From Methanobacteriota archaeon (GTDB lineage: Archaea; Thermoplasmatota; Thermoplasmata; Thermoplasmatales; ARK-15), in assembly GCA_009758405.1 (NCBI GenBank), contig WSBC01000024.1, forward strand, positions 25,463 through 89,462: a stretch of DNA of 64,000 nt, written 5' to 3'. How positions within the stretch are numbered: the first letter of the stretch is position 1; each line of letters opens with the position of its first letter. This document shows, one piece after another, positions 1-64,000 of this stretch. The translations under genes and the position numbers were made by a program. Below the pieces are notes generated by a model, which was given only the letters and a program-made list of their open reading frames with translations, ran no database searches and was not told where the DNA came from.

Positions 1-168
1 TCTGATCTTAAATATATGGCTGAATTCTGGGTTGAAGAGATTAAATGTGTTTCAGATAATTTGAATGCCATTCTTTATGGAGTGGTGAGTGCCAAGACAG
101 GGGAAAATGTTGAAGAAGGTTTTAAAATAATGTGTAAAAAGATAATGAAGGGAACGAACAAGGTATGA
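1..168 (+). CDS. Small GTP-binding protein, C-terminal fragment (truncated by window start)
   Basis: Open frame from base 1: SDLKYMAEFWVEEIKCVSDN...YGVVSAKTGENVEEGFKIMCKKIMKGTNKV*; 'VSAKTGENVEE' resembles the G5 SAK motif of Ras/Era-like GTPases. Confidence 0.6.
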   Translation, partial: SDLKYMAEFWVEEIKCVSDNLNAILYGVVSAKTGENVEEGFKIMCKKIMKGTNKV

Positions 169-905
169 TTTTTTCAATAAAAAACGGTAGGATATCCTTT
201 AAGAATAGGTCAATAAGAAATAATCTTTTAAACGAGGGATATAATGTAATGGGAAAAAGGGATTTTTATCTTGATCCCATCGAAGCAATTTTTCTAATGA
301 AGGAAAAGGGCGCAAAGATAGTAAGCGATGGAAAGGAAATGAATCCTGAAGATATTGAAAATATATTTAATGTTGATAAAAGATATTACGCTGTATATAG
401 TGATTTAAGAAAAAGGGGATATAAAATAAATAATCTTCTTTACCTTGAAAGGGAAGGTCTTAACGTTTATATATTTTCCCCCAGGGATGCTGTAGTTCTA
501 GAAGAACTAAAGGATTCAATTGTGGCAATAGTTGATGATGATCTAGACTGTACTTATTTTAAAATTAAGATGGAGGATATTTATGGCGAATTTGATGGAT
601 ACGATGATTATTTTATTGGTGGAAAGGGGGAGTTTAGTGATGAATACAAAAAGGAGCTGCACGATGACCTTGTGAGAAGAGGTTGTAGGGTAAAGTCAGG
701 TCTAAAATTTGGCACAGAATTTATTGCTTACACGAATAGGGAGGATGTGCATTCAAGATATATGGTAAAAATACTCAGGAATGGTATGGAATGGATAGAG
801 GTGGCTGGTCTTAGCAGGGTTGCAAATGGCGTTAAAAAGACTCTTTTACTTGCAACAAAAAACCAAGATTTCAAATACTATTCAGTTACATGGTTCAGGC
901 CCTAA
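165..905 (+). CDS. endA: tRNA-intron endonuclease, two-domain archaeal form
   Basis: C-terminal GLKFGTEFIAYTNREDVHSRYMV...RVANGVKKTLLLA matches the catalytic domain; the N-terminal half has a second endonuclease-like repeat. Confidence 0.85.
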   Translation: MIFSIKNGRISFKNRSIRNNLLNEGYNVMGKRDFYLDPIEAIFLMKEKGAKIVSDGKEMNPEDIENIFNVDKRYYAVYSDLRKRGYKINNLLYLEREGLNVYIFSPRDAVVLEELKDSIVAIVDDDLDCTYFKIKMEDIYGEFDGYDDYFIGGKGEFSDEYKKELHDDLVRRGCRVKSGLKFGTEFIAYTNREDVHSRYMVKILRNGMEWIEVAGLSRVANGVKKTLLLATKNQDFKYYSVTWFRP

Positions 906-1325
906 ACACTTTTCCATAAAATAAGCATTCCTGGACCCCCTGTAGGGAATTAAATAGTAATTTTCAAGAACCTTGATCCTTCTGTATCCAAGTGACTCAT
1001 AAAATTTTATTGCTCTGAAATTCTTTTCCCTTACCTCAAGAACAACACGCTTTTTTCCATATTTTATGCAAATATTTTCCATTTCCTTCATCAATACACT
1101 TCCTATCCCCTTCCCCTTCTCCCTTGGCATAACAGCTATTGACTCAACATGGCAGGAGCAGTCTTCAAAGAAAAATGAGATATAACCCTTTTCATCATAA
1201 AGTAGAACTATAGAGTTCATTATCATTTCCCTAATCTCATCGTCAAGGTAGGAAAATCTCCCAAACACCCTTTTCTCTATTCTTTTTATGATCTCAAAAT
1301 CATCGATACTACCCTGCCTTATCAT
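882..1325 (-). CDS. rimI: GNAT N-acetyltransferase, RimI-like
   Basis: ESIAVMPREKGKGIGSVLMKEM...LEVREKNFRAIKFYESLGY: acetyl-CoA binding and RimI-type motifs. Confidence 0.8.
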   Translation of the reverse strand: MIRQGSIDDFEIIKRIEKRVFGRFSYLDDEIREMIMNSIVLLYDEKGYISFFFEDCSCHVESIAVMPREKGKGIGSVLMKEMENICIKYGKKRVVLEVREKNFRAIKFYESLGYRRIKVLENYYLIPYRGSRNAYFMEKCLGPEPCN

Positions 1326-1410
1326 TCCATAATGTATAGAAAAATTAGGATTTATTTTTTAGGGTTAAAACTTGCAAATATTTTTAAGCTCATGATTAAT
1401 TAATAATTCT

Positions 1411-1653
1411 ATGGATAAACCCCTTGAGAATTACTGCATTTATCATAGGGAAAATATGTGCTTCTTTATAGTTTCTAAACCTACAAGATGCAGATTATGC
1501 TTCAACTTTGTTACATTTGATCAAAAGGTAAAATCAAAATATAAGATTACTAAGGATTATGCCACACTTTATGATATAATTAAGGAGGATAGGACCTTCA
1601 GGGCACTTTTCCCCCAAGAGGGAGAAAAAGTGCAAACCACACTGGGCATCTAA
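1411..1653 (+). CDS. Small Cys-containing hypothetical protein
   Basis: 80-aa ORF with paired Cys (CIYHRENMC, CRLC). Confidence 0.45.
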   Translation: MDKPLENYCIYHRENMCFFIVSKPTRCRLCFNFVTFDQKVKSKYKITKDYATLYDIIKEDRTFRALFPQEGEKVQTTLGI

Positions 1654-3158
1654 AAAATCCTTGGATATATGAATTGCCACAAAATAAGGAAAAGAACAAG
1701 CAATGAAAGTGCAATTGAAACACCATTGGCAATACTTTCATTTTTCATTACCTTATATCTTTCAAGCAATCCTGATATCATATCCTTGAGAACATAACCA
1801 CCATCCAATGGGAGGAGTGGAAGCGCATTTGTTAGTCCAAGCATGAGGTTTATCCAAAATATCCAGTAAAATATGTTTGCAATCGGCCAGAACAATATAG
1901 GGGAGAATGGAGTTAAATAAACACTCTGGAAGTATGAAGGAAATGGTGAAAGGCCTATGAAGGGTAATGTTATTATGAATATGAAACCCTGCAATATTCC
2001 ACCCGAGAATGGATTTGATAGCATGGAAATAATACCCTTTGGATCAGAAAATGTAGAATTCATGTATGCCATTGAAACTCCAAGGAAACCCTTCCCCTTG
2101 TATGATGGGCTGTTGTAATTTGGATAATAGTTTTCATAGAATTTATACTTGTCTATAAGTGTAACATTGTAATAAAGGTCCTTGCCATTGAAAATAAAAT
2201 GGAGGAAGATATTTTCACCCGCCGTTGTGTTTTCCATAAAGGAATTGAAGTATGAGTAATTCCTAATTAAGATGTTATTTATAGATATCAATACCTCTCC
2301 ATCTTTTATTCCTGCAGAGTATGCAGGACTACCTTGAAGAACATTATTTACCCATAGACCGGAAATAGAGTAAACTTGTTTTATAGAGGAGTCCCTAATT
2401 AAATTTAGGGGTACCAATTTTCCAGGGTCAATATTAATGTAATTTATACTGGAAGAGGTAACATTTATTCCATCTATTGATAGCAAAAGATCCCCTGCCT
2501 TTATTGACTGATTTCCAGAATATGTAACAAGCGCACCATTAGAAGGCGATGAAACTAAAGAGACCATTAAAATAAAAAGTACAAGAAATACAAAGGATAC
2601 AACTATGTTTGTGGAAGGCCCTGCAGAAAAAACCTTCATCCTTATTTTTCTTTTGCTTTTTGCCAACTTTTCTTCATCAGGTTCAACAAATGCTCCAATA
2701 GGAACTATAAATAGTAATATGCCCATTGATTTTATATTAATATCATTGTTTGCACTTTGTAATCCATGTGATAGTTCATGCAATACAACTGCAACAATTA
2801 TGGCTACTATGCCATATGTAATAGGTATGAACGGATTGATACCTGGAAGTCCGATTGCTGCAAGTGGTGAAGGTGCAAGTGATTTGGGCAATCCTATTAC
2901 AAGTATTGCCTCCCAAAATAAAAGCGCCATTGTAAGAACCATGAATATTAATGTGAGAACAATGGAAAATAATCCATACTTAGACCAAAATGATTTTTTG
3001 CCCCATTTTTCTATATAATCCTTCCCCCTTGTGGTACTTATCATCAGCGCAGGTCCATAAGGTCTAATTATCCTATATTTCTTTTTTGAAACATATAAAA
3101 TAATAAGAAACCAGAATAAAAAAATTAAAAGAATTATGGTAAGCCAGGGCATAATCAA
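1650..3158 (-). CDS. Site-2 protease family (M50) membrane metalloprotease with PDZ-like region
   Basis: HELSHG zinc motif, multiple TM segments, LLPLDGGYV motif near the C-terminus. Confidence 0.85.
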   Translation of the reverse strand: MIMPWLTIILLIFLFWFLIILYVSKKKYRIIRPYGPALMISTTRGKDYIEKWGKKSFWSKYGLFSIVLTLIFMVLTMALLFWEAILVIGLPKSLAPSPLAAIGLPGINPFIPITYGIVAIIVAVVLHELSHGLQSANNDINIKSMGILLFIVPIGAFVEPDEEKLAKSKRKIRMKVFSAGPSTNIVVSFVFLVLFILMVSLVSSPSNGALVTYSGNQSIKAGDLLLSIDGINVTSSSINYINIDPGKLVPLNLIRDSSIKQVYSISGLWVNNVLQGSPAYSAGIKDGEVLISINNILIRNYSYFNSFMENTTAGENIFLHFIFNGKDLYYNVTLIDKYKFYENYYPNYNSPSYKGKGFLGVSMAYMNSTFSDPKGIISMLSNPFSGGILQGFIFIITLPFIGLSPFPSYFQSVYLTPFSPILFWPIANIFYWIFWINLMLGLTNALPLLPLDGGYVLKDMISGLLERYKVMKNESIANGVSIALSLLVLFLILWQFIYPRIF

Positions 3159-3706
3159 AGATAACCTATTTTTTCAAGCTCTTTTTTGAGCTTATTAACT
3201 GCCTCTATGATCTCCTCTTCCCTCTTTGCACCTGTGCATACAACCTTTCCGGAACCAAATAATAGGAGAACTACCTTTGGTTCCTCTACCCTATATACCA
3301 GGCCGGGAAATTGTTCTGGCTCATATTCAACATTCTCAAGTCCCAGGCTCATGGCAATATCTGTAAGGTTTAAATCTACACCAAGATCATAGACAGCAAC
3401 TATGTTCTGAACAATAATTTCTGGTTTCTCATAAACATCAATACCAGCCTTCCTCAGTTTCTGTATTATTGTGTCTATTGTTTGATTTACAGCACCAATA
3501 TCCTTTGCTCCAGTGCAATTTACCTTTCCGCTCCTGAAGATTAGGACGGCAGTCTTTGGAACGTGTAGCCTGTATATAAGGCCAGGAAACTGGTCTGGTT
3601 CGTATTCCGATCCATCAAGAACAATTGCTATCCTGCTCAAATCCAGTTTATCTGCAATTGTAGTTGAGGCCACTATGTTTTCAATAGTCACCTTATCGTC
3701 ATTCAT
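3155..3706 (-). CDS. tbp: TATA-box-binding protein
   Basis: Two direct repeats (PDQFPGLIYRL...SGKVNCTGAK and PEQFPGLVYRV...SGKVVCTGAK) typical of archaeal TBP. Confidence 0.97.
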   Translation of the reverse strand: MNDDKVTIENIVASTTIADKLDLSRIAIVLDGSEYEPDQFPGLIYRLHVPKTAVLIFRSGKVNCTGAKDIGAVNQTIDTIIQKLRKAGIDVYEKPEIIVQNIVAVYDLGVDLNLTDIAMSLGLENVEYEPEQFPGLVYRVEEPKVVLLLFGSGKVVCTGAKREEEIIEAVNKLKKELEKIGYL

Positions 3707-3743
3707 AAAACTTCACCTTTAAACTTGTATTTAAATATAGTAT

Positions 3744-4427
3744 TTATATTTTGGTCTTTAACCATAACTGATAGAATAATGCACCCCCGAACCTCCTACC
3801 CTCCCTTATAAGTCTCAGCCCATTATTTTTAAACATTCTTTCAATTCTTTTCCTGCTTGGATAATCAAGATAAGTGAAAAATAGTGTGAAATATTCATGT
3901 ATAAGCCTACCCCTGGTTACAAGAATTGATGATAAAACAGGAAAAATTAGTATATAAATGAAAAAAAAGAATTGGATTATAGGATTGTCTGGTTTTCCAA
4001 TATCCACAAGCAAAAACTTTCCATTTTCATTCAAGACCCTTGATATCTCATTTGCTGCCTTTTCATGGGAGATTGCATCCCTGAATGAAAATGCACAGGT
4101 GATGAGATCAAAGGAAGAATTCCTAAAGGGCATATTCTCAAATTTTCCAAGAATCCTTTCACCCTTTACCCTGTTGATCGCTAGTAGACCTTTTGATGGG
4201 TCCATCATAAATACATTTTTTACACCTAACTTTTTAGTAACAATCTCAGCCATGTTCCCTGGTCCAGAACCAGCATCAAGATAATCATTTGCAAAGTCAA
4301 TATTTTCTAGACCCTCCTCCCTTATATATTTATCATTTCCAAGGCTCATTATACTGTTCATTTTTTCATAGTATGGCATCAGCCTCTCAAGACTCTCCTC
4401 AAGATCCTTCCATCTATAATCTTTCAT
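3744..4427 (-). CDS. SAM-dependent methyltransferase, UbiE/class I
   Basis: DYLDAGSGPGNMAEIVTKKLGVKNVFMMDPSKGLLAI and FDLITCAFSFRD motifs. Confidence 0.75.
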   Translation of the reverse strand: MKDYRWKDLEESLERLMPYYEKMNSIMSLGNDKYIREEGLENIDFANDYLDAGSGPGNMAEIVTKKLGVKNVFMMDPSKGLLAINRVKGERILGKFENMPFRNSSFDLITCAFSFRDAISHEKAANEISRVLNENGKFLLVDIGKPDNPIIQFFFFIYILIFPVLSSILVTRGRLIHEYFTLFFTYLDYPSRKRIERMFKNNGLRLIREGRRFGGALFYQLWLKTKI

Positions 4428-5344
4428 CTAAAAACTTTTCCCCCTCCGTAAATCCTAGGCATTTTTTCTTGCTGTCCAATCACATAATAGTCTTCTGTTA
4501 TTGCAATTTCCTGTTCAAGATCAAGCAAGATTATATTTGATGAAATATCGGAAACATTTGCCGGATACTTTCCCATGTTTGTATATAACTGTACCTTTGC
4601 GCCAGGATATAGTTCCTCCTTTACTGCCAGGCTTCTTTTTACCTTGATCCTGATTGAAGAGGAGGTCATAAACCTTTCATGAGATGCAAGAATTGAGCCT
4701 CTCTCCACATCCTCGGGTTCAACACCTCTGAGGGCAAGACCCACCCTTGCACCTACAGGTGCCATTTCAACATCCACATCCTGCATCTGTATGCTTCTTA
4801 TTTCTGTACTTTTTTGACCAGGAAAGATTCTAATCTCCTGATGCTTTACTATATTGCCAGATTTAACAAAGCCAAGGGCAACAGTACCTACACCCTTTAC
4901 ACTAAAGGACTGGTCTACAACTACGTAACCCTCTCCATCCGCATTCCTTTCCCCAAGACCATTTAGAAAATCCAATATGGAATCAATATTCCTGCCGGAA
5001 TAAGAGTAATTCTCCATAGGTGTATTTTTAACGAACATCCTAATCTTTTTAAGATTATCCTCTTCGCCTATGAAAATGCCTCTTTCTATATTGAAACTTT
5101 CAAGTGCAACAAGTACCTCCCCAAGATCCCTATCTATTTTTCCTACGTCTATTATTGCAGCATCTGCCACGGAGGCTGCCAGAGCAAGTGGAACGATTCT
5201 CTCAGGAAATTTTATTGGGAGAAGAAATGTAAAGACATCGTTTCCACTCTTTCTATTGTAATACCTAATATCGGTTTCAGATCCCTGCTTTGATATATTT
5301 TTTAACAAAGTTTCATCCATATACGAAATCAGGGTATGATTCAT
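4424..5344 (-). CDS. EF-1A/SelB-like protein with degenerate G domain
   Basis: C-terminal half resembles EF-Tu domains 2/3 (FSVKGVGTVALGFVKSG...GARVGLALRGVEPEDVERGSIL); no GxxxxGKS/T P-loop in the N-terminus. Confidence 0.7.
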   Translation of the reverse strand: MNHTLISYMDETLLKNISKQGSETDIRYYNRKSGNDVFTFLLPIKFPERIVPLALAASVADAAIIDVGKIDRDLGEVLVALESFNIERGIFIGEEDNLKKIRMFVKNTPMENYSYSGRNIDSILDFLNGLGERNADGEGYVVVDQSFSVKGVGTVALGFVKSGNIVKHQEIRIFPGQKSTEIRSIQMQDVDVEMAPVGARVGLALRGVEPEDVERGSILASHERFMTSSSIRIKVKRSLAVKEELYPGAKVQLYTNMGKYPANVSDISSNIILLDLEQEIAITEDYYVIGQQEKMPRIYGGGKVFR

Positions 5345-5415
5345 AAGCTACACCTTAAATCAAAATCTCATTTATACTAATTAACTTTTTGAATTAGTAT
5401 TCATTATCATTATAC

Positions 5416-6159
5416 ATGGCTTGCGGTAAGATTTTAACAACTTGGAGTATAGGAGGGATGTACTGGATTAAGATTATTTTTTCTATCGCATTTTACATTT
5501 TAGGAATAATATTAATTGTAGCATCACATTTTTCCATATTTGGTTTTTTGGTTGGATTTCTATTAATAACATTGGGAATAATATATGGCTCATTTTTACC
5601 TCGCCGCGGTACACCAGGTAAAGACACAATATATGCTAAATTGTTTGAAAATTGCTATTTAGGCTATTCTGCTCCCCTTGGCCTACCTGATGTATCTATA
5701 GATTTTTCAAAAAATCCAAAATTGCTTGTTATAAGGTATGCATACTATTTTTCTCCTGGCCTCTTCAGGGCACTGGATCTTCCTTGGCAGGGATGGAACA
5801 TATTATTTATAGAAGGTAAAGGTATTGCATGGGGTCCCAATTTCTCAATAGTAAATTATATAAGGAGGGATCATGTGTTTATGGGGTCGGTTATAAAAAG
5901 GTTTAGAGAACTAAATCTAGAAGTTGAATATGTCACACTTGATCCCCAATATATGGATATATTTGTTGAAGAAATGAAAAGGGTAGCTCCTTCTCAAATG
6001 AGCTTAAAAGAAATGATTAGGGAAATAGGTTTGTTAGAGGATGGTACTTTTGCATCAAAAAGGCCTGAAAAAATTTATGAACCTCCTCAAAATCTTCAAA
6101 GGGCTAATGTGAACCAAAGATACGAGGATCTCCTTCCAGGGATACTCTCAAAATATTAG
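5416..6159 (+). CDS. Hypothetical membrane protein
   Basis: 247-aa ORF with two N-terminal hydrophobic segments; abuts tRNA-Thr. Confidence 0.6.
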   Translation: MACGKILTTWSIGGMYWIKIIFSIAFYILGIILIVASHFSIFGFLVGFLLITLGIIYGSFLPRRGTPGKDTIYAKLFENCYLGYSAPLGLPDVSIDFSKNPKLLVIRYAYYFSPGLFRALDLPWQGWNILFIEGKGIAWGPNFSIVNYIRRDHVFMGSVIKRFRELNLEVEYVTLDPQYMDIFVEEMKRVAPSQMSLKEMIREIGLLEDGTFASKRPEKIYEPPQNLQRANVNQRYEDLLPGILSKY

Positions 6160-6231
6160 CCACCGTAGCTCAGTAGGTAGAGCGGCTGATTCGTAATCAG
6201 CAGGTCGGGGGTTCGAAACCCTCCGGTGGCT
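6159..6231 (+). tRNA. tRNA-Thr (anticodon CGT)
   Basis: Cloverleaf gccaccg...gctga-ttCGTaa-tcagc...gggggttcgaaaccctc-cggtggc-t. Confidence 0.95.
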
Positions 6232-6292
6232 CTTCATTGAATAGATTATTAAAAAAGATATTTTTAAATAGTTTTAGAAATTCTTTCTATTT

Positions 6293-6901
6293 ATGATTGT
6301 GAAGGGCAACATTGAAATTATAGAAGGAACTATGTGTAATGTATATGTGTTTAAATTGAACGATAAGATTATTCAGGTGGATGCAGGAATGAAGGGAAGC
6401 GCGAAAAAAATAATTGATTATTACCAAAAAAGGAATCTAAGGCCTGATGTTGTATTAATCACACATTACCATATCGACCATATAGGATCTCTGGGAATAA
6501 TAAAGGAGAAATACAATCCTGAAATATATGCGAATAAATTGGAGATACCTGTTATAGAGGGTAAATCAAGTATGGGAAGGCCTAAATCCCTTGGGGCTAG
6601 AATAATGTTCTCATTCATGAAGCCAGATAAAGTAAGTGGCATTAAGCCCTTAGAGGACCTGAAGATTGAAGGCCTTAAGATTTTAGAAACACCAGGGCAC
6701 ACACCAGGAAGTACATCATTCATTGTTGAAAAGGAGAACTCTGTTTTTATAGGAGATGCAGCATCAAGTGTTAATGGAACCTTGCAAATAAACGAGAAAT
6801 ACACAATGGATATGGAAAAAGCAAAGGAATCTCTTAATAAGATAAGATCACTTAGCCCAATACTTGTACTGCCTGGCCACGGTGAGCCTCTTCAGATCTA
6901 G
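6293..6901 (+). CDS. Metallo-beta-lactamase fold hydrolase
   Basis: THYHIDHIGS, ETPGHTPGS, GDAASS and LPGHGEP motifs. Confidence 0.9.
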   Translation: MIVKGNIEIIEGTMCNVYVFKLNDKIIQVDAGMKGSAKKIIDYYQKRNLRPDVVLITHYHIDHIGSLGIIKEKYNPEIYANKLEIPVIEGKSSMGRPKSLGARIMFSFMKPDKVSGIKPLEDLKIEGLKILETPGHTPGSTSFIVEKENSVFIGDAASSVNGTLQINEKYTMDMEKAKESLNKIRSLSPILVLPGHGEPLQI

Positions 6902-7914
6902 ATATTTTTTATCCCGTGGCCAGTAAGTATAATCAAATTTTCCCCATTATATTTTTTCTTTTTCAGAGCAGCATAGGCGGTGGCCGAGCTATATTCAACA
7001 GATATACCCTTTTTTAATAGTTCCTTCCTTGCCTCAATAATCTCATCTTCTTTTACTATTGTGCATTCATTGTTTCTCATTATACTGAGCATCTCATCCA
7101 GCAGCAGGGGCGATGTACTTATTAATGCATCCGCTACAGAAGTAATTTTTTCAGGTGGAATATATTTTTCATTTCTAAGTGCATGGCACAAGGGAGAAAC
7201 TTGTTCAGTTTGAACTGCAACAAATATTGGCATTTTCTCAATTAAATTATTTTTGTAAAGATGTAAAAAACCATAATAAACACCAAGCAGCAATGTACCA
7301 GCAGAAACAGGAATAAAAATCCTATCTGGAAAACTATTTTTCATATCCCTAAAAATCTCATAGGAAATCATTCTCATTCCATCCCTGAACTCTGGATTTA
7401 TCACGTGGCTGGCAAAGTACCCTTCAGCATTCATTGCCTCCCTTGCCACATCACTCCTTGAACCACTTATCCTGTGTATTTTTGCGCCATAGGATTCTAT
7501 TTGCTTTATTTTGAATTCGTTTGCCTTTTCTGGAACATAGATATGTACCTCCAATCCTGCCCTTGCTCCATAGGCAGCAATTGATGCTCCAGCATTTCCA
7601 GATGAATCCTCATTTATTCTTTTTATTTTATTTTTATCAAGATAGCTCTTCAGAGATGATATAAGTGTAACAGCACCCCTATCCTTGTATGAAAGTGTTG
7701 GTGATATATGCTCCATTTTAAAAATAGCATCATCATATAAGAGTGGCGTATTTCCCTCACCTAGGCTCACCCATTCATCAATGTAAGGAAAATTCTTCCT
7801 AAGATCGGAATGGAATTCCTCCTCAAAAAAAGGCTTGAACAAGCCTCCACACCTACTACAAAAAAGTTCATGATCCCTCCTTTCTTCACCACATCTGTTG
7901 CATATAAATTTCAT
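6898..7914 (-). CDS. thrC: Threonine synthase (start chosen at MKFICNRCGEE; listed ORF runs further upstream)
   Basis: N-terminal zinc-ribbon CNRCGEE/CSRCGG, SLGEGNTPLL, SYKDRGA, SSGNAGASIAAYGARAG PLP-enzyme motifs. Confidence 0.88.
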   Translation of the reverse strand: MKFICNRCGEERRDHELFCSRCGGLFKPFFEEEFHSDLRKNFPYIDEWVSLGEGNTPLLYDDAIFKMEHISPTLSYKDRGAVTLISSLKSYLDKNKIKRINEDSSGNAGASIAAYGARAGLEVHIYVPEKANEFKIKQIESYGAKIHRISGSRSDVAREAMNAEGYFASHVINPEFRDGMRMISYEIFRDMKNSFPDRIFIPVSAGTLLLGVYYGFLHLYKNNLIEKMPIFVAVQTEQVSPLCHALRNEKYIPPEKITSVADALISTSPLLLDEMLSIMRNNECTIVKEDEIIEARKELLKKGISVEYSSATAYAALKKKKYNGENLIILTGHGIKNI

Positions 7915-8026
7915 AATTTTTAATATATCAATGGTAAAAAAAAATTTACTGGAAAAGTATTTATATAATTTAAGTATATTCACGAAAAGATCATTTGAAT
8001 GTTTAAATAAAAAGGTAGGTGTAATA

Positions 8027-8410
8027 ATGACATTCTGGCAAGGTAGATCAAATAGGAAAATGACCGGTGGTAAATATAGGCAATTTAGGCATAAGAGGAG
8101 ATACGAGCTTGGGAGTGATCCCGTGCTCACCAGACTAGGGGAAGAGAGGAAAAAGATTGAGAGAACATTTGGTGGTCATTATAAGATAAAAATTTTATCA
8201 ACTAATATGGTAAATGTATATGATCCAGAGGCAAAGGTAATAAAAAGGGCAAAGATAATTACAGTGAAAGAGAATAGGGCTGATCCACATTACATCCAAA
8301 GGAACATAATAAATAAGGGTGCAGTAGTACTTACAGAACTGGGCATGGTAAGGATAACATCCAGGCCCGGTCAGGATGGTGTCCTGAACGGCGTTTTGAT
8401 AGGGAAATGA
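8027..8410 (+). CDS. rps8e: 30S ribosomal protein S8e (start reassigned to MTFWQGRSNRK)
   Basis: MTFWQGRSNRKMTGGKYRQFRHKRRYELGSDP...TSRPGQDGVLNGVLIGK. Confidence 0.95.
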   Translation: MTFWQGRSNRKMTGGKYRQFRHKRRYELGSDPVLTRLGEERKKIERTFGGHYKIKILSTNMVNVYDPEAKVIKRAKIITVKENRADPHYIQRNIINKGAVVLTELGMVRITSRPGQDGVLNGVLIGK

Positions 8411-8661
8411 TAATTTATACATCCTATTTTAAAAAAACACTTTCTAGGAAAATGGGTAGGAAGGTGCCCAAGTCACTTGCATCTGATGCCACACCCGAAA
8501 AGGTTGAGATGGCATTGAAGAAATTGAACATTAAGTATGAGATTCAGGATAAAAAATATCCAAAGCACTGGTATGATGATAAAATCAGATTTTATATAGA
8601 AACAGAAAAAAATAAAAGCTATCTATTAAAGGAGATAGCTAAAACAATAAAAACAATTTAA
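8407..8661 (+). CDS. srp19: Signal recognition particle 19 kDa protein
   Basis: KTLSRKMGRKVPKSLASDATPEKVEMALKKL...KHWYDDKIRFYIE; overlaps the rps8e stop. Confidence 0.85.
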   Translation: MIIYTSYFKKTLSRKMGRKVPKSLASDATPEKVEMALKKLNIKYEIQDKKYPKHWYDDKIRFYIETEKNKSYLLKEIAKTIKTI

Positions 8662-9084
8662 TTAAAACCTTCTCTTAAAGTCTCTTCTTCCACCACGATT
8701 AAATGGTCTCCTTTCAGACCTGAACTCTTGCTGGTGCTCCTGGGCACTGAGGTCATTCTCTGTGTTAACATTCTCAACTGTTTCCTCGCTCTTTTTAATA
8801 GAGCCATATTTGCCCACGTTAAGTCTCATATGCCCTCTTACCAGCGTCACATATCCATTGTCTATGTATAGTGTATCGCCCTGGGTAATATCGTTTGACT
8901 GCTCCCCCCAAAGGGTAAGTGTTATCAATCCTGTCTCGTCTCCTATTACCACTTCTGTCAATTTCCTGGATTCTCCATATCTTGTCTGAATTTCCTTCGT
9001 TTCTCCAATGCTGGTCACTTTTCCCAAAACATTAACCCTTTTTGATTCAGGGCTAAGGTCTTTTATTTTCGTTACGTTTTCCAT
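8662..9084 (-). CDS. OB-fold single-strand nucleic-acid-binding protein (start chosen at MENVTKIKDL)
   Basis: OB-fold core VNVLGKVTSIGETKEIQTRYGESRKLTEVVIGDETGLITLTLWGEQ; Arg/Gly-rich tail. Confidence 0.8.
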   Translation of the reverse strand: MENVTKIKDLSPESKRVNVLGKVTSIGETKEIQTRYGESRKLTEVVIGDETGLITLTLWGEQSNDITQGDTLYIDNGYVTLVRGHMRLNVGKYGSIKKSEETVENVNTENDLSAQEHQQEFRSERRPFNRGGRRDFKRRF

Positions 9085-9190
9085 ACTTTCTTCCTTCTTT
9101 TTTCTTTCTTTGAACGGTTTTACTCCTTGTCCATCGGAAAAGAGCCTTCCGTTCACTCAGAACAATAGATTATCATATTTAAACATTTCC

Positions 9191-9370
9191 CTATTCCTTT
9201 GGTATTTGTTTCTTAGGCCTGCTACAAACTGCCTGAAGGTCCCCATCATAAAAAATCTCCCTATCAGGATGCTTTTTCCTGAGCTCCTCCATAAATTTAT
9301 AGACCTCCTCAACTGTAATATCAGGGTTATCCTTAAGCCTCAAATGGACTGTCTTTTCATCCTGATTCAT
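9191..9370 (-). CDS. Small hypothetical protein, 59 aa (absent from the supplied ORF track)
   Basis: My translation: MNQDEKTVHLRLKDNPDITVEEVYKFMEELRKKHPDREIFYDGDLQAVCSRPKKQIPKE*. Confidence 0.6.
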   Translation of the reverse strand: MNQDEKTVHLRLKDNPDITVEEVYKFMEELRKKHPDREIFYDGDLQAVCSRPKKQIPKE

Positions 9371-9756
9371 TTAATTAAAGTATTCTTATTTACTATAAAA
9401 ATCTTTTTTGTTTTGTGTCGAATAATTTTTTTTAAAAAAGATTTATTATGTTTTTTATTTATTTTATAGACGCTACATCTAAAACTTCATTATTACTCTC
9501 TGTAATCGATTCTAATCATCGATCTGATCAATCATTAAATTTATTTTAATTAAAGCACCTCTTAAATTTCCTTTATTAATTCAATTTATAATCTATTAAT
9601 TTTAATATAAATTATTATATTTATTTTTTTAATTATCCTTTAGCCAATCACGATAAAAAATCTTATTAAAAACTAGTTTTTTGAATATTAAATTTAGTGA
9701 ATCATAGATGGCTAGTATTATGAAAATTTTATAAGGCTTTTTTTTTATAGGTAATT

Positions 9757-10410
9757 ATGAAGGGCTTTAGATGCATGCTTGTTACATGGAAAAACATTGA
9801 GGATTGGGTTTCTGAGGTAATAAAAAAGATTGAACTGGATAAATATAATCCAGAAGTGATTATAGGCCTAGCAAGGGGTGGTCTTGTACCTGCAAGGCTT
9901 ATATCTGATAGGATGCAGATTAAGGATCTCTATGCCGTTAAGACAGAGCATTGGGGAATTACCGCAACACCTGATGGCCAGGCAAGGATCACCCAAACAT
10001 TACCTATTAATATTTCAGGGAAAAGAGTTCTTGTTGTTGATGATATAACGGATACAGGACAGAGCCTTAGTCTTGCTGTTGATCACGTAAAAAATATGGG
10101 GCCCAGTGAGTTAAAATCAGCAACATTATTGCATATACTCCATTCAAAGTACATTCCCGATTATTATGCTGATGTTGTTCCAGAGGACAAATGGACATGG
10201 TTTATTTTCCCTTGGAATGTTTATGAGGATTTAACAAACATTACATTGAAAATAATGGATGAAAATCAGGTTACAATTGAATCGCTTCAGGATATATATG
10301 AAAAATATTTTCAGATAAAACCAAAAAAGTCACAGCTAAATGAAACATTGTCAATACTTATAAAAAAGGGGAAGATTGTGAGGGATGGAAAAATATACAA
10401 GAAATTATAA
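9757..10410 (+). CDS. Purine-type phosphoribosyltransferase
   Basis: PRPP motif VLVVDDITDTGQSL and IIGLARGGLVPARLISDRM. Confidence 0.88.
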   Translation: MKGFRCMLVTWKNIEDWVSEVIKKIELDKYNPEVIIGLARGGLVPARLISDRMQIKDLYAVKTEHWGITATPDGQARITQTLPINISGKRVLVVDDITDTGQSLSLAVDHVKNMGPSELKSATLLHILHSKYIPDYYADVVPEDKWTWFIFPWNVYEDLTNITLKIMDENQVTIESLQDIYEKYFQIKPKKSQLNETLSILIKKGKIVRDGKIYKKL

Positions 10411-10740
10411 TGTTTTTTCAACAGTTTTTGATATCTCGCGCTGAAATATTGTAATAAGATCCTCTAAAATCTCCTTTTTCATATCCTCAGGCATTGATGC
10501 TATAATAAGTGAAATGAAGGATTTTGAAAATTCAGTAGTGGCAGCAATTTCGTGCAATTTTGCATCAGTGTATTTTTTAATTGCCTCCCTAATTCCCTTT
10601 TTAATTTCTGGATTTTTTTCTAAAATATTTTTAAGATAATCCTTAAGTTCATCCTTTACAATATCCCTTAGAACCTCAGAAAAAAGATTTTCATCTGGCA
10701 AAGATTTCTCCACCATCTTCATTATCTCATTAATATCCAT
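10405..10740 (-). CDS. Hypothetical protein, helical
   Basis: 111-aa charged ORF, co-directional with the zpr1-like gene. Confidence 0.5.
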   Translation of the reverse strand: MDINEIMKMVEKSLPDENLFSEVLRDIVKDELKDYLKNILEKNPEIKKGIREAIKKYTDAKLHEIAATTEFSKSFISLIIASMPEDMKKEILEDLITIFQREISKTVEKTL

Positions 10741-10755
10741 GTTTTTTGTTATATC

Positions 10756-11271
10756 TTAGTCAATATTAAGATTTCCCCTCTCTATCTTTGCCCTATCACT
10801 AATTATGGCGCTATTACCGCTAGGATCGTTTATTATTATTGTAAGCCTCTCAAGCCCATTTCTCATTTTTCCAATCTTTTTTAGTCTTTCCAAAATTTCT
10901 TTTCTCTCATTCTCACTAGAATCCCTTAAAAGCTGTGACATTACATTTATTATCCTTAAAAGTAGGCCCTCCACATTTGAAACAAAGGACTCCCCATATG
11001 TTACTGGATCTATAGATACACCAATCTCAGGTATCATAATGCTTGCGTGTGATGATCTTATTACTCTTACCTTAAGATCTTCCTCACCCGAGGCCACAAA
11101 AGTAATTTTTACTGGTTCTTTCTGGTCGACCAAAAGAACGTCATTATGCCTGTAACCGCATGAAGAACAGTAGCTGGAAATTAGGAGCATCCTACCAAAA
11201 TATTCAATATTTTCCTCTCTAAAGTTTGTTTCAAGCGTATCCTTGCCACAAACAGGACATCTTTCCCTCAT
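10756..11271 (-). CDS. ZPR1-type zinc finger protein
   Basis: CPVCGKDTLETNF...SSYCSSCGYRHNDV. Confidence 0.85.
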   Translation of the reverse strand: MRERCPVCGKDTLETNFREENIEYFGRMLLISSYCSSCGYRHNDVLLVDQKEPVKITFVASGEEDLKVRVIRSSHASIMIPEIGVSIDPVTYGESFVSNVEGLLLRIINVMSQLLRDSSENERKEILERLKKIGKMRNGLERLTIIINDPSGNSAIISDRAKIERGNLNID

Positions 11272-12320
11272 TTTTGCTCAAGCCAATCCCTTAGTCTTCC
11301 AATTACAATATATTTTTTATTTTTAAGAGAATCAACAGATTTTGAACCTGTAAGGAACATCGCCGCCTTCAATTCCTCCACTATACTCTGCATTTCATCA
11401 AGTAGGGGCTTATATCCCTCTTTTGCATATTTAAGCACATGACCTGCCATACCCACCAAATCTGCTCCTATAACCAGGGATCTAGCAACATCAAGGCCGT
11501 TCCTTATCCCACCTGAGGATATAATCTTAACACCCAAACCTTTTGTTCTGATTACAGAATATGGTGAAGGTATACCCCAGTCCCAATAGGTCAAACCGAG
11601 CCTTTCCCTTATTTTGTCATTTATTTCCTTTGCCCTGTAATGTTCAACTGCTGCAAAGGATGTTCCTGAGACCCCAGATACATCTATTGCCATCACACCA
11701 GCCCTTTTTAATCTCAGAGCAATATCAAAATCTATCCCTGCACCGGTTTCTTTGGCTATAACAGGGAACTTGGAGCATATGTCCTTTAGTCTCATCTCTA
11801 TACCACTTGCCCTCTTATCCCCCTCTGGCTGAACTACCTCCTGTAGAAAGTTAAAATGTATGTCTAGAAAATGTGCATCCAGTGTGTTCATTATAAATGA
11901 GAGCTCATCATCGTTAACAGCCTTTTCATGGTGCTGCTCTATTAGCTGAGGTGCCCCAATATTTGCAATCCTTAGAGGTATGTCATAGTCCCTTATTACA
12001 GAAAAAGTGTCCATTAACTCCCTGTTCTTAAGCAAAACCCTCTGACTACCAACACCCATGCCAATCTGAAGCTCAGAGGCCACTTTAGCTATATTCTCAT
12101 TTATCACTTTTGCCTGTGGAAAACCACCAGTCATTGATTCTATAATTATTGGATACTTTAGGTTCCTTCTATAAAAGTATGTTTCTGTGGAAATGTTATC
12201 GTAATTTATTTCAGGCATTGCATTGTGAATTAAATATATATCATCCCAGTAATTATAGTGTGCCATAACATCCTTTTCAGATGCGATTGAAACATGGTCA
12301 GATTTTCTATTTTCTATCAT
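11268..12320 (-). CDS. fni: Type 2 isopentenyl-diphosphate delta-isomerase
   Basis: IIESMTGG, GVGSQR, KETGAGI, DVSGVSGTSFAAVEHYR, SSGGIRNGLDVARSL motifs. Confidence 0.95.
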   Translation of the reverse strand: MIENRKSDHVSIASEKDVMAHYNYWDDIYLIHNAMPEINYDNISTETYFYRRNLKYPIIIESMTGGFPQAKVINENIAKVASELQIGMGVGSQRVLLKNRELMDTFSVIRDYDIPLRIANIGAPQLIEQHHEKAVNDDELSFIMNTLDAHFLDIHFNFLQEVVQPEGDKRASGIEMRLKDICSKFPVIAKETGAGIDFDIALRLKRAGVMAIDVSGVSGTSFAAVEHYRAKEINDKIRERLGLTYWDWGIPSPYSVIRTKGLGVKIISSGGIRNGLDVARSLVIGADLVGMAGHVLKYAKEGYKPLLDEMQSIVEELKAAMFLTGSKSVDSLKNKKYIVIGRLRDWLEQK

Positions 12321-13060
12321 GGTAACACCCTCGTTCCTTTAACATAATCACCAACCATTGCCCTTCTCAACCTCCCCCTTACAAGACCATTAATCACAAG
12401 AACATCAATACCGAGCCTTGCAATGGCCCTCATGGCCCTCATCTTACCCTCCATCGATCCAGTTACATCTGGAAAAATGCCATCGAATTGTATGTTATCC
12501 TTTGAAGAAACAGTTTCTAAAAGTATTGCATCATCATAAACCTTAGGATTTTTGTCGTATATTCCATCCACATCAGTGACAAAAATTACCCTTTCTGGCC
12601 TTAATGCCTTTGCAAGATGGAATGCTATTTGATCACCAGAACATATGCTCATTCCCTTCTTTGGATCAAGAACAATATCACCGTAGATCACAGGTATAAA
12701 ACCCCTTTGAATATAGTCGACAAACCTCCTATAATTGAATTCTTCACCCACCATATGGAATGAATGCAAGGGTAATGTAATTGCGGGCTTACCGTTCCTT
12801 ATGAGATATTCAATGATCTTTGTGTTAAGTTCCTGAAGATCCCTTGATACCTTTGAATATTCTAGCCTATTTTCCTCTTTTAATCCATCATTTAAATGAT
12901 GTATATCTGCCAGATAGTGACCAAATGATCCTGCACCATGAATTAATATTGAATCATTTGGATAAAATTCATATGCAAGTCTTTTAATAATATTCTCCCT
13001 TATTTTCCTGTATTTCCCCTTGTTAGTGATTACACTGCCACCTATCTTTACAATAAGCAT
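12317..13060 (-). CDS. ipk: Isopentenyl phosphate kinase
   Basis: Amino-acid-kinase fold: VKIGGSVITNKGK, LIHGAGSFGHYLA, VIYGDIVLD, VTDVDGIYDKNPK, DVTGSMEGKM; next to fni. Confidence 0.93.
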   Translation of the reverse strand: MLIVKIGGSVITNKGKYRKIRENIIKRLAYEFYPNDSILIHGAGSFGHYLADIHHLNDGLKEENRLEYSKVSRDLQELNTKIIEYLIRNGKPAITLPLHSFHMVGEEFNYRRFVDYIQRGFIPVIYGDIVLDPKKGMSICSGDQIAFHLAKALRPERVIFVTDVDGIYDKNPKVYDDAILLETVSSKDNIQFDGIFPDVTGSMEGKMRAMRAIARLGIDVLVINGLVRGRLRRAMVGDYVKGTRVLP

Positions 13061-14371
13061 CTAGGACACCAGTTCAAGAAGAGAAGGATCAACCAATTCC
13101 TTGGGGTATCCCAGTCTTATGGCCATTGAAAGGAAGTTTTTGGCCGCAAATTTATTTCCCTTTTCGTTTGCTATTCTTGCCTTATAATACCATGCAACCG
13201 GGTTTTTTTGATCCTTTTGAACTATATTGTTGAAGAATTTTTCAGCAGAATCCTTATCACCAGATACGAAGGCTCTTATTCCATCCTTTTCTGGAAAGAA
13301 ATCCTCTATTGTCTTTAGATCTATACCTGCCTTAAGTATTTCTTCAACAGCAGGAAGTAGATCCATGGACCTCCCTATGGATGATAAAAGCCTATCAAGC
13401 TTCTCCCTAAATGATTCATTTGATCCAAAGTTTTTAAGGTGCTTTCTCAGGGTAGGGGGATCATAAAGTGCAATCATTAGGGTATTCTCGTCCGGTTCTT
13501 CTTCCCCAAAAGTGAGTTCTCCAAAGAGATCCTCCGCAACTTCTTCCTTTTCTTCCATCTGCGATTTCAATATTATCAATTCAGGATCATCAGGCGCAAG
13601 CTTCTCCACCTTCTCTATAAATTGCTGTGCCTCAGATTTTTTCCCCATTGATAATAACATTCTTGCCTTAGCCTTCAATAACTGGGGATTGTTTGGTAAG
13701 AGCTTTAGCCCCTCATCAACTAAATCCAAACTATTTTTTGATAGTGCCAGCTGGAGGTAAATCATTGCCGCCTCCTCCTTCATTCCCTTTGAAATGTAAA
13801 AATTTAGTTTTTCATTTAATGCATCCATATCGTTTGGGTTTACTGCTAATATCTTGTCAAGGAGTTCTATTTTATTTTCTGAATATTTCATAGCCTCTCT
13901 GTACCATTTGATTGCCTCGGAATCCTCATGCCTTATCCTAAATAGGTCACCAAGTAGTTCCATTGCCTTGTAATTAGTGGGGTCAAGTTCTATTGCCTTT
14001 TTAAGATTTACAATAGCATATGGAATCTGTAAATTCTGGCTGATTAAAATCCTGCCTATCTCATACCATGCCTTGACATTTTTTGGATCCAGCTCCTTTA
14101 CCTTTTCAAAATAATCTATGCTTTTATCCTTATCGCTCAATTCAAAAAGTAATTCTCCAGCCTCCAATAATATTTTTATTACCTCCTCCTTATTTTCCTC
14201 AATTGCCATCTTTTCACTTTGATCTGCATCACTGATAAGCCTGTGTATCTTTCTTAATGTAACCTTGGCATTGTTGGGATTTGTCTTTGCCTCATTTCTA
14301 CCCTGCTCTAAAAGATCTCTGAGCATCTGCATAAAGGTGGTAGAAGGTCCTCTTCTTCCAAGTAAAGGCAT
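13061..14371 (-). CDS. TPR-repeat protein
   Basis: Multiple 34-residue TPR-like units, e.g. YFEKVKELDPKNVKAWYEIGRIL. Confidence 0.85.
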   Translation of the reverse strand: MPLLGRRGPSTTFMQMLRDLLEQGRNEAKTNPNNAKVTLRKIHRLISDADQSEKMAIEENKEEVIKILLEAGELLFELSDKDKSIDYFEKVKELDPKNVKAWYEIGRILISQNLQIPYAIVNLKKAIELDPTNYKAMELLGDLFRIRHEDSEAIKWYREAMKYSENKIELLDKILAVNPNDMDALNEKLNFYISKGMKEEAAMIYLQLALSKNSLDLVDEGLKLLPNNPQLLKAKARMLLSMGKKSEAQQFIEKVEKLAPDDPELIILKSQMEEKEEVAEDLFGELTFGEEEPDENTLMIALYDPPTLRKHLKNFGSNESFREKLDRLLSSIGRSMDLLPAVEEILKAGIDLKTIEDFFPEKDGIRAFVSGDKDSAEKFFNNIVQKDQKNPVAWYYKARIANEKGNKFAAKNFLSMAIRLGYPKELVDPSLLELVS

Positions 14372-14490
14372 GTTCTTTTATATATTCTTTTCACTAATAA
14401 ATTCTTCGATTTTTAAATTATAAAATAGTTAATGTGTAAGAAATATTTATATAGAAGAACTATTTTATCCGATAAAGAGGTGAAAGGTAG

Positions 14491-16125
14491 ATGATGGCAG
14501 GACAGCCAATATTAATTCTTAAGGAAGGTACAAAGAGAGAAACTGGAAGAGATGCAATGAAAAATAACATTCAAGCTGCGATTGCAATAGCGGAGGCAGT
14601 GAGATCCACTCTTGGACCTAGGGGAATGGACAAGATGCTAGTAGATTCCCTTGGGGATGTTGTGATTACAAATGATGGTGTTACAATAATGAAGGAGATA
14701 GAGGTGGAGCATCCTGCTGCCAAGATGATGGTAGAGGTAGCAAAGACACAGGATACAGAGGTGGGCGATGGTACAACAACAGCAGTTATGCTTGCAGGTG
14801 AACTTCTCAAGCAGGCTCAACAGCTTCTTGAGCAGAACGTTCATCCAACGGTAATATCAACAGGGTACAGGATGGCGGCGGAAAAGGCCAAGGAAATACT
14901 TGAAAAAATATCAAGGGGCATATCTGAAAAGGATGATGATGTGCTTAAAAAGATAGCTATGACTGCCCTTGGAAGCAAGGGAGCAAGCATGAGCAAGGAT
15001 CTACTTGCAGATATTTCTGTGAAGGCTGTTAAAAAGATAATTGAAACAGTTGATGGAAAAAGGATTGCTGACCTGAACAATGTACAGGTGGTAAAGAAAC
15101 AGGGAGGATCCATTGATGATACACAGATCATAGATGGAATAATCGTAGATAAAGAGAAGGCACATCCTGATATGCCACAGGTGGTGAAGAATGCAAAGAT
15201 TGCTCTTCTAAATGCTGCACTTGAAATTAAGAAACCTGAGATTGATACAAACATACAGATAAGGGATCCATCAATGATACATTCATTCCTAGAGGAAGAG
15301 GAAAAGATGCTTAAGGAAATGGTGGAAAAAATCGCTGCTACTGGGGCAAATGTGGTATTTTCACAGAAGGGAATTGATGATATGGCACAGCACTTCCTTG
15401 CAAAGAAGGGCATATATGCCGCAAGAAGGGTAAAGAAGAGTGATATGGAGAAGCTTGAAAAGGCCACAGGTGCAAAGATAGTTATGAACCTTGACGATCT
15501 TACTCCCAACGACCTTGGACAGGCAGAAAAAGTGGAGGAGATCAAGATAGGAGAAGACCACCTCACATTTGTCACTGGATGCAAGAATCCAAAGGCAGTT
15601 TCAATACTTGTCAGGGGAGGCACAGAACACGTTGTGGATGAGATAGAAAGATCAATACAGGATGCCCTTCATGTGGTAGCAAAGGCAATAGAGGATGGGA
15701 AAGTAGTAACAGGTGCAGGCTCCGCAGCTATAGAAATATCCCTGGGCCTGAGGGAATATGCCTCAAGTGTAGGTGGAAGGGAGCAACTGGCAATCGAGAA
15801 GTTTGCAGATGCAATGGAAATAGTTCCCAGGACCCTTTCAGAGAATGCTGGTCTGGATCCCATAGACATGATAATAAGCCTGAGAAAGGCACATAAGGAT
15901 GGAAATAAAAACCATGGTGTAAATGTGTTCTCAGGTCAGATAGAGGATATGTGGAAACTTGGAGTAATAGAGCCAATCAGGGTAGGTCAGCAGGCTATAG
16001 ATTCAGCCACAGAGGCAGCAGTGATGATTCTTAGGATTGATGATGTGGTGGCTGCAAAAGGAGGAGCAGCAGGCGCAAAACAGCCAGAGAAGAAGAAATC
16101 TGAGGAATCCGAATCCTCAGATTAA
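14491..16125 (+). CDS. thsA: Thermosome (group II chaperonin) subunit
   Basis: [54 protein letters not shown]. Confidence 0.98.
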
Positions 16126-17325
16126 AATCCTTTTTGAAGCCTTTTTTACCTTTTCCACAAAATCTTTCTCTGTTACCACCATTATTTCATAATCATATGG
16201 TCTTCTAGACCTGATTGCCTTTACTATTCTTGATTCCTCACTTAGTTTTACTATTTTTCCATTTTTAGTCAAATTCAAGTCAAGGCCACTGAACCTTGAT
16301 GTTTCATTTACAGGAAAGTCAACAATAACATATTCCTGGGGTATTCCAGATTCCTCAGCAATCTCCCTTTCAATCCTTTTTGGATCAATCTTTTTAAGAT
16401 CCTCTGGAAGTTCTTCTAGATAATATGCCCTCTTGAAAAGGTTCCTGTATTTTATCCTTAGTCCAATCTCCCTTGCAAAACCATTTGAATTTATTAGCAT
16501 TGATAAAAGTTCAGAATCATTCATTGAAACCAGCTTGAATGGATCCATCTTAATATAATTCAGCGCTTTGCAGATCATAAGTTCTGCAATCCTTGCAGTC
16601 TTATGGAAATAAACAGAAGAGTACATGAGTGCTCTTGCCACCATCACACCCTCTAGAGCCTCTTTCCCCTTTATATCAAAAACTATCTCATTCTCATAAA
16701 GACCTATTGTATTGTATATTCTTTGAATATCAATTATACCGTAGGCTACACCTGTATAATGTGAATCCCTTAAAAGATAGTCAAGCTGGTCAGCATCCAG
16801 ATCCCCAGAAATTATTTCACCAAGATAATTGTGTTCATTGAACCCCATATTCTTTTTATTGAACCTTATTATATTTACAATATCTTTGCTATCTATAGAG
16901 TACTCCTCAAGTATTTCCCCTATAAATCTCCTTTTTCCAGGATATTCACCTATAATGTCAATATCACCAAATATTATCTTTGCACCAATATCCTCATGTC
17001 TAAGGCCTGTCCTTTCATAAATATAATCCTCCAGGGCATGTGAAAAGGGTGGATGCCCTATGTCATGGAGAAGGCCAGAAATCTTCAGTAGGTTAATCTC
17101 ATATATATCAAGATTAAGATTGTTTCCAAGAACACCTGCAATATGCGAAACTCCAAGCGAATGTTCTAGCCTTGTATGGTTTGCACCAGGAAAAACTAAA
17201 TAATTCAATCCAAGTTGTCTGACATTGCTCATCCTCTGTACCTCAGGGGACTCGAGAATTGAAAGTAAAGGCTCCTCCACCCTGATGCTCCCATGGATTG
17301 AATCATGTATGATTTTAAATTCCAT
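16117..17325 (-). CDS. HD-superfamily phosphohydrolase
   Basis: [48 protein letters not shown]. Confidence 0.92.
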
Positions 17326-17343
17326 TTTACCACTTTTGAGATT

Positions 17344-17655
17344 TGGTACCAGGCCACTGGGGTGGGGTTAAGGAATGATAGTAGCTTTCCCTGCCCCCGC
17401 CTCCATCCCGCACCCCTCCGAGCATCGCAGGTTCACGGTGCCGCTGCTCCCTTCCGGGCCTGGCGGTTTTCCCGTGATAAAGGCACCCTTGCCTCCCTTT
17501 GGAGGCAGGTATGCCACCCCCAATCCCGGAGGACAGGATTTCAATAGCTGCAGGACAGGACTCCTACCATTCCCTCTCCCGCCCCCAGCAGTCGCCCCTG
17601 CATCTAGACTTCAGGTAAAGGGGAACGCCTACCTCCCCCGGCCTAGCCTGGTACC
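17344..17655 (-). ncRNA. Signal recognition particle 7S RNA
   Basis: Minus strand holds the helix-8 segment CCAGGCCCGGAAGGGAGCAGC; ends pair as ggtaccaggc (17345-17354) with gcctggtacc (17646-17655); about 312 nt, strongly GC-rich against an AT-rich background. Confidence 0.92.
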
Positions 17656-17725
17656 ATAATCCTAATTTTGAATTTATTTAAAAATATTTCTGATGTGAAT
17701 TTGAATTGTTTTTATAAAAATTTTT

Positions 17726-19756
17726 TCATTCAATTGCCTTGTATCTTCCTGTAAACGGCTGGTACACAAGATTGTCCCTTGCAAGAACGTTCAATATCTT
17801 TCTCACCTCATGTTCATCTATGCCAGATCTTACCTTTGCTTCCCTTATTATCTCATCCTCCCCTGCATAGCCCTTTCCAGTGGAAAGATCCTTTATTATA
17901 TCCATTATTGTTTCATACTTGCTCCTTTCACCCGATGGAATAGTGCTTACTACCCTGTCTATGTCTATTGTTCCCTCTGGGGTAGTTGCAATGTCCTCTA
18001 TGAAGTGCTGGATTATTTTAATTGCCCTCTTTGCATCCTCAGCAGTGGCAATGTTGCTGAGCCTAGCCCTTGCAGATGCCTGTGTCAATCTTATAAGAGC
18101 CTCCATCTGCCTTGCCGTTATCGGTATGCTCTTAGTTGGTGTTTGGTTGTAAAGATTTCTCATTTTGAGGTAGTATTGCTTGAGCTCCTCCCTTGCATCA
18201 GGCATTATCCTTGGAATTATGTGCTTTTTTGCATATGCAATGTATTTTTTGAAAAATTCATCATCTATTTCCTCTTTTTCACTCTCTCTTTCCATATGAA
18301 CATCCAATATATGATCAGCAATCTGTGAATCTATCTCTCCAGGTATGTCAGGCATCTTGAATATTGCATCAAACCTGGAGAGAAGTGTAGGTGGTAAGTT
18401 CAACTGATCGGACAATGGCCTGGCAACATCGAACCTGCCAAACTTAGGATTTGCTGCAGCAAGTATTGAACACCTAGCCATAAGGGTAGCATTCATACCT
18501 GCCTTTGATATTGTTATTGTCTGCTGTTCCATTGCCTCATGCATAGCTACCCTGTCCTTATCATCCATTTTATCTATTTCATCTATTGCCGCTATTCCAT
18601 TGTCTGCAAGAACTAGAGCACCTGCCTCTAGGGTCCACCTACCTTCGCCAAATTCCTCCTTGGTGGCTGCTGCAGTTAAGCCTGCAGCAGTTGATCCCTT
18701 TCCAGAGGTGTAAATACTTTTTGGTGCTATGTTTGTAATGTATTTCAATAACTGAGATTTTCCTGTTCCAGGATCACCCACGAGCAGTATGTGTATATCC
18801 CCCCTAATCCTTGTACCATCCCTCCTCTTCAACGGTACCCCTCCGAAAAGCTGTAATAATATCGCCTCTTTCTCGATGTCAAGACCAAAAAGTGTACTTG
18901 CTATTTTTTTCCTCAGCTTTTCAATAACATTTTTATCCTGTGCAAATTCCCTTATCCTTTCCACATCCTCCTCAGTCAGATTAATTGACTTGTATTCCTC
19001 CTTTATTGATTCCACATTTATTGCATGAAGGTATATGTCAAAAACAACACTTGGGAATTGCTTGGTGCCCCTCGGCCTTGTTTTAAGTATGCCCGTGATC
19101 CTTACCCTATCTCCAGGCACAACAATCCCCGTAAGATCATCCTCGAGATATACCTGCAGTCTCTGAGGTTGTTCACCACCCCTAATGTCCTCAGGGTTTT
19201 CCTGTACCTCAATCTTTTGAGAGTCTAGAAAAACTGAAAAATCCTCTAATAGCTTGAACTTAGTTTCACCCTTCTTTTTACCACAGCCCTCACAGTATAA
19301 TGGCATTTCAAGGTTTTCAGTCTCTTGATCCTTATAGTTTATATGACCACAAGAGGCACATTCAAAAGCACCAGTGAGAAGTTTTGGCCTTACCTCAGTT
19401 ACCTGCCTCACAAGCCCCTCAATGGTGATCAGCTCCCCTATATTCTTGCTCCTTATCTTTCTAATCTCCCTTAATCTATCATCAGGAATATTTTTCAGTC
19501 TTATATGAACAATCTCAACCTTCTGTTCCTCTGGGAACTTTTTTGCTATTACCTCTTCACCGATCAAAAGCGTTTCTTCAGGGTTTGTGGTCAGATTTTC
19601 TAAAAGTTCTTGGCTAAAATCCTGTATTTCCATAAAATCAATGTATAGGCTCCTTTCCTCTGGATATTTCTCACTCAACATTGATATCTTAAGATTATAG
19701 CCATACTGCATTATGAAGAGATCCCAAAGCTCCCTTATCTCATCTTCGTTTAACAT
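17726..19756 (-). CDS. mcm: Replicative DNA helicase MCM (start chosen at MLNEDEIRELW)
   Basis: LLVGDPGTGKSQLLKYI Walker A, AIDEIDKM Walker B, LSRFDAIF arginine finger, zinc-binding Cys; no intein. Confidence 0.97.
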   Translation of the reverse strand: MLNEDEIRELWDLFIMQYGYNLKISMLSEKYPEERSLYIDFMEIQDFSQELLENLTTNPEETLLIGEEVIAKKFPEEQKVEIVHIRLKNIPDDRLREIRKIRSKNIGELITIEGLVRQVTEVRPKLLTGAFECASCGHINYKDQETENLEMPLYCEGCGKKKGETKFKLLEDFSVFLDSQKIEVQENPEDIRGGEQPQRLQVYLEDDLTGIVVPGDRVRITGILKTRPRGTKQFPSVVFDIYLHAINVESIKEEYKSINLTEEDVERIREFAQDKNVIEKLRKKIASTLFGLDIEKEAILLQLFGGVPLKRRDGTRIRGDIHILLVGDPGTGKSQLLKYITNIAPKSIYTSGKGSTAAGLTAAATKEEFGEGRWTLEAGALVLADNGIAAIDEIDKMDDKDRVAMHEAMEQQTITISKAGMNATLMARCSILAAANPKFGRFDVARPLSDQLNLPPTLLSRFDAIFKMPDIPGEIDSQIADHILDVHMERESEKEEIDDEFFKKYIAYAKKHIIPRIMPDAREELKQYYLKMRNLYNQTPTKSIPITARQMEALIRLTQASARARLSNIATAEDAKRAIKIIQHFIEDIATTPEGTIDIDRVVSTIPSGERSKYETIMDIIKDLSTGKGYAGEDEIIREAKVRSGIDEHEVRKILNVLARDNLVYQPFTGRYKAIE

Positions 19757-20007
19757 CTTAAGAAAATAAAACAATTCTAAAATTAAAACTTTATCGAAAA
19801 ATAATGAAATATTTAATATTCAATAAAAATGGTCTCTAAAATTTTTGTGGAAGTATGCATTCTAGATATAATCTTCTTCAAAATGTTTTCTTTAGAGTTA
19901 CGAAAAATTTTTTGCATCTAAGTCTTCATGATATTCCCTTTTATTATATAAGTCTAAAATTTCCCAAAGGTATTGAATTCCTTTCCATGATTTTCATATA
20001 AATCAAA

Positions 20008-20232
20008 TCATTTCTTCAATTTTTCATTAGTTTTTGGATGATGCGCTTTTGATTCTATTTGCTTTATTCCTTTTTTTGATAGATCTTCAAAATTTTTATT
20101 TTCTTCATTCCTCTTGTCTTTCTTTTTAGCATAAAGTTGTGATCTAAAATACATTAAATTATCCTCTTTGACAATTGTAGGGACAGTTATTTTAAAGATT
20201 CTGATATCTATAATGGGCATAATATTTTTCAA
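20008..20232 (-). CDS. Hypothetical 74-aa ORF, possibly a decayed gene
   Basis: ORF only; low-complexity Lys-rich C-terminus; adjacent coding-like fragment in another frame. Confidence 0.25.
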   Translation of the reverse strand: MKNIMPIIDIRIFKITVPTIVKEDNLMYFRSQLYAKKKDKRNEENKNFEDLSKKGIKQIESKAHHPKTNEKLKK

Positions 20233-20245
20233 AGAGATAAAAATC

Positions 20246-21067
20246 TTAAATTATGTTTATTTTCACACCTTTTTTAATTAATTTTTTTTCTTGAGCGATT
20301 TTTAGTAGAAGATTTATGGATTTTTTACCATCTTCACCCATATCATAAGTTCTTAAATTCACATATTTAAGTGCAAAATTTAATATTGTATTTTCATCAT
20401 TCCCTCTTGCATATTTCATTGCATATTTTAGAGCTTCTTCCTTATTATTTAAAGCATATAATATTGATTCTTTAATTAACCTTAGTATTTCAAGTTTGAT
20501 TTTTTTATCTAAGTCCCTTCTTATTATATTTATTCCTAGGGGCAGCGGTAAATTATCAGCTAACTTGGACCAATTATCATAAAGATTTGAAACAAGTTTC
20601 AAACCATATTTTTTATATGTATCCTGCCCCTCATGAATTAACAAACCTAAATCCACATCACCTCTTATAATGGAATCCATAATATTTTGAAAATTCATTT
20701 CTATTTCTTCCTTTGCCTCATAAAATATTCTGTAAATAAGATAAGAGGTAGTCAATTTTCCAGGGACAGCTATAACTAGGTTTTTAATATCATTTTCATT
20801 GTAGGATTTTTTTGAAACTATAATAGGACCATATCCCTCGCCAAAGCTCCCTCCGGCGGATAGGATATCATATTTTTCAGAAATTAGAAAATATGTGTAA
20901 ACTGATGCTGCTGTTACGTCAATCTTCATACTTATTGCTTTTTTATTTAATGTTTCTATATCTTCCACGCAAAAATCTATTTCAAAAGGCACTTTTATTT
21001 TTTTATTTACAATTGCATGAAACATAAAGGCGTCATCTGCATCTGGTGTATGACAAATTTTTATCAT
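20246..21067 (-). CDS. MqnD-like protein (1,4-dihydroxy-6-naphthoate synthase family)
   Basis: MIKICHTPDADDAFMFHAIV, DVTAASVYTYFLISEKYDILSAGGSFGEGYGPIIVSKK, IHEGQ motifs. Confidence 0.75.
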   Translation of the reverse strand: MIKICHTPDADDAFMFHAIVNKKIKVPFEIDFCVEDIETLNKKAISMKIDVTAASVYTYFLISEKYDILSAGGSFGEGYGPIIVSKKSYNENDIKNLVIAVPGKLTTSYLIYRIFYEAKEEIEMNFQNIMDSIIRGDVDLGLLIHEGQDTYKKYGLKLVSNLYDNWSKLADNLPLPLGINIIRRDLDKKIKLEILRLIKESILYALNNKEEALKYAMKYARGNDENTILNFALKYVNLRTYDMGEDGKKSINLLLKIAQEKKLIKKGVKINII

Positions 21068-21286
21068 AATTTAAGGTAATACTATTTAAATGCAAAAAAC
21101 TTCACATTAAAAATTTAACATATAATTTAGAAGGTTACATAATTTTCAAGGGCTTAAGTTTTGTAAATTTCTGATAATTTTGTTTAGTTATAAATGATAT
21201 TTCTTATATTTAGAAAATCTTTTCAATTTACACATTTAGAATCTTTACCATAATATTTAAATAATGTAGAATGATATTTTTTTGAA

Positions 21287-22231
21287 ATGATTCCACTCAG
21301 GGACATTATAATTACAGTGATGAAGGGATACGGCTTCAAATTGGAGAGAAGAGAACCAAAGGAATATCTCTTCTTTGAAAGAGATGGGATTAGCATAATC
21401 TTGGGTATTTTTGAAAAACAGGTGACGGGTGATGATGTACTCAGGTTTTATAGGGATCTTGAGATGTATGCAGGATCAAAGCAAATGGTATGCCTGGGAG
21501 ACATAACAGAGGATGCAAAAAGACAGGCTCAGAAGCTTAATATTTCAATTGAAACAAGAGAAGAGCTTGCAAGGGATATAGGTGAATATGTACTCAACCT
21601 ATTAAAGGAGAATGATGAAAAGGTGAGGGAAATACTCGATATGGAAATAGAGGTAGAGGAGGAACAGGAGGAAAAGGTAGAGGAATCTGTGCCAATATTT
21701 CTTGAGGATTCTAGGACGGGCGAAAAGAAGATAGTGATGCCAATATTAACGAAGGAGGATGCAATTTTAAAGGCAAAAAAGGAGGTACAGGGCTTTGAGA
21801 CAAGGCTGATATTAATACCATATTTTATATATGAATATAAACTGGAGGTAATGGTGGAGGGTATAGTAACGCCAAGAAAATATTTTGGAAGGGTAGGCAT
21901 AAATACCGTTAATGGTGAAATTAGGTACATTACAATGGGTCTCACAATAGTTTCGGAGATTTCCATGGAATACGAGAGTGAGGTAGCAACAATGAACAGG
22001 GAGGAGGCAGAGGATATTCTTAAAAAATTCCTTACATATTCATTTTCAAGGGAAGGAGAGGAAATAAAGGTGGAAAAGGAGAATGTCACAATAATAGAAA
22101 GAAGGAAAAGAAAGGTGAGGGAGGGATCACTCTCACTCAAATTCATTGGAAACTATTATTGGCCCTATTGGGAGGTATCAGGATCGAAGGGAAAGGTTAA
22201 AGTGGACGCAGTAGAAGGAATATTACAATGA
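21287..22231 (+). CDS. Hypothetical protein, possible restriction-endonuclease-like N-terminus
   Basis: 314-aa ORF; acidic linker EVEEEQEEKVEESV between two regions. Confidence 0.5.
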   Translation: MIPLRDIIITVMKGYGFKLERREPKEYLFFERDGISIILGIFEKQVTGDDVLRFYRDLEMYAGSKQMVCLGDITEDAKRQAQKLNISIETREELARDIGEYVLNLLKENDEKVREILDMEIEVEEEQEEKVEESVPIFLEDSRTGEKKIVMPILTKEDAILKAKKEVQGFETRLILIPYFIYEYKLEVMVEGIVTPRKYFGRVGINTVNGEIRYITMGLTIVSEISMEYESEVATMNREEAEDILKKFLTYSFSREGEEIKVEKENVTIIERRKRKVREGSLSLKFIGNYYWPYWEVSGSKGKVKVDAVEGILQ

Positions 22232-23341
22232 TCATTTTTTCCTTATAATAAAGTATACTATAAGTGAAGAAACAGCAACAATTATGAGCCTGAATATAAA
22301 TGGATCAATGGCATATGAAGGTAATGGAAGTAAAGTATATTGCCCTAATACCACCTTTGCTGGAATAACAACATCAGTAGGTGGTGAAAAACTACCAACA
22401 GTCTCGCCATAAATAAGGGTATAGTAATTTGTTAGATCTGTGCTGTTTCCATCATCTACCCATTCAGTCAATCTATATGGATCTCTGACAAAAAAGCCTA
22501 TGCCAAGGTCTGATGTGCCCACCTCCTCTGTAAGATCTATAATACCCCTTACCAGGCCATTATTTGTCGGAATTACTGTACCTACCCAGGCATGTTCTGC
22601 CCAGGTTTGGGAGGTATAGAGCCAGCCAAACTCTACCCAGGCAGGAATACCCACAGATCTGGCCATCGACACATAGAGGAATGATAATTCTACACAATCA
22701 CCACTGCGATTAATATATGTCTGCCATGCCGAATTTGGTAGTCCGAGCCTTGTGTATGTGATCTTATATTTAAAATTCTTTACTATATAATCATAGATTG
22801 CCTTCTCCTCCTCGAAAACATTTGTAGAATTTTTTATAATTCCTTCAGTTATGTTTTTAAATTTTTCAGGCATTATTACTTTGTAATTGTATAGATATTC
22901 ATCACCGAGGTACTGATTTTTTAGGTATTCTGGGATTGCAGAGGTGTTAAGGCTGTTATACTGAGAAACAGGGTATGAGATAGACTTTATATTATAATTG
23001 TATATTAACTCAATACTTGTTGATGATCCTATTGAAAATGAATACCATGTTCTATTGTCCTCATGGTGGTAGGTATATTTTTGTTTACTCATCACCTGTA
23101 GAGAAGAGGTTTGGTAGTAAGTTTCAGAATATGGTAATGTAATATTCAAAACAAGTTTGGATCCATTCCCTGTTGATATGTTTATGTATCTGATGAAATA
23201 TCCTGAAAGGCTTGAAGGAACGGGTATGTATATCATGCTTGGAGATGAATACCAAATACCCAAGACTGAGGGAGAAATAACAATCACAATTGCTGCCAAG
23301 GAAAAGGCTATGTAGGCATAGGCAACTGTTTCTTTCCTCAT
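22232..23341 (-). CDS. Membrane-anchored transglutaminase-like protein (start chosen at MRKETVAYAY)
   Basis: NRSGDCVELSFLYVSMARSVGIPAWVEFGW...WAEHAWVGTVI...GIIDLT: Cys/His/Asp core; N- and C-terminal TM segments. Confidence 0.85.
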   Translation of the reverse strand: MRKETVAYAYIAFSLAAIVIVISPSVLGIWYSSPSMIYIPVPSSLSGYFIRYINISTGNGSKLVLNITLPYSETYYQTSSLQVMSKQKYTYHHEDNRTWYSFSIGSSTSIELIYNYNIKSISYPVSQYNSLNTSAIPEYLKNQYLGDEYLYNYKVIMPEKFKNITEGIIKNSTNVFEEEKAIYDYIVKNFKYKITYTRLGLPNSAWQTYINRSGDCVELSFLYVSMARSVGIPAWVEFGWLYTSQTWAEHAWVGTVIPTNNGLVRGIIDLTEEVGTSDLGIGFFVRDPYRLTEWVDDGNSTDLTNYYTLIYGETVGSFSPPTDVVIPAKVVLGQYTLLPLPSYAIDPFIFRLIIVAVSSLIVYFIIRKK

Positions 23342-23346
23342 ATAAA

Positions 23347-23970
23347 TCACTTTAATTCCTTTCTTAAGAACATATAGATGGGCACCATTATTAAAATTCC
23401 CATAGAGGAATAAATGATCATTGACCACATGTAAGGTAAAAGGAAAAGAAATGCAAGCATCTCCACCATTATTGCATTTATTAAGTTGTACCTTCTTTTA
23501 ATTTCAAATATACCCTTGCCAATTAGAATGCCACTTGATGAAAAGGAAAATACATAAAGAAAGGAGAATGAAAGGAATACAAGATAATCAAAAATGGAAG
23601 GTGAAAAACCCCTTGCATAATAATATATAAGGGATAATGAGAACATTGCCCCCATTCCATTACCAAAGGAGAATGAATAATGAACAGCCTCTTTTTTATT
23701 GATGTATTTTCTCCTATTGAATATAATGAACTTAAAAAGTTCTGTAAAAAATGGGAAAAGTATAACTAGAAAAAGTGAAAGGTCTAGGTAATTCCTTGCA
23801 GAGGAGACAAGTAGAAGAAAGAATATTGAAATTATTATACCTGCAAAAAAGCCAGTAATTAAATAAACAAATATGCCCCTGTCATTAACGTCCTCCCTTT
23901 TACCAAATGCATCGTATAGCAATACACCAACAGGAATTATCGATATTATTGTTGCGATGCTGAAATCCAT
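23347..23970 (-). CDS. Polytopic membrane protein, weakly PrsW-like
   Basis: Several TM segments; FPFFTELFKFIIFNRR and GNGMGAMFS. Confidence 0.5.
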   Translation of the reverse strand: MDFSIATIISIIPVGVLLYDAFGKREDVNDRGIFVYLITGFFAGIIISIFFLLLVSSARNYLDLSLFLVILFPFFTELFKFIIFNRRKYINKKEAVHYSFSFGNGMGAMFSLSLIYYYARGFSPSIFDYLVFLSFSFLYVFSFSSSGILIGKGIFEIKRRYNLINAIMVEMLAFLFLLPYMWSMIIYSSMGILIMVPIYMFLRKELK

Positions 23971-23974
23971 AGTC

Positions 23975-24400
23975 TCATGTGATTATCTGGACTATTATTG
24001 TCCTTTCCCTAGGCCTTATGTCAAACTCTAAAAATACTATTTGTTGCCAGGTTCCAAGTGCAAGAGATCCATTTACTATTGGAACACAAAGATCCGGTTT
24101 TAATGAAGAAGCCCTGACATGAGAATGACCATTACCATCATGCCATTTCTTTTCATGCTCATAATCTATGCCCTTTGGTATCGTTCTTTCCAAGTATCTC
24201 TTGAAATCCTCTATTAATCCCTGCTCAAATTCTATTATGGTGATGGCAGATGTTGAGCTTCTTGAAAAAATAATACAAAGACCGTTTCTTACATTTGCCT
24301 CCTTTATAATATCATCCACCTTGTCTGTTAGATTTATTACATCAAGCTCTCCCCTGCTTGAAATCTTTAACTCCCTTGTTATGATCATATTTTTTATCAT
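23975..24400 (-). CDS. YjbQ/UPF0047 family protein
   Basis: SRSSTSAITIIEFEQGLIEDFKRYLE...HDGNGHSHVRASSLKPDLCVPIVNGSLALGTWQQIVFLEFD. Confidence 0.92.
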   Translation of the reverse strand: MIKNMIITRELKISSRGELDVINLTDKVDDIIKEANVRNGLCIIFSRSSTSAITIIEFEQGLIEDFKRYLERTIPKGIDYEHEKKWHDGNGHSHVRASSLKPDLCVPIVNGSLALGTWQQIVFLEFDIRPRERTIIVQIIT

Positions 24401-24420
24401 GAATTAATCATTTAAAAATT

Positions 24421-25179
24421 TCATGGTAGTTCTATCATTATTTCATCCATCTTGTTAGCCTTTAGAAAATTGCTGGCCCTGCCCTTGTTCATAGAGATCT
24501 CTAGGAAATTCTCACTGTTTATTAACATTATTAGCTCACCCTCCTTTCCTTCCCCATATGTTTCCCTGAATATACATTTGTGTATCCCATGGTAATTCAA
24601 AAAAATCTCCTCACCAGGTGTGAACTTAACAAAATTGTCAGGAATGTTTGTAATTACATTTCCAAATGAGTCAATGTGTATTATTGTGGCCATGATTGCA
24701 TTTTTTACAAGCTGTGGAGGCCTTATATTAAGGGATATTATGCTATCTTTAGATATTTTTTTAAGATTCTCAGGCCATTTGCCCATGGCAAGTTTTGCAG
24801 CCACCGGTACAAATACATCCCTTCCGTGGAATGTCCTACTAGCATCACTGGGCACTATTATTTCATATATGTCCCTCACCATATCCCTAACAAATGTAAG
24901 AAGGCCATTGTTGGGTCCAACAAAATAGCCCCTCTCAAGACGGGCCAAAACACCTTTTCTTGAAGTACCTACCCCTGGATCAATTACCATTACATGTATC
25001 GTGTCAGGGGGGAAATAGCCAATAATATTCAAGAGAATGTATGCCCCATGGAGTATATCGAAAGGATCTATGTCGTGTGTTATATCTACAACATCTATAT
25101 CACCATAGCTCTTTATAACACCCTTCAAAACTCCTGCATAATGCTCCCTACTTGAAAAATCCGTTGTTATTGTTATCAT
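24421..25179 (-). CDS. SAM hydroxide adenosyltransferase (DUF62) family
   Basis: ITITTDFSSREHYAGVLKGVI, VVDITHDIDPFDILHGAYIL, VIDPGVGTSRKGV, FHGRDVFVPVAAKL. Confidence 0.92.
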   Translation of the reverse strand: MITITTDFSSREHYAGVLKGVIKSYGDIDVVDITHDIDPFDILHGAYILLNIIGYFPPDTIHVMVIDPGVGTSRKGVLARLERGYFVGPNNGLLTFVRDMVRDIYEIIVPSDASRTFHGRDVFVPVAAKLAMGKWPENLKKISKDSIISLNIRPPQLVKNAIMATIIHIDSFGNVITNIPDNFVKFTPGEEIFLNYHGIHKCIFRETYGEGKEGELIMLINSENFLEISMNKGRASNFLKANKMDEIMIELP

Positions 25180-25183
25180 TTAG

Positions 25184-25256
25184 AGCCACCGCCGGGAATC
25201 GGACCCGGGACCTCGTGCTTACCAAGCACGCGCTCCACCGACTGAGCTACGGTGGC
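25184..25256 (-). tRNA. tRNA-Thr (anticodon GGT)
   Basis: Minus strand gccaccg...cgtgc-ttGGTaa-gcacg...cggtggc-t cloverleaf. Confidence 0.95.
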
Positions 25257-25453
25257 ATCTTACTCTTTCCTTTTTCTGTAAGGAAATATTTGCCATCCCT
25301 TGAATCAACAAGTCCCTCCTTTTTCAAGGTCCTTAGCTTTCCCATCACCTTTGCCGTTGGCAAACCTGCCTTTTTTCCAATATCACCACAGCCTCCCTCA
25401 CCTATCTCGGAAAGCGCCCTTAATATTTTTATCGAGACATCATCAAGATCCAT
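25247..25453 (-). CDS. Small winged-helix DNA-binding protein
   Basis: 68 aa: ILRALSEIGEGGCGDIGKKAGLPTAKVMGKLRTLKKEGLVDSRDGKYFLTEKGK. Confidence 0.75.
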   Translation of the reverse strand: MDLDDVSIKILRALSEIGEGGCGDIGKKAGLPTAKVMGKLRTLKKEGLVDSRDGKYFLTEKGKSKMPP

Positions 25454-25487
25454 ATCTTGCTTTATCTCTTAAAAATATTTAAAATTT

Positions 25488-26300
25488 TCAACCATGAATC
25501 CTTATGAAATTTATTATATTTATAATGAGAATAATATCAAAAAGTAGGTTTGAGGAAAAAATTGTTAGATATGATAATGTAAGAAGATTTGATTTTTTTC
25601 TCATTAATAGTATACCTATATGTATAAATGTGAAGAGTAAAAGAACTGTAATGTATATCTGTGCAAAGCGGATAAGATTAGGCCACCAAAGAAATGATAT
25701 ACTAGGGAAGAACATTGATAATATGAGAAGCACGCTCAATACTGCCTGGAAATTCCAGAGTGTTTCTTTAGTTCTCCCATAAAGGAAATATACAAATGAC
25801 ATTATTGAAGCATAAATTAAAGATGCAATAAGGAGAATGAGTATTTCATTCAATAAGGGTGAGAACTGGGGTAGAAATATCACCGCCAAGTTGAAGGGGC
25901 TAAAAAGTATCATTAGACCTATCCATATACTAATGATCATATATATTATAATATGAGAGGTTACGTAATTAAAATCCTCTCTCTCCTTTAGGAGAACAGT
26001 AATCCTATCCGGATCTGGTATTTCATACTTTTTTGAAATTGCGACATTAACAATTTTTTCAGAATCGATGCCCATAGCTGAGGGATTGATGCCCTGAATT
26101 TTAATCGATAGATGATGCAGATTTTCATAATTTCTTTTTTTCTCCAATATGTACTCTTGATATTTCTTAAGTGCGGAATTTGTTTCCTCTAACCTCATTT
26201 TATATTTAATAAAAATTTTATATGATATATATGCAACTATTGCTCCAAATATAATTTGAGGAATGTAATAAAGCAAATTCTCAGGTTTTATGATTATCAT
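25488..26300 (-). CDS. Hypothetical membrane protein
   Basis: 270-aa ORF with several TM segments and a short coiled-coil-like region. Confidence 0.6.
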   Translation of the reverse strand: MIIIKPENLLYYIPQIIFGAIVAYISYKIFIKYKMRLEETNSALKKYQEYILEKKRNYENLHHLSIKIQGINPSAMGIDSEKIVNVAISKKYEIPDPDRITVLLKEREDFNYVTSHIIIYMIISIWIGLMILFSPFNLAVIFLPQFSPLLNEILILLIASLIYASIMSFVYFLYGRTKETLWNFQAVLSVLLILSMFFPSISFLWWPNLIRFAQIYITVLLLFTFIHIGILLMRKKSNLLTLSYLTIFSSNLLFDIILIINIINFIRIHG

Positions 26301-26406
26301 TTTAAATCGATCTAAAAAAGATATAAAAAGCTGTAATTTAAAACTTACTTAATTTGGCATCACAGAATCTCAGCAATACATTAAAAAATTAGGAATATTT
26401 GGTTAT

Positions 26407-28278
26407 CTAACAGTTAATGTAAGAAAAATGATTAACAACATTTATTGTAAGGATATATTCTAAAATAACACTATTTTGATTATTTGCAGGATAAAATACA
26501 GAATAGAAATAAAATGTGGAATTATAAGCCATGTTTGGCATCATTGTTACATTTATAAGAACACCCCTGGAGCTTGTTAATAAAGCTAATGTTTGGGGAT
26601 TACCATAATGACCCGTTGGACCATCATAGTAAAATTCTAAATTCAGTTTACTATCAGACCCTGTAAAATATAAAGTAAAGTTAAGCATGCTTGTGATATT
26701 TTTTGATCTTAAATAGAGGGCATAAGTATCGAAGTTCATAGAACAGGCGGAATTTATTGCAAGTATTGCTGGATACCTGTAGATGTTTAAATAATTGTTA
26801 GTATAGTACCAATTTAATGCACCAGTACCTCCATCATTTGCAATTGTTCCATTTGTTTGTATTGCCCAAAATTTTCCATAATTTCGATCATATGTAACAG
26901 CCTCATTTGTTCCCTTTGAAAAAACTATATTTCCATACGGTGTAAATGTTCCAGTTGTAGTTCCTGCCGTTGTAGAAGATTTATACAATTTTGTGCCATT
27001 GTCTAATGGTAATAAATATAAATATTTACTATTATCAATAGTTATTCCAACAACATGTGAAATACCTGTGCTATCATATAAAACCCAACCACTGCTGGTT
27101 AAATAATATACATTTCCATTGTATGTAATTGCATAAAGGTTTTTATCATAAGATACAGCAGTAGAAACGATATTTATATTAGGATTATTATTAATTAGCC
27201 ACTTAGAATTTGCGGTATTTGATGTATCATATAGGTATACATTTCCACTCAAATCAGTAAAGTAGAATCCTTCATCATAGTTGGGATAACCTTTTGTATT
27301 TGAAGTGACAGAGGTCCAGGGTGCTGGATAATTTGTTAAAGGTAAGTTCCATTGGTGTGTTGCATTAAACCAAGTTTTATTATTTAAATTATAGCCAAAT
27401 ACATAACCGTAATATGTAAGAACTATAACATAGGAAGCAAGAGAATAATTAACAGCAGCTATGCTTGTTATTGGTCCCGCATAAGCAAAGTTTGAATATG
27501 GTGTTCCTAAAGATTTTGCAATTATACCACGATATCCTATAGTATATATGTTGGGGGAGGAGTTATCATGATAGAGTTTGCTACCCTGATACCAGTAATC
27601 CTGAACATAATTCTTTGAAGAGGAAGAGGGAGATGATGTATATCCCCAGTATACATTGCCAGAGACCTGGTATACGTTTAGATAATATGTTGTACCACCA
27701 GTCAGTGATATTGTTGGAATTGTAATATTATACCATAATTTGCCACTGAAAACATTCACTGTGGTGTTGGCGAGCACATCGGCCTTCCAGAGTGATGTCC
27801 CAATGCTAAATACAATACTTCCGCTATTACCTCCATTTCTAGGCATTTCCAGATAGAGAGTAACAAAGTTAACATTAACGGTTGAAGAACCCACAGTGAA
27901 GGCCTCAGCCTCAGGTAGAGAATATGTAGAAATTGATGATGAGTTAACATAGGAATATATAGAAATTATAAAGGTGGATGAAAAAACATTACCGTATGTA
28001 TCTGTCCAAAATACATTACCGTTATCATCACTATAAATACCTGAACTCCATACACTAGTTATATTTGTATAGGCTTGAGTTTTTGGAACATTTAAATTTG
28101 TAGACCAACGTAATGGGAAATTATATGAATTATCATATGTAATGCAAGGAGAAATATTTCCAACGGACGCTGGATAATTATAAGAAATAACAACATTTGA
28201 TTTAGAATCGGATGGAATTACAACTACCATAATGAGAACCAATACGATTACTGAAAAAATTTGTAAAATTTTGTTCAT
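26407..28278 (-). CDS. Secreted beta-rich surface protein containing a module shared with the S53 protease
   Basis: N-terminal hydrophobic signal; YSYVNSSSISTYSLPEAEAFTVGSSTVNVNFVTLYL...YTIGYRG module nearly identical to repeats in ORF 33501-36887. Confidence 0.75.
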   Translation of the reverse strand: MNKILQIFSVIVLVLIMVVVIPSDSKSNVVISYNYPASVGNISPCITYDNSYNFPLRWSTNLNVPKTQAYTNITSVWSSGIYSDDNGNVFWTDTYGNVFSSTFIISIYSYVNSSSISTYSLPEAEAFTVGSSTVNVNFVTLYLEMPRNGGNSGSIVFSIGTSLWKADVLANTTVNVFSGKLWYNITIPTISLTGGTTYYLNVYQVSGNVYWGYTSSPSSSSKNYVQDYWYQGSKLYHDNSSPNIYTIGYRGIIAKSLGTPYSNFAYAGPITSIAAVNYSLASYVIVLTYYGYVFGYNLNNKTWFNATHQWNLPLTNYPAPWTSVTSNTKGYPNYDEGFYFTDLSGNVYLYDTSNTANSKWLINNNPNINIVSTAVSYDKNLYAITYNGNVYYLTSSGWVLYDSTGISHVVGITIDNSKYLYLLPLDNGTKLYKSSTTAGTTTGTFTPYGNIVFSKGTNEAVTYDRNYGKFWAIQTNGTIANDGGTGALNWYYTNNYLNIYRYPAILAINSACSMNFDTYALYLRSKNITSMLNFTLYFTGSDSKLNLEFYYDGPTGHYGNPQTLALLTSSRGVLINVTMMPNMAYNSTFYFYSVFYPANNQNSVILEYILTINVVNHFSYINC

Positions 28279-28301
28279 AAAAAAATGGAATAGGAAGTTT
28301 G

Positions 28302-28883
28302 TTATGTTACGGTATAGTAAATGTAGATATATCCAGTACCTGTTGCACCAGTATTTAAAAAGCTCAAATATATGGTACTCCAGGATGTTCCAGCACTAAC
28401 CACTGGTGTATATGAAGATGATGATATTGAAATTCCATTCGTCCCAGCATTTACTAAAATACTACTACTACCAGAAGAAGAAGAAATGGTAGCAGTAGCT
28501 TCAGAAGTGCCTGCATACATTGTAATTCCTGTAGGAAGAGCAGCTTCTATATATACTGAGACTTGAGTACTTGTCTTTCCAGTCGTTCCATTTACAATCT
28601 GAAGAACATTCAACAACGCTTCCTGTCCCGCACCCGCTACAAAGTTAATAGTTATTGTTGTTCCGCTTGAAATATAGTATGGAGTAGTACTAGATAATTG
28701 AGCAGATATTAGTCCTAAACTATTTGCAGTTGTATATTCTGGTCCCGTGGTCAGATAAATCTGTGGAGTTACATTGCTAGTTGATGTTGGGTATGTGTAG
28801 CTAAGAACCACTGTAGCCACTACAAGCGTCGGTAACAAAAAGGCAAAGAGTGTCGACAAATATGCAATCTTCCTTATCTTCAT
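28302..28883 (-). CDS. Secreted Ser/Gly/Thr-rich protein, possible surface filament subunit
   Basis: 193 aa; N-terminal hydrophobic signal; strong ribosome-binding site (aaaggaggt) upstream; shares VVxSYxYPxS...N(V/I)xPxI with its downstream neighbour. Confidence 0.65.
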   Translation of the reverse strand: MKIRKIAYLSTLFAFLLPTLVVATVVLSYTYPTSTSNVTPQIYLTTGPEYTTANSLGLISAQLSSTTPYYISSGTTITINFVAGAGQEALLNVLQIVNGTTGKTSTQVSVYIEAALPTGITMYAGTSEATATISSSSGSSSILVNAGTNGISISSSSYTPVVSAGTSWSTIYLSFLNTGATGTGYIYIYYTVT

Positions 28884-29000
28884 TATTTTTACCTCCTTTA
28901 AATTTTAATATATTAAATTAATTCTAGTTATTAAATTTTATTATGAAAATTTTTCAAAAATTTAAAAAAGTTAATTAGGAATTAATAATAAAAGGAGACA

Positions 29001-30101
29001 ATGATTGTTGTTAGGTATGATGAGATAGGTTTAAAGGGCAAAAATAGAGTCTATTTTGAGAAAAGGCTAGAGGAAAATATAAAAAATCATCTTAAAAAAT
29101 ATGGGTACTGGAGCAAAATAGAAAGGCCTCATGGAAGGTTGATTGTTGAGACTGATGCCCCACATAGTTTATTTAGTAAGGTCTTTGGCATAAGATCCTA
29201 TTCACCTGCTGTTCAGGCAACACTTGATATTGATGATATTTACAAAGAAGTAAAAAATATTTTAAATAAATTTAATTTTGAGACATTCAGGATAACTGCA
29301 AAGAGGCTATGGAAGGGATATGATAAAACATCAATGGAAATCAATGAAAAGATTGGAAATCTTGTAATAAAAGACCTTGGTAAAAAGGTGGATCTTGAAA
29401 ATCCTGATATAAATATAGGTGTTGAAATACTTAATGATAGATCCTATATATTTTATGAGAGGTATCAGGGCCCGGGCGGAATTCCATACGGCATAGAGGG
29501 GAAGGTTTTAATGTTAATAAGCGGTGGTATAGATTCACCAGTTGCCTCATACCTGTTGATGAAAAGGGGGGCAGATTTAACATTCCTACATTTTAAATCA
29601 AATGATGAAATTTTAATTAAGGTAAAGAGGCTGATAGATATTCTAGAGTCCTATGCACCTAAAAAACTTGACCTAATTGTTGAGGATCATAATGAACTGT
29701 TGAAAAATATAGTTAATAAATTGGAGAAAATAAATGAAATAAGATGGACCTGTGTTTTCTGCAAATATTCAATGCTTAAAAGGGCTGAAGAAATTGCAAG
29801 GGAGATTGATGCGATGGCCATAGGCACTGGGGAATCTTTGGGTCAGGTGGCTTCTCAGACACTAAATAATATTGCTGCTGAGAACCTTGCAACAAGATTG
29901 CCAGTTCTCAGGCCCTTAATAGGTCTTGATAAAATTGAGATAGAGAACATTGCAAGGAACATAGGTACCTATGAAGAATCAATATCAGTAAAGGGATATG
30001 TATGTCCATTCCTTCCCCCTCATCCAATCACCAATGCAAGGATTGATAAATTTAATAATATAATCAAAAAAATTTATGGTGAAGAAGGAAAAGTGTTGTA
30101 A
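29001..30101 (+). CDS. thiI: tRNA 4-thiouridine/thiamine sulfurtransferase, no rhodanese domain
   Basis: THUMP region plus MLISGGIDSPVASYLLMKRGADLTFLHF PP-loop. Confidence 0.92.
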   Translation: MIVVRYDEIGLKGKNRVYFEKRLEENIKNHLKKYGYWSKIERPHGRLIVETDAPHSLFSKVFGIRSYSPAVQATLDIDDIYKEVKNILNKFNFETFRITAKRLWKGYDKTSMEINEKIGNLVIKDLGKKVDLENPDINIGVEILNDRSYIFYERYQGPGGIPYGIEGKVLMLISGGIDSPVASYLLMKRGADLTFLHFKSNDEILIKVKRLIDILESYAPKKLDLIVEDHNELLKNIVNKLEKINEIRWTCVFCKYSMLKRAEEIAREIDAMAIGTGESLGQVASQTLNNIAAENLATRLPVLRPLIGLDKIEIENIARNIGTYEESISVKGYVCPFLPPHPITNARIDKFNNIIKKIYGEEGKVL

Positions 30102-30102
30102 T

Positions 30103-30762
30103 ATGGATGGAATTTCATTAATTAGTGGTGGCAAGGACAGTCTCTATGCAATGTACATAGCCATGCAACAGGGTATTAATATAAAAAAAATTATAAACAT
30201 AATACCTGAGAGATATTCCTTTATGTATCATTTTCCAAATACTGAAATTGTAAAATATATTGCCGAAGCACTCAATATGGAAATTTATCAGTTTAAGATC
30301 TCAGACAATATAGATGATCTTAAATTGATACTATCAAATTTTGATGAGATTATGGTTACCTCGGGTGCCATAGCATCGGAATATCAGAAAACAAGGATTG
30401 ACATGGTTTGTACAGAACTTGGCAAAATACACTATGCACCTCTTTGGAGAAAGGATCCTTTTAATCTATTAAATGAAATTATTGAATCAGGTTTCAAGGC
30501 AATATTTGTTAGTGTTTCTGCAGAAGGTCTTGGTGAGGAACTTTTAGGCAAGGAAATTAATATGGGGGTTTTAAATAAAATAAAAGAACTTAATAAAAAA
30601 TATGGGATACATCCATCTGGAGAGGGTGGGGAGTATGAGACACTTGTTCTTGATTCTCCAATTTTTTCTAAAAAATTAGGAATTATAGATTATGAAAAAA
30701 TTTGGGAAGGTAGCTATGGCATAATGAATATAAAGAAGGTGCAGTTAGAAGAAAAATTTTAA
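30103..30762 (+). CDS. dph6: Diphthine--ammonia ligase (start chosen at MDGISLIS)
   Basis: ISGGKDSLYAMYIAMQQG PP-loop; GAIASEYQKTRIDMVCTELGKIHYAPLWRKDP; HPSGEGGEYETLVLD. Confidence 0.92.
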   Translation: MDGISLISGGKDSLYAMYIAMQQGINIKKIINIIPERYSFMYHFPNTEIVKYIAEALNMEIYQFKISDNIDDLKLILSNFDEIMVTSGAIASEYQKTRIDMVCTELGKIHYAPLWRKDPFNLLNEIIESGFKAIFVSVSAEGLGEELLGKEINMGVLNKIKELNKKYGIHPSGEGGEYETLVLDSPIFSKKLGIIDYEKIWEGSYGIMNIKKVQLEEKF

Positions 30763-30807
30763 TGAATCTGCTAATCTTTTTATAAAAGGAATCCATAAAA
30801 GGTATGG

Positions 30808-30879
30808 GCGGGTGTAGTGTAGCGGTTAGCACAGGGGCTTCCCAAGCCTCTAACCCGGGTTCAAATCCCGGCACCCGCA
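30808..30879 (+). tRNA. tRNA-Gly (anticodon CCC)
   Basis: gcgggtg...ggggc-ttCCCaa-gcctc...cccgggttcaaatcccgg-cacccgc-a. Confidence 0.93.
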
Positions 30880-31036
30880 TTATAACATTTTGAGAAATGC
30901 ACCGAATTAATTCAATATAAAATAATCCTAGTAATTTGTGAAAACATGATACACTCTATATGGAATTTAATTAACACAAAAGACAATTTCCATAAAGGAT
31001 GGTTAAAATTTAATAATTAAAAATAAATTAACATTT

Positions 31037-31735
31037 ATGATACTTGGTTTTTATGGTCCTTCAAATTCTGGAAAGACGGAGACAATAACAAAGATTGTGA
31101 AACATTTTTCTGATGGTGGTTTTAAAATTGCAACTGTTAAGCATATACCATCTGAATTTTCAATAGATCAGGAGGGAAAGGATACATGGAGAATGGGTAT
31201 GGCAGGATCTAACCTTGTTATTGCTGCATCAAATACAGAGACATCATTCATTATAAAAAATGTTTTAGATTTAAGAAAAATAATTCAGATCATAAATTCA
31301 ATAGATGAATTTGACCTAATTTTAATTGAAGGATATAAATCCATACAATGGATAAAAAAGATAAAATTTGGCAATGGTGAAAGTATGGAAAATACAGTAT
31401 TCGAATACAAAAATAACATTGATGAACTAATAAATTACATTCAAAAGGAGATTGAAATTGATAAAATCATGAAAAAATTGCCAAACTTCAACTGTGGTGA
31501 ATGTGGTTTCAAAACATGCAGAGAATTGGCAGAAAAAATTTTAATCAATGAAAAAAGGCTTGAAGATTGTAGGTACTATAATCCAGAGGTTTTAATGAGC
31601 ATTGAAGTGAACAATAGGGAAATTTACCTTTCACCATTTGTTCAAAATATTGTTAAAAATACAATTACAGGAATGCTCTCTTCCTTAAAAGGCGTAGGTA
31701 AGATAAACTCTCTAGAAATAAAGATGAAATTCTAA
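31037..31735 (+). CDS. mobB: MobB-like P-loop protein fused to a 4Fe-4S domain
   Basis: GFYGPSNSGKTETITKIVKHF, TVKHIP, LILIEGYKS; C-terminal FNCGECGFKTCRELAEKI...DCRYY. Confidence 0.88.
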   Translation: MILGFYGPSNSGKTETITKIVKHFSDGGFKIATVKHIPSEFSIDQEGKDTWRMGMAGSNLVIAASNTETSFIIKNVLDLRKIIQIINSIDEFDLILIEGYKSIQWIKKIKFGNGESMENTVFEYKNNIDELINYIQKEIEIDKIMKKLPNFNCGECGFKTCRELAEKILINEKRLEDCRYYNPEVLMSIEVNNREIYLSPFVQNIVKNTITGMLSSLKGVGKINSLEIKMKF

Positions 31736-31777
31736 CATGGATGGTAAGTAAAGCGCCTGTGGCCAGATTTTTTTCGT

Positions 31778-33252
<1,475 letters not shown>

Positions 33253-33500
33253 TTTAATAGGGAGTATGAAAATTCTGGCCACAGGTTTCACCCTTACCAT
33301 CCATGTCAGATCTGAAATTAATTTTATTCAGATCCCCATCATTATGCGCAAATATGGAACTGGACCCTTCATTGTATGGATGCTTCATCCATAATCCAGG
33401 ACCACACCTTTATCTATTTGCGCCTTGGTATTCAATTGTAATAATGTCCCCATATTTATTTGTTTCGATCCTTTTTAAAAATATATAAAAATAAAAAAAT

Positions 33501-36500
33501 TTAAAAAATATTTCTTGTTGCAGGCGTTGCTAAAACGAGTGATAGATTAAATAATCCAGGCACATTCTTTGCATCATTTTTAATATTTAGAGGCAGTACT
33601 ATTTTGGGAACATTGTAGTTTTGGTCATGTCCGGTTATAGATGTAGTAGGTTTATAACCGATAGTATATATGTTGGGGTAGGAGTTATCATTATAGAGTG
33701 TTCCACCGGAGTACCAGTAATCCTGGACATAATTCTTTGAAGAGGAAGAAGGAGATGATGTATATCCCCACTGTACACTGCCAGATGCCTGGTATACGTT
33801 TAGATAGTATGTTTTACCACCAGTCAATGATATTGTTGAAATAGTTGTATTATACCATAATTTGCTGCTTGAAACACTCACTGTTGTGTTGGCTAGAACA
33901 TCAGCCTTCCAGAGAGATGTTCCAATGCTGAACTTAATGCTTCCACTTCCAGATAGATAGAGAGTAACAAAGTTAACATTAACGGTTGAAGAACCCACAG
34001 TGAAGGCCTCAGCCTCAGGTAGAGAATATGTAGAGATTGATGATGAGTTAACATAGGAATAGACCTTAACAGTTGTTGTTGAAGAGGATGCGGTGAATGT
34101 TATGGCCTGGTTAACATTAGCTCCATTGACAGTTATGGTACCAGAGGAGGGGCTTGCTGTATACCCACTAACAGAACCGACGGTGAATGAATATGAACCG
34201 TTAGCTATGCCAGTATAGCTTATTGTTGTTGAGGTTGATGATTTTGCATTCCCGTTGAATGTAACAGACCATGAGGTGCCTGAGGGCAATCCACTTTCAG
34301 TGAATGTTACTGTATATGTTGTGGGTGTACTTGAGGTACCCTTATACCCAATAGTATATATGTTGGGGTAGGAGTTATCATTATAGAGTGTTCCACCGGA
34401 GTACCAGTAATCCTGGACATAATTCTTTGAAGAGGAAGAGGGAGATGATGTATATCCCCACTGTACACTGCCAGATGCCTGGTATACGTTTAGATAGTAT
34501 GTTTTACCACCAGTCAATGATATTGTTGAAATAGTTGTATTATACCATAATTTGCTGCTTGAAACACTCACTGTTGTGTTGGCTAGAACATCAGCCTTCC
34601 AGAGAGATGTTCCAATGCTGAACTTAATGCTTCCACTTCCAGATAGATAGAGAGTAACAAAGTTAACATTAACGGTTGAAGAACCCACAGTGAAGGCCTC
34701 AGCCTCAGGTAGAGAATATGTAGAGATTGATGATGAGTTAACATAGGAATAGACCTTAACAGTTGTTGTTGAAGAGGATGCGGTGAATGTTATGGCCTGG
34801 TTAACATTAGCTCCATTGACAGTTATGGTACCAGAGGAGGGGCTTGCTGTATACCCACTAACAGAACCGACGGTGAATGAATATGAACCGTTAGCTATGC
34901 CAGTATAGCTTATTGTTGTGGTGGTCGATGATTTTGTATTCCCGTTGAATGTAACAGACCATGAGGTACCTGAGGGCAATCCACTTTCAGTGAATGTTAC
35001 TGTATATGTTGTGGGTGTACTTGAGGTACCCTTTACAATCTGTGTGAAGTTCCATGCATAGAATGTTCCCCATCCGGTTGGGAAATCCCATCCAACCTTT
35101 GCAGGATTGTGATATCCTGGAGGATTTTGTGTAACATCAAAGAATGGCTTTAAAGAGTATGTTGTCTCATTTGCACCTATTTTATAAAGTAAGGGATCTA
35201 TAAAACCAAACTTCTGATTTAAGTAGGCAGACATACTTGCAACAATTCCAGCAACAACAGGTGATGCGACAGATGTACCTCCAACACTATTCCAGGCACC
35301 ATTTACATAAATGAGAGTATTGTTTGCTATTGCCGCTATATCTGCAACATTCCTTCCTGATGTTGATCCTCCATTATTTATTACTGCAGGTATATTCTGC
35401 CAGGATGGAGTTGGATAGGCGGAGCTTACACCACTTGTTGTTCCCCAATAATCACCATTGCTATTAGGGGAACTTATAGTATCATACCATACCACCTGCT
35501 TCTTGATTACATTTGTTAATGGAGTTCCTGCACCATTGTAATAACCTGCATTACCATTCAGTGTAAGTGTTGTTCCGCCCACTGCAACAAAACCAAATGT
35601 ATTTTGAGCATCATTTGCGGGATTACTTTGTGTTGTGGTATCGCCATCATCACCGCTCGATGCGAATACTGAAGTTCCTGTTGCCTCCATCTGTTTTACA
35701 TAGTTATCTGTTGTTGCTGAAGTGGTGCTATCTCCATCTCCCCAAGAGTTTGAAACGGCAATAAGGTTTGAAAGACCTGCAGCTATTGCATACTCGGGAT
35801 CTGGGAAGTTTGTTTCACTAGGACCTCCTCCACTGCCACCAGGTCCATAAACACATACAAGGCTTGCCCCTGGTGCAAGTGTCCCTACCATCTCTAGATC
35901 AAGTGTATTCTCAACATTAACACCATTTGCGTCATTTGATGCACTTGACCCAGGTGCCACTGTTCCAGATGTACCCTTTCCAGTTACACTGATTGTTCCT
36001 ACTATCTGTTGCTCCCATGCGGGTAGAACGTTTTTAAAATATGTTTGTATATCTGTGGGGTTATATGGTGCTACTTGGTTACCTGATGAATCAGTCCCTT
36101 CCCAAAGTATTGTTGCAATTGTATAGCCAGTTGTGAAATAATGTGTGGATGATGAAGCCGCAGAGGCTGAGCCATTATAAAGCTGTACTACTTGATAAGC
36201 CTTCTGCAGATCCGCACCACTGATCAACTGTACACCATTTGAGTTAATGAAATTACTTCCAAAATTATTCTGTAATTTAACATTTATATGGTATTTATAC
36301 GCATTGGTGAGACCACTAATTCCCTTTATGTACTGTGCTATATTATATGGAAGCTGCACAGGAGTGAGAGGTGCAAAATAAACATCCTTAAAATGTGGAT
36401 TATTCGATTTAAAAAGACCAAACTTTGTGTGAAAGATCTGCTCTGCCTTCCATATTGGGACATTGTTTAGGAATATTGCTAGATGGTATGGTCCCGCTGA

Positions 36501-36887
36501 AACATCTACACCCTGGGACTTGAAGTAATTATAAACAACATTGAACTCATAATCACCAGGAGAATACATTTGAACGAACTGATCCTTTGTCAAGAATTTA
36601 TGGAACATTGGTGAATTTATATCCTCCACCTGTGCGAGATAACTGTCCAATTGCTGTTCATTCCTAATTTTAAGGGCTATTGAAATATCTATCTTTACAT
36701 TTTGATCAGGAACTCCTATCTGCTGGCCTGCAAGTAGTCTTGTATCAAAGCCTGTGTTTATACTAACCAAATTATTTCCATGGGCCATCGATGCAAAGGA
36801 GGATGCCAAAAAGATACCTACGAAAATCACTACAAGCAATTTGACATAATGCCTCATGATTACATGCCTCCTGATAGCCTTTATCAA
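33501..36887 (-). CDS. S53 (sedolisin) family secreted protease with C-terminal tandem repeat domains
   Basis: Pro-domain FHKFLTKDQFVQMYSP; catalytic E/D region NVENTLDLEMVGTLAPGA; Ser motif GGTSVASPVVAG; Ca-site-like FFDVTQNP...VGWDFPTGWG; signal peptide. Confidence 0.93.
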   Translation of the reverse strand: MIKAIRRHVIMRHYVKLLVVIFVGIFLASSFASMAHGNNLVSINTGFDTRLLAGQQIGVPDQNVKIDISIALKIRNEQQLDSYLAQVEDINSPMFHKFLTKDQFVQMYSPGDYEFNVVYNYFKSQGVDVSAGPYHLAIFLNNVPIWKAEQIFHTKFGLFKSNNPHFKDVYFAPLTPVQLPYNIAQYIKGISGLTNAYKYHINVKLQNNFGSNFINSNGVQLISGADLQKAYQVVQLYNGSASAASSSTHYFTTGYTIATILWEGTDSSGNQVAPYNPTDIQTYFKNVLPAWEQQIVGTISVTGKGTSGTVAPGSSASNDANGVNVENTLDLEMVGTLAPGASLVCVYGPGGSGGGPSETNFPDPEYAIAAGLSNLIAVSNSWGDGDSTTSATTDNYVKQMEATGTSVFASSGDDGDTTTQSNPANDAQNTFGFVAVGGTTLTLNGNAGYYNGAGTPLTNVIKKQVVWYDTISSPNSNGDYWGTTSGVSSAYPTPSWQNIPAVINNGGSTSGRNVADIAAIANNTLIYVNGAWNSVGGTSVASPVVAGIVASMSAYLNQKFGFIDPLLYKIGANETTYSLKPFFDVTQNPPGYHNPAKVGWDFPTGWGTFYAWNFTQIVKGTSSTPTTYTVTFTESGLPSGTSWSVTFNGNTKSSTTTTISYTGIANGSYSFTVGSVSGYTASPSSGTITVNGANVNQAITFTASSSTTTVKVYSYVNSSSISTYSLPEAEAFTVGSSTVNVNFVTLYLSGSGSIKFSIGTSLWKADVLANTTVSVSSSKLWYNTTISTISLTGGKTYYLNVYQASGSVQWGYTSSPSSSSKNYVQDYWYSGGTLYNDNSYPNIYTIGYKGTSSTPTTYTVTFTESGLPSGTSWSVTFNGNAKSSTSTTISYTGIANGSYSFTVGSVSGYTASPSSGTITVNGANVNQAITFTASSSTTTVKVYSYVNSSSISTYSLPEAEAFTVGSSTVNVNFVTLYLSGSGSIKFSIGTSLWKADVLANTTVSVSSSKLWYNTTISTISLTGGKTYYLNVYQASGSVQWGYTSSPSSSSKNYVQDYWYSGGTLYNDNSYPNIYTIGYKPTTSITGHDQNYNVPKIVLPLNIKNDAKNVPGLFNLSLVLATPATRNIF
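33650..35031. repeat. Tandem duplication, two copies at 690-bp offset, within the S53 protease gene
   Basis: atagtatatatgttggggtagg at 33661 and 34351; agaccttaac at 34061 and 34751; gtgggtgtacttgaggtaccctt at 34321 and 35011: all offset 690 bp. Confidence 0.95.
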
Positions 36888-37022
36888 AAAATATTATTTA
36901 AATATTTCGTCATATATTTGTATGATATTATTAAGAATATTAAATATATCTAATTGCATCTAGATGCAATTTTTAAAAATATTAAAAACTAAAATTATAA
37001 ATACTATCAATTATTTATTTAA

Positions 37023-37418
37023 ATGATGAAGGCTCATAGTGGGCATATAATATTCGATGGCAAATTCTCCTGGAAATCTCTTGAAAAAATTTATCCAGAT
37101 CTTTTTAAACTCTTTGTGAAAGAGGCAAGGCTTTTACCTGGTGACATGAACATACCTGATATTGTTCTATATGAGAATATGAACGATATAAAGAAGGGGA
37201 GGAAGCCTGAAGGCTATAATAGGGAGGGAAAGTTGAGGTTTTATTTTGTTGAGAATGAAAATAAGGAAATGGTTATAGTGAGGGATAAGGCAGTGCCTTG
37301 TGAAGAGACAAGGGAGGTAACCGAAAAGATTAGTAAATTTTTGAGTGAGAAGAAGATTAAACACAGGGTAGAGTTTGATAAATTATATATGATTGAATTG
37401 AGGAGGAAAAGGAGATGA
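37023..37418 (+). CDS. Hypothetical protein
   Basis: 131-aa ORF whose stop overlaps the start of the CBS-domain gene. Confidence 0.6.
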   Translation: MMKAHSGHIIFDGKFSWKSLEKIYPDLFKLFVKEARLLPGDMNIPDIVLYENMNDIKKGRKPEGYNREGKLRFYFVENENKEMVIVRDKAVPCEETREVTEKISKFLSEKKIKHRVEFDKLYMIELRRKRR

Positions 37419-37894
37419 AGGTAGGAGAGGTAATGACAAAAAACGTGATAACATTTACTCCAGACATGACAGTAAAGGAGGCTATGGAAATACTTGTGAA
37501 GAATAATATTGGCGGTGCACCAGTTACAGTGAATGGAAAACTTGTGGGTATAGTTACACAGAGGGACTTGCTAAGTTATCTTGATATGGCTTATAAAAGA
37601 CAGGGTTGGATCTTTATACCTACACCATTTGATATTATAGAGGTTCCCAGGTTAACGGCACTTCCATATGAAAAATTTACAGAGATTTATGAAAAGTTTG
37701 GCCAGGAAAAGCTTGAGAACGTTATGCAAAAAAAGGTATATTTTGTTGAACCTGATGATGACATAGAAGATGCTATACAGTTATTAGGAAAGGCTAAGGT
37801 AAACAGATTGCCGGTGGTGGATAAGGATAAAAATGTTGTAGGTATTATTACAAGGGGAGATATATTAAGGGCATTGGCAGGGTACAAAAAATAG
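37415..37894 (+). CDS. CBS-domain pair protein
   Basis: VGEVMTKNVITFTPDMTVKEAMEILVKNNIGGAPV...LVGIVTQRDLL; NRLPVVDKDKNVVGIITRGDIL. Confidence 0.93.
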   Translation: MKVGEVMTKNVITFTPDMTVKEAMEILVKNNIGGAPVTVNGKLVGIVTQRDLLSYLDMAYKRQGWIFIPTPFDIIEVPRLTALPYEKFTEIYEKFGQEKLENVMQKKVYFVEPDDDIEDAIQLLGKAKVNRLPVVDKDKNVVGIITRGDILRALAGYKK

Positions 37895-37958
37895 AAAAAA
37901 CAACGAACAATTTAAAAATGTAACTAATTACTTTATTTGAAATAAAGAATTTATTTTT

Positions 37959-38153
37959 TTAAAATTTTATGAGCCTTATAGCTCCTGTTGGACAATTATC
38001 AACACATTCAGAACAACCATTAATACATGCCTCTGGGTGCACTACCCTACTTACATCCTCCATAATGAAAACATTAGGACTAGCTGGGCAAACATTAACA
38101 CATATTCCATCACCAATACATTTTATTTCATTAATTTCAGGTTTTTGTGCCAA
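37959..38153 (-). CDS. Dicluster ferredoxin with an Asp in the first cluster motif
   Basis: CIGDGICVNVCP (second Cys position is Asp) and CINGCSECVDNCP. Confidence 0.88.
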   Translation of the reverse strand: MAQKPEINEIKCIGDGICVNVCPASPNVFIMEDVSRVVHPEACINGCSECVDNCPTGAIRLIKF

Positions 38154-38169
38154 AATAATCCCCCCTTAA

Positions 38170-38472
38170 TCAATCTCCACCATAGAGTATTATATCGGAA
38201 TAATCTCTAATATCCTCTAGATCAATATCTATGGAGATCTTATGCCCTAAATGTTCTGATAGTTCAAAATCAGGGAAAATGGTTTTGTTGCATGTATAAC
38301 ACCAAAGATATGATGGATGAATTATTAAATCACAAGTCCCCTTCAAGAAATCATCACACGCTTTGCTTTTTTCTTGAAATAAATAACCATAGTTCATCGA
38401 ATTTTTATTGAGACATATGAATGAATTTTTAAGATATTTTGATGCATATTTACAATCTTTACACATTAACAT
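38170..38472 (-). CDS. Cys-rich hypothetical protein
   Basis: 100 aa with CKDCKYA and CYTC motifs. Confidence 0.5.
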   Translation of the reverse strand: MLMCKDCKYASKYLKNSFICLNKNSMNYGYLFQEKSKACDDFLKGTCDLIIHPSYLWCYTCNKTIFPDFELSEHLGHKISIDIDLEDIRDYSDIILYGGD

Positions 38473-38682
38473 AATTTTTAATATAATGTTAAATTATTTA
38501 AATTTTTTTCATTTTCATTTAAAAAATAATTAAAAATCTTTAAATTTTAATATTATCATATTTTAAAATTAATTGAATTAAAATATTCTTTTAAAAAAAT
38601 TATAAATTATTTATTAATATAAATGAAATTCATTTAAAAAAATTTTAAATATATTGAATTTATTTTTACATATTGAGGATTA

Positions 38683-38985
38683 ATGATAAACCTAGATTTT
38701 GAATCTGAAAAAGTTTATAACACAGGGAGAGCACCCATAAACATTCATGCATTTAAGGTACCTTTGGGGAAGGTGCATATAATTAAGGAAAGGTGTAAGG
38801 AGTGTGGTTACTGTTGGACCTACTGTCCAAAGGAGGTACTTGAGAAGTCAGATTATGTAAACAAAAATGGATACCATCCCCCAAGGATTAAGAAGGGAAA
38901 AGAAAGTGCTTGTGTAGCATGTGGTATGTGTGAGGCAATATGCCCAGACTTTGCAATTTTTGTGGAGGAGATAAAAAATGAATAA
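38683..38985 (+). CDS. korD: 2-oxoacid:ferredoxin oxidoreductase, delta (ferredoxin) subunit 1
   Basis: CKECGYCWTYCP and CVACGMCEAICP; start of korDABC order. Confidence 0.9.
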   Translation: MINLDFESEKVYNTGRAPINIHAFKVPLGKVHIIKERCKECGYCWTYCPKEVLEKSDYVNKNGYHPPRIKKGKESACVACGMCEAICPDFAIFVEEIKNE

Positions 38986-40120
38986 AAAGCTGATTAAACC
39001 TGGAAATTATTTTATGAATGGTAATTTTGCATGCGCAGAAGCTGCTCTCATAGCTGGTATGAATTTCTATGCAGGATATCCAATTACGCCATCAAGTGAA
39101 ATTATGGAAAGGTTAAGTTACAGGCTGCCCCAGGTAGGTGGTCATTTTATTGAAATGGAGGATGAGATTGCAAGTATGGCAGCAATTGTAGGTGCCTCTA
39201 ATGCTGGTGCAAAGGCAATGACAGCCACATCAGGTCCAGGTTTTTCATTAATGCAGGAAAATATTGGTCTTGCAGTGATAACTGAGACCCCAGTAGTAAT
39301 AGTTGATGAAATGAGAGGAGGGCCCTCAACAGGATTGCCCACAAGAGTAGGTCAGGGTGATGTAATGCAGGCCATGTGGGGTACACATGGTGATCATGAG
39401 GCTATAGCATACGCACCAAGTAGTGTACAGGAGATGTTTGATTTAACAATAAAGGCCTTCAATACTGCTGAGAAATACAGAAATCCTGTTATTGTTCTTA
39501 CTGATCAAGTAATAGGGCATATGTCTGAAAGACTATTGGTAAAGAATTATGAAGAATATGAAGTAATTGAAAGGGAAATACGCAAATTTCCAGACCCAAT
39601 TGGAAAGGTACATGACTTTTCTATTGATTATGTTCCAATGGTAATTGCGGGTAAAGGTTTCCATTACAATATAGATAGTCTTACACATGATGAGATGGGA
39701 TATCCCTCCAACGACCCTAAGATAGAGGAGATGATGGTAAGGCATCTCGTTGAGAAGATAAGGAAAAATGAAGATAATATTGTTGAATATAAAGAATACT
39801 TGACTGATGATGCGGAGGTATTGATAATTGCCTATGGTATTACTGCAAGATCATCCATTGAGGCAATAAGGAAACTTAGAGAAAAGGGTATAAGAGCAGG
39901 AATGCTAAGACCGATTACCCTATGGCCAATACCAAAGAGAAAAATAGAAAGGCTGAGTGAAAAAATTCATATTATTTTTGTGCCTGAGATAAATTTTGGT
40001 CAGTATTCACATGCAATAAGAGAGCATACAAAAGTACCAGTTAAAGAGATACATTTTCCGCCAGGAGCAGTTCCAGATCCAAAAATAATCATAAGAAATA
40101 TTGAGGGTGATGCAACTTGA
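38978..40120 (+). CDS. korA: 2-oxoacid:ferredoxin oxidoreductase, alpha subunit 1
   Basis: GMNFYAGYPITPSSEIMERL, KAMTATSGPGFSLMQENIG, RGGPSTGLPTRVGQGD. Confidence 0.95.
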   Translation: MNKKLIKPGNYFMNGNFACAEAALIAGMNFYAGYPITPSSEIMERLSYRLPQVGGHFIEMEDEIASMAAIVGASNAGAKAMTATSGPGFSLMQENIGLAVITETPVVIVDEMRGGPSTGLPTRVGQGDVMQAMWGTHGDHEAIAYAPSSVQEMFDLTIKAFNTAEKYRNPVIVLTDQVIGHMSERLLVKNYEEYEVIEREIRKFPDPIGKVHDFSIDYVPMVIAGKGFHYNIDSLTHDEMGYPSNDPKIEEMMVRHLVEKIRKNEDNIVEYKEYLTDDAEVLIIAYGITARSSIEAIRKLREKGIRAGMLRPITLWPIPKRKIERLSEKIHIIFVPEINFGQYSHAIREHTKVPVKEIHFPPGAVPDPKIIIRNIEGDAT

Positions 40121-40956
40121 TTGAAGAAGCGATACATCCAAAGGATATTTATTTAAGAAGTGATCGTTTTCCACATATATGGTGTCCAGGATGTGGTCTG
40201 GGTATTGTACTCAAAAGCTATGTAGATGCGATAAGTAAGCTCGATATACCCCTTGATCACCATGTTTTAGTTTCTGGTATAGGTTGTACAGCCAGGCTTC
40301 CAGGTTATGCGAACGTTGATTCCTATCACACTACCCATGGGAGGGCCATTCCATTTGCAACAGGTCTGAAGATAGTCAATCCTGAGCTTCAGGTAACAGT
40401 AATAAGTGGAGACGGAGATCTTTTCAACATTGGTGGAAATCACATAATCCATGCGGCAAGGAGGAACATGGATATCCTTGTAGTTTGTGTTAATAACTTC
40501 AATTATGGTATGACTGGTGGGCAGCACGGTGCTACTACCCCAGAGGGTGCTAGGACATCAACCACCCCCTATGGTAACATAGAACATTCATTCAATCTAC
40601 CTTATATTATGGCATCTTTAGGTGCATCCTATGTTGCCAGATGGACATCACTACATGTTAGACAGCTTACAAAATCAATAATGAAGGCGATGAAAATGAA
40701 GGGTTTCTCATTTATTGAGGTAATTTCACCATGCCCGCCCAATTTTGGTAAATACAACAAATTTAATGATGGTCTTTCACAGATGGAATTCTTCTATGAA
40801 AATTCTGTGCTTGATAACAATGCTGATCTTAGTGAGGCATATATAGACTTTAGTGGAAAGAGACCATTGATTGTTGGTGAATTTGTTCAGAGGATAAGGC
40901 CATCCTACATTGAGTTAGAAAGAGACCTTATTAAGAGGGCAATGGAGGAACCATAA
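40117..40956 (+). CDS. korB: 2-oxoacid:ferredoxin oxidoreductase, beta (TPP) subunit 1; TTG start
   Basis: HIWCPGCGLGIVL, SGIGCTARLPGY, GDGDLFNIGGNHIIHAARRN TPP motif. Confidence 0.95.
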   Translation: MIEEAIHPKDIYLRSDRFPHIWCPGCGLGIVLKSYVDAISKLDIPLDHHVLVSGIGCTARLPGYANVDSYHTTHGRAIPFATGLKIVNPELQVTVISGDGDLFNIGGNHIIHAARRNMDILVVCVNNFNYGMTGGQHGATTPEGARTSTTPYGNIEHSFNLPYIMASLGASYVARWTSLHVRQLTKSIMKAMKMKGFSFIEVISPCPPNFGKYNKFNDGLSQMEFFYENSVLDNNADLSEAYIDFSGKRPLIVGEFVQRIRPSYIELERDLIKRAMEEP

Positions 40957-41477
40957 TGAAAAAGGAAATTCGTGTATATGGTTATGGGGGTCAAGGTATA
41001 ATTACCCTTGGCCATTTGATTGGTGAAAGCGCTGTTGAAGATAAAAAAGAGGTAATAATGACTGAGGAGTACAGTCCCTACATAACAGGAGGATGGTCAA
41101 GGGCTGACCTGATAATATCAGATGAGGCAATTGATTATCCTTTAATCTCCGGAATAGATTACCTAATTACACTTTCACAGGAGGGGCTTGATGTTAATAT
41201 AAACGAGGTAAAAAATGATGGCATGATATTCCTTGACAGTGATCTGGTTAACTATTCTGATTTCAAGGGTAATTTTATTCCAGTCAAGGCAAAAAAAATA
41301 TCAGAAAAACTTGGAAATCCAAGATCGATGAATATGGTAATCCTTGGTGTATTTGTTTCAAGAACAGGAATAGTATCAAAAGATGCTGCAATAAACGCTA
41401 TTAAGAAAAGGTTTCCTAAATATGCTGATGAGAATGTAAAGGCATTTGAGGTGGGATTCAGGGGTGAAGAGTATTGA
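40956..41477 (+). CDS. korC: 2-oxoacid:ferredoxin oxidoreductase, gamma subunit
   Basis: YGYGGQGIITLGHLIGESAV...TEEYSPYITGGWSRADLIIS. Confidence 0.92.
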   Translation: MKKEIRVYGYGGQGIITLGHLIGESAVEDKKEVIMTEEYSPYITGGWSRADLIISDEAIDYPLISGIDYLITLSQEGLDVNINEVKNDGMIFLDSDLVNYSDFKGNFIPVKAKKISEKLGNPRSMNMVILGVFVSRTGIVSKDAAINAIKKRFPKYADENVKAFEVGFRGEEY

Positions 41478-44400
41478 ACGATAGTGTTATGGTTATTGGT
41501 GGAGGTATTGCTGGAATACAGGCATCTTTAGATCTTGCGGATATGGGTGTCAAGGTAATTCTTGTTGAAAAGTCACCTGCAATAGGAGGAAAGATGGCAG
41601 CCCTTGACAAAAACTTCCCTACACTTGATTGCTCCATATGTATAGAGGCGCCTAAAATGAGTGATGTGATGCATAACCCAAATATTACTGTTCTAACTTT
41701 GGCCGAGATTAAAGGTGTAAGTGGTAAAGATGGGGATTTTGATGTTGAGGTTTATCAAAGACCCAGGTTTGTAACAAGTGAATGTACTGCCTGTAATTTG
41801 TGCGTTGAAGTTTGCCCACAGTTAACCAAGAATGAATTTGATATGAACCTAGCGGCAAGAAAAGCCATTTATACACCATTCTCACAGGCTGAACCAAATA
41901 CCTATGTTATAGATATAGATACTTGTTTGAACAAGCCACCCAATTATCTTCCCTGCAATAGATGTACCGAGACCTGTGGTCCAGGAGCAATAGATTTTAG
42001 TATGAGGCCAAAAACATACAGGTTTAGGGTAGGTGCAATAATAGTTGCAACGGGTTTTGATCTTCTTAATCCTGAACTACTTCCAGAGTTTGGTTATGGG
42101 AGGGATCCTGATGTTCTATCCTCATATGAATTTGAAAGGCTTTTAAACCCTGCAGGACCTACTGAAGGTGAGCTGATCAGGCCCAGCGATGGGAAACACA
42201 TTGAAAAACTTTCATTTATTTTATGTGTAGGATCAAGGGATCAGAGGTATGTTCCATACTGTTCCAGAACTTGCTGTATGTATTCTGTGAAGGAGGCTAT
42301 ACAGGCAAGGGATCATGGGATAAAGGACGTAACTATATTCTATATGGATATAAGGGCATATGGAAAGGGCTTTGATGCATTCTATGAAAGATCGAAGAAT
42401 GAGGGCGTAAGATATGTAAGATCAAGGCCAAGGTATGCTGGAAAAGAGGATGGAAAAATAAAGATAAGATATGAGGATACTGAAACTGGCGAGATAAGAG
42501 AGGATCATTTTGATGCAGTTGTCCTTGCAACAGCCTCAATACCAAGCCGGGGCACAAAGGAGCTTTCTAAAATATTAGGAATTGAGCTTAACGAATATGG
42601 ATTTTTCAAAACCTCATTTACAAATCCTGTCCAATCCACAAGGGAAGGTATATTTATTGCAGGCTGTGCCTCAGGTCCTAAGGATATACCAGATAGTGTG
42701 ACTGAAGCATCTGCAGCAGCATCTGCTGCCCAGAGGTACATAAATAAAAGGGAATGGATTGAAATGGAAAAGGCTGAGCCTTTGCCAATATCAAATGAAC
42801 CCAGAATAGGCGTTTTCCTTTGTGATTGCGGCACGAACATTGCTGGAGTAGTGAATGTTAAGGAAGTGGCTGAAAAAGTGAAATCAATTCCTAATGTTGT
42901 TTATGTTGAGGAAAACAAGTATACCTGTGCTGGAAGTACTCAGGACAATATTGTTAAAAAAATTAGGGAATATAATCTTAACAGGGTAATTGTAGCTGCA
43001 TGCTCCTTAAAAACGCATGGTGTCACATTCCAGAGGGTCTTGTCAAGGGCAGGTTTAAATCCATACCTTCTCGAGATGCCAAACATAAGGAATCTAGATT
43101 CATGGGTACACAAAAATGAGAAGGAGAATGCCACCAAAAAGGCATATGAAATGATTTTAATGTCAGCATACAAGTCTGTGTATCTTAAGCCACTTGAAGA
43201 TCTTGAATTTCCAGTAACAAAAAGGGCGTTAATAATTGGTGGAGGTCCTGCAGGGCTATCAAGTGCAATTGCACTTGCAAGGGCAGGGATTGAAACACAC
43301 CTTGTTGAAAGGGAGGAGAAACTAGGTGGTATGCTAAATGAATTGACACACATTTCACCATATGGAACAGATCCAAAAGAGCTCTTGAACTATCTTTTGA
43401 ATGAGGTAAAAAATCTAGGTGTAAAACTGCATCTTTCAACAAGGATAGAAAAGGTATCCGGTTTCATCGGGAATTTCAATGTAATACTTTCAGACAAAAG
43501 TACTTTGGATGTAGGTGCGCTTATTATAGCAACAGGTGCGGATCCTTATTTACCGAAGGAGTTTGGTTATGGGAATAATGAGAGAGTGATAACAACACTT
43601 GATATTGAAAAAAATATGGATATAATTAAGGAAAATAACATTACCATAATCTCCTGTGTAGGTTCAAGGTCAAATGGAAGGGGATGTTCAAGGTTCTGCT
43701 GTTCAACTATGATGAACCAGGCAATAAAACTGAGAGAAAGAGGGAAAAATGTTAGAGTAATTTACAAAGACATTAGAACATATTCTATGTATGCTGAGGA
43801 TCTGTATCTGAAGGCAAGCAATATGGGGGTGCAATTTTTCAGATATGACCAGGATAGTCCACCGGATAAGGCAATAAAGTTTGAAAATGGCAATGTTTCA
43901 TTCAAGGATCACCTTACTGGAAATGATATTTCAATACCGACAGATATTCTGGTACTTAATATAGGCCTTTCCCCAAGGGATGATGATATTTTCTCACAGC
44001 TAACATTGTCGAAGGATGAGAATGGATTTTTACTTGAGCTCCATCCAAAGCTGGGACCTGTGGAGAATGCAATAGCGGGTATTTATCTTGCAGGAACATC
44101 ACAGGGGCCCAAGGATGTGTATGAATCCATGGTCCAGGGATTTGCAGCTGCATCTAAGGCAGCTTCTGTACTATTCAAGGACAAGATTAAAAAGGAACCC
44201 ATTGTTGCATCAATTGATACCAACAAATGCATAAAATGCATGAGATGTGTTAATGTATGTCCATATGGTGCAATAACAGGTGAATTGACCAAATGGATAA
44301 AACATAATCCTGCCCTATGCCAGGGCTGTGGGGACTGTGTTGCAGAATGTCCTGTTGATGCAATAACAATTCCCAATTTTACTGATAGAGATATACTGGC

Positions 44401-44857
44401 GCAGATAGATGCAGCCACTGAGGTTGAGCCAGAAAAGAAAGTCATTGTTTTTACCTGCAACTGGTGTTCATATGCAGGTGCTGACCTGGCAGGAATATCT
44501 AAGATACAGTATCCTTCAAGTGCAAGGTTAATCAGGGTAATGTGCTCAAGTAGAATATCTCAGAAACTTGTAATGCACGCATTTGAAAGGGGTGCCGCAG
44601 CTGTTGCAGTCACCGGCTGCCACATAGGTGATTGCCATTACAATTATGCCAACAGGGATACGGAAAAAAGGTTTGAACGCTGGAGGAAATTCCTGGCAGC
44701 AAGGAATATTAATCCAGAAAGGTTGCAATTGTACTGGGTGAGTGCTGCCGAAGGAATAAGGTTTGCCCAATTTATTAAAAAAATGGACGAATTTATTAAA
44801 ACAATTCCCAAGGAGGAGATTGAAAGTACACCAAAGAAGTTGAGGGGATCAAAATGA
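41474..44857 (+). CDS. Heterodisulfide reductase A-like fusion: FAD module, then HdrA N-domain and FAD module, 2x[4Fe-4S], and MvhD domain; TTG start
   Basis: Two FAD Rossmann motifs (VMVIGGGIAGIQASLDLADMG; ALIIGGGPAGLSSAIALARAG); LDCSICIEAPKM; FLCDCGTNIAGVV; ferredoxin CIKCMRCVNVCP/CQGCGDCVAECP; MvhD-like FTCNWCSYAGADLAG...CSSRI...GCHIGDCHY. Confidence 0.92.
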   Translation: MNDSVMVIGGGIAGIQASLDLADMGVKVILVEKSPAIGGKMAALDKNFPTLDCSICIEAPKMSDVMHNPNITVLTLAEIKGVSGKDGDFDVEVYQRPRFVTSECTACNLCVEVCPQLTKNEFDMNLAARKAIYTPFSQAEPNTYVIDIDTCLNKPPNYLPCNRCTETCGPGAIDFSMRPKTYRFRVGAIIVATGFDLLNPELLPEFGYGRDPDVLSSYEFERLLNPAGPTEGELIRPSDGKHIEKLSFILCVGSRDQRYVPYCSRTCCMYSVKEAIQARDHGIKDVTIFYMDIRAYGKGFDAFYERSKNEGVRYVRSRPRYAGKEDGKIKIRYEDTETGEIREDHFDAVVLATASIPSRGTKELSKILGIELNEYGFFKTSFTNPVQSTREGIFIAGCASGPKDIPDSVTEASAAASAAQRYINKREWIEMEKAEPLPISNEPRIGVFLCDCGTNIAGVVNVKEVAEKVKSIPNVVYVEENKYTCAGSTQDNIVKKIREYNLNRVIVAACSLKTHGVTFQRVLSRAGLNPYLLEMPNIRNLDSWVHKNEKENATKKAYEMILMSAYKSVYLKPLEDLEFPVTKRALIIGGGPAGLSSAIALARAGIETHLVEREEKLGGMLNELTHISPYGTDPKELLNYLLNEVKNLGVKLHLSTRIEKVSGFIGNFNVILSDKSTLDVGALIIATGADPYLPKEFGYGNNERVITTLDIEKNMDIIKENNITIISCVGSRSNGRGCSRFCCSTMMNQAIKLRERGKNVRVIYKDIRTYSMYAEDLYLKASNMGVQFFRYDQDSPPDKAIKFENGNVSFKDHLTGNDISIPTDILVLNIGLSPRDDDIFSQLTLSKDENGFLLELHPKLGPVENAIAGIYLAGTSQGPKDVYESMVQGFAAASKAASVLFKDKIKKEPIVASIDTNKCIKCMRCVNVCPYGAITGELTKWIKHNPALCQGCGDCVAECPVDAITIPNFTDRDILAQIDAATEVEPEKKVIVFTCNWCSYAGADLAGISKIQYPSSARLIRVMCSSRISQKLVMHAFERGAAAVAVTGCHIGDCHYNYANRDTEKRFERWRKFLAARNINPERLQLYWVSAAEGIRFAQFIKKMDEFIKTIPKEEIESTPKKLRGSK

Positions 44858-45975
44858 TTGTAGAAGATACAGGTTCAAAAATGCTTGAGATAATGGGTAT
44901 GGGAACAACACTCTGCTATCAATGTGGAGAGTGCACTGTTTCTTGTCCGGTGGGAGAATTTACCGGGGAAAAGATAAGTGTTAGAAGTATTATAAGGGCG
45001 GCACAGATTGGACAGGAGTACTATGATAACATTTGGGCATGCGCCACATGCAAACTATGCGAAAACTATTGTCCAAGAAATGTTGACATCGTTAATATAA
45101 TTCTGGCCGTGAGAACAATGGCCTTTTCAAAAAGAAAGGCACCTGAAAAGATTGAAAAGGTAATATGGGACATATTTGAAAATGGTAATCCGTGGGGTGG
45201 GAAAAAGAAAGAAAGGGCTAAATGGGCTGAGGGAATGGAAATCAAAGATGCAAGCGAGGGTGTGGATGTTTTATTGTATGTTGGATGCGAAGCGGCCTAT
45301 GATCCTAAACAGCATGGAAATGTAAGATCAATAGCTGAGATATTGAGGAGGGCCGGTGTTAATTTTGGAATTCTAGGAAACAATGAGAGATGCTGTGGTG
45401 AGCCACTAAAAAATGCAGGTGAGATTGAATATCTTGAAGAGCTCGTTTCTCAAAACATAGACCAATTTGAAGGTACGGGGGCAAAAATAATAGTTACTGT
45501 TTCACCCCATTGCTCAAAAATGTTTAAGGAAGTCTATAGGAAGGCAGGCCTAAAGATTGAGGTGATGCATTATACAGAATATTTAAATAGACTTTATTCA
45601 GAGGGGTTGATTAAGTTTAAAGTTGGAAATAGTGAAAATGTTACATATCACGATCCATGTCTTCTAAGCAGGGGTGAAGGAGTAATAGAAGAGCCAAGGG
45701 ATCTATTGAAGGCATCCGGTTTTAAGATTGTTGAGATGAAGGATTATGGTAAGAACTCAATTTGCTGTGGAGGAGGAGGTAACAGGATGTTTCTTGAATT
45801 CAAGGGAAAAAGGCTGGCAGATGTCAGAACAGATCAGGCCATTGAAACGGGTACAGGGATTATTGTTACCGCCTGTCCATACTGTAACATGAATTTACAT
45901 GATAGTGTGAAAACAAGGGCAATTAATATTAAGGTAATGGAACTTGCCGAACTTCTTAAGGAGAGGATAGAATGA
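44854..45975 (+). CDS. HdrD-like (HdrC-HdrB fusion) Fe-S oxidoreductase
   Basis: CYQCGECTVSCP and CATCKLCENYCP; CCG segments ERCCGEPL and HDPC...CCGGGGN...CPYC. Confidence 0.9.
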   Translation: MIVEDTGSKMLEIMGMGTTLCYQCGECTVSCPVGEFTGEKISVRSIIRAAQIGQEYYDNIWACATCKLCENYCPRNVDIVNIILAVRTMAFSKRKAPEKIEKVIWDIFENGNPWGGKKKERAKWAEGMEIKDASEGVDVLLYVGCEAAYDPKQHGNVRSIAEILRRAGVNFGILGNNERCCGEPLKNAGEIEYLEELVSQNIDQFEGTGAKIIVTVSPHCSKMFKEVYRKAGLKIEVMHYTEYLNRLYSEGLIKFKVGNSENVTYHDPCLLSRGEGVIEEPRDLLKASGFKIVEMKDYGKNSICCGGGGNRMFLEFKGKRLADVRTDQAIETGTGIIVTACPYCNMNLHDSVKTRAINIKVMELAELLKERIE

Positions 45976-46943
45976 TCAATTCCTGGGTATATATTGAGAG
46001 TGAAGGATCTTCCATTGAAGATGTGTCATTAGAAATAATAGGAAGGTTGAATGAGCTCAAGAACGATATTGATCTAAAGATTACAGGTTTTTATCTTGGG
46101 ACAAAGCCAGGAGATTTACCAAGAATTGCAATTTCCTATGGTGTAGATCATTTCATATTTTTAAAAAGTGATCTATTTTCATTCTACGATTCCCAGACAT
46201 TTGTTAACGGAATATCTGATCTGGTAAGGGAAAGAAATCCTGATATAATGCTCTTCGGTGCCACCTATCAGGGAAGGGATTTTGCAGGAAGGCTTGCTGC
46301 AAGGCTTAAAACAGGTCTTGCAGCTAATGCAATTTCACTAAACATCGATAAAAAAGGTCTACTTTACACAGGTGTTCCTGGGTATGGTGGGAGATTCATA
46401 GCAGAGATAGTTAACATGAAAGCTAGGCCCCAGATTTCAACAGTAAGACAGGGAATATTTAAGAAAATGGAAAGGGATGAATCCAGAAGTGGCGAAATTG
46501 AGATAGTAGATGTAGAACTTAAAGGTTTTAATCAAAAACTTAAACTTTTGGAGAGAAAAAAATTGGATATAAAAGATATTACAAAATCCGAAAGGGTAGT
46601 GATTATAGGTAATGGTGCAGGCAATAATTTAAAACCAATTGAAGAATTTGCAAAGTTGATTGGTGCAGATATTGGTGTTACTAGGCCTGTTGCAGATAGA
46701 GGCCTTGCACCGAGGGATATCCAAGTAGGATCCACCGGTGTATCATTAAATTCCAAGATTGCAATAATCTTTGGTTCCAGTGGTTCCAACCATTTCGTCT
46801 CGGGTATAGAAAGATGTAAATTTGTGATCTCCGTTGATATAGACAAGAATTCAAATATATTCAATTACTCTGATTATTGTGTTGTAGCTGACATGTTCAA
46901 ACTTCTGCCTTTTTTAATAAAGAGAATGGGTGGTGATTTATGA
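45972..46943 (+). CDS. etfA: Electron transfer flavoprotein alpha subunit, divergent
   Basis: GATYQGRDFAGRLAARLKTGLAANAI; C-terminal FAD domain GVTRPVADRGLAPRDIQVGSTG. Confidence 0.88.
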   Translation: MINSWVYIESEGSSIEDVSLEIIGRLNELKNDIDLKITGFYLGTKPGDLPRIAISYGVDHFIFLKSDLFSFYDSQTFVNGISDLVRERNPDIMLFGATYQGRDFAGRLAARLKTGLAANAISLNIDKKGLLYTGVPGYGGRFIAEIVNMKARPQISTVRQGIFKKMERDESRSGEIEIVDVELKGFNQKLKLLERKKLDIKDITKSERVVIIGNGAGNNLKPIEEFAKLIGADIGVTRPVADRGLAPRDIQVGSTGVSLNSKIAIIFGSSGSNHFVSGIERCKFVISVDIDKNSNIFNYSDYCVVADMFKLLPFLIKRMGGDL

Positions 46944-47731
46944 GGAATATAATTGTTTGCGTTAAGGTAGTGCCAAAAACGGAGGATGTAACATTTGATC
47001 CAGTCACAAAAACACTTGATAGATCAAAGGCAGAAAATCAAATTAATGAAGCTGATAAGAATGCTATTGAGGCTGCTATTGTTTTGAAGGAAAAATACGG
47101 GGGAAAGGTAATACTCCTTTCCATGGGTCCAATGTTTTTCGAACAATTCTTGAAGATTGGCATTGCCATGGGCGCGGATGATGCTATATTACTGTCAGAC
47201 AGAGCATTTGCAGGTGCGGATTCATATCCCACTGCCCTTACACTTGCCACTGCCATTAAAAAAATTGGTGATTATGATCTAATAATATGTGGAGAAGAAT
47301 CTTCAGATGCGGGTCTAGGGCAGGTCCCTTCACAGATAGCAGAATTTCTGGATTTACCGCAGGCACTTTTCGTTTCTTCAATAGAAGTGAGTGATGGATT
47401 AATCAAGGTAAAAAGGAGCATAAGGGGAGGTCATGAGATTGTAGAGATGCCTATGCCTGCAGTAATAAGTGTTGAATTAGGAATGAACCAGCCAAGGTTC
47501 CCAGACTTTAAAAGAAAAAGATGGGCAGACAAAGAGTTTAAGTTAAAAATATGGAATATGAAAGACCTTAACCTTGAGGAGGGTATGGTGGGGCTAAAAG
47601 GCTCATACACCTTTGTAAACAGATTCATAGAAACAATACCACCCCAAAGGAAAAGGGAGTTTATTGAAGGATCTCTTGAAGAACAGGCGAATAAATTATA
47701 TGAAATAATTATGAAAATTTTATCTTCATAG
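46940..47731 (+). CDS. etfB: Electron transfer flavoprotein beta subunit
   Basis: IIVCVKVVPKTEDV...INEADKNAIEAAIVLKEKYGGKVILLSMGP; IICGEESSDAGLGQVPSQIAEFL. Confidence 0.92.
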   Translation: MRNIIVCVKVVPKTEDVTFDPVTKTLDRSKAENQINEADKNAIEAAIVLKEKYGGKVILLSMGPMFFEQFLKIGIAMGADDAILLSDRAFAGADSYPTALTLATAIKKIGDYDLIICGEESSDAGLGQVPSQIAEFLDLPQALFVSSIEVSDGLIKVKRSIRGGHEIVEMPMPAVISVELGMNQPRFPDFKRKRWADKEFKLKIWNMKDLNLEEGMVGLKGSYTFVNRFIETIPPQRKREFIEGSLEEQANKLYEIIMKILSS

Positions 47732-47813
47732 AAATGCAATCAAGGTTAATTAAAACAATCTTTTTTTATTTCCATTATTTATCTCAAGACTTGTTTATTT
47801 TTATAGGTAATTA

Positions 47814-47843
47814 ATTTATTTTAATTTTAAAATTAAAATAAAT
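47814..47843. repeat. Perfect 30-bp AT-only palindrome between etfB and the second korD
   Basis: atttattttaatttt|aaaattaaaataaat read directly; 15-nt arms, no mismatch. Confidence 0.9.
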
Positions 47844-47891
47844 GTATTTCTAATGTTTAGAAAATAATGAAAAATAGGATAGATTTATATT

Positions 47892-48146
47892 TTGAACATC
47901 ATTTCAGGTGTTATGTATCCGATCATAAACAAAGATTATTGCAAAGGCTGCAATTTATGTGTAGAAGTTTGTCCCAAAAGGGTTTTTGAAAAGGGGATGG
48001 AAATAACTCATAGGGGTTATTATGCTGCAGTGGTAAAGTATAAAGAACAATGCACAAATTTCAAGATTCCGAATGGGGGCAAGCCACTTTGTGAAATTTG
48101 CTGGCTTACCTGCCCGGAACATGCAATTGAGTTTAAGGAGGATTAA
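47892..48146 (+). CDS. korD: 2-oxoacid:ferredoxin oxidoreductase, delta (ferredoxin) subunit 2
   Basis: CKGCNLCVEVCPKRV and CEICWLTCPEHAIEF. Confidence 0.88.
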   Translation: MNIISGVMYPIINKDYCKGCNLCVEVCPKRVFEKGMEITHRGYYAAVVKYKEQCTNFKIPNGGKPLCEICWLTCPEHAIEFKED

Positions 48147-48148
48147 AT

Positions 48149-49222
48149 ATGTTAACACCAGGTAGATATTTTTTGGCTGGAAATATAGCAGCTGCTGAGG
48201 CAGCACTTATTGCCGGATGTAGATTCTATGCAGGCTACCCTATTACACCATCAAGTGAACTCATGGAACATATGGCTAAAAGAATGCCTGAGGAAAATGG
48301 GGTTTTTATACAAATGGAGGATGAGTTATCAGCAATTTCTGCCATTATTGGCGCAGCATGGACAGGTAAAAAGGCAATGACAGCCACATCAGGTCCAGGT
48401 TTTTCATTAATGCAGGAAAATATAGGGTATGCGGCAATGACAGAAACACCCATAGTCATTGTTGATGTTATGAGGGGTGGACCATCTACGGGACAGCCCA
48501 CTATTGTGGCACAGGGTGATGTTTTGCAATCCAGATTTGGATCCCATGGTGATTATGAAACAATTGTTCTTGCACCAAACTCCGTTCAGGAGCTTTTTGA
48601 CCTTACCATAAGGGCATTCAATCTTGCATCAATCTTCAGGAATCCTGTTATAGTTCTTTCGGATGCAGAACTTGCACATATGGTGGAAAAGATAGAGGTG
48701 GCACAAAAGTATGATATAGTAGAATTCAACCAGGTAGAGGTTGATTTGGTACCTTCTTTTGTACCTTTAGGATATGGATTCAAGGTTGCTGTCACCGGTC
48801 TTACACATAATTTTAAAGGTTACCCTATTACAAACGATGTTAAGGTTCACAGGGAACTTGTTACAAGACTTGTTGATAAGATTATAAAAAATGAGCCAAC
48901 GATTTCAGATGTTGAGATAATAAATCCAGAAGCTGAAACTATAATTGTCTCATACGGTATTTCATCAAGGGCAGCTTACCCAATAATAAAGGATAATAAG
49001 GATGTTGGGCTATTCAGGCCAAGGACACTCTGGCCATTCCCTGAAAGCAAATTTAAGGAAATAGTTAAGGGGAAAAGGGTGATTATACTTGAAATGAACC
49101 TGAGAGGATATGCAATTGAGGTGGAAAGGGTTGGAAGGAAATACGGTGGAAAGGATTTTGAAACAATTCACATAATAGGTGGAGAAGTGCCAAAACCATC
49201 CCATATTGAGGAGGTGCTATAA
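48149..49222 (+). CDS. korA: 2-oxoacid:ferredoxin oxidoreductase, alpha subunit 2
   Basis: GCRFYAGYPITPSSELMEHM, KAMTATSGPGFSLMQENIG, RGGPSTGQPTIVAQGD. Confidence 0.95.
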   Translation: MLTPGRYFLAGNIAAAEAALIAGCRFYAGYPITPSSELMEHMAKRMPEENGVFIQMEDELSAISAIIGAAWTGKKAMTATSGPGFSLMQENIGYAAMTETPIVIVDVMRGGPSTGQPTIVAQGDVLQSRFGSHGDYETIVLAPNSVQELFDLTIRAFNLASIFRNPVIVLSDAELAHMVEKIEVAQKYDIVEFNQVEVDLVPSFVPLGYGFKVAVTGLTHNFKGYPITNDVKVHRELVTRLVDKIIKNEPTISDVEIINPEAETIIVSYGISSRAAYPIIKDNKDVGLFRPRTLWPFPESKFKEIVKGKRVIILEMNLRGYAIEVERVGRKYGGKDFETIHIIGGEVPKPSHIEEVL

Positions 49223-49223
49223 C

Positions 49224-50054
49224 ATGGAGTTTTTTGATTTTTATAGGAAGGATAGGTGGCCTCATCAATTCTGTCCAGGTTGTGGCCTGGGTACAATAAT
49301 GAACTGTCTCTATAAGGCCTTTAATGATCTTAACATTGACATTGATAAAACTGTTTTTGTAAGCGGTATAGGATGTACAGGTAGGGTACCTGGTTATATA
49401 AATGCCGATTCCCTCCACACTACCCATGGGAGGGCTATTGCATTTGCAACTGGGATTAAGTTGTCTAGGCCCGACCTAAATGTAATAGTGATAAGTGGTG
49501 ATGGTGATCTTTTTGCAATAGGCGGAAACCATATAATACATGCTGCAAGAAGAAATATAGATTTAAAGGTGATTGCCGTAAACAATGCCAACTATGGGCT
49601 TACAGGTGGGCAGATGGCACCAACAACACCATACAATATGATTACTACCACTACACCATATGGCCAGAGGGAATATCCATTTGCGCTTGCTGAACTTATT
49701 GCTGCTGCAGGTGCAAATTATGTTGCTAGATGGACCACTGCACATCCGAACCAGCTAGTAAAAAGTATTAAAGAGGCAATGCAAACAAAGGGATTCTCCT
49801 TTATTGAGGTAATATCACAGTGCCCCGTAAACTTTGGAAGAAGAAATAAAATGGGGGATCCTGTGTTTCATCTCAGGTGGATTAAGGATCATTCTGTACC
49901 AATCTCAAAGATGACCTTTGATATAAATTCACCCTATGATATTGTGGATCTTAACACAAAGGGAATCTATATCATAGGGGATCTTGTTAAAAGGAACAGA
50001 TCACCATATGGGGAGATTGAAAAGGAGATAGAGGTAAAGGGACCCCAGGAATAA
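49224..50054 (+). CDS. korB: 2-oxoacid:ferredoxin oxidoreductase, beta (TPP) subunit 2 (start chosen at MEFFDFYRK)
   Basis: HQFCPGCGLGTIMN, SGIGCTGRVPGY, GDGDLFAIGGNHIIHAARRN. Confidence 0.95.
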   Translation: MEFFDFYRKDRWPHQFCPGCGLGTIMNCLYKAFNDLNIDIDKTVFVSGIGCTGRVPGYINADSLHTTHGRAIAFATGIKLSRPDLNVIVISGDGDLFAIGGNHIIHAARRNIDLKVIAVNNANYGLTGGQMAPTTPYNMITTTTPYGQREYPFALAELIAAAGANYVARWTTAHPNQLVKSIKEAMQTKGFSFIEVISQCPVNFGRRNKMGDPVFHLRWIKDHSVPISKMTFDINSPYDIVDLNTKGIYIIGDLVKRNRSPYGEIEKEIEVKGPQE

Positions 50055-50094
50055 AACCCAAATTTTTAATAATAAAGGTTAATACATATTAACA

Positions 50095-50442
50095 ATGATG
50101 AGGATAAACGATAGACAATTGCAACGAATGATGAGACAGATGGGGATGAAGACCCAGGATATAGATGCAGTGGAGGTAATAATAAAGGGAAAGGAAAGGG
50201 ATTGGAATATCAAGAATCCCAAGGTAACAATTGTTGAGGTCCAGGGGCAGAAAGTAATACAGGTAATTGGTGAGATTCAGGAGATTGAAAAGGAAAAACT
50301 ACCATTTACTGAGGAAGACATTAAGCTAGTTATGGAACAGACAAATGCCACAAGGGAGGAGGCAATAGAATCACTTAGGGCTACCAATGGAAAGCCTGCA
50401 GAGGCAATAATTGAAATAATGAAGAAGCATGGACCTCATTAA
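50095..50442 (+). CDS. nac: Nascent polypeptide-associated complex protein
   Basis: NDRQLQRMMRQMGMKTQDIDAVEVIIKG NAC domain and C-terminal UBA-like EEDIKLVMEQTNATREEAIESLRATNGKPAEAI. Confidence 0.95.
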   Translation: MMRINDRQLQRMMRQMGMKTQDIDAVEVIIKGKERDWNIKNPKVTIVEVQGQKVIQVIGEIQEIEKEKLPFTEEDIKLVMEQTNATREEAIESLRATNGKPAEAIIEIMKKHGPH

Positions 50443-51724
50443 TAAAGTATTGGAAAGAATAAAGCCAAGCGAAGAAGAGCATAAGAGAACAATAGAATTG
50501 GCCAAAAATGTTATAGATGAACTAAAGAGTTTGCTAGATGACATAGATGCAGAGCCAATGCTTGTTGGAAGTGTTGCAAAGGGAACAAACCTGAAAAATG
50601 CGGACGTGGACATATTTATTAGGTATTCACCAAAATACGATAGATCCACCATAGAGAAAAAAACAATCGAGCTTGGTAAAAAGATTCTTAAGAATCCATT
50701 GGTTAACTATGCGGAACATCCATATGTAAGAGGAAAATTTGAGGATGTTGATTTTGAAATAGTTCCTTGTTATAGGGTTGAGGAGTCAAATAGAAAAATT
50801 ACTTCAGTTGATAGAACACCATTCCATACGGAATTCATATTGAAAAATCTGAGGGAATGGCAAAGGGATGAGGTAAGGCTTCTGAAACAGTTCTTAAAGG
50901 GAATAGGTATTTATGGGGCAGAGGCCAGAGTGGAGGGATTTTCAGGATACCTTACAGAGCTCTTAGTTATAAAATTTGGAACATTTATGGATGTGCTAAA
51001 AAATGCACAAAGATGGAAGAGAAAAACACACATATCCCTAGATAATACAAAAAAAGACTTTGAGTCCCCCTTAATCTTCATTGACCCTGTTGATCCCAAC
51101 AGAAATGTGGCCTCTGCAGTGTCCATTGACAACTACTCATTACTCATATTTTCATCAAGGGAGTTTTTAAAAAATCCAAATGAAAAATTCTTCTTTCCAG
51201 GGCAATATAAGGAATTTGATTTGAGAAAAATAGATGAGAGAGGTACAAAGATACTACATATATGGATGAAAAGGCCTCAGGTGGTGGATGATATACTCTT
51301 TCCACAGATTAGAAAGTTTGCAAGGTATCTAAGTGAGAATCTTATGGAGTTTTCCATCACAAAAATAGGTTATTACGTGGATAATAATGTACATTTAATT
51401 ATTGAATCATACTACCATGATCTCCCTCCATTGATGGTTCACGAGGGTCCACCAGTCTGGAGTAAAAATTCTGAGGATTTTATTAAAAAATGGAAGGGAA
51501 GAGCGTTTAATGGGCCATACATTATGAATGGAAAATTTTTTGCAGATATTGAAAGAAGGAATAGGAAAATAGAGGATGCGATAATGAAATTGATATCCTC
51601 AGGAAGCATAGGAAAGGATTTGGATAAATTGAAGGAAACAATAGTATTTTCAAGAGACCCCAGTACAATAGACCTGAAGGAACTTTCAAGGGTCCTTGAT
51701 TATAGATTTCCCTGGGAGCTCTGA
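50429..51724 (+). CDS. cca: CCA-adding enzyme, archaeal class I
   Basis: MLVGSVAKGTNLKNADVDIFIRY nucleotidyltransferase motif; DVDFEIVPCYRV. Confidence 0.95.
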   Translation: MDLINKVLERIKPSEEEHKRTIELAKNVIDELKSLLDDIDAEPMLVGSVAKGTNLKNADVDIFIRYSPKYDRSTIEKKTIELGKKILKNPLVNYAEHPYVRGKFEDVDFEIVPCYRVEESNRKITSVDRTPFHTEFILKNLREWQRDEVRLLKQFLKGIGIYGAEARVEGFSGYLTELLVIKFGTFMDVLKNAQRWKRKTHISLDNTKKDFESPLIFIDPVDPNRNVASAVSIDNYSLLIFSSREFLKNPNEKFFFPGQYKEFDLRKIDERGTKILHIWMKRPQVVDDILFPQIRKFARYLSENLMEFSITKIGYYVDNNVHLIIESYYHDLPPLMVHEGPPVWSKNSEDFIKKWKGRAFNGPYIMNGKFFADIERRNRKIEDAIMKLISSGSIGKDLDKLKETIVFSRDPSTIDLKELSRVLDYRFPWEL

Positions 51725-51829
51725 GGGATTTCTATATCTTATATTTAATATTTTTTATTTAGATCAATATTACGGCACCCAGTTCCATAGATTTTTATGG
51801 ATTTAGGACAAAAATTCATAAAAGGAAAA

Positions 51830-52195
51830 TTATGTTAAAGAATAAAAAAATGGAGGATTCAATCCAACTATCCAAAATGTTATCCAGGCAAGGAGATATG
51901 CAATAAGATCATAGGCAAGTGATTTTCTTTCAATTTCAATGCCTAAGTAGTTAAACATATATGGTATGAGGAATGCAAAAGCCAGACCAACTATTGCCGC
52001 CACTGGAAGAAGACCAATATATTGAAAAAATGCAGAAAGAAAGCCTATTCCAATTCCAAAGCCATATGATATTACAACAGATTTACCCTTATGAATCTCC
52101 TTAATGAGAAATTCCTTTTCATTAAGTTCAGGAAGTACTATCTCCTCCTCTTTTTGTTCCTTTTTTGCCATCTCATTCACCCATCCCTTTGACAA
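51830..52195 (-). CDS. Hypothetical small membrane protein
   Basis: Several TM segments; overlaps the tpiA stop region. Confidence 0.6.
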   Translation of the reverse strand: MSKGWVNEMAKKEQKEEEIVLPELNEKEFLIKEIHKGKSVVISYGFGIGIGFLSAFFQYIGLLPVAAIVGLAFAFLIPYMFNYLGIEIERKSLAYDLIAYLLAWITFWIVGLNPPFFYSLT

Positions 52196-52847
52196 GATCC
52201 CTAATTGCCGCCTCTGTATTCTTGGCCTTCACCACCCCGGATGCAACAAGTATACCCTTTGAACCAAGCTCCATTGCCCTTTTTACATCCTCACTGTTTT
52301 TTACTCCTGCACCACAGAGTACCCTTATATTTTTATTTATATTTTCCACCATTTTTACAGAGTTCTCTATCACCTCAGGTCTTGCCCTTGATACTGAGAT
52401 TTCACCACCAATCAATTCAGGGGGTTCTATTGCAATGTATTCTGGTGCTAGTTCCGCTATTGCCTTAGTAACATCTATGTTGTTTGTACACGTTATTGTT
52501 TCCATATTTTTTGATCTGGCCATTTTAATCAAAAAATCTATTTCTGATATTTTTAACTGGTACTCAGAATGATTTATTATTATTCCATCTATCCCCCAAT
52601 CCTTCAGATTTTCTATGTTTACTCTTCCTGTAAATGCACCTGGGTTAATAGGGTCTGCATGCTGTGCAAAAACAGGTATTGAAACATTTTCCTTTACCTT
52701 AACAATATCAACAAAAGTGGGGGCTACAACTATGGTTATTCCAGTATCCTCAGAAACCTTTTCCGCTATTTTTGAGATCTCAATTGCCCTTTTGCCTATT
52801 GACTCCATATAAGATTTGAAGTTTATTACCAGAACGGGGATTTTCAT
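52173..52847 (-). CDS. tpiA: Triosephosphate isomerase, archaeal
   Basis: VLVINFKSYMES, INHSEYQ, AIEPPELIGGE, CGAGVKNSEDVKRAMELGSKGILVASGVVKA. Confidence 0.96.
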   Translation of the reverse strand: MKIPVLVINFKSYMESIGKRAIEISKIAEKVSEDTGITIVVAPTFVDIVKVKENVSIPVFAQHADPINPGAFTGRVNIENLKDWGIDGIIINHSEYQLKISEIDFLIKMARSKNMETITCTNNIDVTKAIAELAPEYIAIEPPELIGGEISVSRARPEVIENSVKMVENINKNIRVLCGAGVKNSEDVKRAMELGSKGILVASGVVKAKNTEAAIRDLVKGMGE

Positions 52848-52873
52848 TTTAACATAGAAAATATGTAAACATA

Positions 52874-53755
52874 TTAAATATTTTCTTTAATTATTTTGGG
52901 TAGGGATTCGTAAATTCTTACCCTCGCCACATTACCGTATTTTTCAAATAATTTTTCAAGAGAATCATTATTACCATAGGCTATAAGGGAATTCCCAATC
53001 ATTATCTGTGCCACCTCACCATAATTAAGAGCCTTTTCCATTATCTCCTTCAGCTCACTACTTGAAATGGAGATTTCTTTTGAAAAACTCCTTGCCACTC
53101 TGAATGCATTTTTAAGACTTTTCTCGGCCAAAAAATTTTTAAAAGCCCTGTTTCCCGCTTTTATTATTTTTTTTCTGTAATTTACATCCCTTATTATCCC
53201 CTTTGTTTCAATCGGCTCATCCAGCCAGAATACAATGAACTCATCATTTTTTACATTAAACCTATCAATAAAGCCATATGGTGGAATTCCAGCCCTCATC
53301 CTTAGATTGAATCCTCCAGCAGATATGCTAGAAACATCCCCTAGGCCAGATCCCATTTCAATTTCTGCCTGGTGTGCTATCGAAATACATTCATAGTATG
53401 TCCTTTCTCCATAAAGTAGAGAAAATGACGTTGATACAGCTGCAGCGGCGCTCATACCAAAACCTTGAGAAATTGGCATTTGTGTGAATGTTTCTACTTT
53501 TGCCTTTATACCTGTTTTTTTCAATATATTTTCCTGAATTGTGTTACTTTTTTGAATACCGTTTATACTCACCTCAACTGTGGATGAAATCTCAGTCTTT
53601 GTTATTGCACCCCTATCAATCACAATCCCTAAACCTATAGAGCCCATTCTATTTATTTCCTTCCCCATATCTCTTATTGAAAAGAATAGAGTAATACTCC
53701 CGGGTGAAAAGGCCTTCAATTTATCATCTCCTAGATTTTCTTTTAATCTCATCAT
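52874..53755 (-). CDS. Pantoate kinase-like GHMP kinase
   Basis: FSPGSITLFFSI, PISQGFGMSAAAAVSTSFSLL, GSGLGDVSSISAGGF. Confidence 0.85.
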   Translation of the reverse strand: MMRLKENLGDDKLKAFSPGSITLFFSIRDMGKEINRMGSIGLGIVIDRGAITKTEISSTVEVSINGIQKSNTIQENILKKTGIKAKVETFTQMPISQGFGMSAAAAVSTSFSLLYGERTYYECISIAHQAEIEMGSGLGDVSSISAGGFNLRMRAGIPPYGFIDRFNVKNDEFIVFWLDEPIETKGIIRDVNYRKKIIKAGNRAFKNFLAEKSLKNAFRVARSFSKEISISSSELKEIMEKALNYGEVAQIMIGNSLIAYGNNDSLEKLFEKYGNVARVRIYESLPKIIKENI

Positions 53756-53957
53756 CCTCTTTTATCAATTCATCCATAAGATCCCTTACCTTCCATTCAA
53801 GGGAAATATCAGTTGTTACAGCCACTATAGATCTGGAAAGATTACTATTTTTTAACAACTCAAGAAATTCCTTAACCTCACTATCCTTGAAATTGTGTAG
53901 CAATATAACCCTTTTTCCTCTTTCCTCCTCATTTCCCTCTATTTTTCTAAATGACAT
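53724..53957 (-). CDS. Small conserved-looking protein, DUF3783-like
   Basis: VILLHNFKDSEVKEFLELLKNSNLSRSIVAVTTDISLEWKVRDLMDELIKEDDE. Confidence 0.55.
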   Translation of the reverse strand: MSFRKIEGNEEERGKRVILLHNFKDSEVKEFLELLKNSNLSRSIVAVTTDISLEWKVRDLMDELIKEDDEIKRKSRR

Positions 53958-53963
53958 ACAATA

Positions 53964-55232
53964 ATGAATAATAAATATTTATTTATCCTTTCCGATTGCA
54001 CATTAATGCAAAATTTACTTGAAAGGATTGCATCAAGGTATGGGAAATTTTCTAAATCAACCAAGATTCTTATTATATTTGAATTTCTTGCCGCAATACA
54101 GAATGGCATAATTTCATTCCTACTGATTTTTTATATTAGGTATATAGGGTATAGCCCAGTAATATATGGCCTGATAACTTCAATATCAGGACTTGTGTTT
54201 TTGTTATTTGTATTGCCTTCGGGAATAATTTCATCAAAGATTGGTGCTAAATCAATGATAAAATATGGAATTTTAATAAGTATTCTTTATCTTATAATAC
54301 TTTTATTTTTTAAGGATGTACCCTTTTTAATATTTTCTGGTGCACTTTCAGGACTTTCATGGGCCTTTGTTCAGCCAGGATTTGGAAGTCTTTTAGCATC
54401 ATCATCAACCCCTGAGGAAAGAAATTATGTTTTTTCATTAAATGGATTCTCTAATCTATTAGGAATGTCCATAGGAACAGTTATAGGGGGATATTTTCCC
54501 TCAATAGGCAGATATTTTTTTAACAATGATCTATATGGTTATAAGCTATCATTCGTTTTTTCAATTCTTATTTTCTTAACATTATTTCTATTTTTTAAAA
54601 ATATAGATATTGACATAAAGATGGAAAGAGGTAAAAGAATTGAATTGCCCAGAGATGTGAAGATAACATTAATAAAGTTAACATTACCTGCAATGCTGAT
54701 TGGCTTTGGTGCAGGATTTGTAATACCTTATTTCCAGCTTCAATTCAAATACAGGTTTGGAATTTCCATCGAGAGCATTTCATACATATTCGCAATTACG
54801 GATGTTCTTATGGCTATTCTTATGCTTTATATACCATTCGTATCAGAAAGGGTGGGAACATTGAAAACAATAGTTGCATTATGGCTCCTTGCCACAATAT
54901 CACTTTTTATGATGCCCTTTATATCATATCTTCCATTCGGATTTTATATATTTTCTTCCCTTTATGTTATAAGAACAATACTTATGAATGTTGCAGGTCC
55001 AATCCAAAGTTCCTTCGAATTCTCACTTATTCCTAAGGAATATAGGATGATAACATCTAGCCTACTTTCCCTTGCTTGGGTGGGGATGAATTCACTTTCA
55101 GCATACTTTGGTGGATTGTTAATAGTATATTCATTAAATATACCATTCTACATTTGCACATCATTTTATCTTTCAAGTGCCATTATGTACTGGATTTTCT
55201 TTAAAAATTATATTCCAAGATTTAAAGAATAA
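53964..55232 (+). CDS. Major facilitator superfamily transporter
   Basis: About 12 TM segments; start may be internal at MQNLLERIASRYG. Confidence 0.85.
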   Translation: MNNKYLFILSDCTLMQNLLERIASRYGKFSKSTKILIIFEFLAAIQNGIISFLLIFYIRYIGYSPVIYGLITSISGLVFLLFVLPSGIISSKIGAKSMIKYGILISILYLIILLFFKDVPFLIFSGALSGLSWAFVQPGFGSLLASSSTPEERNYVFSLNGFSNLLGMSIGTVIGGYFPSIGRYFFNNDLYGYKLSFVFSILIFLTLFLFFKNIDIDIKMERGKRIELPRDVKITLIKLTLPAMLIGFGAGFVIPYFQLQFKYRFGISIESISYIFAITDVLMAILMLYIPFVSERVGTLKTIVALWLLATISLFMMPFISYLPFGFYIFSSLYVIRTILMNVAGPIQSSFEFSLIPKEYRMITSSLLSLAWVGMNSLSAYFGGLLIVYSLNIPFYICTSFYLSSAIMYWIFFKNYIPRFKE

Positions 55233-55300
55233 ATAAGTTAGAATGGAATAATTCAAAAGGCTTAAATACGTTATGTTCATATAAGTATATCGGTGAAAGT

Positions 55301-56371
55301 ATGGAAGGCAAATATATTGCCATTATAGTTGTTTTAGTACTAATAATTGCTTCAGTAGGATGGGTAATCTATTATCAAGCACAAAATGAAAATAAGATTA
55401 CATTAAATGTCTATGCAGCAGGTAGTCTAGCAGTTCCATTTACAGAACTAAAGGATCAATTTGAATCCCTTTATCCCAACATAACCGTTCAGATAAAATT
55501 CTCTGGCAGTGTAAGCCTAATGAGGGAAATAATGACAAATGAATCTGTGGATGTCTACGCATCAGCTGACTGGACCATAATACCACAGATGTATCCAAAG
55601 TACGCATCCTTTGATATAGGTTTTTCATTCAACCAGTTAGCCCTTGTTTACAATAATCAGACACTAAGTTATCTCCATATATCTCAAATAAATGATAGCA
55701 ACTGGTATAAGATACTTGCAATGCCAAATGTTAAATTTGGATTTTCGGATGGTAATCTAGATCCTGCTGGATATAGTGCTTTAATGGTCATGGCACTTGC
55801 AAATATCTACTATCAAAAAAATGTATTTCAAAACCTTGTTGAGAATTATACAAATATAAAGCTTGTAGAAAATAATTCATCCTACTATATTGAGCTACCC
55901 CCCACCAATTTTCTTAAATTCAATACATCAAAAATAATGATAGAGCCTAAGGAGACAGATTTATTACCCGCACTTGAAAATAACCAAATACAGTTCCTCT
56001 GGATATATAAGAGCGATGCAGTACAGAAAAAACTTCCATATCTTCAACTTCCCGATGAATTGAATATGGGAAGTGCCAATTCTTCCATAATAAATAACTA
56101 TTACAGTAAGGTCTTTGTATACATAGGTTATAATTCAACATCCCAGAAGCTTATTGAATGCAAGCCCATAATATATGGAATAACAATTCCTTCAACTGCT
56201 CTTCATATATGGGCTGCAGAGATGTTTATAAAATATCTACTTGAGGTAAATGGACAGAGGATAATGAGTAATGCAGGACAGACACCTATATATCCAGCCT
56301 ATGTAGACAATATAGCCAACGTGCCAGAAGTATTAAGGGGTGATGTTTCTTCCACGGGTACAATGCCATGA
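55301..56371 (+). CDS. wtpA: Tungstate/molybdate ABC transporter substrate-binding protein
   Basis: NVYAAGSLAVPFTELKDQFE, SADWTIIPQMYPKYASF, KFGFSDGNLDPAGYSALMVMALANIYY; N-terminal lipoprotein/TM anchor. Confidence 0.92.
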   Translation: MEGKYIAIIVVLVLIIASVGWVIYYQAQNENKITLNVYAAGSLAVPFTELKDQFESLYPNITVQIKFSGSVSLMREIMTNESVDVYASADWTIIPQMYPKYASFDIGFSFNQLALVYNNQTLSYLHISQINDSNWYKILAMPNVKFGFSDGNLDPAGYSALMVMALANIYYQKNVFQNLVENYTNIKLVENNSSYYIELPPTNFLKFNTSKIMIEPKETDLLPALENNQIQFLWIYKSDAVQKKLPYLQLPDELNMGSANSSIINNYYSKVFVYIGYNSTSQKLIECKPIIYGITIPSTALHIWAAEMFIKYLLEVNGQRIMSNAGQTPIYPAYVDNIANVPEVLRGDVSSTGTMP

Positions 56372-57153
56372 AAAATTCATTTTTATTCATTCTATTATTA
56401 TTCTCAATTTTGATGATGCTTTTTATATTGATACCTATCCTTGTACTTTATTCTTTTGTACCCTTTTTTGACTTTATCATAATTTTTTCAAATAGGAGCT
56501 TTCTGGAGACAATAAATGTGACATTTTTAGCAGGATTAATATCTACTTTCTTTATAGCAATACTTGGTATTCCTCTAGGCTATCTTATGGCAAGGACAGA
56601 TTTTCCTGGAAAAAATTTTGTTCAAGGCCTCATAGACCTGCCCCTTGTGGTCCCGGATACAGTGGCAGGATTGATTATTTTTCTTACCTTCTATTCTCAA
56701 GGCATATTGGGAGCACCACTCTCGAGGGCAGGCATCAACTTTGTAAATACTCTTTATGGAATAGTAGTGGCAATGATGTTCGTAGGTGCACCATTTATGA
56801 TTAATACATCAAAATCAGGATTCCTTTCCGTTGATCCAAAGCTCGAAAAGGTCTCCCTAAGTCTTGGTGCTTCAAAGATTTCAACATTTTTTAATGTTAC
56901 ACTCCCCCTTAGTTTAGATTCAATAGTTAATGGCCTTGTAATGACTTGGGCAAAGGGTGTTTCATCCTTCGGCTCAATAATAGTTATTGCCTATTTTCCA
57001 ATGGTGGCACCTACATATATATACAATCAATTTCTTTTATTCGGAACTGATGCCAGTGCAATTGCTGCTGGTGCATTTTTATTGATAACACTGATAATTT
57101 TCGCAATATCAAGATTTATTACAACAAAAATGATGAGATGGCTGAGAAAATGA
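56368..57153 (+). CDS. wtpB: Tungstate/molybdate ABC transporter permease
   Basis: Permease with GIPLGYLMARTDFPGKNFVQGLIDLPLVVPDTVAGL and EAA-like KVSLSLGASKISTFFNVTLPLS. Confidence 0.92.
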   Translation: MKNSFLFILLLFSILMMLFILIPILVLYSFVPFFDFIIIFSNRSFLETINVTFLAGLISTFFIAILGIPLGYLMARTDFPGKNFVQGLIDLPLVVPDTVAGLIIFLTFYSQGILGAPLSRAGINFVNTLYGIVVAMMFVGAPFMINTSKSGFLSVDPKLEKVSLSLGASKISTFFNVTLPLSLDSIVNGLVMTWAKGVSSFGSIIVIAYFPMVAPTYIYNQFLLFGTDASAIAAGAFLLITLIIFAISRFITTKMMRWLRK

Positions 57154-58121
57154 GATTAGAATTAAAGGGCGTTGAAAAAAATCTCGGTAAATTCCATCTC
57201 GGACCAATAAATTTGGATATAGATGAAAATATTGTTATACTGGGCCCCACCGGGGCTGGAAAGACAACATTACTGGAGATAATTGCTGGATTTATAAAAC
57301 CTGATAAGGGAAGAATATTATTTATGGGTAAGGATTTTACAAACATACCACCTGAAAAAAGAAGAATTGGTCTACTTTACCAGGATTATCAGCTCTTTCC
57401 ACATATGAATGTAAGGAAAAATATTTCCTATGGACTCAGGATGTCTAATATTGGAAAGGAAAATATAGAAAAGAGCGTTGAAGAAATTTCAATTAAACTC
57501 GGTATTATGAATTTACTTGATAGAAATGTATACAATCTGAGCGGTGGAGAAAAACAGAGGGTCGCACTTGCAAGGGCACTTGTGATAGAACCTCAGATAC
57601 TACTTTTGGACGAGCCATTTTCAGCACTTGATGAAGAAACAAAACATACGCTTATGGATGAGGTAAGGAAAATAATAGATGATGTGAAATCCCTTGTGAT
57701 CTATGTCATGCATGATCAGGAGGATGCCTATTTGATGGGAAAAAATTTTGCAATTTTATTCGGGGGTAAAATAGTTTCAGTAGGAAAAAGGGATGATGTT
57801 TTTAGAAGGCCAGCTAATGTAGCCATTGCAAAATTTCTTGGATATAAAAATATATTTACAAGGGAGGATTTAAAATCAATTGGTCTTGACCTTGAGGGTG
57901 AATATTTCACAATAGATGAGAAGGATATTCTAATAAATGAAAATGGTAAGATAAAATTAAAGGGCATAGTTGAAGGCTATGAGTATCTCAGGGATAAGAG
58001 CAGAATAACAATAAAAGTAAATGGAATAAAAATAGAGAAAAAAGTGGATGGTATTTTTTCGTTTGAAAGAGAAATTAAAATCTCCTTTGACCCTGAAAAA
58101 ATAATCCCTCTAAAGGGATAA
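57138..58121 (+). CDS. wtpC: Tungstate/molybdate ABC transporter ATPase
   Basis: GPTGAGKTTLL Walker A, LSGGEKQRVALARAL signature, LLLDEPFSALD Walker B. Confidence 0.94.
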   Translation: MAEKMRLELKGVEKNLGKFHLGPINLDIDENIVILGPTGAGKTTLLEIIAGFIKPDKGRILFMGKDFTNIPPEKRRIGLLYQDYQLFPHMNVRKNISYGLRMSNIGKENIEKSVEEISIKLGIMNLLDRNVYNLSGGEKQRVALARALVIEPQILLLDEPFSALDEETKHTLMDEVRKIIDDVKSLVIYVMHDQEDAYLMGKNFAILFGGKIVSVGKRDDVFRRPANVAIAKFLGYKNIFTREDLKSIGLDLEGEYFTIDEKDILINENGKIKLKGIVEGYEYLRDKSRITIKVNGIKIEKKVDGIFSFEREIKISFDPEKIIPLKG

Positions 58122-58153
58122 TTTTTTATTTTTATATAGATTATTGTACTTAG

Positions 58154-59413
58154 GTGGTAAATATGGATTCTAGAATTTCAGGATTTTATAAATTAAGTTT
58201 GGATGAGAGAAGAAAAAAGGTAATTGAATTTTCATCCCTTTCTGAAGATGATCTTAATATTATGAAATCACAACTTCCAATGGATATCGCAGAAAGAATG
58301 ATAGAGAATGTTATATATCTTATGGAGGTTCCTGTGGGTATTGCAACTAATTTTCTTATTAATGGTAAGGACTACCTTATTCCGATGGCAATTGAGGAAC
58401 CAAGTGTAGTGGCTGCTGCTAGCAATGCTGCTAGAATAGCTAGGGAAGGGGGTGGATTTTTCACAACTACTAGTGAGCCACTCATGATAGGACAGGTGCA
58501 GGTAGTAAAACTCAAGGATCCATATTTTTCAAAGGCAAAGGTGATTGAAAATAAAAATAATCTTATAAGGATTGCAAACGAGCAGGACCCAGTTCTTGTT
58601 AGTCTTGGTGGAGGCTGTAAAGATATTGAGGCTAGAGTAATTGATACATCTCTTGGTGAAATGCTAATAGTTCACCTTATAGTTGATGTAAGGGATGCAA
58701 TGGGTGCAAACGCGGTAAATACAATGGCAGAGGCGGTTGCGCCCTATATTGAGGAAATTACAGGCGGCAAGGTATATTTGAGGATACTCAGCAATCTTGC
58801 TACCTACAGGATGGCATATGCCAGGGCAGTTTTTCCAAAAAAAGTAATAGGTGAGGATGCCGTAGAGGGTATTATATATGCATATGAATTTGCAAGGAGA
58901 GATCCATACAGGGCGGCTACACACAATAAAGGTATAATGAATGGTATAGATGCAGTACTTATTGCCACAGCCAATGACTGGAGGGCAGTGGAAGCTGGTG
59001 CTCATGCATATGCCTCTCTGAATGGTTATCAAAGCCTAACAAAATGGGAGGTAAATAATGAAGGAGATCTTGAAGGATTTATTGAACTACCCTTGGCGGT
59101 TGGAACAGTGGGAGGTGCTTCATCAACACATCCCAAGGCAAAACTTGCAAGAAAGATCTTAAATGTAAAGGATTCAAGGGAGTTTGCAGGTGTTCTAGCA
59201 GCAGTTGGTCTTGCCCAGAATTTTGCTGCTATAAGGGCCCTTGCCCAGGAGGGAATTCAAAGGGGACATATGAGTTTGCATGCAAGGAATATAGCAATAA
59301 TGGCCGGTGCTGAGGGAGAACTTATTGATAAGGTGGCTGATGAAATGGTAAAAGAGGGAAAGGTAAGGCTTGATAGGGCAAAGGAATTACTAAAAAAATT
59401 TAAAAATTCCTGA
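58154..59413 (+). CDS. Hydroxymethylglutaryl-CoA reductase, class II-like
   Basis: PMAIEEPSVVAAASNAARIAREGGGF, DVRDAMGANAVNTMAEAVAP, LPLAVGTVGGASSTHP. Confidence 0.92.
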   Translation: MVNMDSRISGFYKLSLDERRKKVIEFSSLSEDDLNIMKSQLPMDIAERMIENVIYLMEVPVGIATNFLINGKDYLIPMAIEEPSVVAAASNAARIAREGGGFFTTTSEPLMIGQVQVVKLKDPYFSKAKVIENKNNLIRIANEQDPVLVSLGGGCKDIEARVIDTSLGEMLIVHLIVDVRDAMGANAVNTMAEAVAPYIEEITGGKVYLRILSNLATYRMAYARAVFPKKVIGEDAVEGIIYAYEFARRDPYRAATHNKGIMNGIDAVLIATANDWRAVEAGAHAYASLNGYQSLTKWEVNNEGDLEGFIELPLAVGTVGGASSTHPKAKLARKILNVKDSREFAGVLAAVGLAQNFAAIRALAQEGIQRGHMSLHARNIAIMAGAEGELIDKVADEMVKEGKVRLDRAKELLKKFKNS

Positions 59414-60338
59414 ACTTTTTCTCAAGAATTATTGTTTTCATTGTCTCACTGTCTGTATTCATAAGATCCTTTATATTTATAACAGGGAATGTTTTCTCTA
59501 TTCCCTCCCTGTCAGTTAGTAAAATCCCATATTTTTCAGTTAGTTCAGCTATTTCCTCGATTACTTTTGCCTTGAACAATGCCTCTTCTCTCATCCTTGT
59601 AAATCCTATGAATAGCACATCCTCCATTATGTTCGAAACGGCATCAAAATTCGTCTTCTTTGTGAAATATATCCTGTAACCTGCCCTATTGAAGATCTCC
59701 TGCGTATCCCTTCCAATTTTATTCTCTGGCAAGGTAAACTTTTCGTCCGGTTCTGGAAGTTCACCAAATGGATCTATTCTTTCTATAAGGTTTACATTCA
59801 GGTAATTCTCTATTTTTATAAGTACATCAATTGAAACTGCACTTTTCCCCTCCTCGTATAACTGTATGGCCCTCCTAGATACGTTAGCTGCCTTCGCAAG
59901 GTCTCCTATTGAAATACCATTCCTTTCCCTAGCCTCTCTTAACTTCTTTGATTCAATCTTGACATAAAAGCCCCCTGGGGCTGCAAAACCAATTGGCAAT
60001 TCATCCCTTATTATGTAGTTTGAGAATGTTTTGAAACTCATCACGGGGACATCATACCTACTATAAAGTATATAATCCTCAAGTATTCCAATGCCACACC
60101 TTACTCCTATTATTAATGGCTTTGCCTTAATTATCTTTGAAAGTAATTTTAGTTCATTAGCCACTTCCTGCTTAAGTGTATCTACATTATATAGAACCTT
60201 TATAATGAATATATTCTCATTATCACTTGCTATTATATCGTAGGCCACTGATGTGAAATTCTCAGATGATAGATTAAATCCTCTCCTTCTTAAGAGAGCA
60301 CGAACAAGTTCTATTAAAGACTCCCTTGTAAATTCCAT
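59400..60338 (-). CDS. HTH transcriptional regulator, archaeal (COG1395-like)
   Basis: Central HTH: LREARERNGISIGDLAKAANVSRRAIQLYEEGKSAVSID. Confidence 0.85.
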   Translation of the reverse strand: MEFTRESLIELVRALLRRRGFNLSSENFTSVAYDIIASDNENIFIIKVLYNVDTLKQEVANELKLLSKIIKAKPLIIGVRCGIGILEDYILYSRYDVPVMSFKTFSNYIIRDELPIGFAAPGGFYVKIESKKLREARERNGISIGDLAKAANVSRRAIQLYEEGKSAVSIDVLIKIENYLNVNLIERIDPFGELPEPDEKFTLPENKIGRDTQEIFNRAGYRIYFTKKTNFDAVSNIMEDVLFIGFTRMREEALFKAKVIEEIAELTEKYGILLTDREGIEKTFPVINIKDLMNTDSETMKTIILEKKFRNF

Positions 60339-60366
60339 TGCAATCTTATTTTATAATTTTTTTTAT

Positions 60367-61545
60367 TTAAACATTTCGGTAAGCTTCCCTTGTTTTTATT
60401 AATAAAAGTAATGGTAAAAATATTATAACAAAGACGCCTAAGAAAAACCATCCTGCAAAGTATGAAAATTTATCTGATATGAATGTAAATGCGAAAGGTG
60501 CTATGGAACCAACGGATATCTGTATTGAATTTATTAGACCTATCGAAAGTGGTATCATATTATCCGGGATTTCTTTATATAATGAAGGTATTGCATATAA
60601 AATGGAGAATATTCCAACTGCAAAAAGACCTAGTAAAATTATGGATATAACAATCTCATATTGACTTTGAAATGGGATTGTGGATATTATTAATGCTGAG
60701 AATATAGCCATTAGGGTGAGAAGCAATTTGCCTCTTCCAAATCTATCTAAAAGATGGCCTCCCAATGGACCTCCAATAATTCCAGTAAATAGTATTAGGG
60801 AAGATACATATCCTGAAATTACTGAAGAGAAGCCCCTTTCCTTAATAAGGTACGTATCAAGAAGCTGTGCAGTAGCAAAATATGTACCCCAAAATCCTGC
60901 CAGTGCAAGACCTAGAAAAATTATGTTCCTGTTGAGGAGTACTATTGAATAATTCATCACTCTTTCTTGTTTGTTATCAGGAAGTGTAAGGTGATTTTCT
61001 ATTGTTATCGCAAGGCCTATAACACCTGATAAAATTAGTGCCCATCTCCATCCAACAACATTTGCAATAATGCCTGTTATTGCCACTGATAGGCCTGCCC
61101 CCAGATTGAATGCTGCATTATAAATTCCCATGGAAAAGCCCCTCCTACCCTCTGAAAAAAGATTTTTTAGTATTCCAATGGCAGGTGAGAAGTAGAAAGC
61201 AGCACCTGCACCAATCATGAACCTGAAGAAAAGTATAGAATAAAGATTCCAGGAGAATCCAGATAATATAGTGAAAATCGATAGAATGTACATCCCAGCC
61301 ATTGCAGTTTTTTTAGGTCCTATTTTTGCCGATACTAATCCAGCAGGAATCTGAAAAATGCCTGCACCCAACAAGAAGAAGGCAGGAACAAGACCTAAGA
61401 TCGAAAGTTGTATGCCAAGACTAATTGATATCATAAGGAGGAGTGGTGAGATATTATACCAATTGAACGCATATATTGACCTTGAAAGTATTATGGAAAT
61501 TAAGTCTAAGGTATTTTTATGAATCTTAGACAACATTTCTATCAC
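60367..61545 (-). CDS. Major facilitator superfamily transporter
   Basis: About 12 TM segments; LLDRFGRGKLL motif. Confidence 0.88.
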   Translation of the reverse strand: MIEMLSKIHKNTLDLISIILSRSIYAFNWYNISPLLLMISISLGIQLSILGLVPAFFLLGAGIFQIPAGLVSAKIGPKKTAMAGMYILSIFTILSGFSWNLYSILFFRFMIGAGAAFYFSPAIGILKNLFSEGRRGFSMGIYNAAFNLGAGLSVAITGIIANVVGWRWALILSGVIGLAITIENHLTLPDNKQERVMNYSIVLLNRNIIFLGLALAGFWGTYFATAQLLDTYLIKERGFSSVISGYVSSLILFTGIIGGPLGGHLLDRFGRGKLLLTLMAIFSALIISTIPFQSQYEIVISIILLGLFAVGIFSILYAIPSLYKEIPDNMIPLSIGLINSIQISVGSIAPFAFTFISDKFSYFAGWFFLGVFVIIFLPLLLLIKTREAYRNV

Positions 61546-62117
61546 TTCTTTAAAGTTTCTTCCATCCTTTTAGTCATTACCGGGGATCCTATGGCAACAA
61601 CATTTTTGTTTATATTATCTATTAATGTTATTGTTGCATAGTTTATTAATATCCCATAGCTCTCATTCTCCCCCAAAGAAAGAAAATGTGCAACTAATAC
61701 CCTGATGGGGAATGCATGTGATACAAGAAGTACAGTTCCATTATAATCATTCAGAATAGATAACATTCTTTTCTCAATCTTATCCCAAGGTTCAATTTCC
61801 TCCGATTCATATGTAAAGTCAGGAACATTTTCAATTCTCTCACCGTTGTATTTTCCAAAGCCAATCTCCTTTAACCTTATGTCAGTTGAAAAATCCATAT
61901 TTAATATGGATGAGATTATCTCTGCAGTTTCCCTAGCCCTCCTTATGGGGCTTGAATATATAGAATCTATTTTTATCTTTTTCAGCTGTTCACCTGTGAA
62001 TTTTGCCTGTTTTATACCATTTTCTGTGAGAGGGTATTTATCAATATCCTCGGAGACAATATTCAAAGTATTAGAGAAACTTTCACCGTGTCTTACAAGT
62101 ATTGCATATTTTATCAT
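61542..62117 (-). CDS. Histidine phosphatase (phosphoglycerate mutase family)
   Basis: LVRHGES, SSPIRRARETAEII, LLVSHAFPIRVL. Confidence 0.92.
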   Translation of the reverse strand: MIKYAILVRHGESFSNTLNIVSEDIDKYPLTENGIKQAKFTGEQLKKIKIDSIYSSPIRRARETAEIISSILNMDFSTDIRLKEIGFGKYNGERIENVPDFTYESEEIEPWDKIEKRMLSILNDYNGTVLLVSHAFPIRVLVAHFLSLGENESYGILINYATITLIDNINKNVVAIGSPVMTKRMEETLKK

Positions 62118-62148
62118 TAATACCCTTAAAGATATTCATCTTTTAACA

Positions 62149-63795
62149 TTATCGATTCTCCTCAAGAACGTACTTTTTACCCCTTAGGGCAGAGAATACT
62201 GTTCCTATTGTTATTAATATTATGGATATATAAATTGAGATCCTTAGGCCATTGATGAAGGGAGGACCTATTATGCTTGGGAGAAAGGTTGGTGAGCTTA
62301 GGACCTTTAATGCTGATGATGGAAGCAGAGATGAGTTCTTTATTGCCTGAAGTGGATCCATTCCAAGAAAAGTGGCAAAAAGAAGACCAGAGGGAGGTAA
62401 TTTTGAAAGATAAATAGCTATAGATTGGGGTAGAATATTTATTAAGGCATTGTACATTGCCTCCGGAACCTGTTGTGAAAATACTGTTATTGTAATTGAA
62501 AAGAAAATTGCCATGCTTATTGTGGCACCAATATTGTTAAATGTCATCCTCATCCCATTCCCAGTGCCCCTGTCCTTTGATGATATTGAGTTCATAATTG
62601 ATGTAGTATTTGGTGATGCAAAAAGGCCATTACCAAGTCCATTTATAAATATGATTAATTCAAATTCAAGGAGATTAAAATTGTAGGGTAGAAGAGTTAA
62701 AAGATATAGACTGATACCAACTATTGCCATTCCAGTGGTGGCAAATATCCTAGCTCCATATTTATCCGTGAGATGACCACTTAAAGGTGCAATTGAGACC
62801 ATACCAAGCATCATTGGAAGCATATAAACTCCTGCCCAGAATGGAGTCTCTGTATATGAATATCCATGCAATGGTAAGTAAATACCCTGCAACCATATTG
62901 TAACTAGAAAACTCACTGCACCCCTGGCAAGTGAATTAAATAGCAGACTGAGGTTACCAAATGCAAAAGGTCTTATTTTGAAAAGTGAAAGGTTGAAAAG
63001 TGGATTATCAGCTCTTTTTTCTATGAAAAGGAAGGAGATTATGAATGAAAGGCCGAAAATAAAGGCTGAAATTACCCAGGGATTATACCAACCAAGCTGG
63101 GAGCCACCATATGGCTCAAGTGCATATGTAAAACCTAGCGAAATTAAAATAAGGCCAGAGGCAAGGGTAATATTACCCCAGTAATCAATTTTCACCTTCT
63201 TTCTTGGAACGGATTCTTTAAGCTTGAAGATTGACCATAGTGTACCTGCAAGGGCAAATGGAATGTTCACAATAAAAACCAAATGCCAGTTATAACCTGC
63301 AAGTAAACCACCAGCCACAAGTCCCAGTACTGAACCCACAATGAATGCAGATTGATTCAGTCCTAAGGCCTTTCCCCTTTCATTTATCGGGAATGAATCT
63401 GTTAGAAGTGCCGTGCTATTCACCATTATAAATCCGCCGCCTACGGCCTGCACCATTCTAAAAATTATTAAAAGAAGGGCACCAGTATTTTCTGAACCAT
63501 CCGGAACAATGGATAATAAAACTGAGGATATTGTGAATATAATGAACCCAAGAGTATACATCCTAGTTCTACCATACATATCAGATAATCTTCCAAAGGT
63601 GACAAGGACTGTTGCAAGGACTATAGAATATCCCATAAGAATCCATAATAGATAGATGAATTCATTATGTGTAAATGGATTTATATTAAGACCTCTAAAT
63701 ATAGTAGGAAGTGATATCATAACTATATTTGTGTTGAGAGAAGACATTATTACTCCCAACGTAGTATTTGTTAAAACAGTCCACTTGTATTCCAC
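62149..63795 (-). CDS. MFS transporter, EmrB/QacA (14-TM) type
   Basis: LNTNIVMISLPTI, FGRLSDMYGRTRMYTLGF, 14-TM length. Confidence 0.9.
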   Translation of the reverse strand: MEYKWTVLTNTTLGVIMSSLNTNIVMISLPTIFRGLNINPFTHNEFIYLLWILMGYSIVLATVLVTFGRLSDMYGRTRMYTLGFIIFTISSVLLSIVPDGSENTGALLLIIFRMVQAVGGGFIMVNSTALLTDSFPINERGKALGLNQSAFIVGSVLGLVAGGLLAGYNWHLVFIVNIPFALAGTLWSIFKLKESVPRKKVKIDYWGNITLASGLILISLGFTYALEPYGGSQLGWYNPWVISAFIFGLSFIISFLFIEKRADNPLFNLSLFKIRPFAFGNLSLLFNSLARGAVSFLVTIWLQGIYLPLHGYSYTETPFWAGVYMLPMMLGMVSIAPLSGHLTDKYGARIFATTGMAIVGISLYLLTLLPYNFNLLEFELIIFINGLGNGLFASPNTTSIMNSISSKDRGTGNGMRMTFNNIGATISMAIFFSITITVFSQQVPEAMYNALINILPQSIAIYLSKLPPSGLLFATFLGMDPLQAIKNSSLLPSSALKVLSSPTFLPSIIGPPFINGLRISIYISIILITIGTVFSALRGKKYVLEENR

Positions 63796-63842
63796 GAAAA
63801 CGTATAAATCATTTTAATATTAAAATTTTTAATTTAAAAATT

Positions 63843-64000
63843 TTACTTTATAATATCCACACCCTGTCTTTTCTTAATTTCCTCCTCAGTTATTTTCCCT
63901 AGTATCTGTTTTGATCTCACTCCAGTAGCCACTATAAGTACGTTTATCTTACCCTCATAGTCAGGATCTATTGCAGCACCCCAGATTATCCTTGCCTTGT
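63843..64000 (-). CDS. ftsZ: Cell division protein FtsZ, C-terminal fragment (truncated by window end)
   Basis: My translation of the minus strand: ARIIWGAAIDPDYEGKINVLIVATGVRSKQILGKITEEEIKKRQGVDIIK*. Confidence 0.85.
   Translation of the reverse strand, partial: KARIIWGAAIDPDYEGKINVLIVATGVRSKQILGKITEEEIKKRQGVDIIK

Follow-up and report, generated by a model that had tools for sequence, protein, structure and literature searches.

Organization of the locus

The window, i.e., the whole 64,000-nucleotide stretch of DNA that was analyzed, contains a run of eight genes on the plus strand at 38683-47731, korDABC-hdrA-hdrD-etfAB, in which neighboring genes overlap by 1-8 bases (korD/korA, korA/korB, korB/korC, korC/hdrA, hdrA/hdrD, hdrD/etfA, and etfA/etfB). 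The first four encode a 2-oxoacid oxidoreductase (Kor), for which Pfam and NCBIfam profiles identify all of the alpha, beta, gamma, and delta subunits. Gene number one of the conserved operon, korD1 (38683-38985), encodes a two-[4Fe-4S] ferredoxin subunit (PF00037, 4e-10; NF042987, 1.7e-12, below the cut-off). It is followed by korA1 for the alpha subunit (38978-40120; PF01855, 3e-64; NF006412, 511 bits, cut-off 411), korB1 for the thiamine-diphosphate beta subunit (40117-40956; PF02775, 2e-33; NF007207, 9e-73, below the cut-off) and korC1 for the gamma subunit (40956-41477; PF01558, 7e-34). Downstream are hdrA-flpD, encoding an HdrA2-like protein of 1127 amino acids (41474-44857; NF040770, 1167 bits, cut-off 1100; PF02662, 1e-45), a gene for an HdrD-like soluble Fe-S protein of 373 amino acids (44854-45975), etfA (45972-46943) and etfB (46940-47731).

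Between etfB and a second Kor set lies an AT-rich gap of 160 bases (47732-47891) with an A+T-only palindrome at 47809-47848. This second set, korDAB2 (47892-50054, plus strand), has no korC and consists of korD2 for the ferredoxin subunit (47892-48146; PF00037, 1e-8), korA2 for the alpha subunit (48149-49222; NF006412, 454 bits, likewise above the cut-off of 411) and korB2 for the beta subunit (49224-50054; PF02775, 1e-34), for which the ATG at 49224 is more plausibly the start than the GTG at 49179. The earlier note had described all eleven reading frames as one same-strand series; their coordinates, families and overlaps were confirmed, but korDAB2 is separate, and the AT-rich gap is likely the boundary between it and the operon. 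Placement of korDAB2 next to the operon is confined to G000 and G002. As the relative G004 places it after the CBS-domain gene instead of after etfB, we regard korDAB2 as a separate unit, a neighbor that we no longer count as a conserved part of the system. Consensus scans for promoters and terminators, run with a bacterial model on an archaeal host, gave no excess over chance. In the Kor profile searches the 2-oxoglutarate and generic models score highest and the branched-chain models overlap with them, with no single substrate singled out.

Conservation of the gene order

A gene-order search, proposed in the earlier note as a check on the linkage, recovered 16 genomes with the complete order of eight genes, at identities down to ~37-55%. 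At least six families of the Thermoplasmatota are represented in this phylum-wide set: f1, f3, and f6 belong to the Thermoplasmatales, f25 to the same class, and f36 and f38 to other classes. Missing conservation of the linkage, which the earlier note named as grounds for refutation, is not what the relatives show. Since the order is complete in 16 genomes while the genes flanking the cluster differ between them, the linkage is far beyond chance. Protein distances among the eight genes correlate at 0.89-0.98, values that are inflated by shared species history and do not constitute proof. A scan of genome contigs matched the ARK-15 relative only, and the distribution described here is that within the Thermoplasmatota. 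In several relatives a Zn-type ferredoxin gene adjoins etfB. Parts of the cluster also occur on their own: some relatives (f22) have kor-hdr loci with no etf nearby, and G413 carries a soluble hdrD-etf alongside acyl-CoA dehydrogenases, without hdrA or kor. In the CC-licensed literature we did not find a Kor-Hdr-Etf operon, although ETF-Hdr, Flox-Hdr and HdrA-FdhAB systems are described.

Domains and ligand residues

HdrA is composed of two fused HdrA copies and a C-terminal FlpD, and its fold aligns to 5odc_A with a TM of 0.75 by target. Copy 1 (residues 2-427) contains an inserted ferredoxin domain, C56 (the Cys197 equivalent) and K273 (the bifurcation lysine). Residues 441-570 form an HdrA N-terminal domain, and copy 2 (residues 580-900) is without Cys197 and has N748 at the lysine position; a C-terminal ferredoxin domain (residues 910-970) and FlpD (residues 985-1111) complete the protein. 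The copies are complementary for Cys197 and the N-terminal domain, matching fused HdrA heterodimers. Among 12 HdrA orthologues K273, equivalent to K409 of M. thermolithotrophicus, is invariant and the copy-2 position is N or Q; the FlpD cysteines are invariant as well, and all three ports are conserved. The HdrA lysine sits at N5 of the FAD (PMC10734219, PMC6405883). The FAD of copy 1 is predicted to be the sole flavin of the set with the N5-contacting lysine or arginine typical of bifurcating FADs. The previously proposed bifurcating or confurcating system is supported as a candidate.

The HdrD-like protein combines an HdrC-type two-cubane domain with a CCG pair; the profile search detected Fer4 and CCG domains only, and no membrane domain for quinone reduction. 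Its best fold match is EtfD (9ojn, TM 0.74), and all six D2 ligands, C269, C304, C305, C341, C344, and H219, correspond to those of EtfD (C637, C672, C673, C709, C712, and H583). His219 is kept in every aligned cluster orthologue. The first CCG motif is short of one Cys (S217) and is largely gone in L096, and a residue test did not find the two complete CCG motifs that two catalytic noncubane clusters with a bridging Cys would require. Because the noncubane ligands are of the EtfD type, including the non-catalytic histidine, the protein is probably an ETF-docking relay rather than a disulfide reductase, a role that we rejected on ligands and fold.

EtfA belongs to a distinct clade. At the position of the N5 arginine (R136/R140/R205; R136 in C. 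difficile) all 14 cluster EtfA proteins have Val, and of 37 EtfA proteins outside the cluster 36 have Arg and one has Lys; loss of the bifurcation arginine is a trait of the cluster clade. In EtfB of the window the group-2 motifs RxGV and GxxSPTxV read RSKA and GLKGSYTFV. The nearest solved relatives of both subunits are bifurcating ETFs; the Arg to Val change and the altered motifs nevertheless disfavor EtfAB as a bifurcating center, weakening an earlier suggestion. On the FAD-domain model the cluster EtfA scores a weak 69 bits, compared with 117-129 for the other EtfA proteins of this genome. As the host has three further EtfA genes, the cluster ETF need not be the one that serves acyl-CoA dehydrogenases.

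Genome context

The host is a metagenome-assembled genome of the order Thermoplasmatales, related to 'Aciduliprofundum sp. ARK-15'. No hydrogenase or formate dehydrogenase subunits are encoded in the operon. The absence of a hydrogenase, pointed out previously, is correct as far as the window goes; elsewhere in the genome, a second locus (etfBA-EMO-hdrD-hdrA-mvhDGA) does encode an Mvh-type [NiFe]-hydrogenase. A [NiFe]-hydrogenase is missing from the 11 other complete-cluster genomes searched, those outside the host genus, and hydrogenase was accordingly rejected as a mandatory partner. The second locus pairs ETF and Hdr modules with another donor and was counted in favor of the model described below.

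Six acyl-CoA dehydrogenases are encoded in the host genome, and the f4 lineages, which have none, do not have the cluster either. Across the order, EtfD/EMO-like proteins of 660-690 amino acids that carry CPHC motifs occur widely, and the host encodes an EMO-like protein (C19). In L049, a cluster-bearing relative, Rieske and cytochrome b genes adjoin the operon.

Proposed mechanism and alternatives

The gene set, its linkage, the domains and the ligand residues are read directly from the sequence, and from these we infer complex formation and bifurcation, as well as a direction, partner and substrate. In the model that we favor, with a probability of roughly 0.45, korDABC-hdrA-hdrD-etfAB encodes one three-branched electron-transfer system with HdrA as its single bifurcating or confurcating center. 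At the low-potential port, Kor would convert a 2-oxoacid to acyl-CoA and CO2, and KorD or a free ferredoxin would hand the electrons to HdrA copy 1 at its inserted ferredoxin domain. The FAD of this copy would split or merge electron pairs, and copy 2 would supply the other half of an intramolecular HdrA 'dimer'. At the high-potential port, HdrD would pass electrons between HdrA and EtfAB, with EtfAB serving acyl-CoA dehydrogenases. Kor or ferredoxin and the ETF, named earlier as likely redox partners, are supported in these roles. The mid-potential port would be formed by the C-terminal ferredoxin and FlpD domains of HdrA, with NAD(H) as a candidate partner, since a fused HdrA operates with NADH in the MetFV-Hdr complex of Moorella.

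The net direction is most likely oxidative, i.e., confurcation, in which electrons derived from the 2-oxoacid would lift those derived from acyl-CoA to a mid-potential acceptor. Breakdown of branched-chain amino acids could supply both electron pairs, in a 1:1 ratio. The relevant standard potentials are about -500 mV for the 2-oxoacid, -10 mV for acyl-CoA and -320 mV for NAD+. The mean of the first two, ~ -255 mV, falls short of NAD+, and favorable concentrations or another acceptor would therefore be needed. Also counted against the model are the lack of any operon gene for a mid-potential partner, the kor-hdr loci without nearby etf in f22, the three further EtfA genes of the host and the weak FAD-domain score of the cluster EtfA. 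More tentatively, the operon may represent a new class of HdrA-centered confurcating complex, in which Kor is a direct low-potential subunit, a non-bifurcating ETF acting through an EtfD-like relay replaces the heterodisulfide, and the two electron pairs released by amino-acid oxidation are combined in one assembly.

A simpler arrangement, which we consider possible but somewhat unlikely, is a wire that would take electrons of 2-oxoacid oxidation from KorD through HdrA, HdrD, and EtfAB to a membrane ETF:quinone oxidoreductase of the EtfD/EMO-like kind and on to quinone, with HdrA as a conductor only and the operon as a path from 2-oxoacid to quinone. The EtfD-like HdrD, the adjacent ETF, the EMO-like proteins of the order and the host, and the respiratory genes beside the operon in L049 all fit such a route, which would be strongly exergonic. 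However, it would waste ~0.4 V, a free ferredoxin would be enough, and it has no need for the HdrA bifurcation lysine or the FlpD cysteines, yet both are invariant. Also unlikely is co-regulation alone, in which Kor would be one enzyme and the Etf-Hdr module another, co-transcribed for amino-acid breakdown: independent steps often share operons and the modules can live apart (f22, G413), but the strict order of eight overlapping genes is maintained across the phylum despite changing neighbors, HdrA requires partners, and the cluster provides exactly one low and one high port.

The system could also run reductively, with a mid-potential donor on the FlpD side being bifurcated. HdrD-EtfAB would then carry one pair to quinone or an enoyl-CoA, and Kor would use the second pair for reductive carboxylation to a 2-oxoacid. 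HdrA complexes do feed low-potential reductases, such as formylmethanofuran dehydrogenase in methanogens, an Hdr-Fdh-formylmethanofuran dehydrogenase assembly has been solved (7bkb), and the conservation of all three ports would suit this direction. The acyl-CoA dehydrogenases and, in one relative, respiratory genes suggest oxidative heterotrophy instead, and with the [NiFe]-hydrogenase missing from the cluster-bearing genomes searched outside the host genus we consider this direction quite improbable. The variant of the earlier note, a disulfide-reducing HdrD with a bifurcating EtfAB, draws on the homology of HdrD to HdrB/HdrC and on the closeness of EtfAB to bifurcating ETFs among solved structures. 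With S217 in place of Cys in the first CCG motif, mostly lost in L096, a His ligand as in non-catalytic EtfD, and Val for the essential Arg of EtfA, it appears highly improbable. The best reading of the locus is a variant of HdrA-based electron bifurcation with Kor and ETF as partners.

In archaea with ferredoxin-linked amino-acid breakdown, the route by which ferredoxin and ETF, once reduced, are jointly re-oxidized is often unclear, and the operon proposes a single hub. Such a hub could explain how some archaea merge, via HdrA, the strongly reducing electrons of 2-oxoacids with the weakly reducing ones of ETF. The cluster also offers an evolutionary test, as an ETF clade has lost its bifurcation residue while being linked to a flavoprotein that retains such a residue, and a subunit of 'heterodisulfide reductase' would have turned into an ETF relay.

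Comparison with known systems

Like the methanogen heterodisulfide reductase complexes HdrABC-MvhAGD and HdrABC-Fdh (5odc, 7bkb), the locus encodes an HdrA core that has the bifurcation lysine as well as an inserted and a C-terminal ferredoxin domain, and it shares FlpD/MvhD and an HdrC-like relay with them. In contrast to these complexes, it has no hydrogenase or formate dehydrogenase and the HdrB catalytic site is not conserved; ETF would replace the heterodisulfide, and Kor would take the low-potential side. The fused HdrA of Moorella MetFV-HdrABC-MvhD and the HdrA3/HdrA4 of ANME (PMC9012536) similarly join two HdrA copies in a single polypeptide, and the copies complement each other in Cys197 and the N-terminal domain. 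Compared with HdrA3/4 the order of the halves is reversed here, FlpD is fused, and the predicted partners are Kor and ETF instead of MetFV or FdhAB.

With the membrane ETF-linked CCG oxidoreductases EtfD/EMO, FadF, and DgcB (9ojn, PMC13083937) the HdrD-like protein shares noncubane D2 ligands with His, the fold, and adjacency to etfAB; unlike them it is soluble, is without a membrane or heme domain, has incomplete D1 ligands and is encoded beside HdrA. The bifurcating group 2 ETFs (Bcd-EtfAB, CarCDE, LctBCD, and EtfABCX) are the nearest solved relatives of both Etf subunits, whereas here Val stands at the position of the N5 arginine, the motifs RxGV and GSPTxV are altered, and EtfA has no ferredoxin domain. 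Finally, KorDABC has the four-subunit composition of a 2-oxoacid:ferredoxin oxidoreductase, with KorA above the NCBIfam cut-off, and differs in its position within a conserved operon with hdrA-hdrD-etfAB.

Conservation and organization of the operon

The eleven reading frames of the earlier note were found in place, and family profile matches agree with their assignments. The first eight genes, korD-korA-korB-korC-hdrA-hdrD-etfA-etfB (38683-47731, + strand), overlap at every junction from korD1 to etfB. The last three, korDAB2 (47892-50054), are set off from etfB by an AT-rich spacer of 160 bases, within which lies a palindrome made up only of A and T. This second kor set adjoins the operon only in the host genome and G002; in G004 it lies 3' of a CBS gene, the same gene that is found upstream of korD1 in the window.

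The window is part of contig C10 in a draft genome of 1.30 Mb (88.8% complete) from a member of the order Thermoplasmatales in the broad sense, the nearest named relative found being the MAG 'Aciduliprofundum sp. isolate ARK-15' (73% HdrD identity). Among 60 relatives searched, a dozen have HdrD orthologues with >47% identity; in the neighbourhoods retrieved, the eight genes keep an identical order and orientation. Wider searches (400 genomes of the class, 390 of the phylum) added G328, family f25 (G100, G163), and G404 and G406 of other classes, the operon being complete in G100, G404 and G406 and cut by the contig end in G163. In total, the complete order occurs in 16 genomes, including G004 (hdrD split by a frameshift) and G028 (masked bases in hdrD); the copies of G002 and G163 are truncated, yet consistent with it. 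Flanking genes vary between families, and the distribution is patchy, as no orthologue is present in G001, a genome of the same genus, or in the Thermoplasma-like and Aciduliprofundum-like genomes.

Elsewhere in the window, a 16S rRNA gene (31778-33253) is the only rRNA gene found within the 64 kb, consistent with unlinked rRNA genes. A large secreted pro-kumamolisin-type peptidase (PF09286; 33501-36887) has repeated C-terminal modules, one of which is shared with the protein at 26407-28278. At 55301-58121, a solute-binding protein (PF13531) and, by sequence appearance, a permease and ATPase resemble a molybdate/tungstate transporter.

Electron-transfer proteins

HdrA (1127 aa) contains two fused HdrA copies. 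Residues 2-427 correspond to the HdrA core from its residue 140 on (profile and 5odc_A alignment), residues 441-595 to the N-terminal domain and 846-979 to the C-terminal part, with FlpD after it. The Cys197 equivalent and an inserted ferredoxin domain belong to copy 1, which lacks the N-terminal domain; copy 2 is its complement. Such complementarity is known from the self-contained heterodimers of ANME HdrA3/4 and Moorella HdrA (Chadwick et al., PMC9012536); compared with ANME HdrA3/4, the halves here stand in reverse order. In methanogen HdrA, Lys409 touches N5 of the bifurcating FAD (PMC6405883, PMC10734219); the corresponding residue of copy 1, K273, does not vary among 12 orthologues, and the copy 2 position is Asn or Gln. 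The AlphaFold model (mean pLDDT 72, the inserted ferredoxin region being of low confidence) matches 5odc_A with a TM of 0.75 by target.

The best solved relative of the HdrD-like protein (373 aa) is mycobacterial EtfD (sequence profile 1e-58; fold TM 0.74, against 0.48 for HdrB). EtfD is an ETF:menaquinone oxidoreductase with one noncubane cluster on five Cys and His583, a ligation that renders the cluster non-catalytic; in FadF and DgcB, which are related and likewise linked to ETF, the cysteines of the other cluster are missing (PMC13083937). All six EtfD-type ligands are present in the operon HdrD, with H219 kept in every aligned orthologue, and the first motif is short of one Cys (S217), being almost wholly lost in G406. 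Solved HdrB has CNGC and no His. Disulfide reduction by HdrD, raised in the earlier note as one option, is not borne out: the EtfD ligand set including H219, the lost first-motif Cys (S217) and the EtfD-like fold lead us to reject it. They point instead to a soluble relay for ETF, whose HdrC-like N-terminal half can dock HdrA.

EtfA and EtfB are both nearest to bifurcating ETFs, in which an Arg at N5 of the bifurcating FAD is essential (EtfABCX, LctBCD, CarCDE; PMC10734219, PMC9232219). The cluster EtfA proteins form a single clade (support 100/99) with Val at this position in 14/14; the 37 others in the tree have Arg (36) or Lys (1). Motifs typical of the bifurcating group are altered in EtfB too. 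All EtfA rows retain the Arg equivalent to C. difficile R243, which touches acyl-CoA dehydrogenase in that enzyme. Beside the operon of G048, a fused EtfB-EtfA protein with Lys at the bifurcation-Arg position is encoded together with a Rieske-type ferredoxin (L051:5896-7946).

Potential partners and related loci

The host genome encodes six acyl-CoA dehydrogenases, four EtfA and two EtfD/EMO-like proteins, one each on contigs C19 and C21. A second host locus, L059 (G000:C21:20000-39900, 4641-14511 of the locus; also L098 in G002), contains etfB-etfA-EMO-like-hdrD-hdrA-mvhD-mvhG-mvhA and a maturation protease, the hydrogenase being confirmed by PF00374. This apparent ETF-linked Hdr-[NiFe]-hydrogenase is an independent, paralogous case of the ETF-Hdr module, there with hydrogenase, and is itself of interest for H2-linked ETF electron bifurcation. 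No [NiFe]-hydrogenase was found in the 11 genomes searched of the fifteen others with the complete order (all except G328, G100, G404 and G406). In G006, a formate-dehydrogenase-like molybdopterin protein and two sulfhydrogenase-like subunits, judged by sequence appearance, lie just past etfB (L048:3316-7107); this gene group is not conserved beside the operon in other genomes. Family f22 of the class (L088, L089, L090) has korDABC-hdrA-mvhD-hdrD-hdrA-hdrD, a variant of the Kor-Hdr arrangement in which two Hdr modules occur and no etf is present in the stretch.

Proposed mechanism

HdrA copy 1 would hold one bifurcation-competent flavin, with Kor and ferredoxin as the low-potential partner, HdrD-EtfAB as the high-potential partner and the conserved FlpD as a further port. 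Given this set, HdrA-based bifurcation or confurcation in which ETF replaces the heterodisulfide is the economical reading. A serious rival is a plain wire carrying electrons from Kor through ETF to quinone. With Kor as sole donor bifurcation is unneeded, because Kor is already at ferredoxin potential; the favoured reading is therefore confurcation, in which electrons from Kor and ETF would be merged onto a mid-potential acceptor. This acceptor is possibly NAD(H), the Moorella complex (Table 1 of PMC5861303) serving as the analogy; the energy arithmetic at standard potentials is tight for NAD+. We found no description of the Kor-Hdr-Etf gene set in the searchable literature. The modules are known individually; what is new for HdrA-based electron bifurcation is their combination, along with the roles reassigned to HdrD and ETF.
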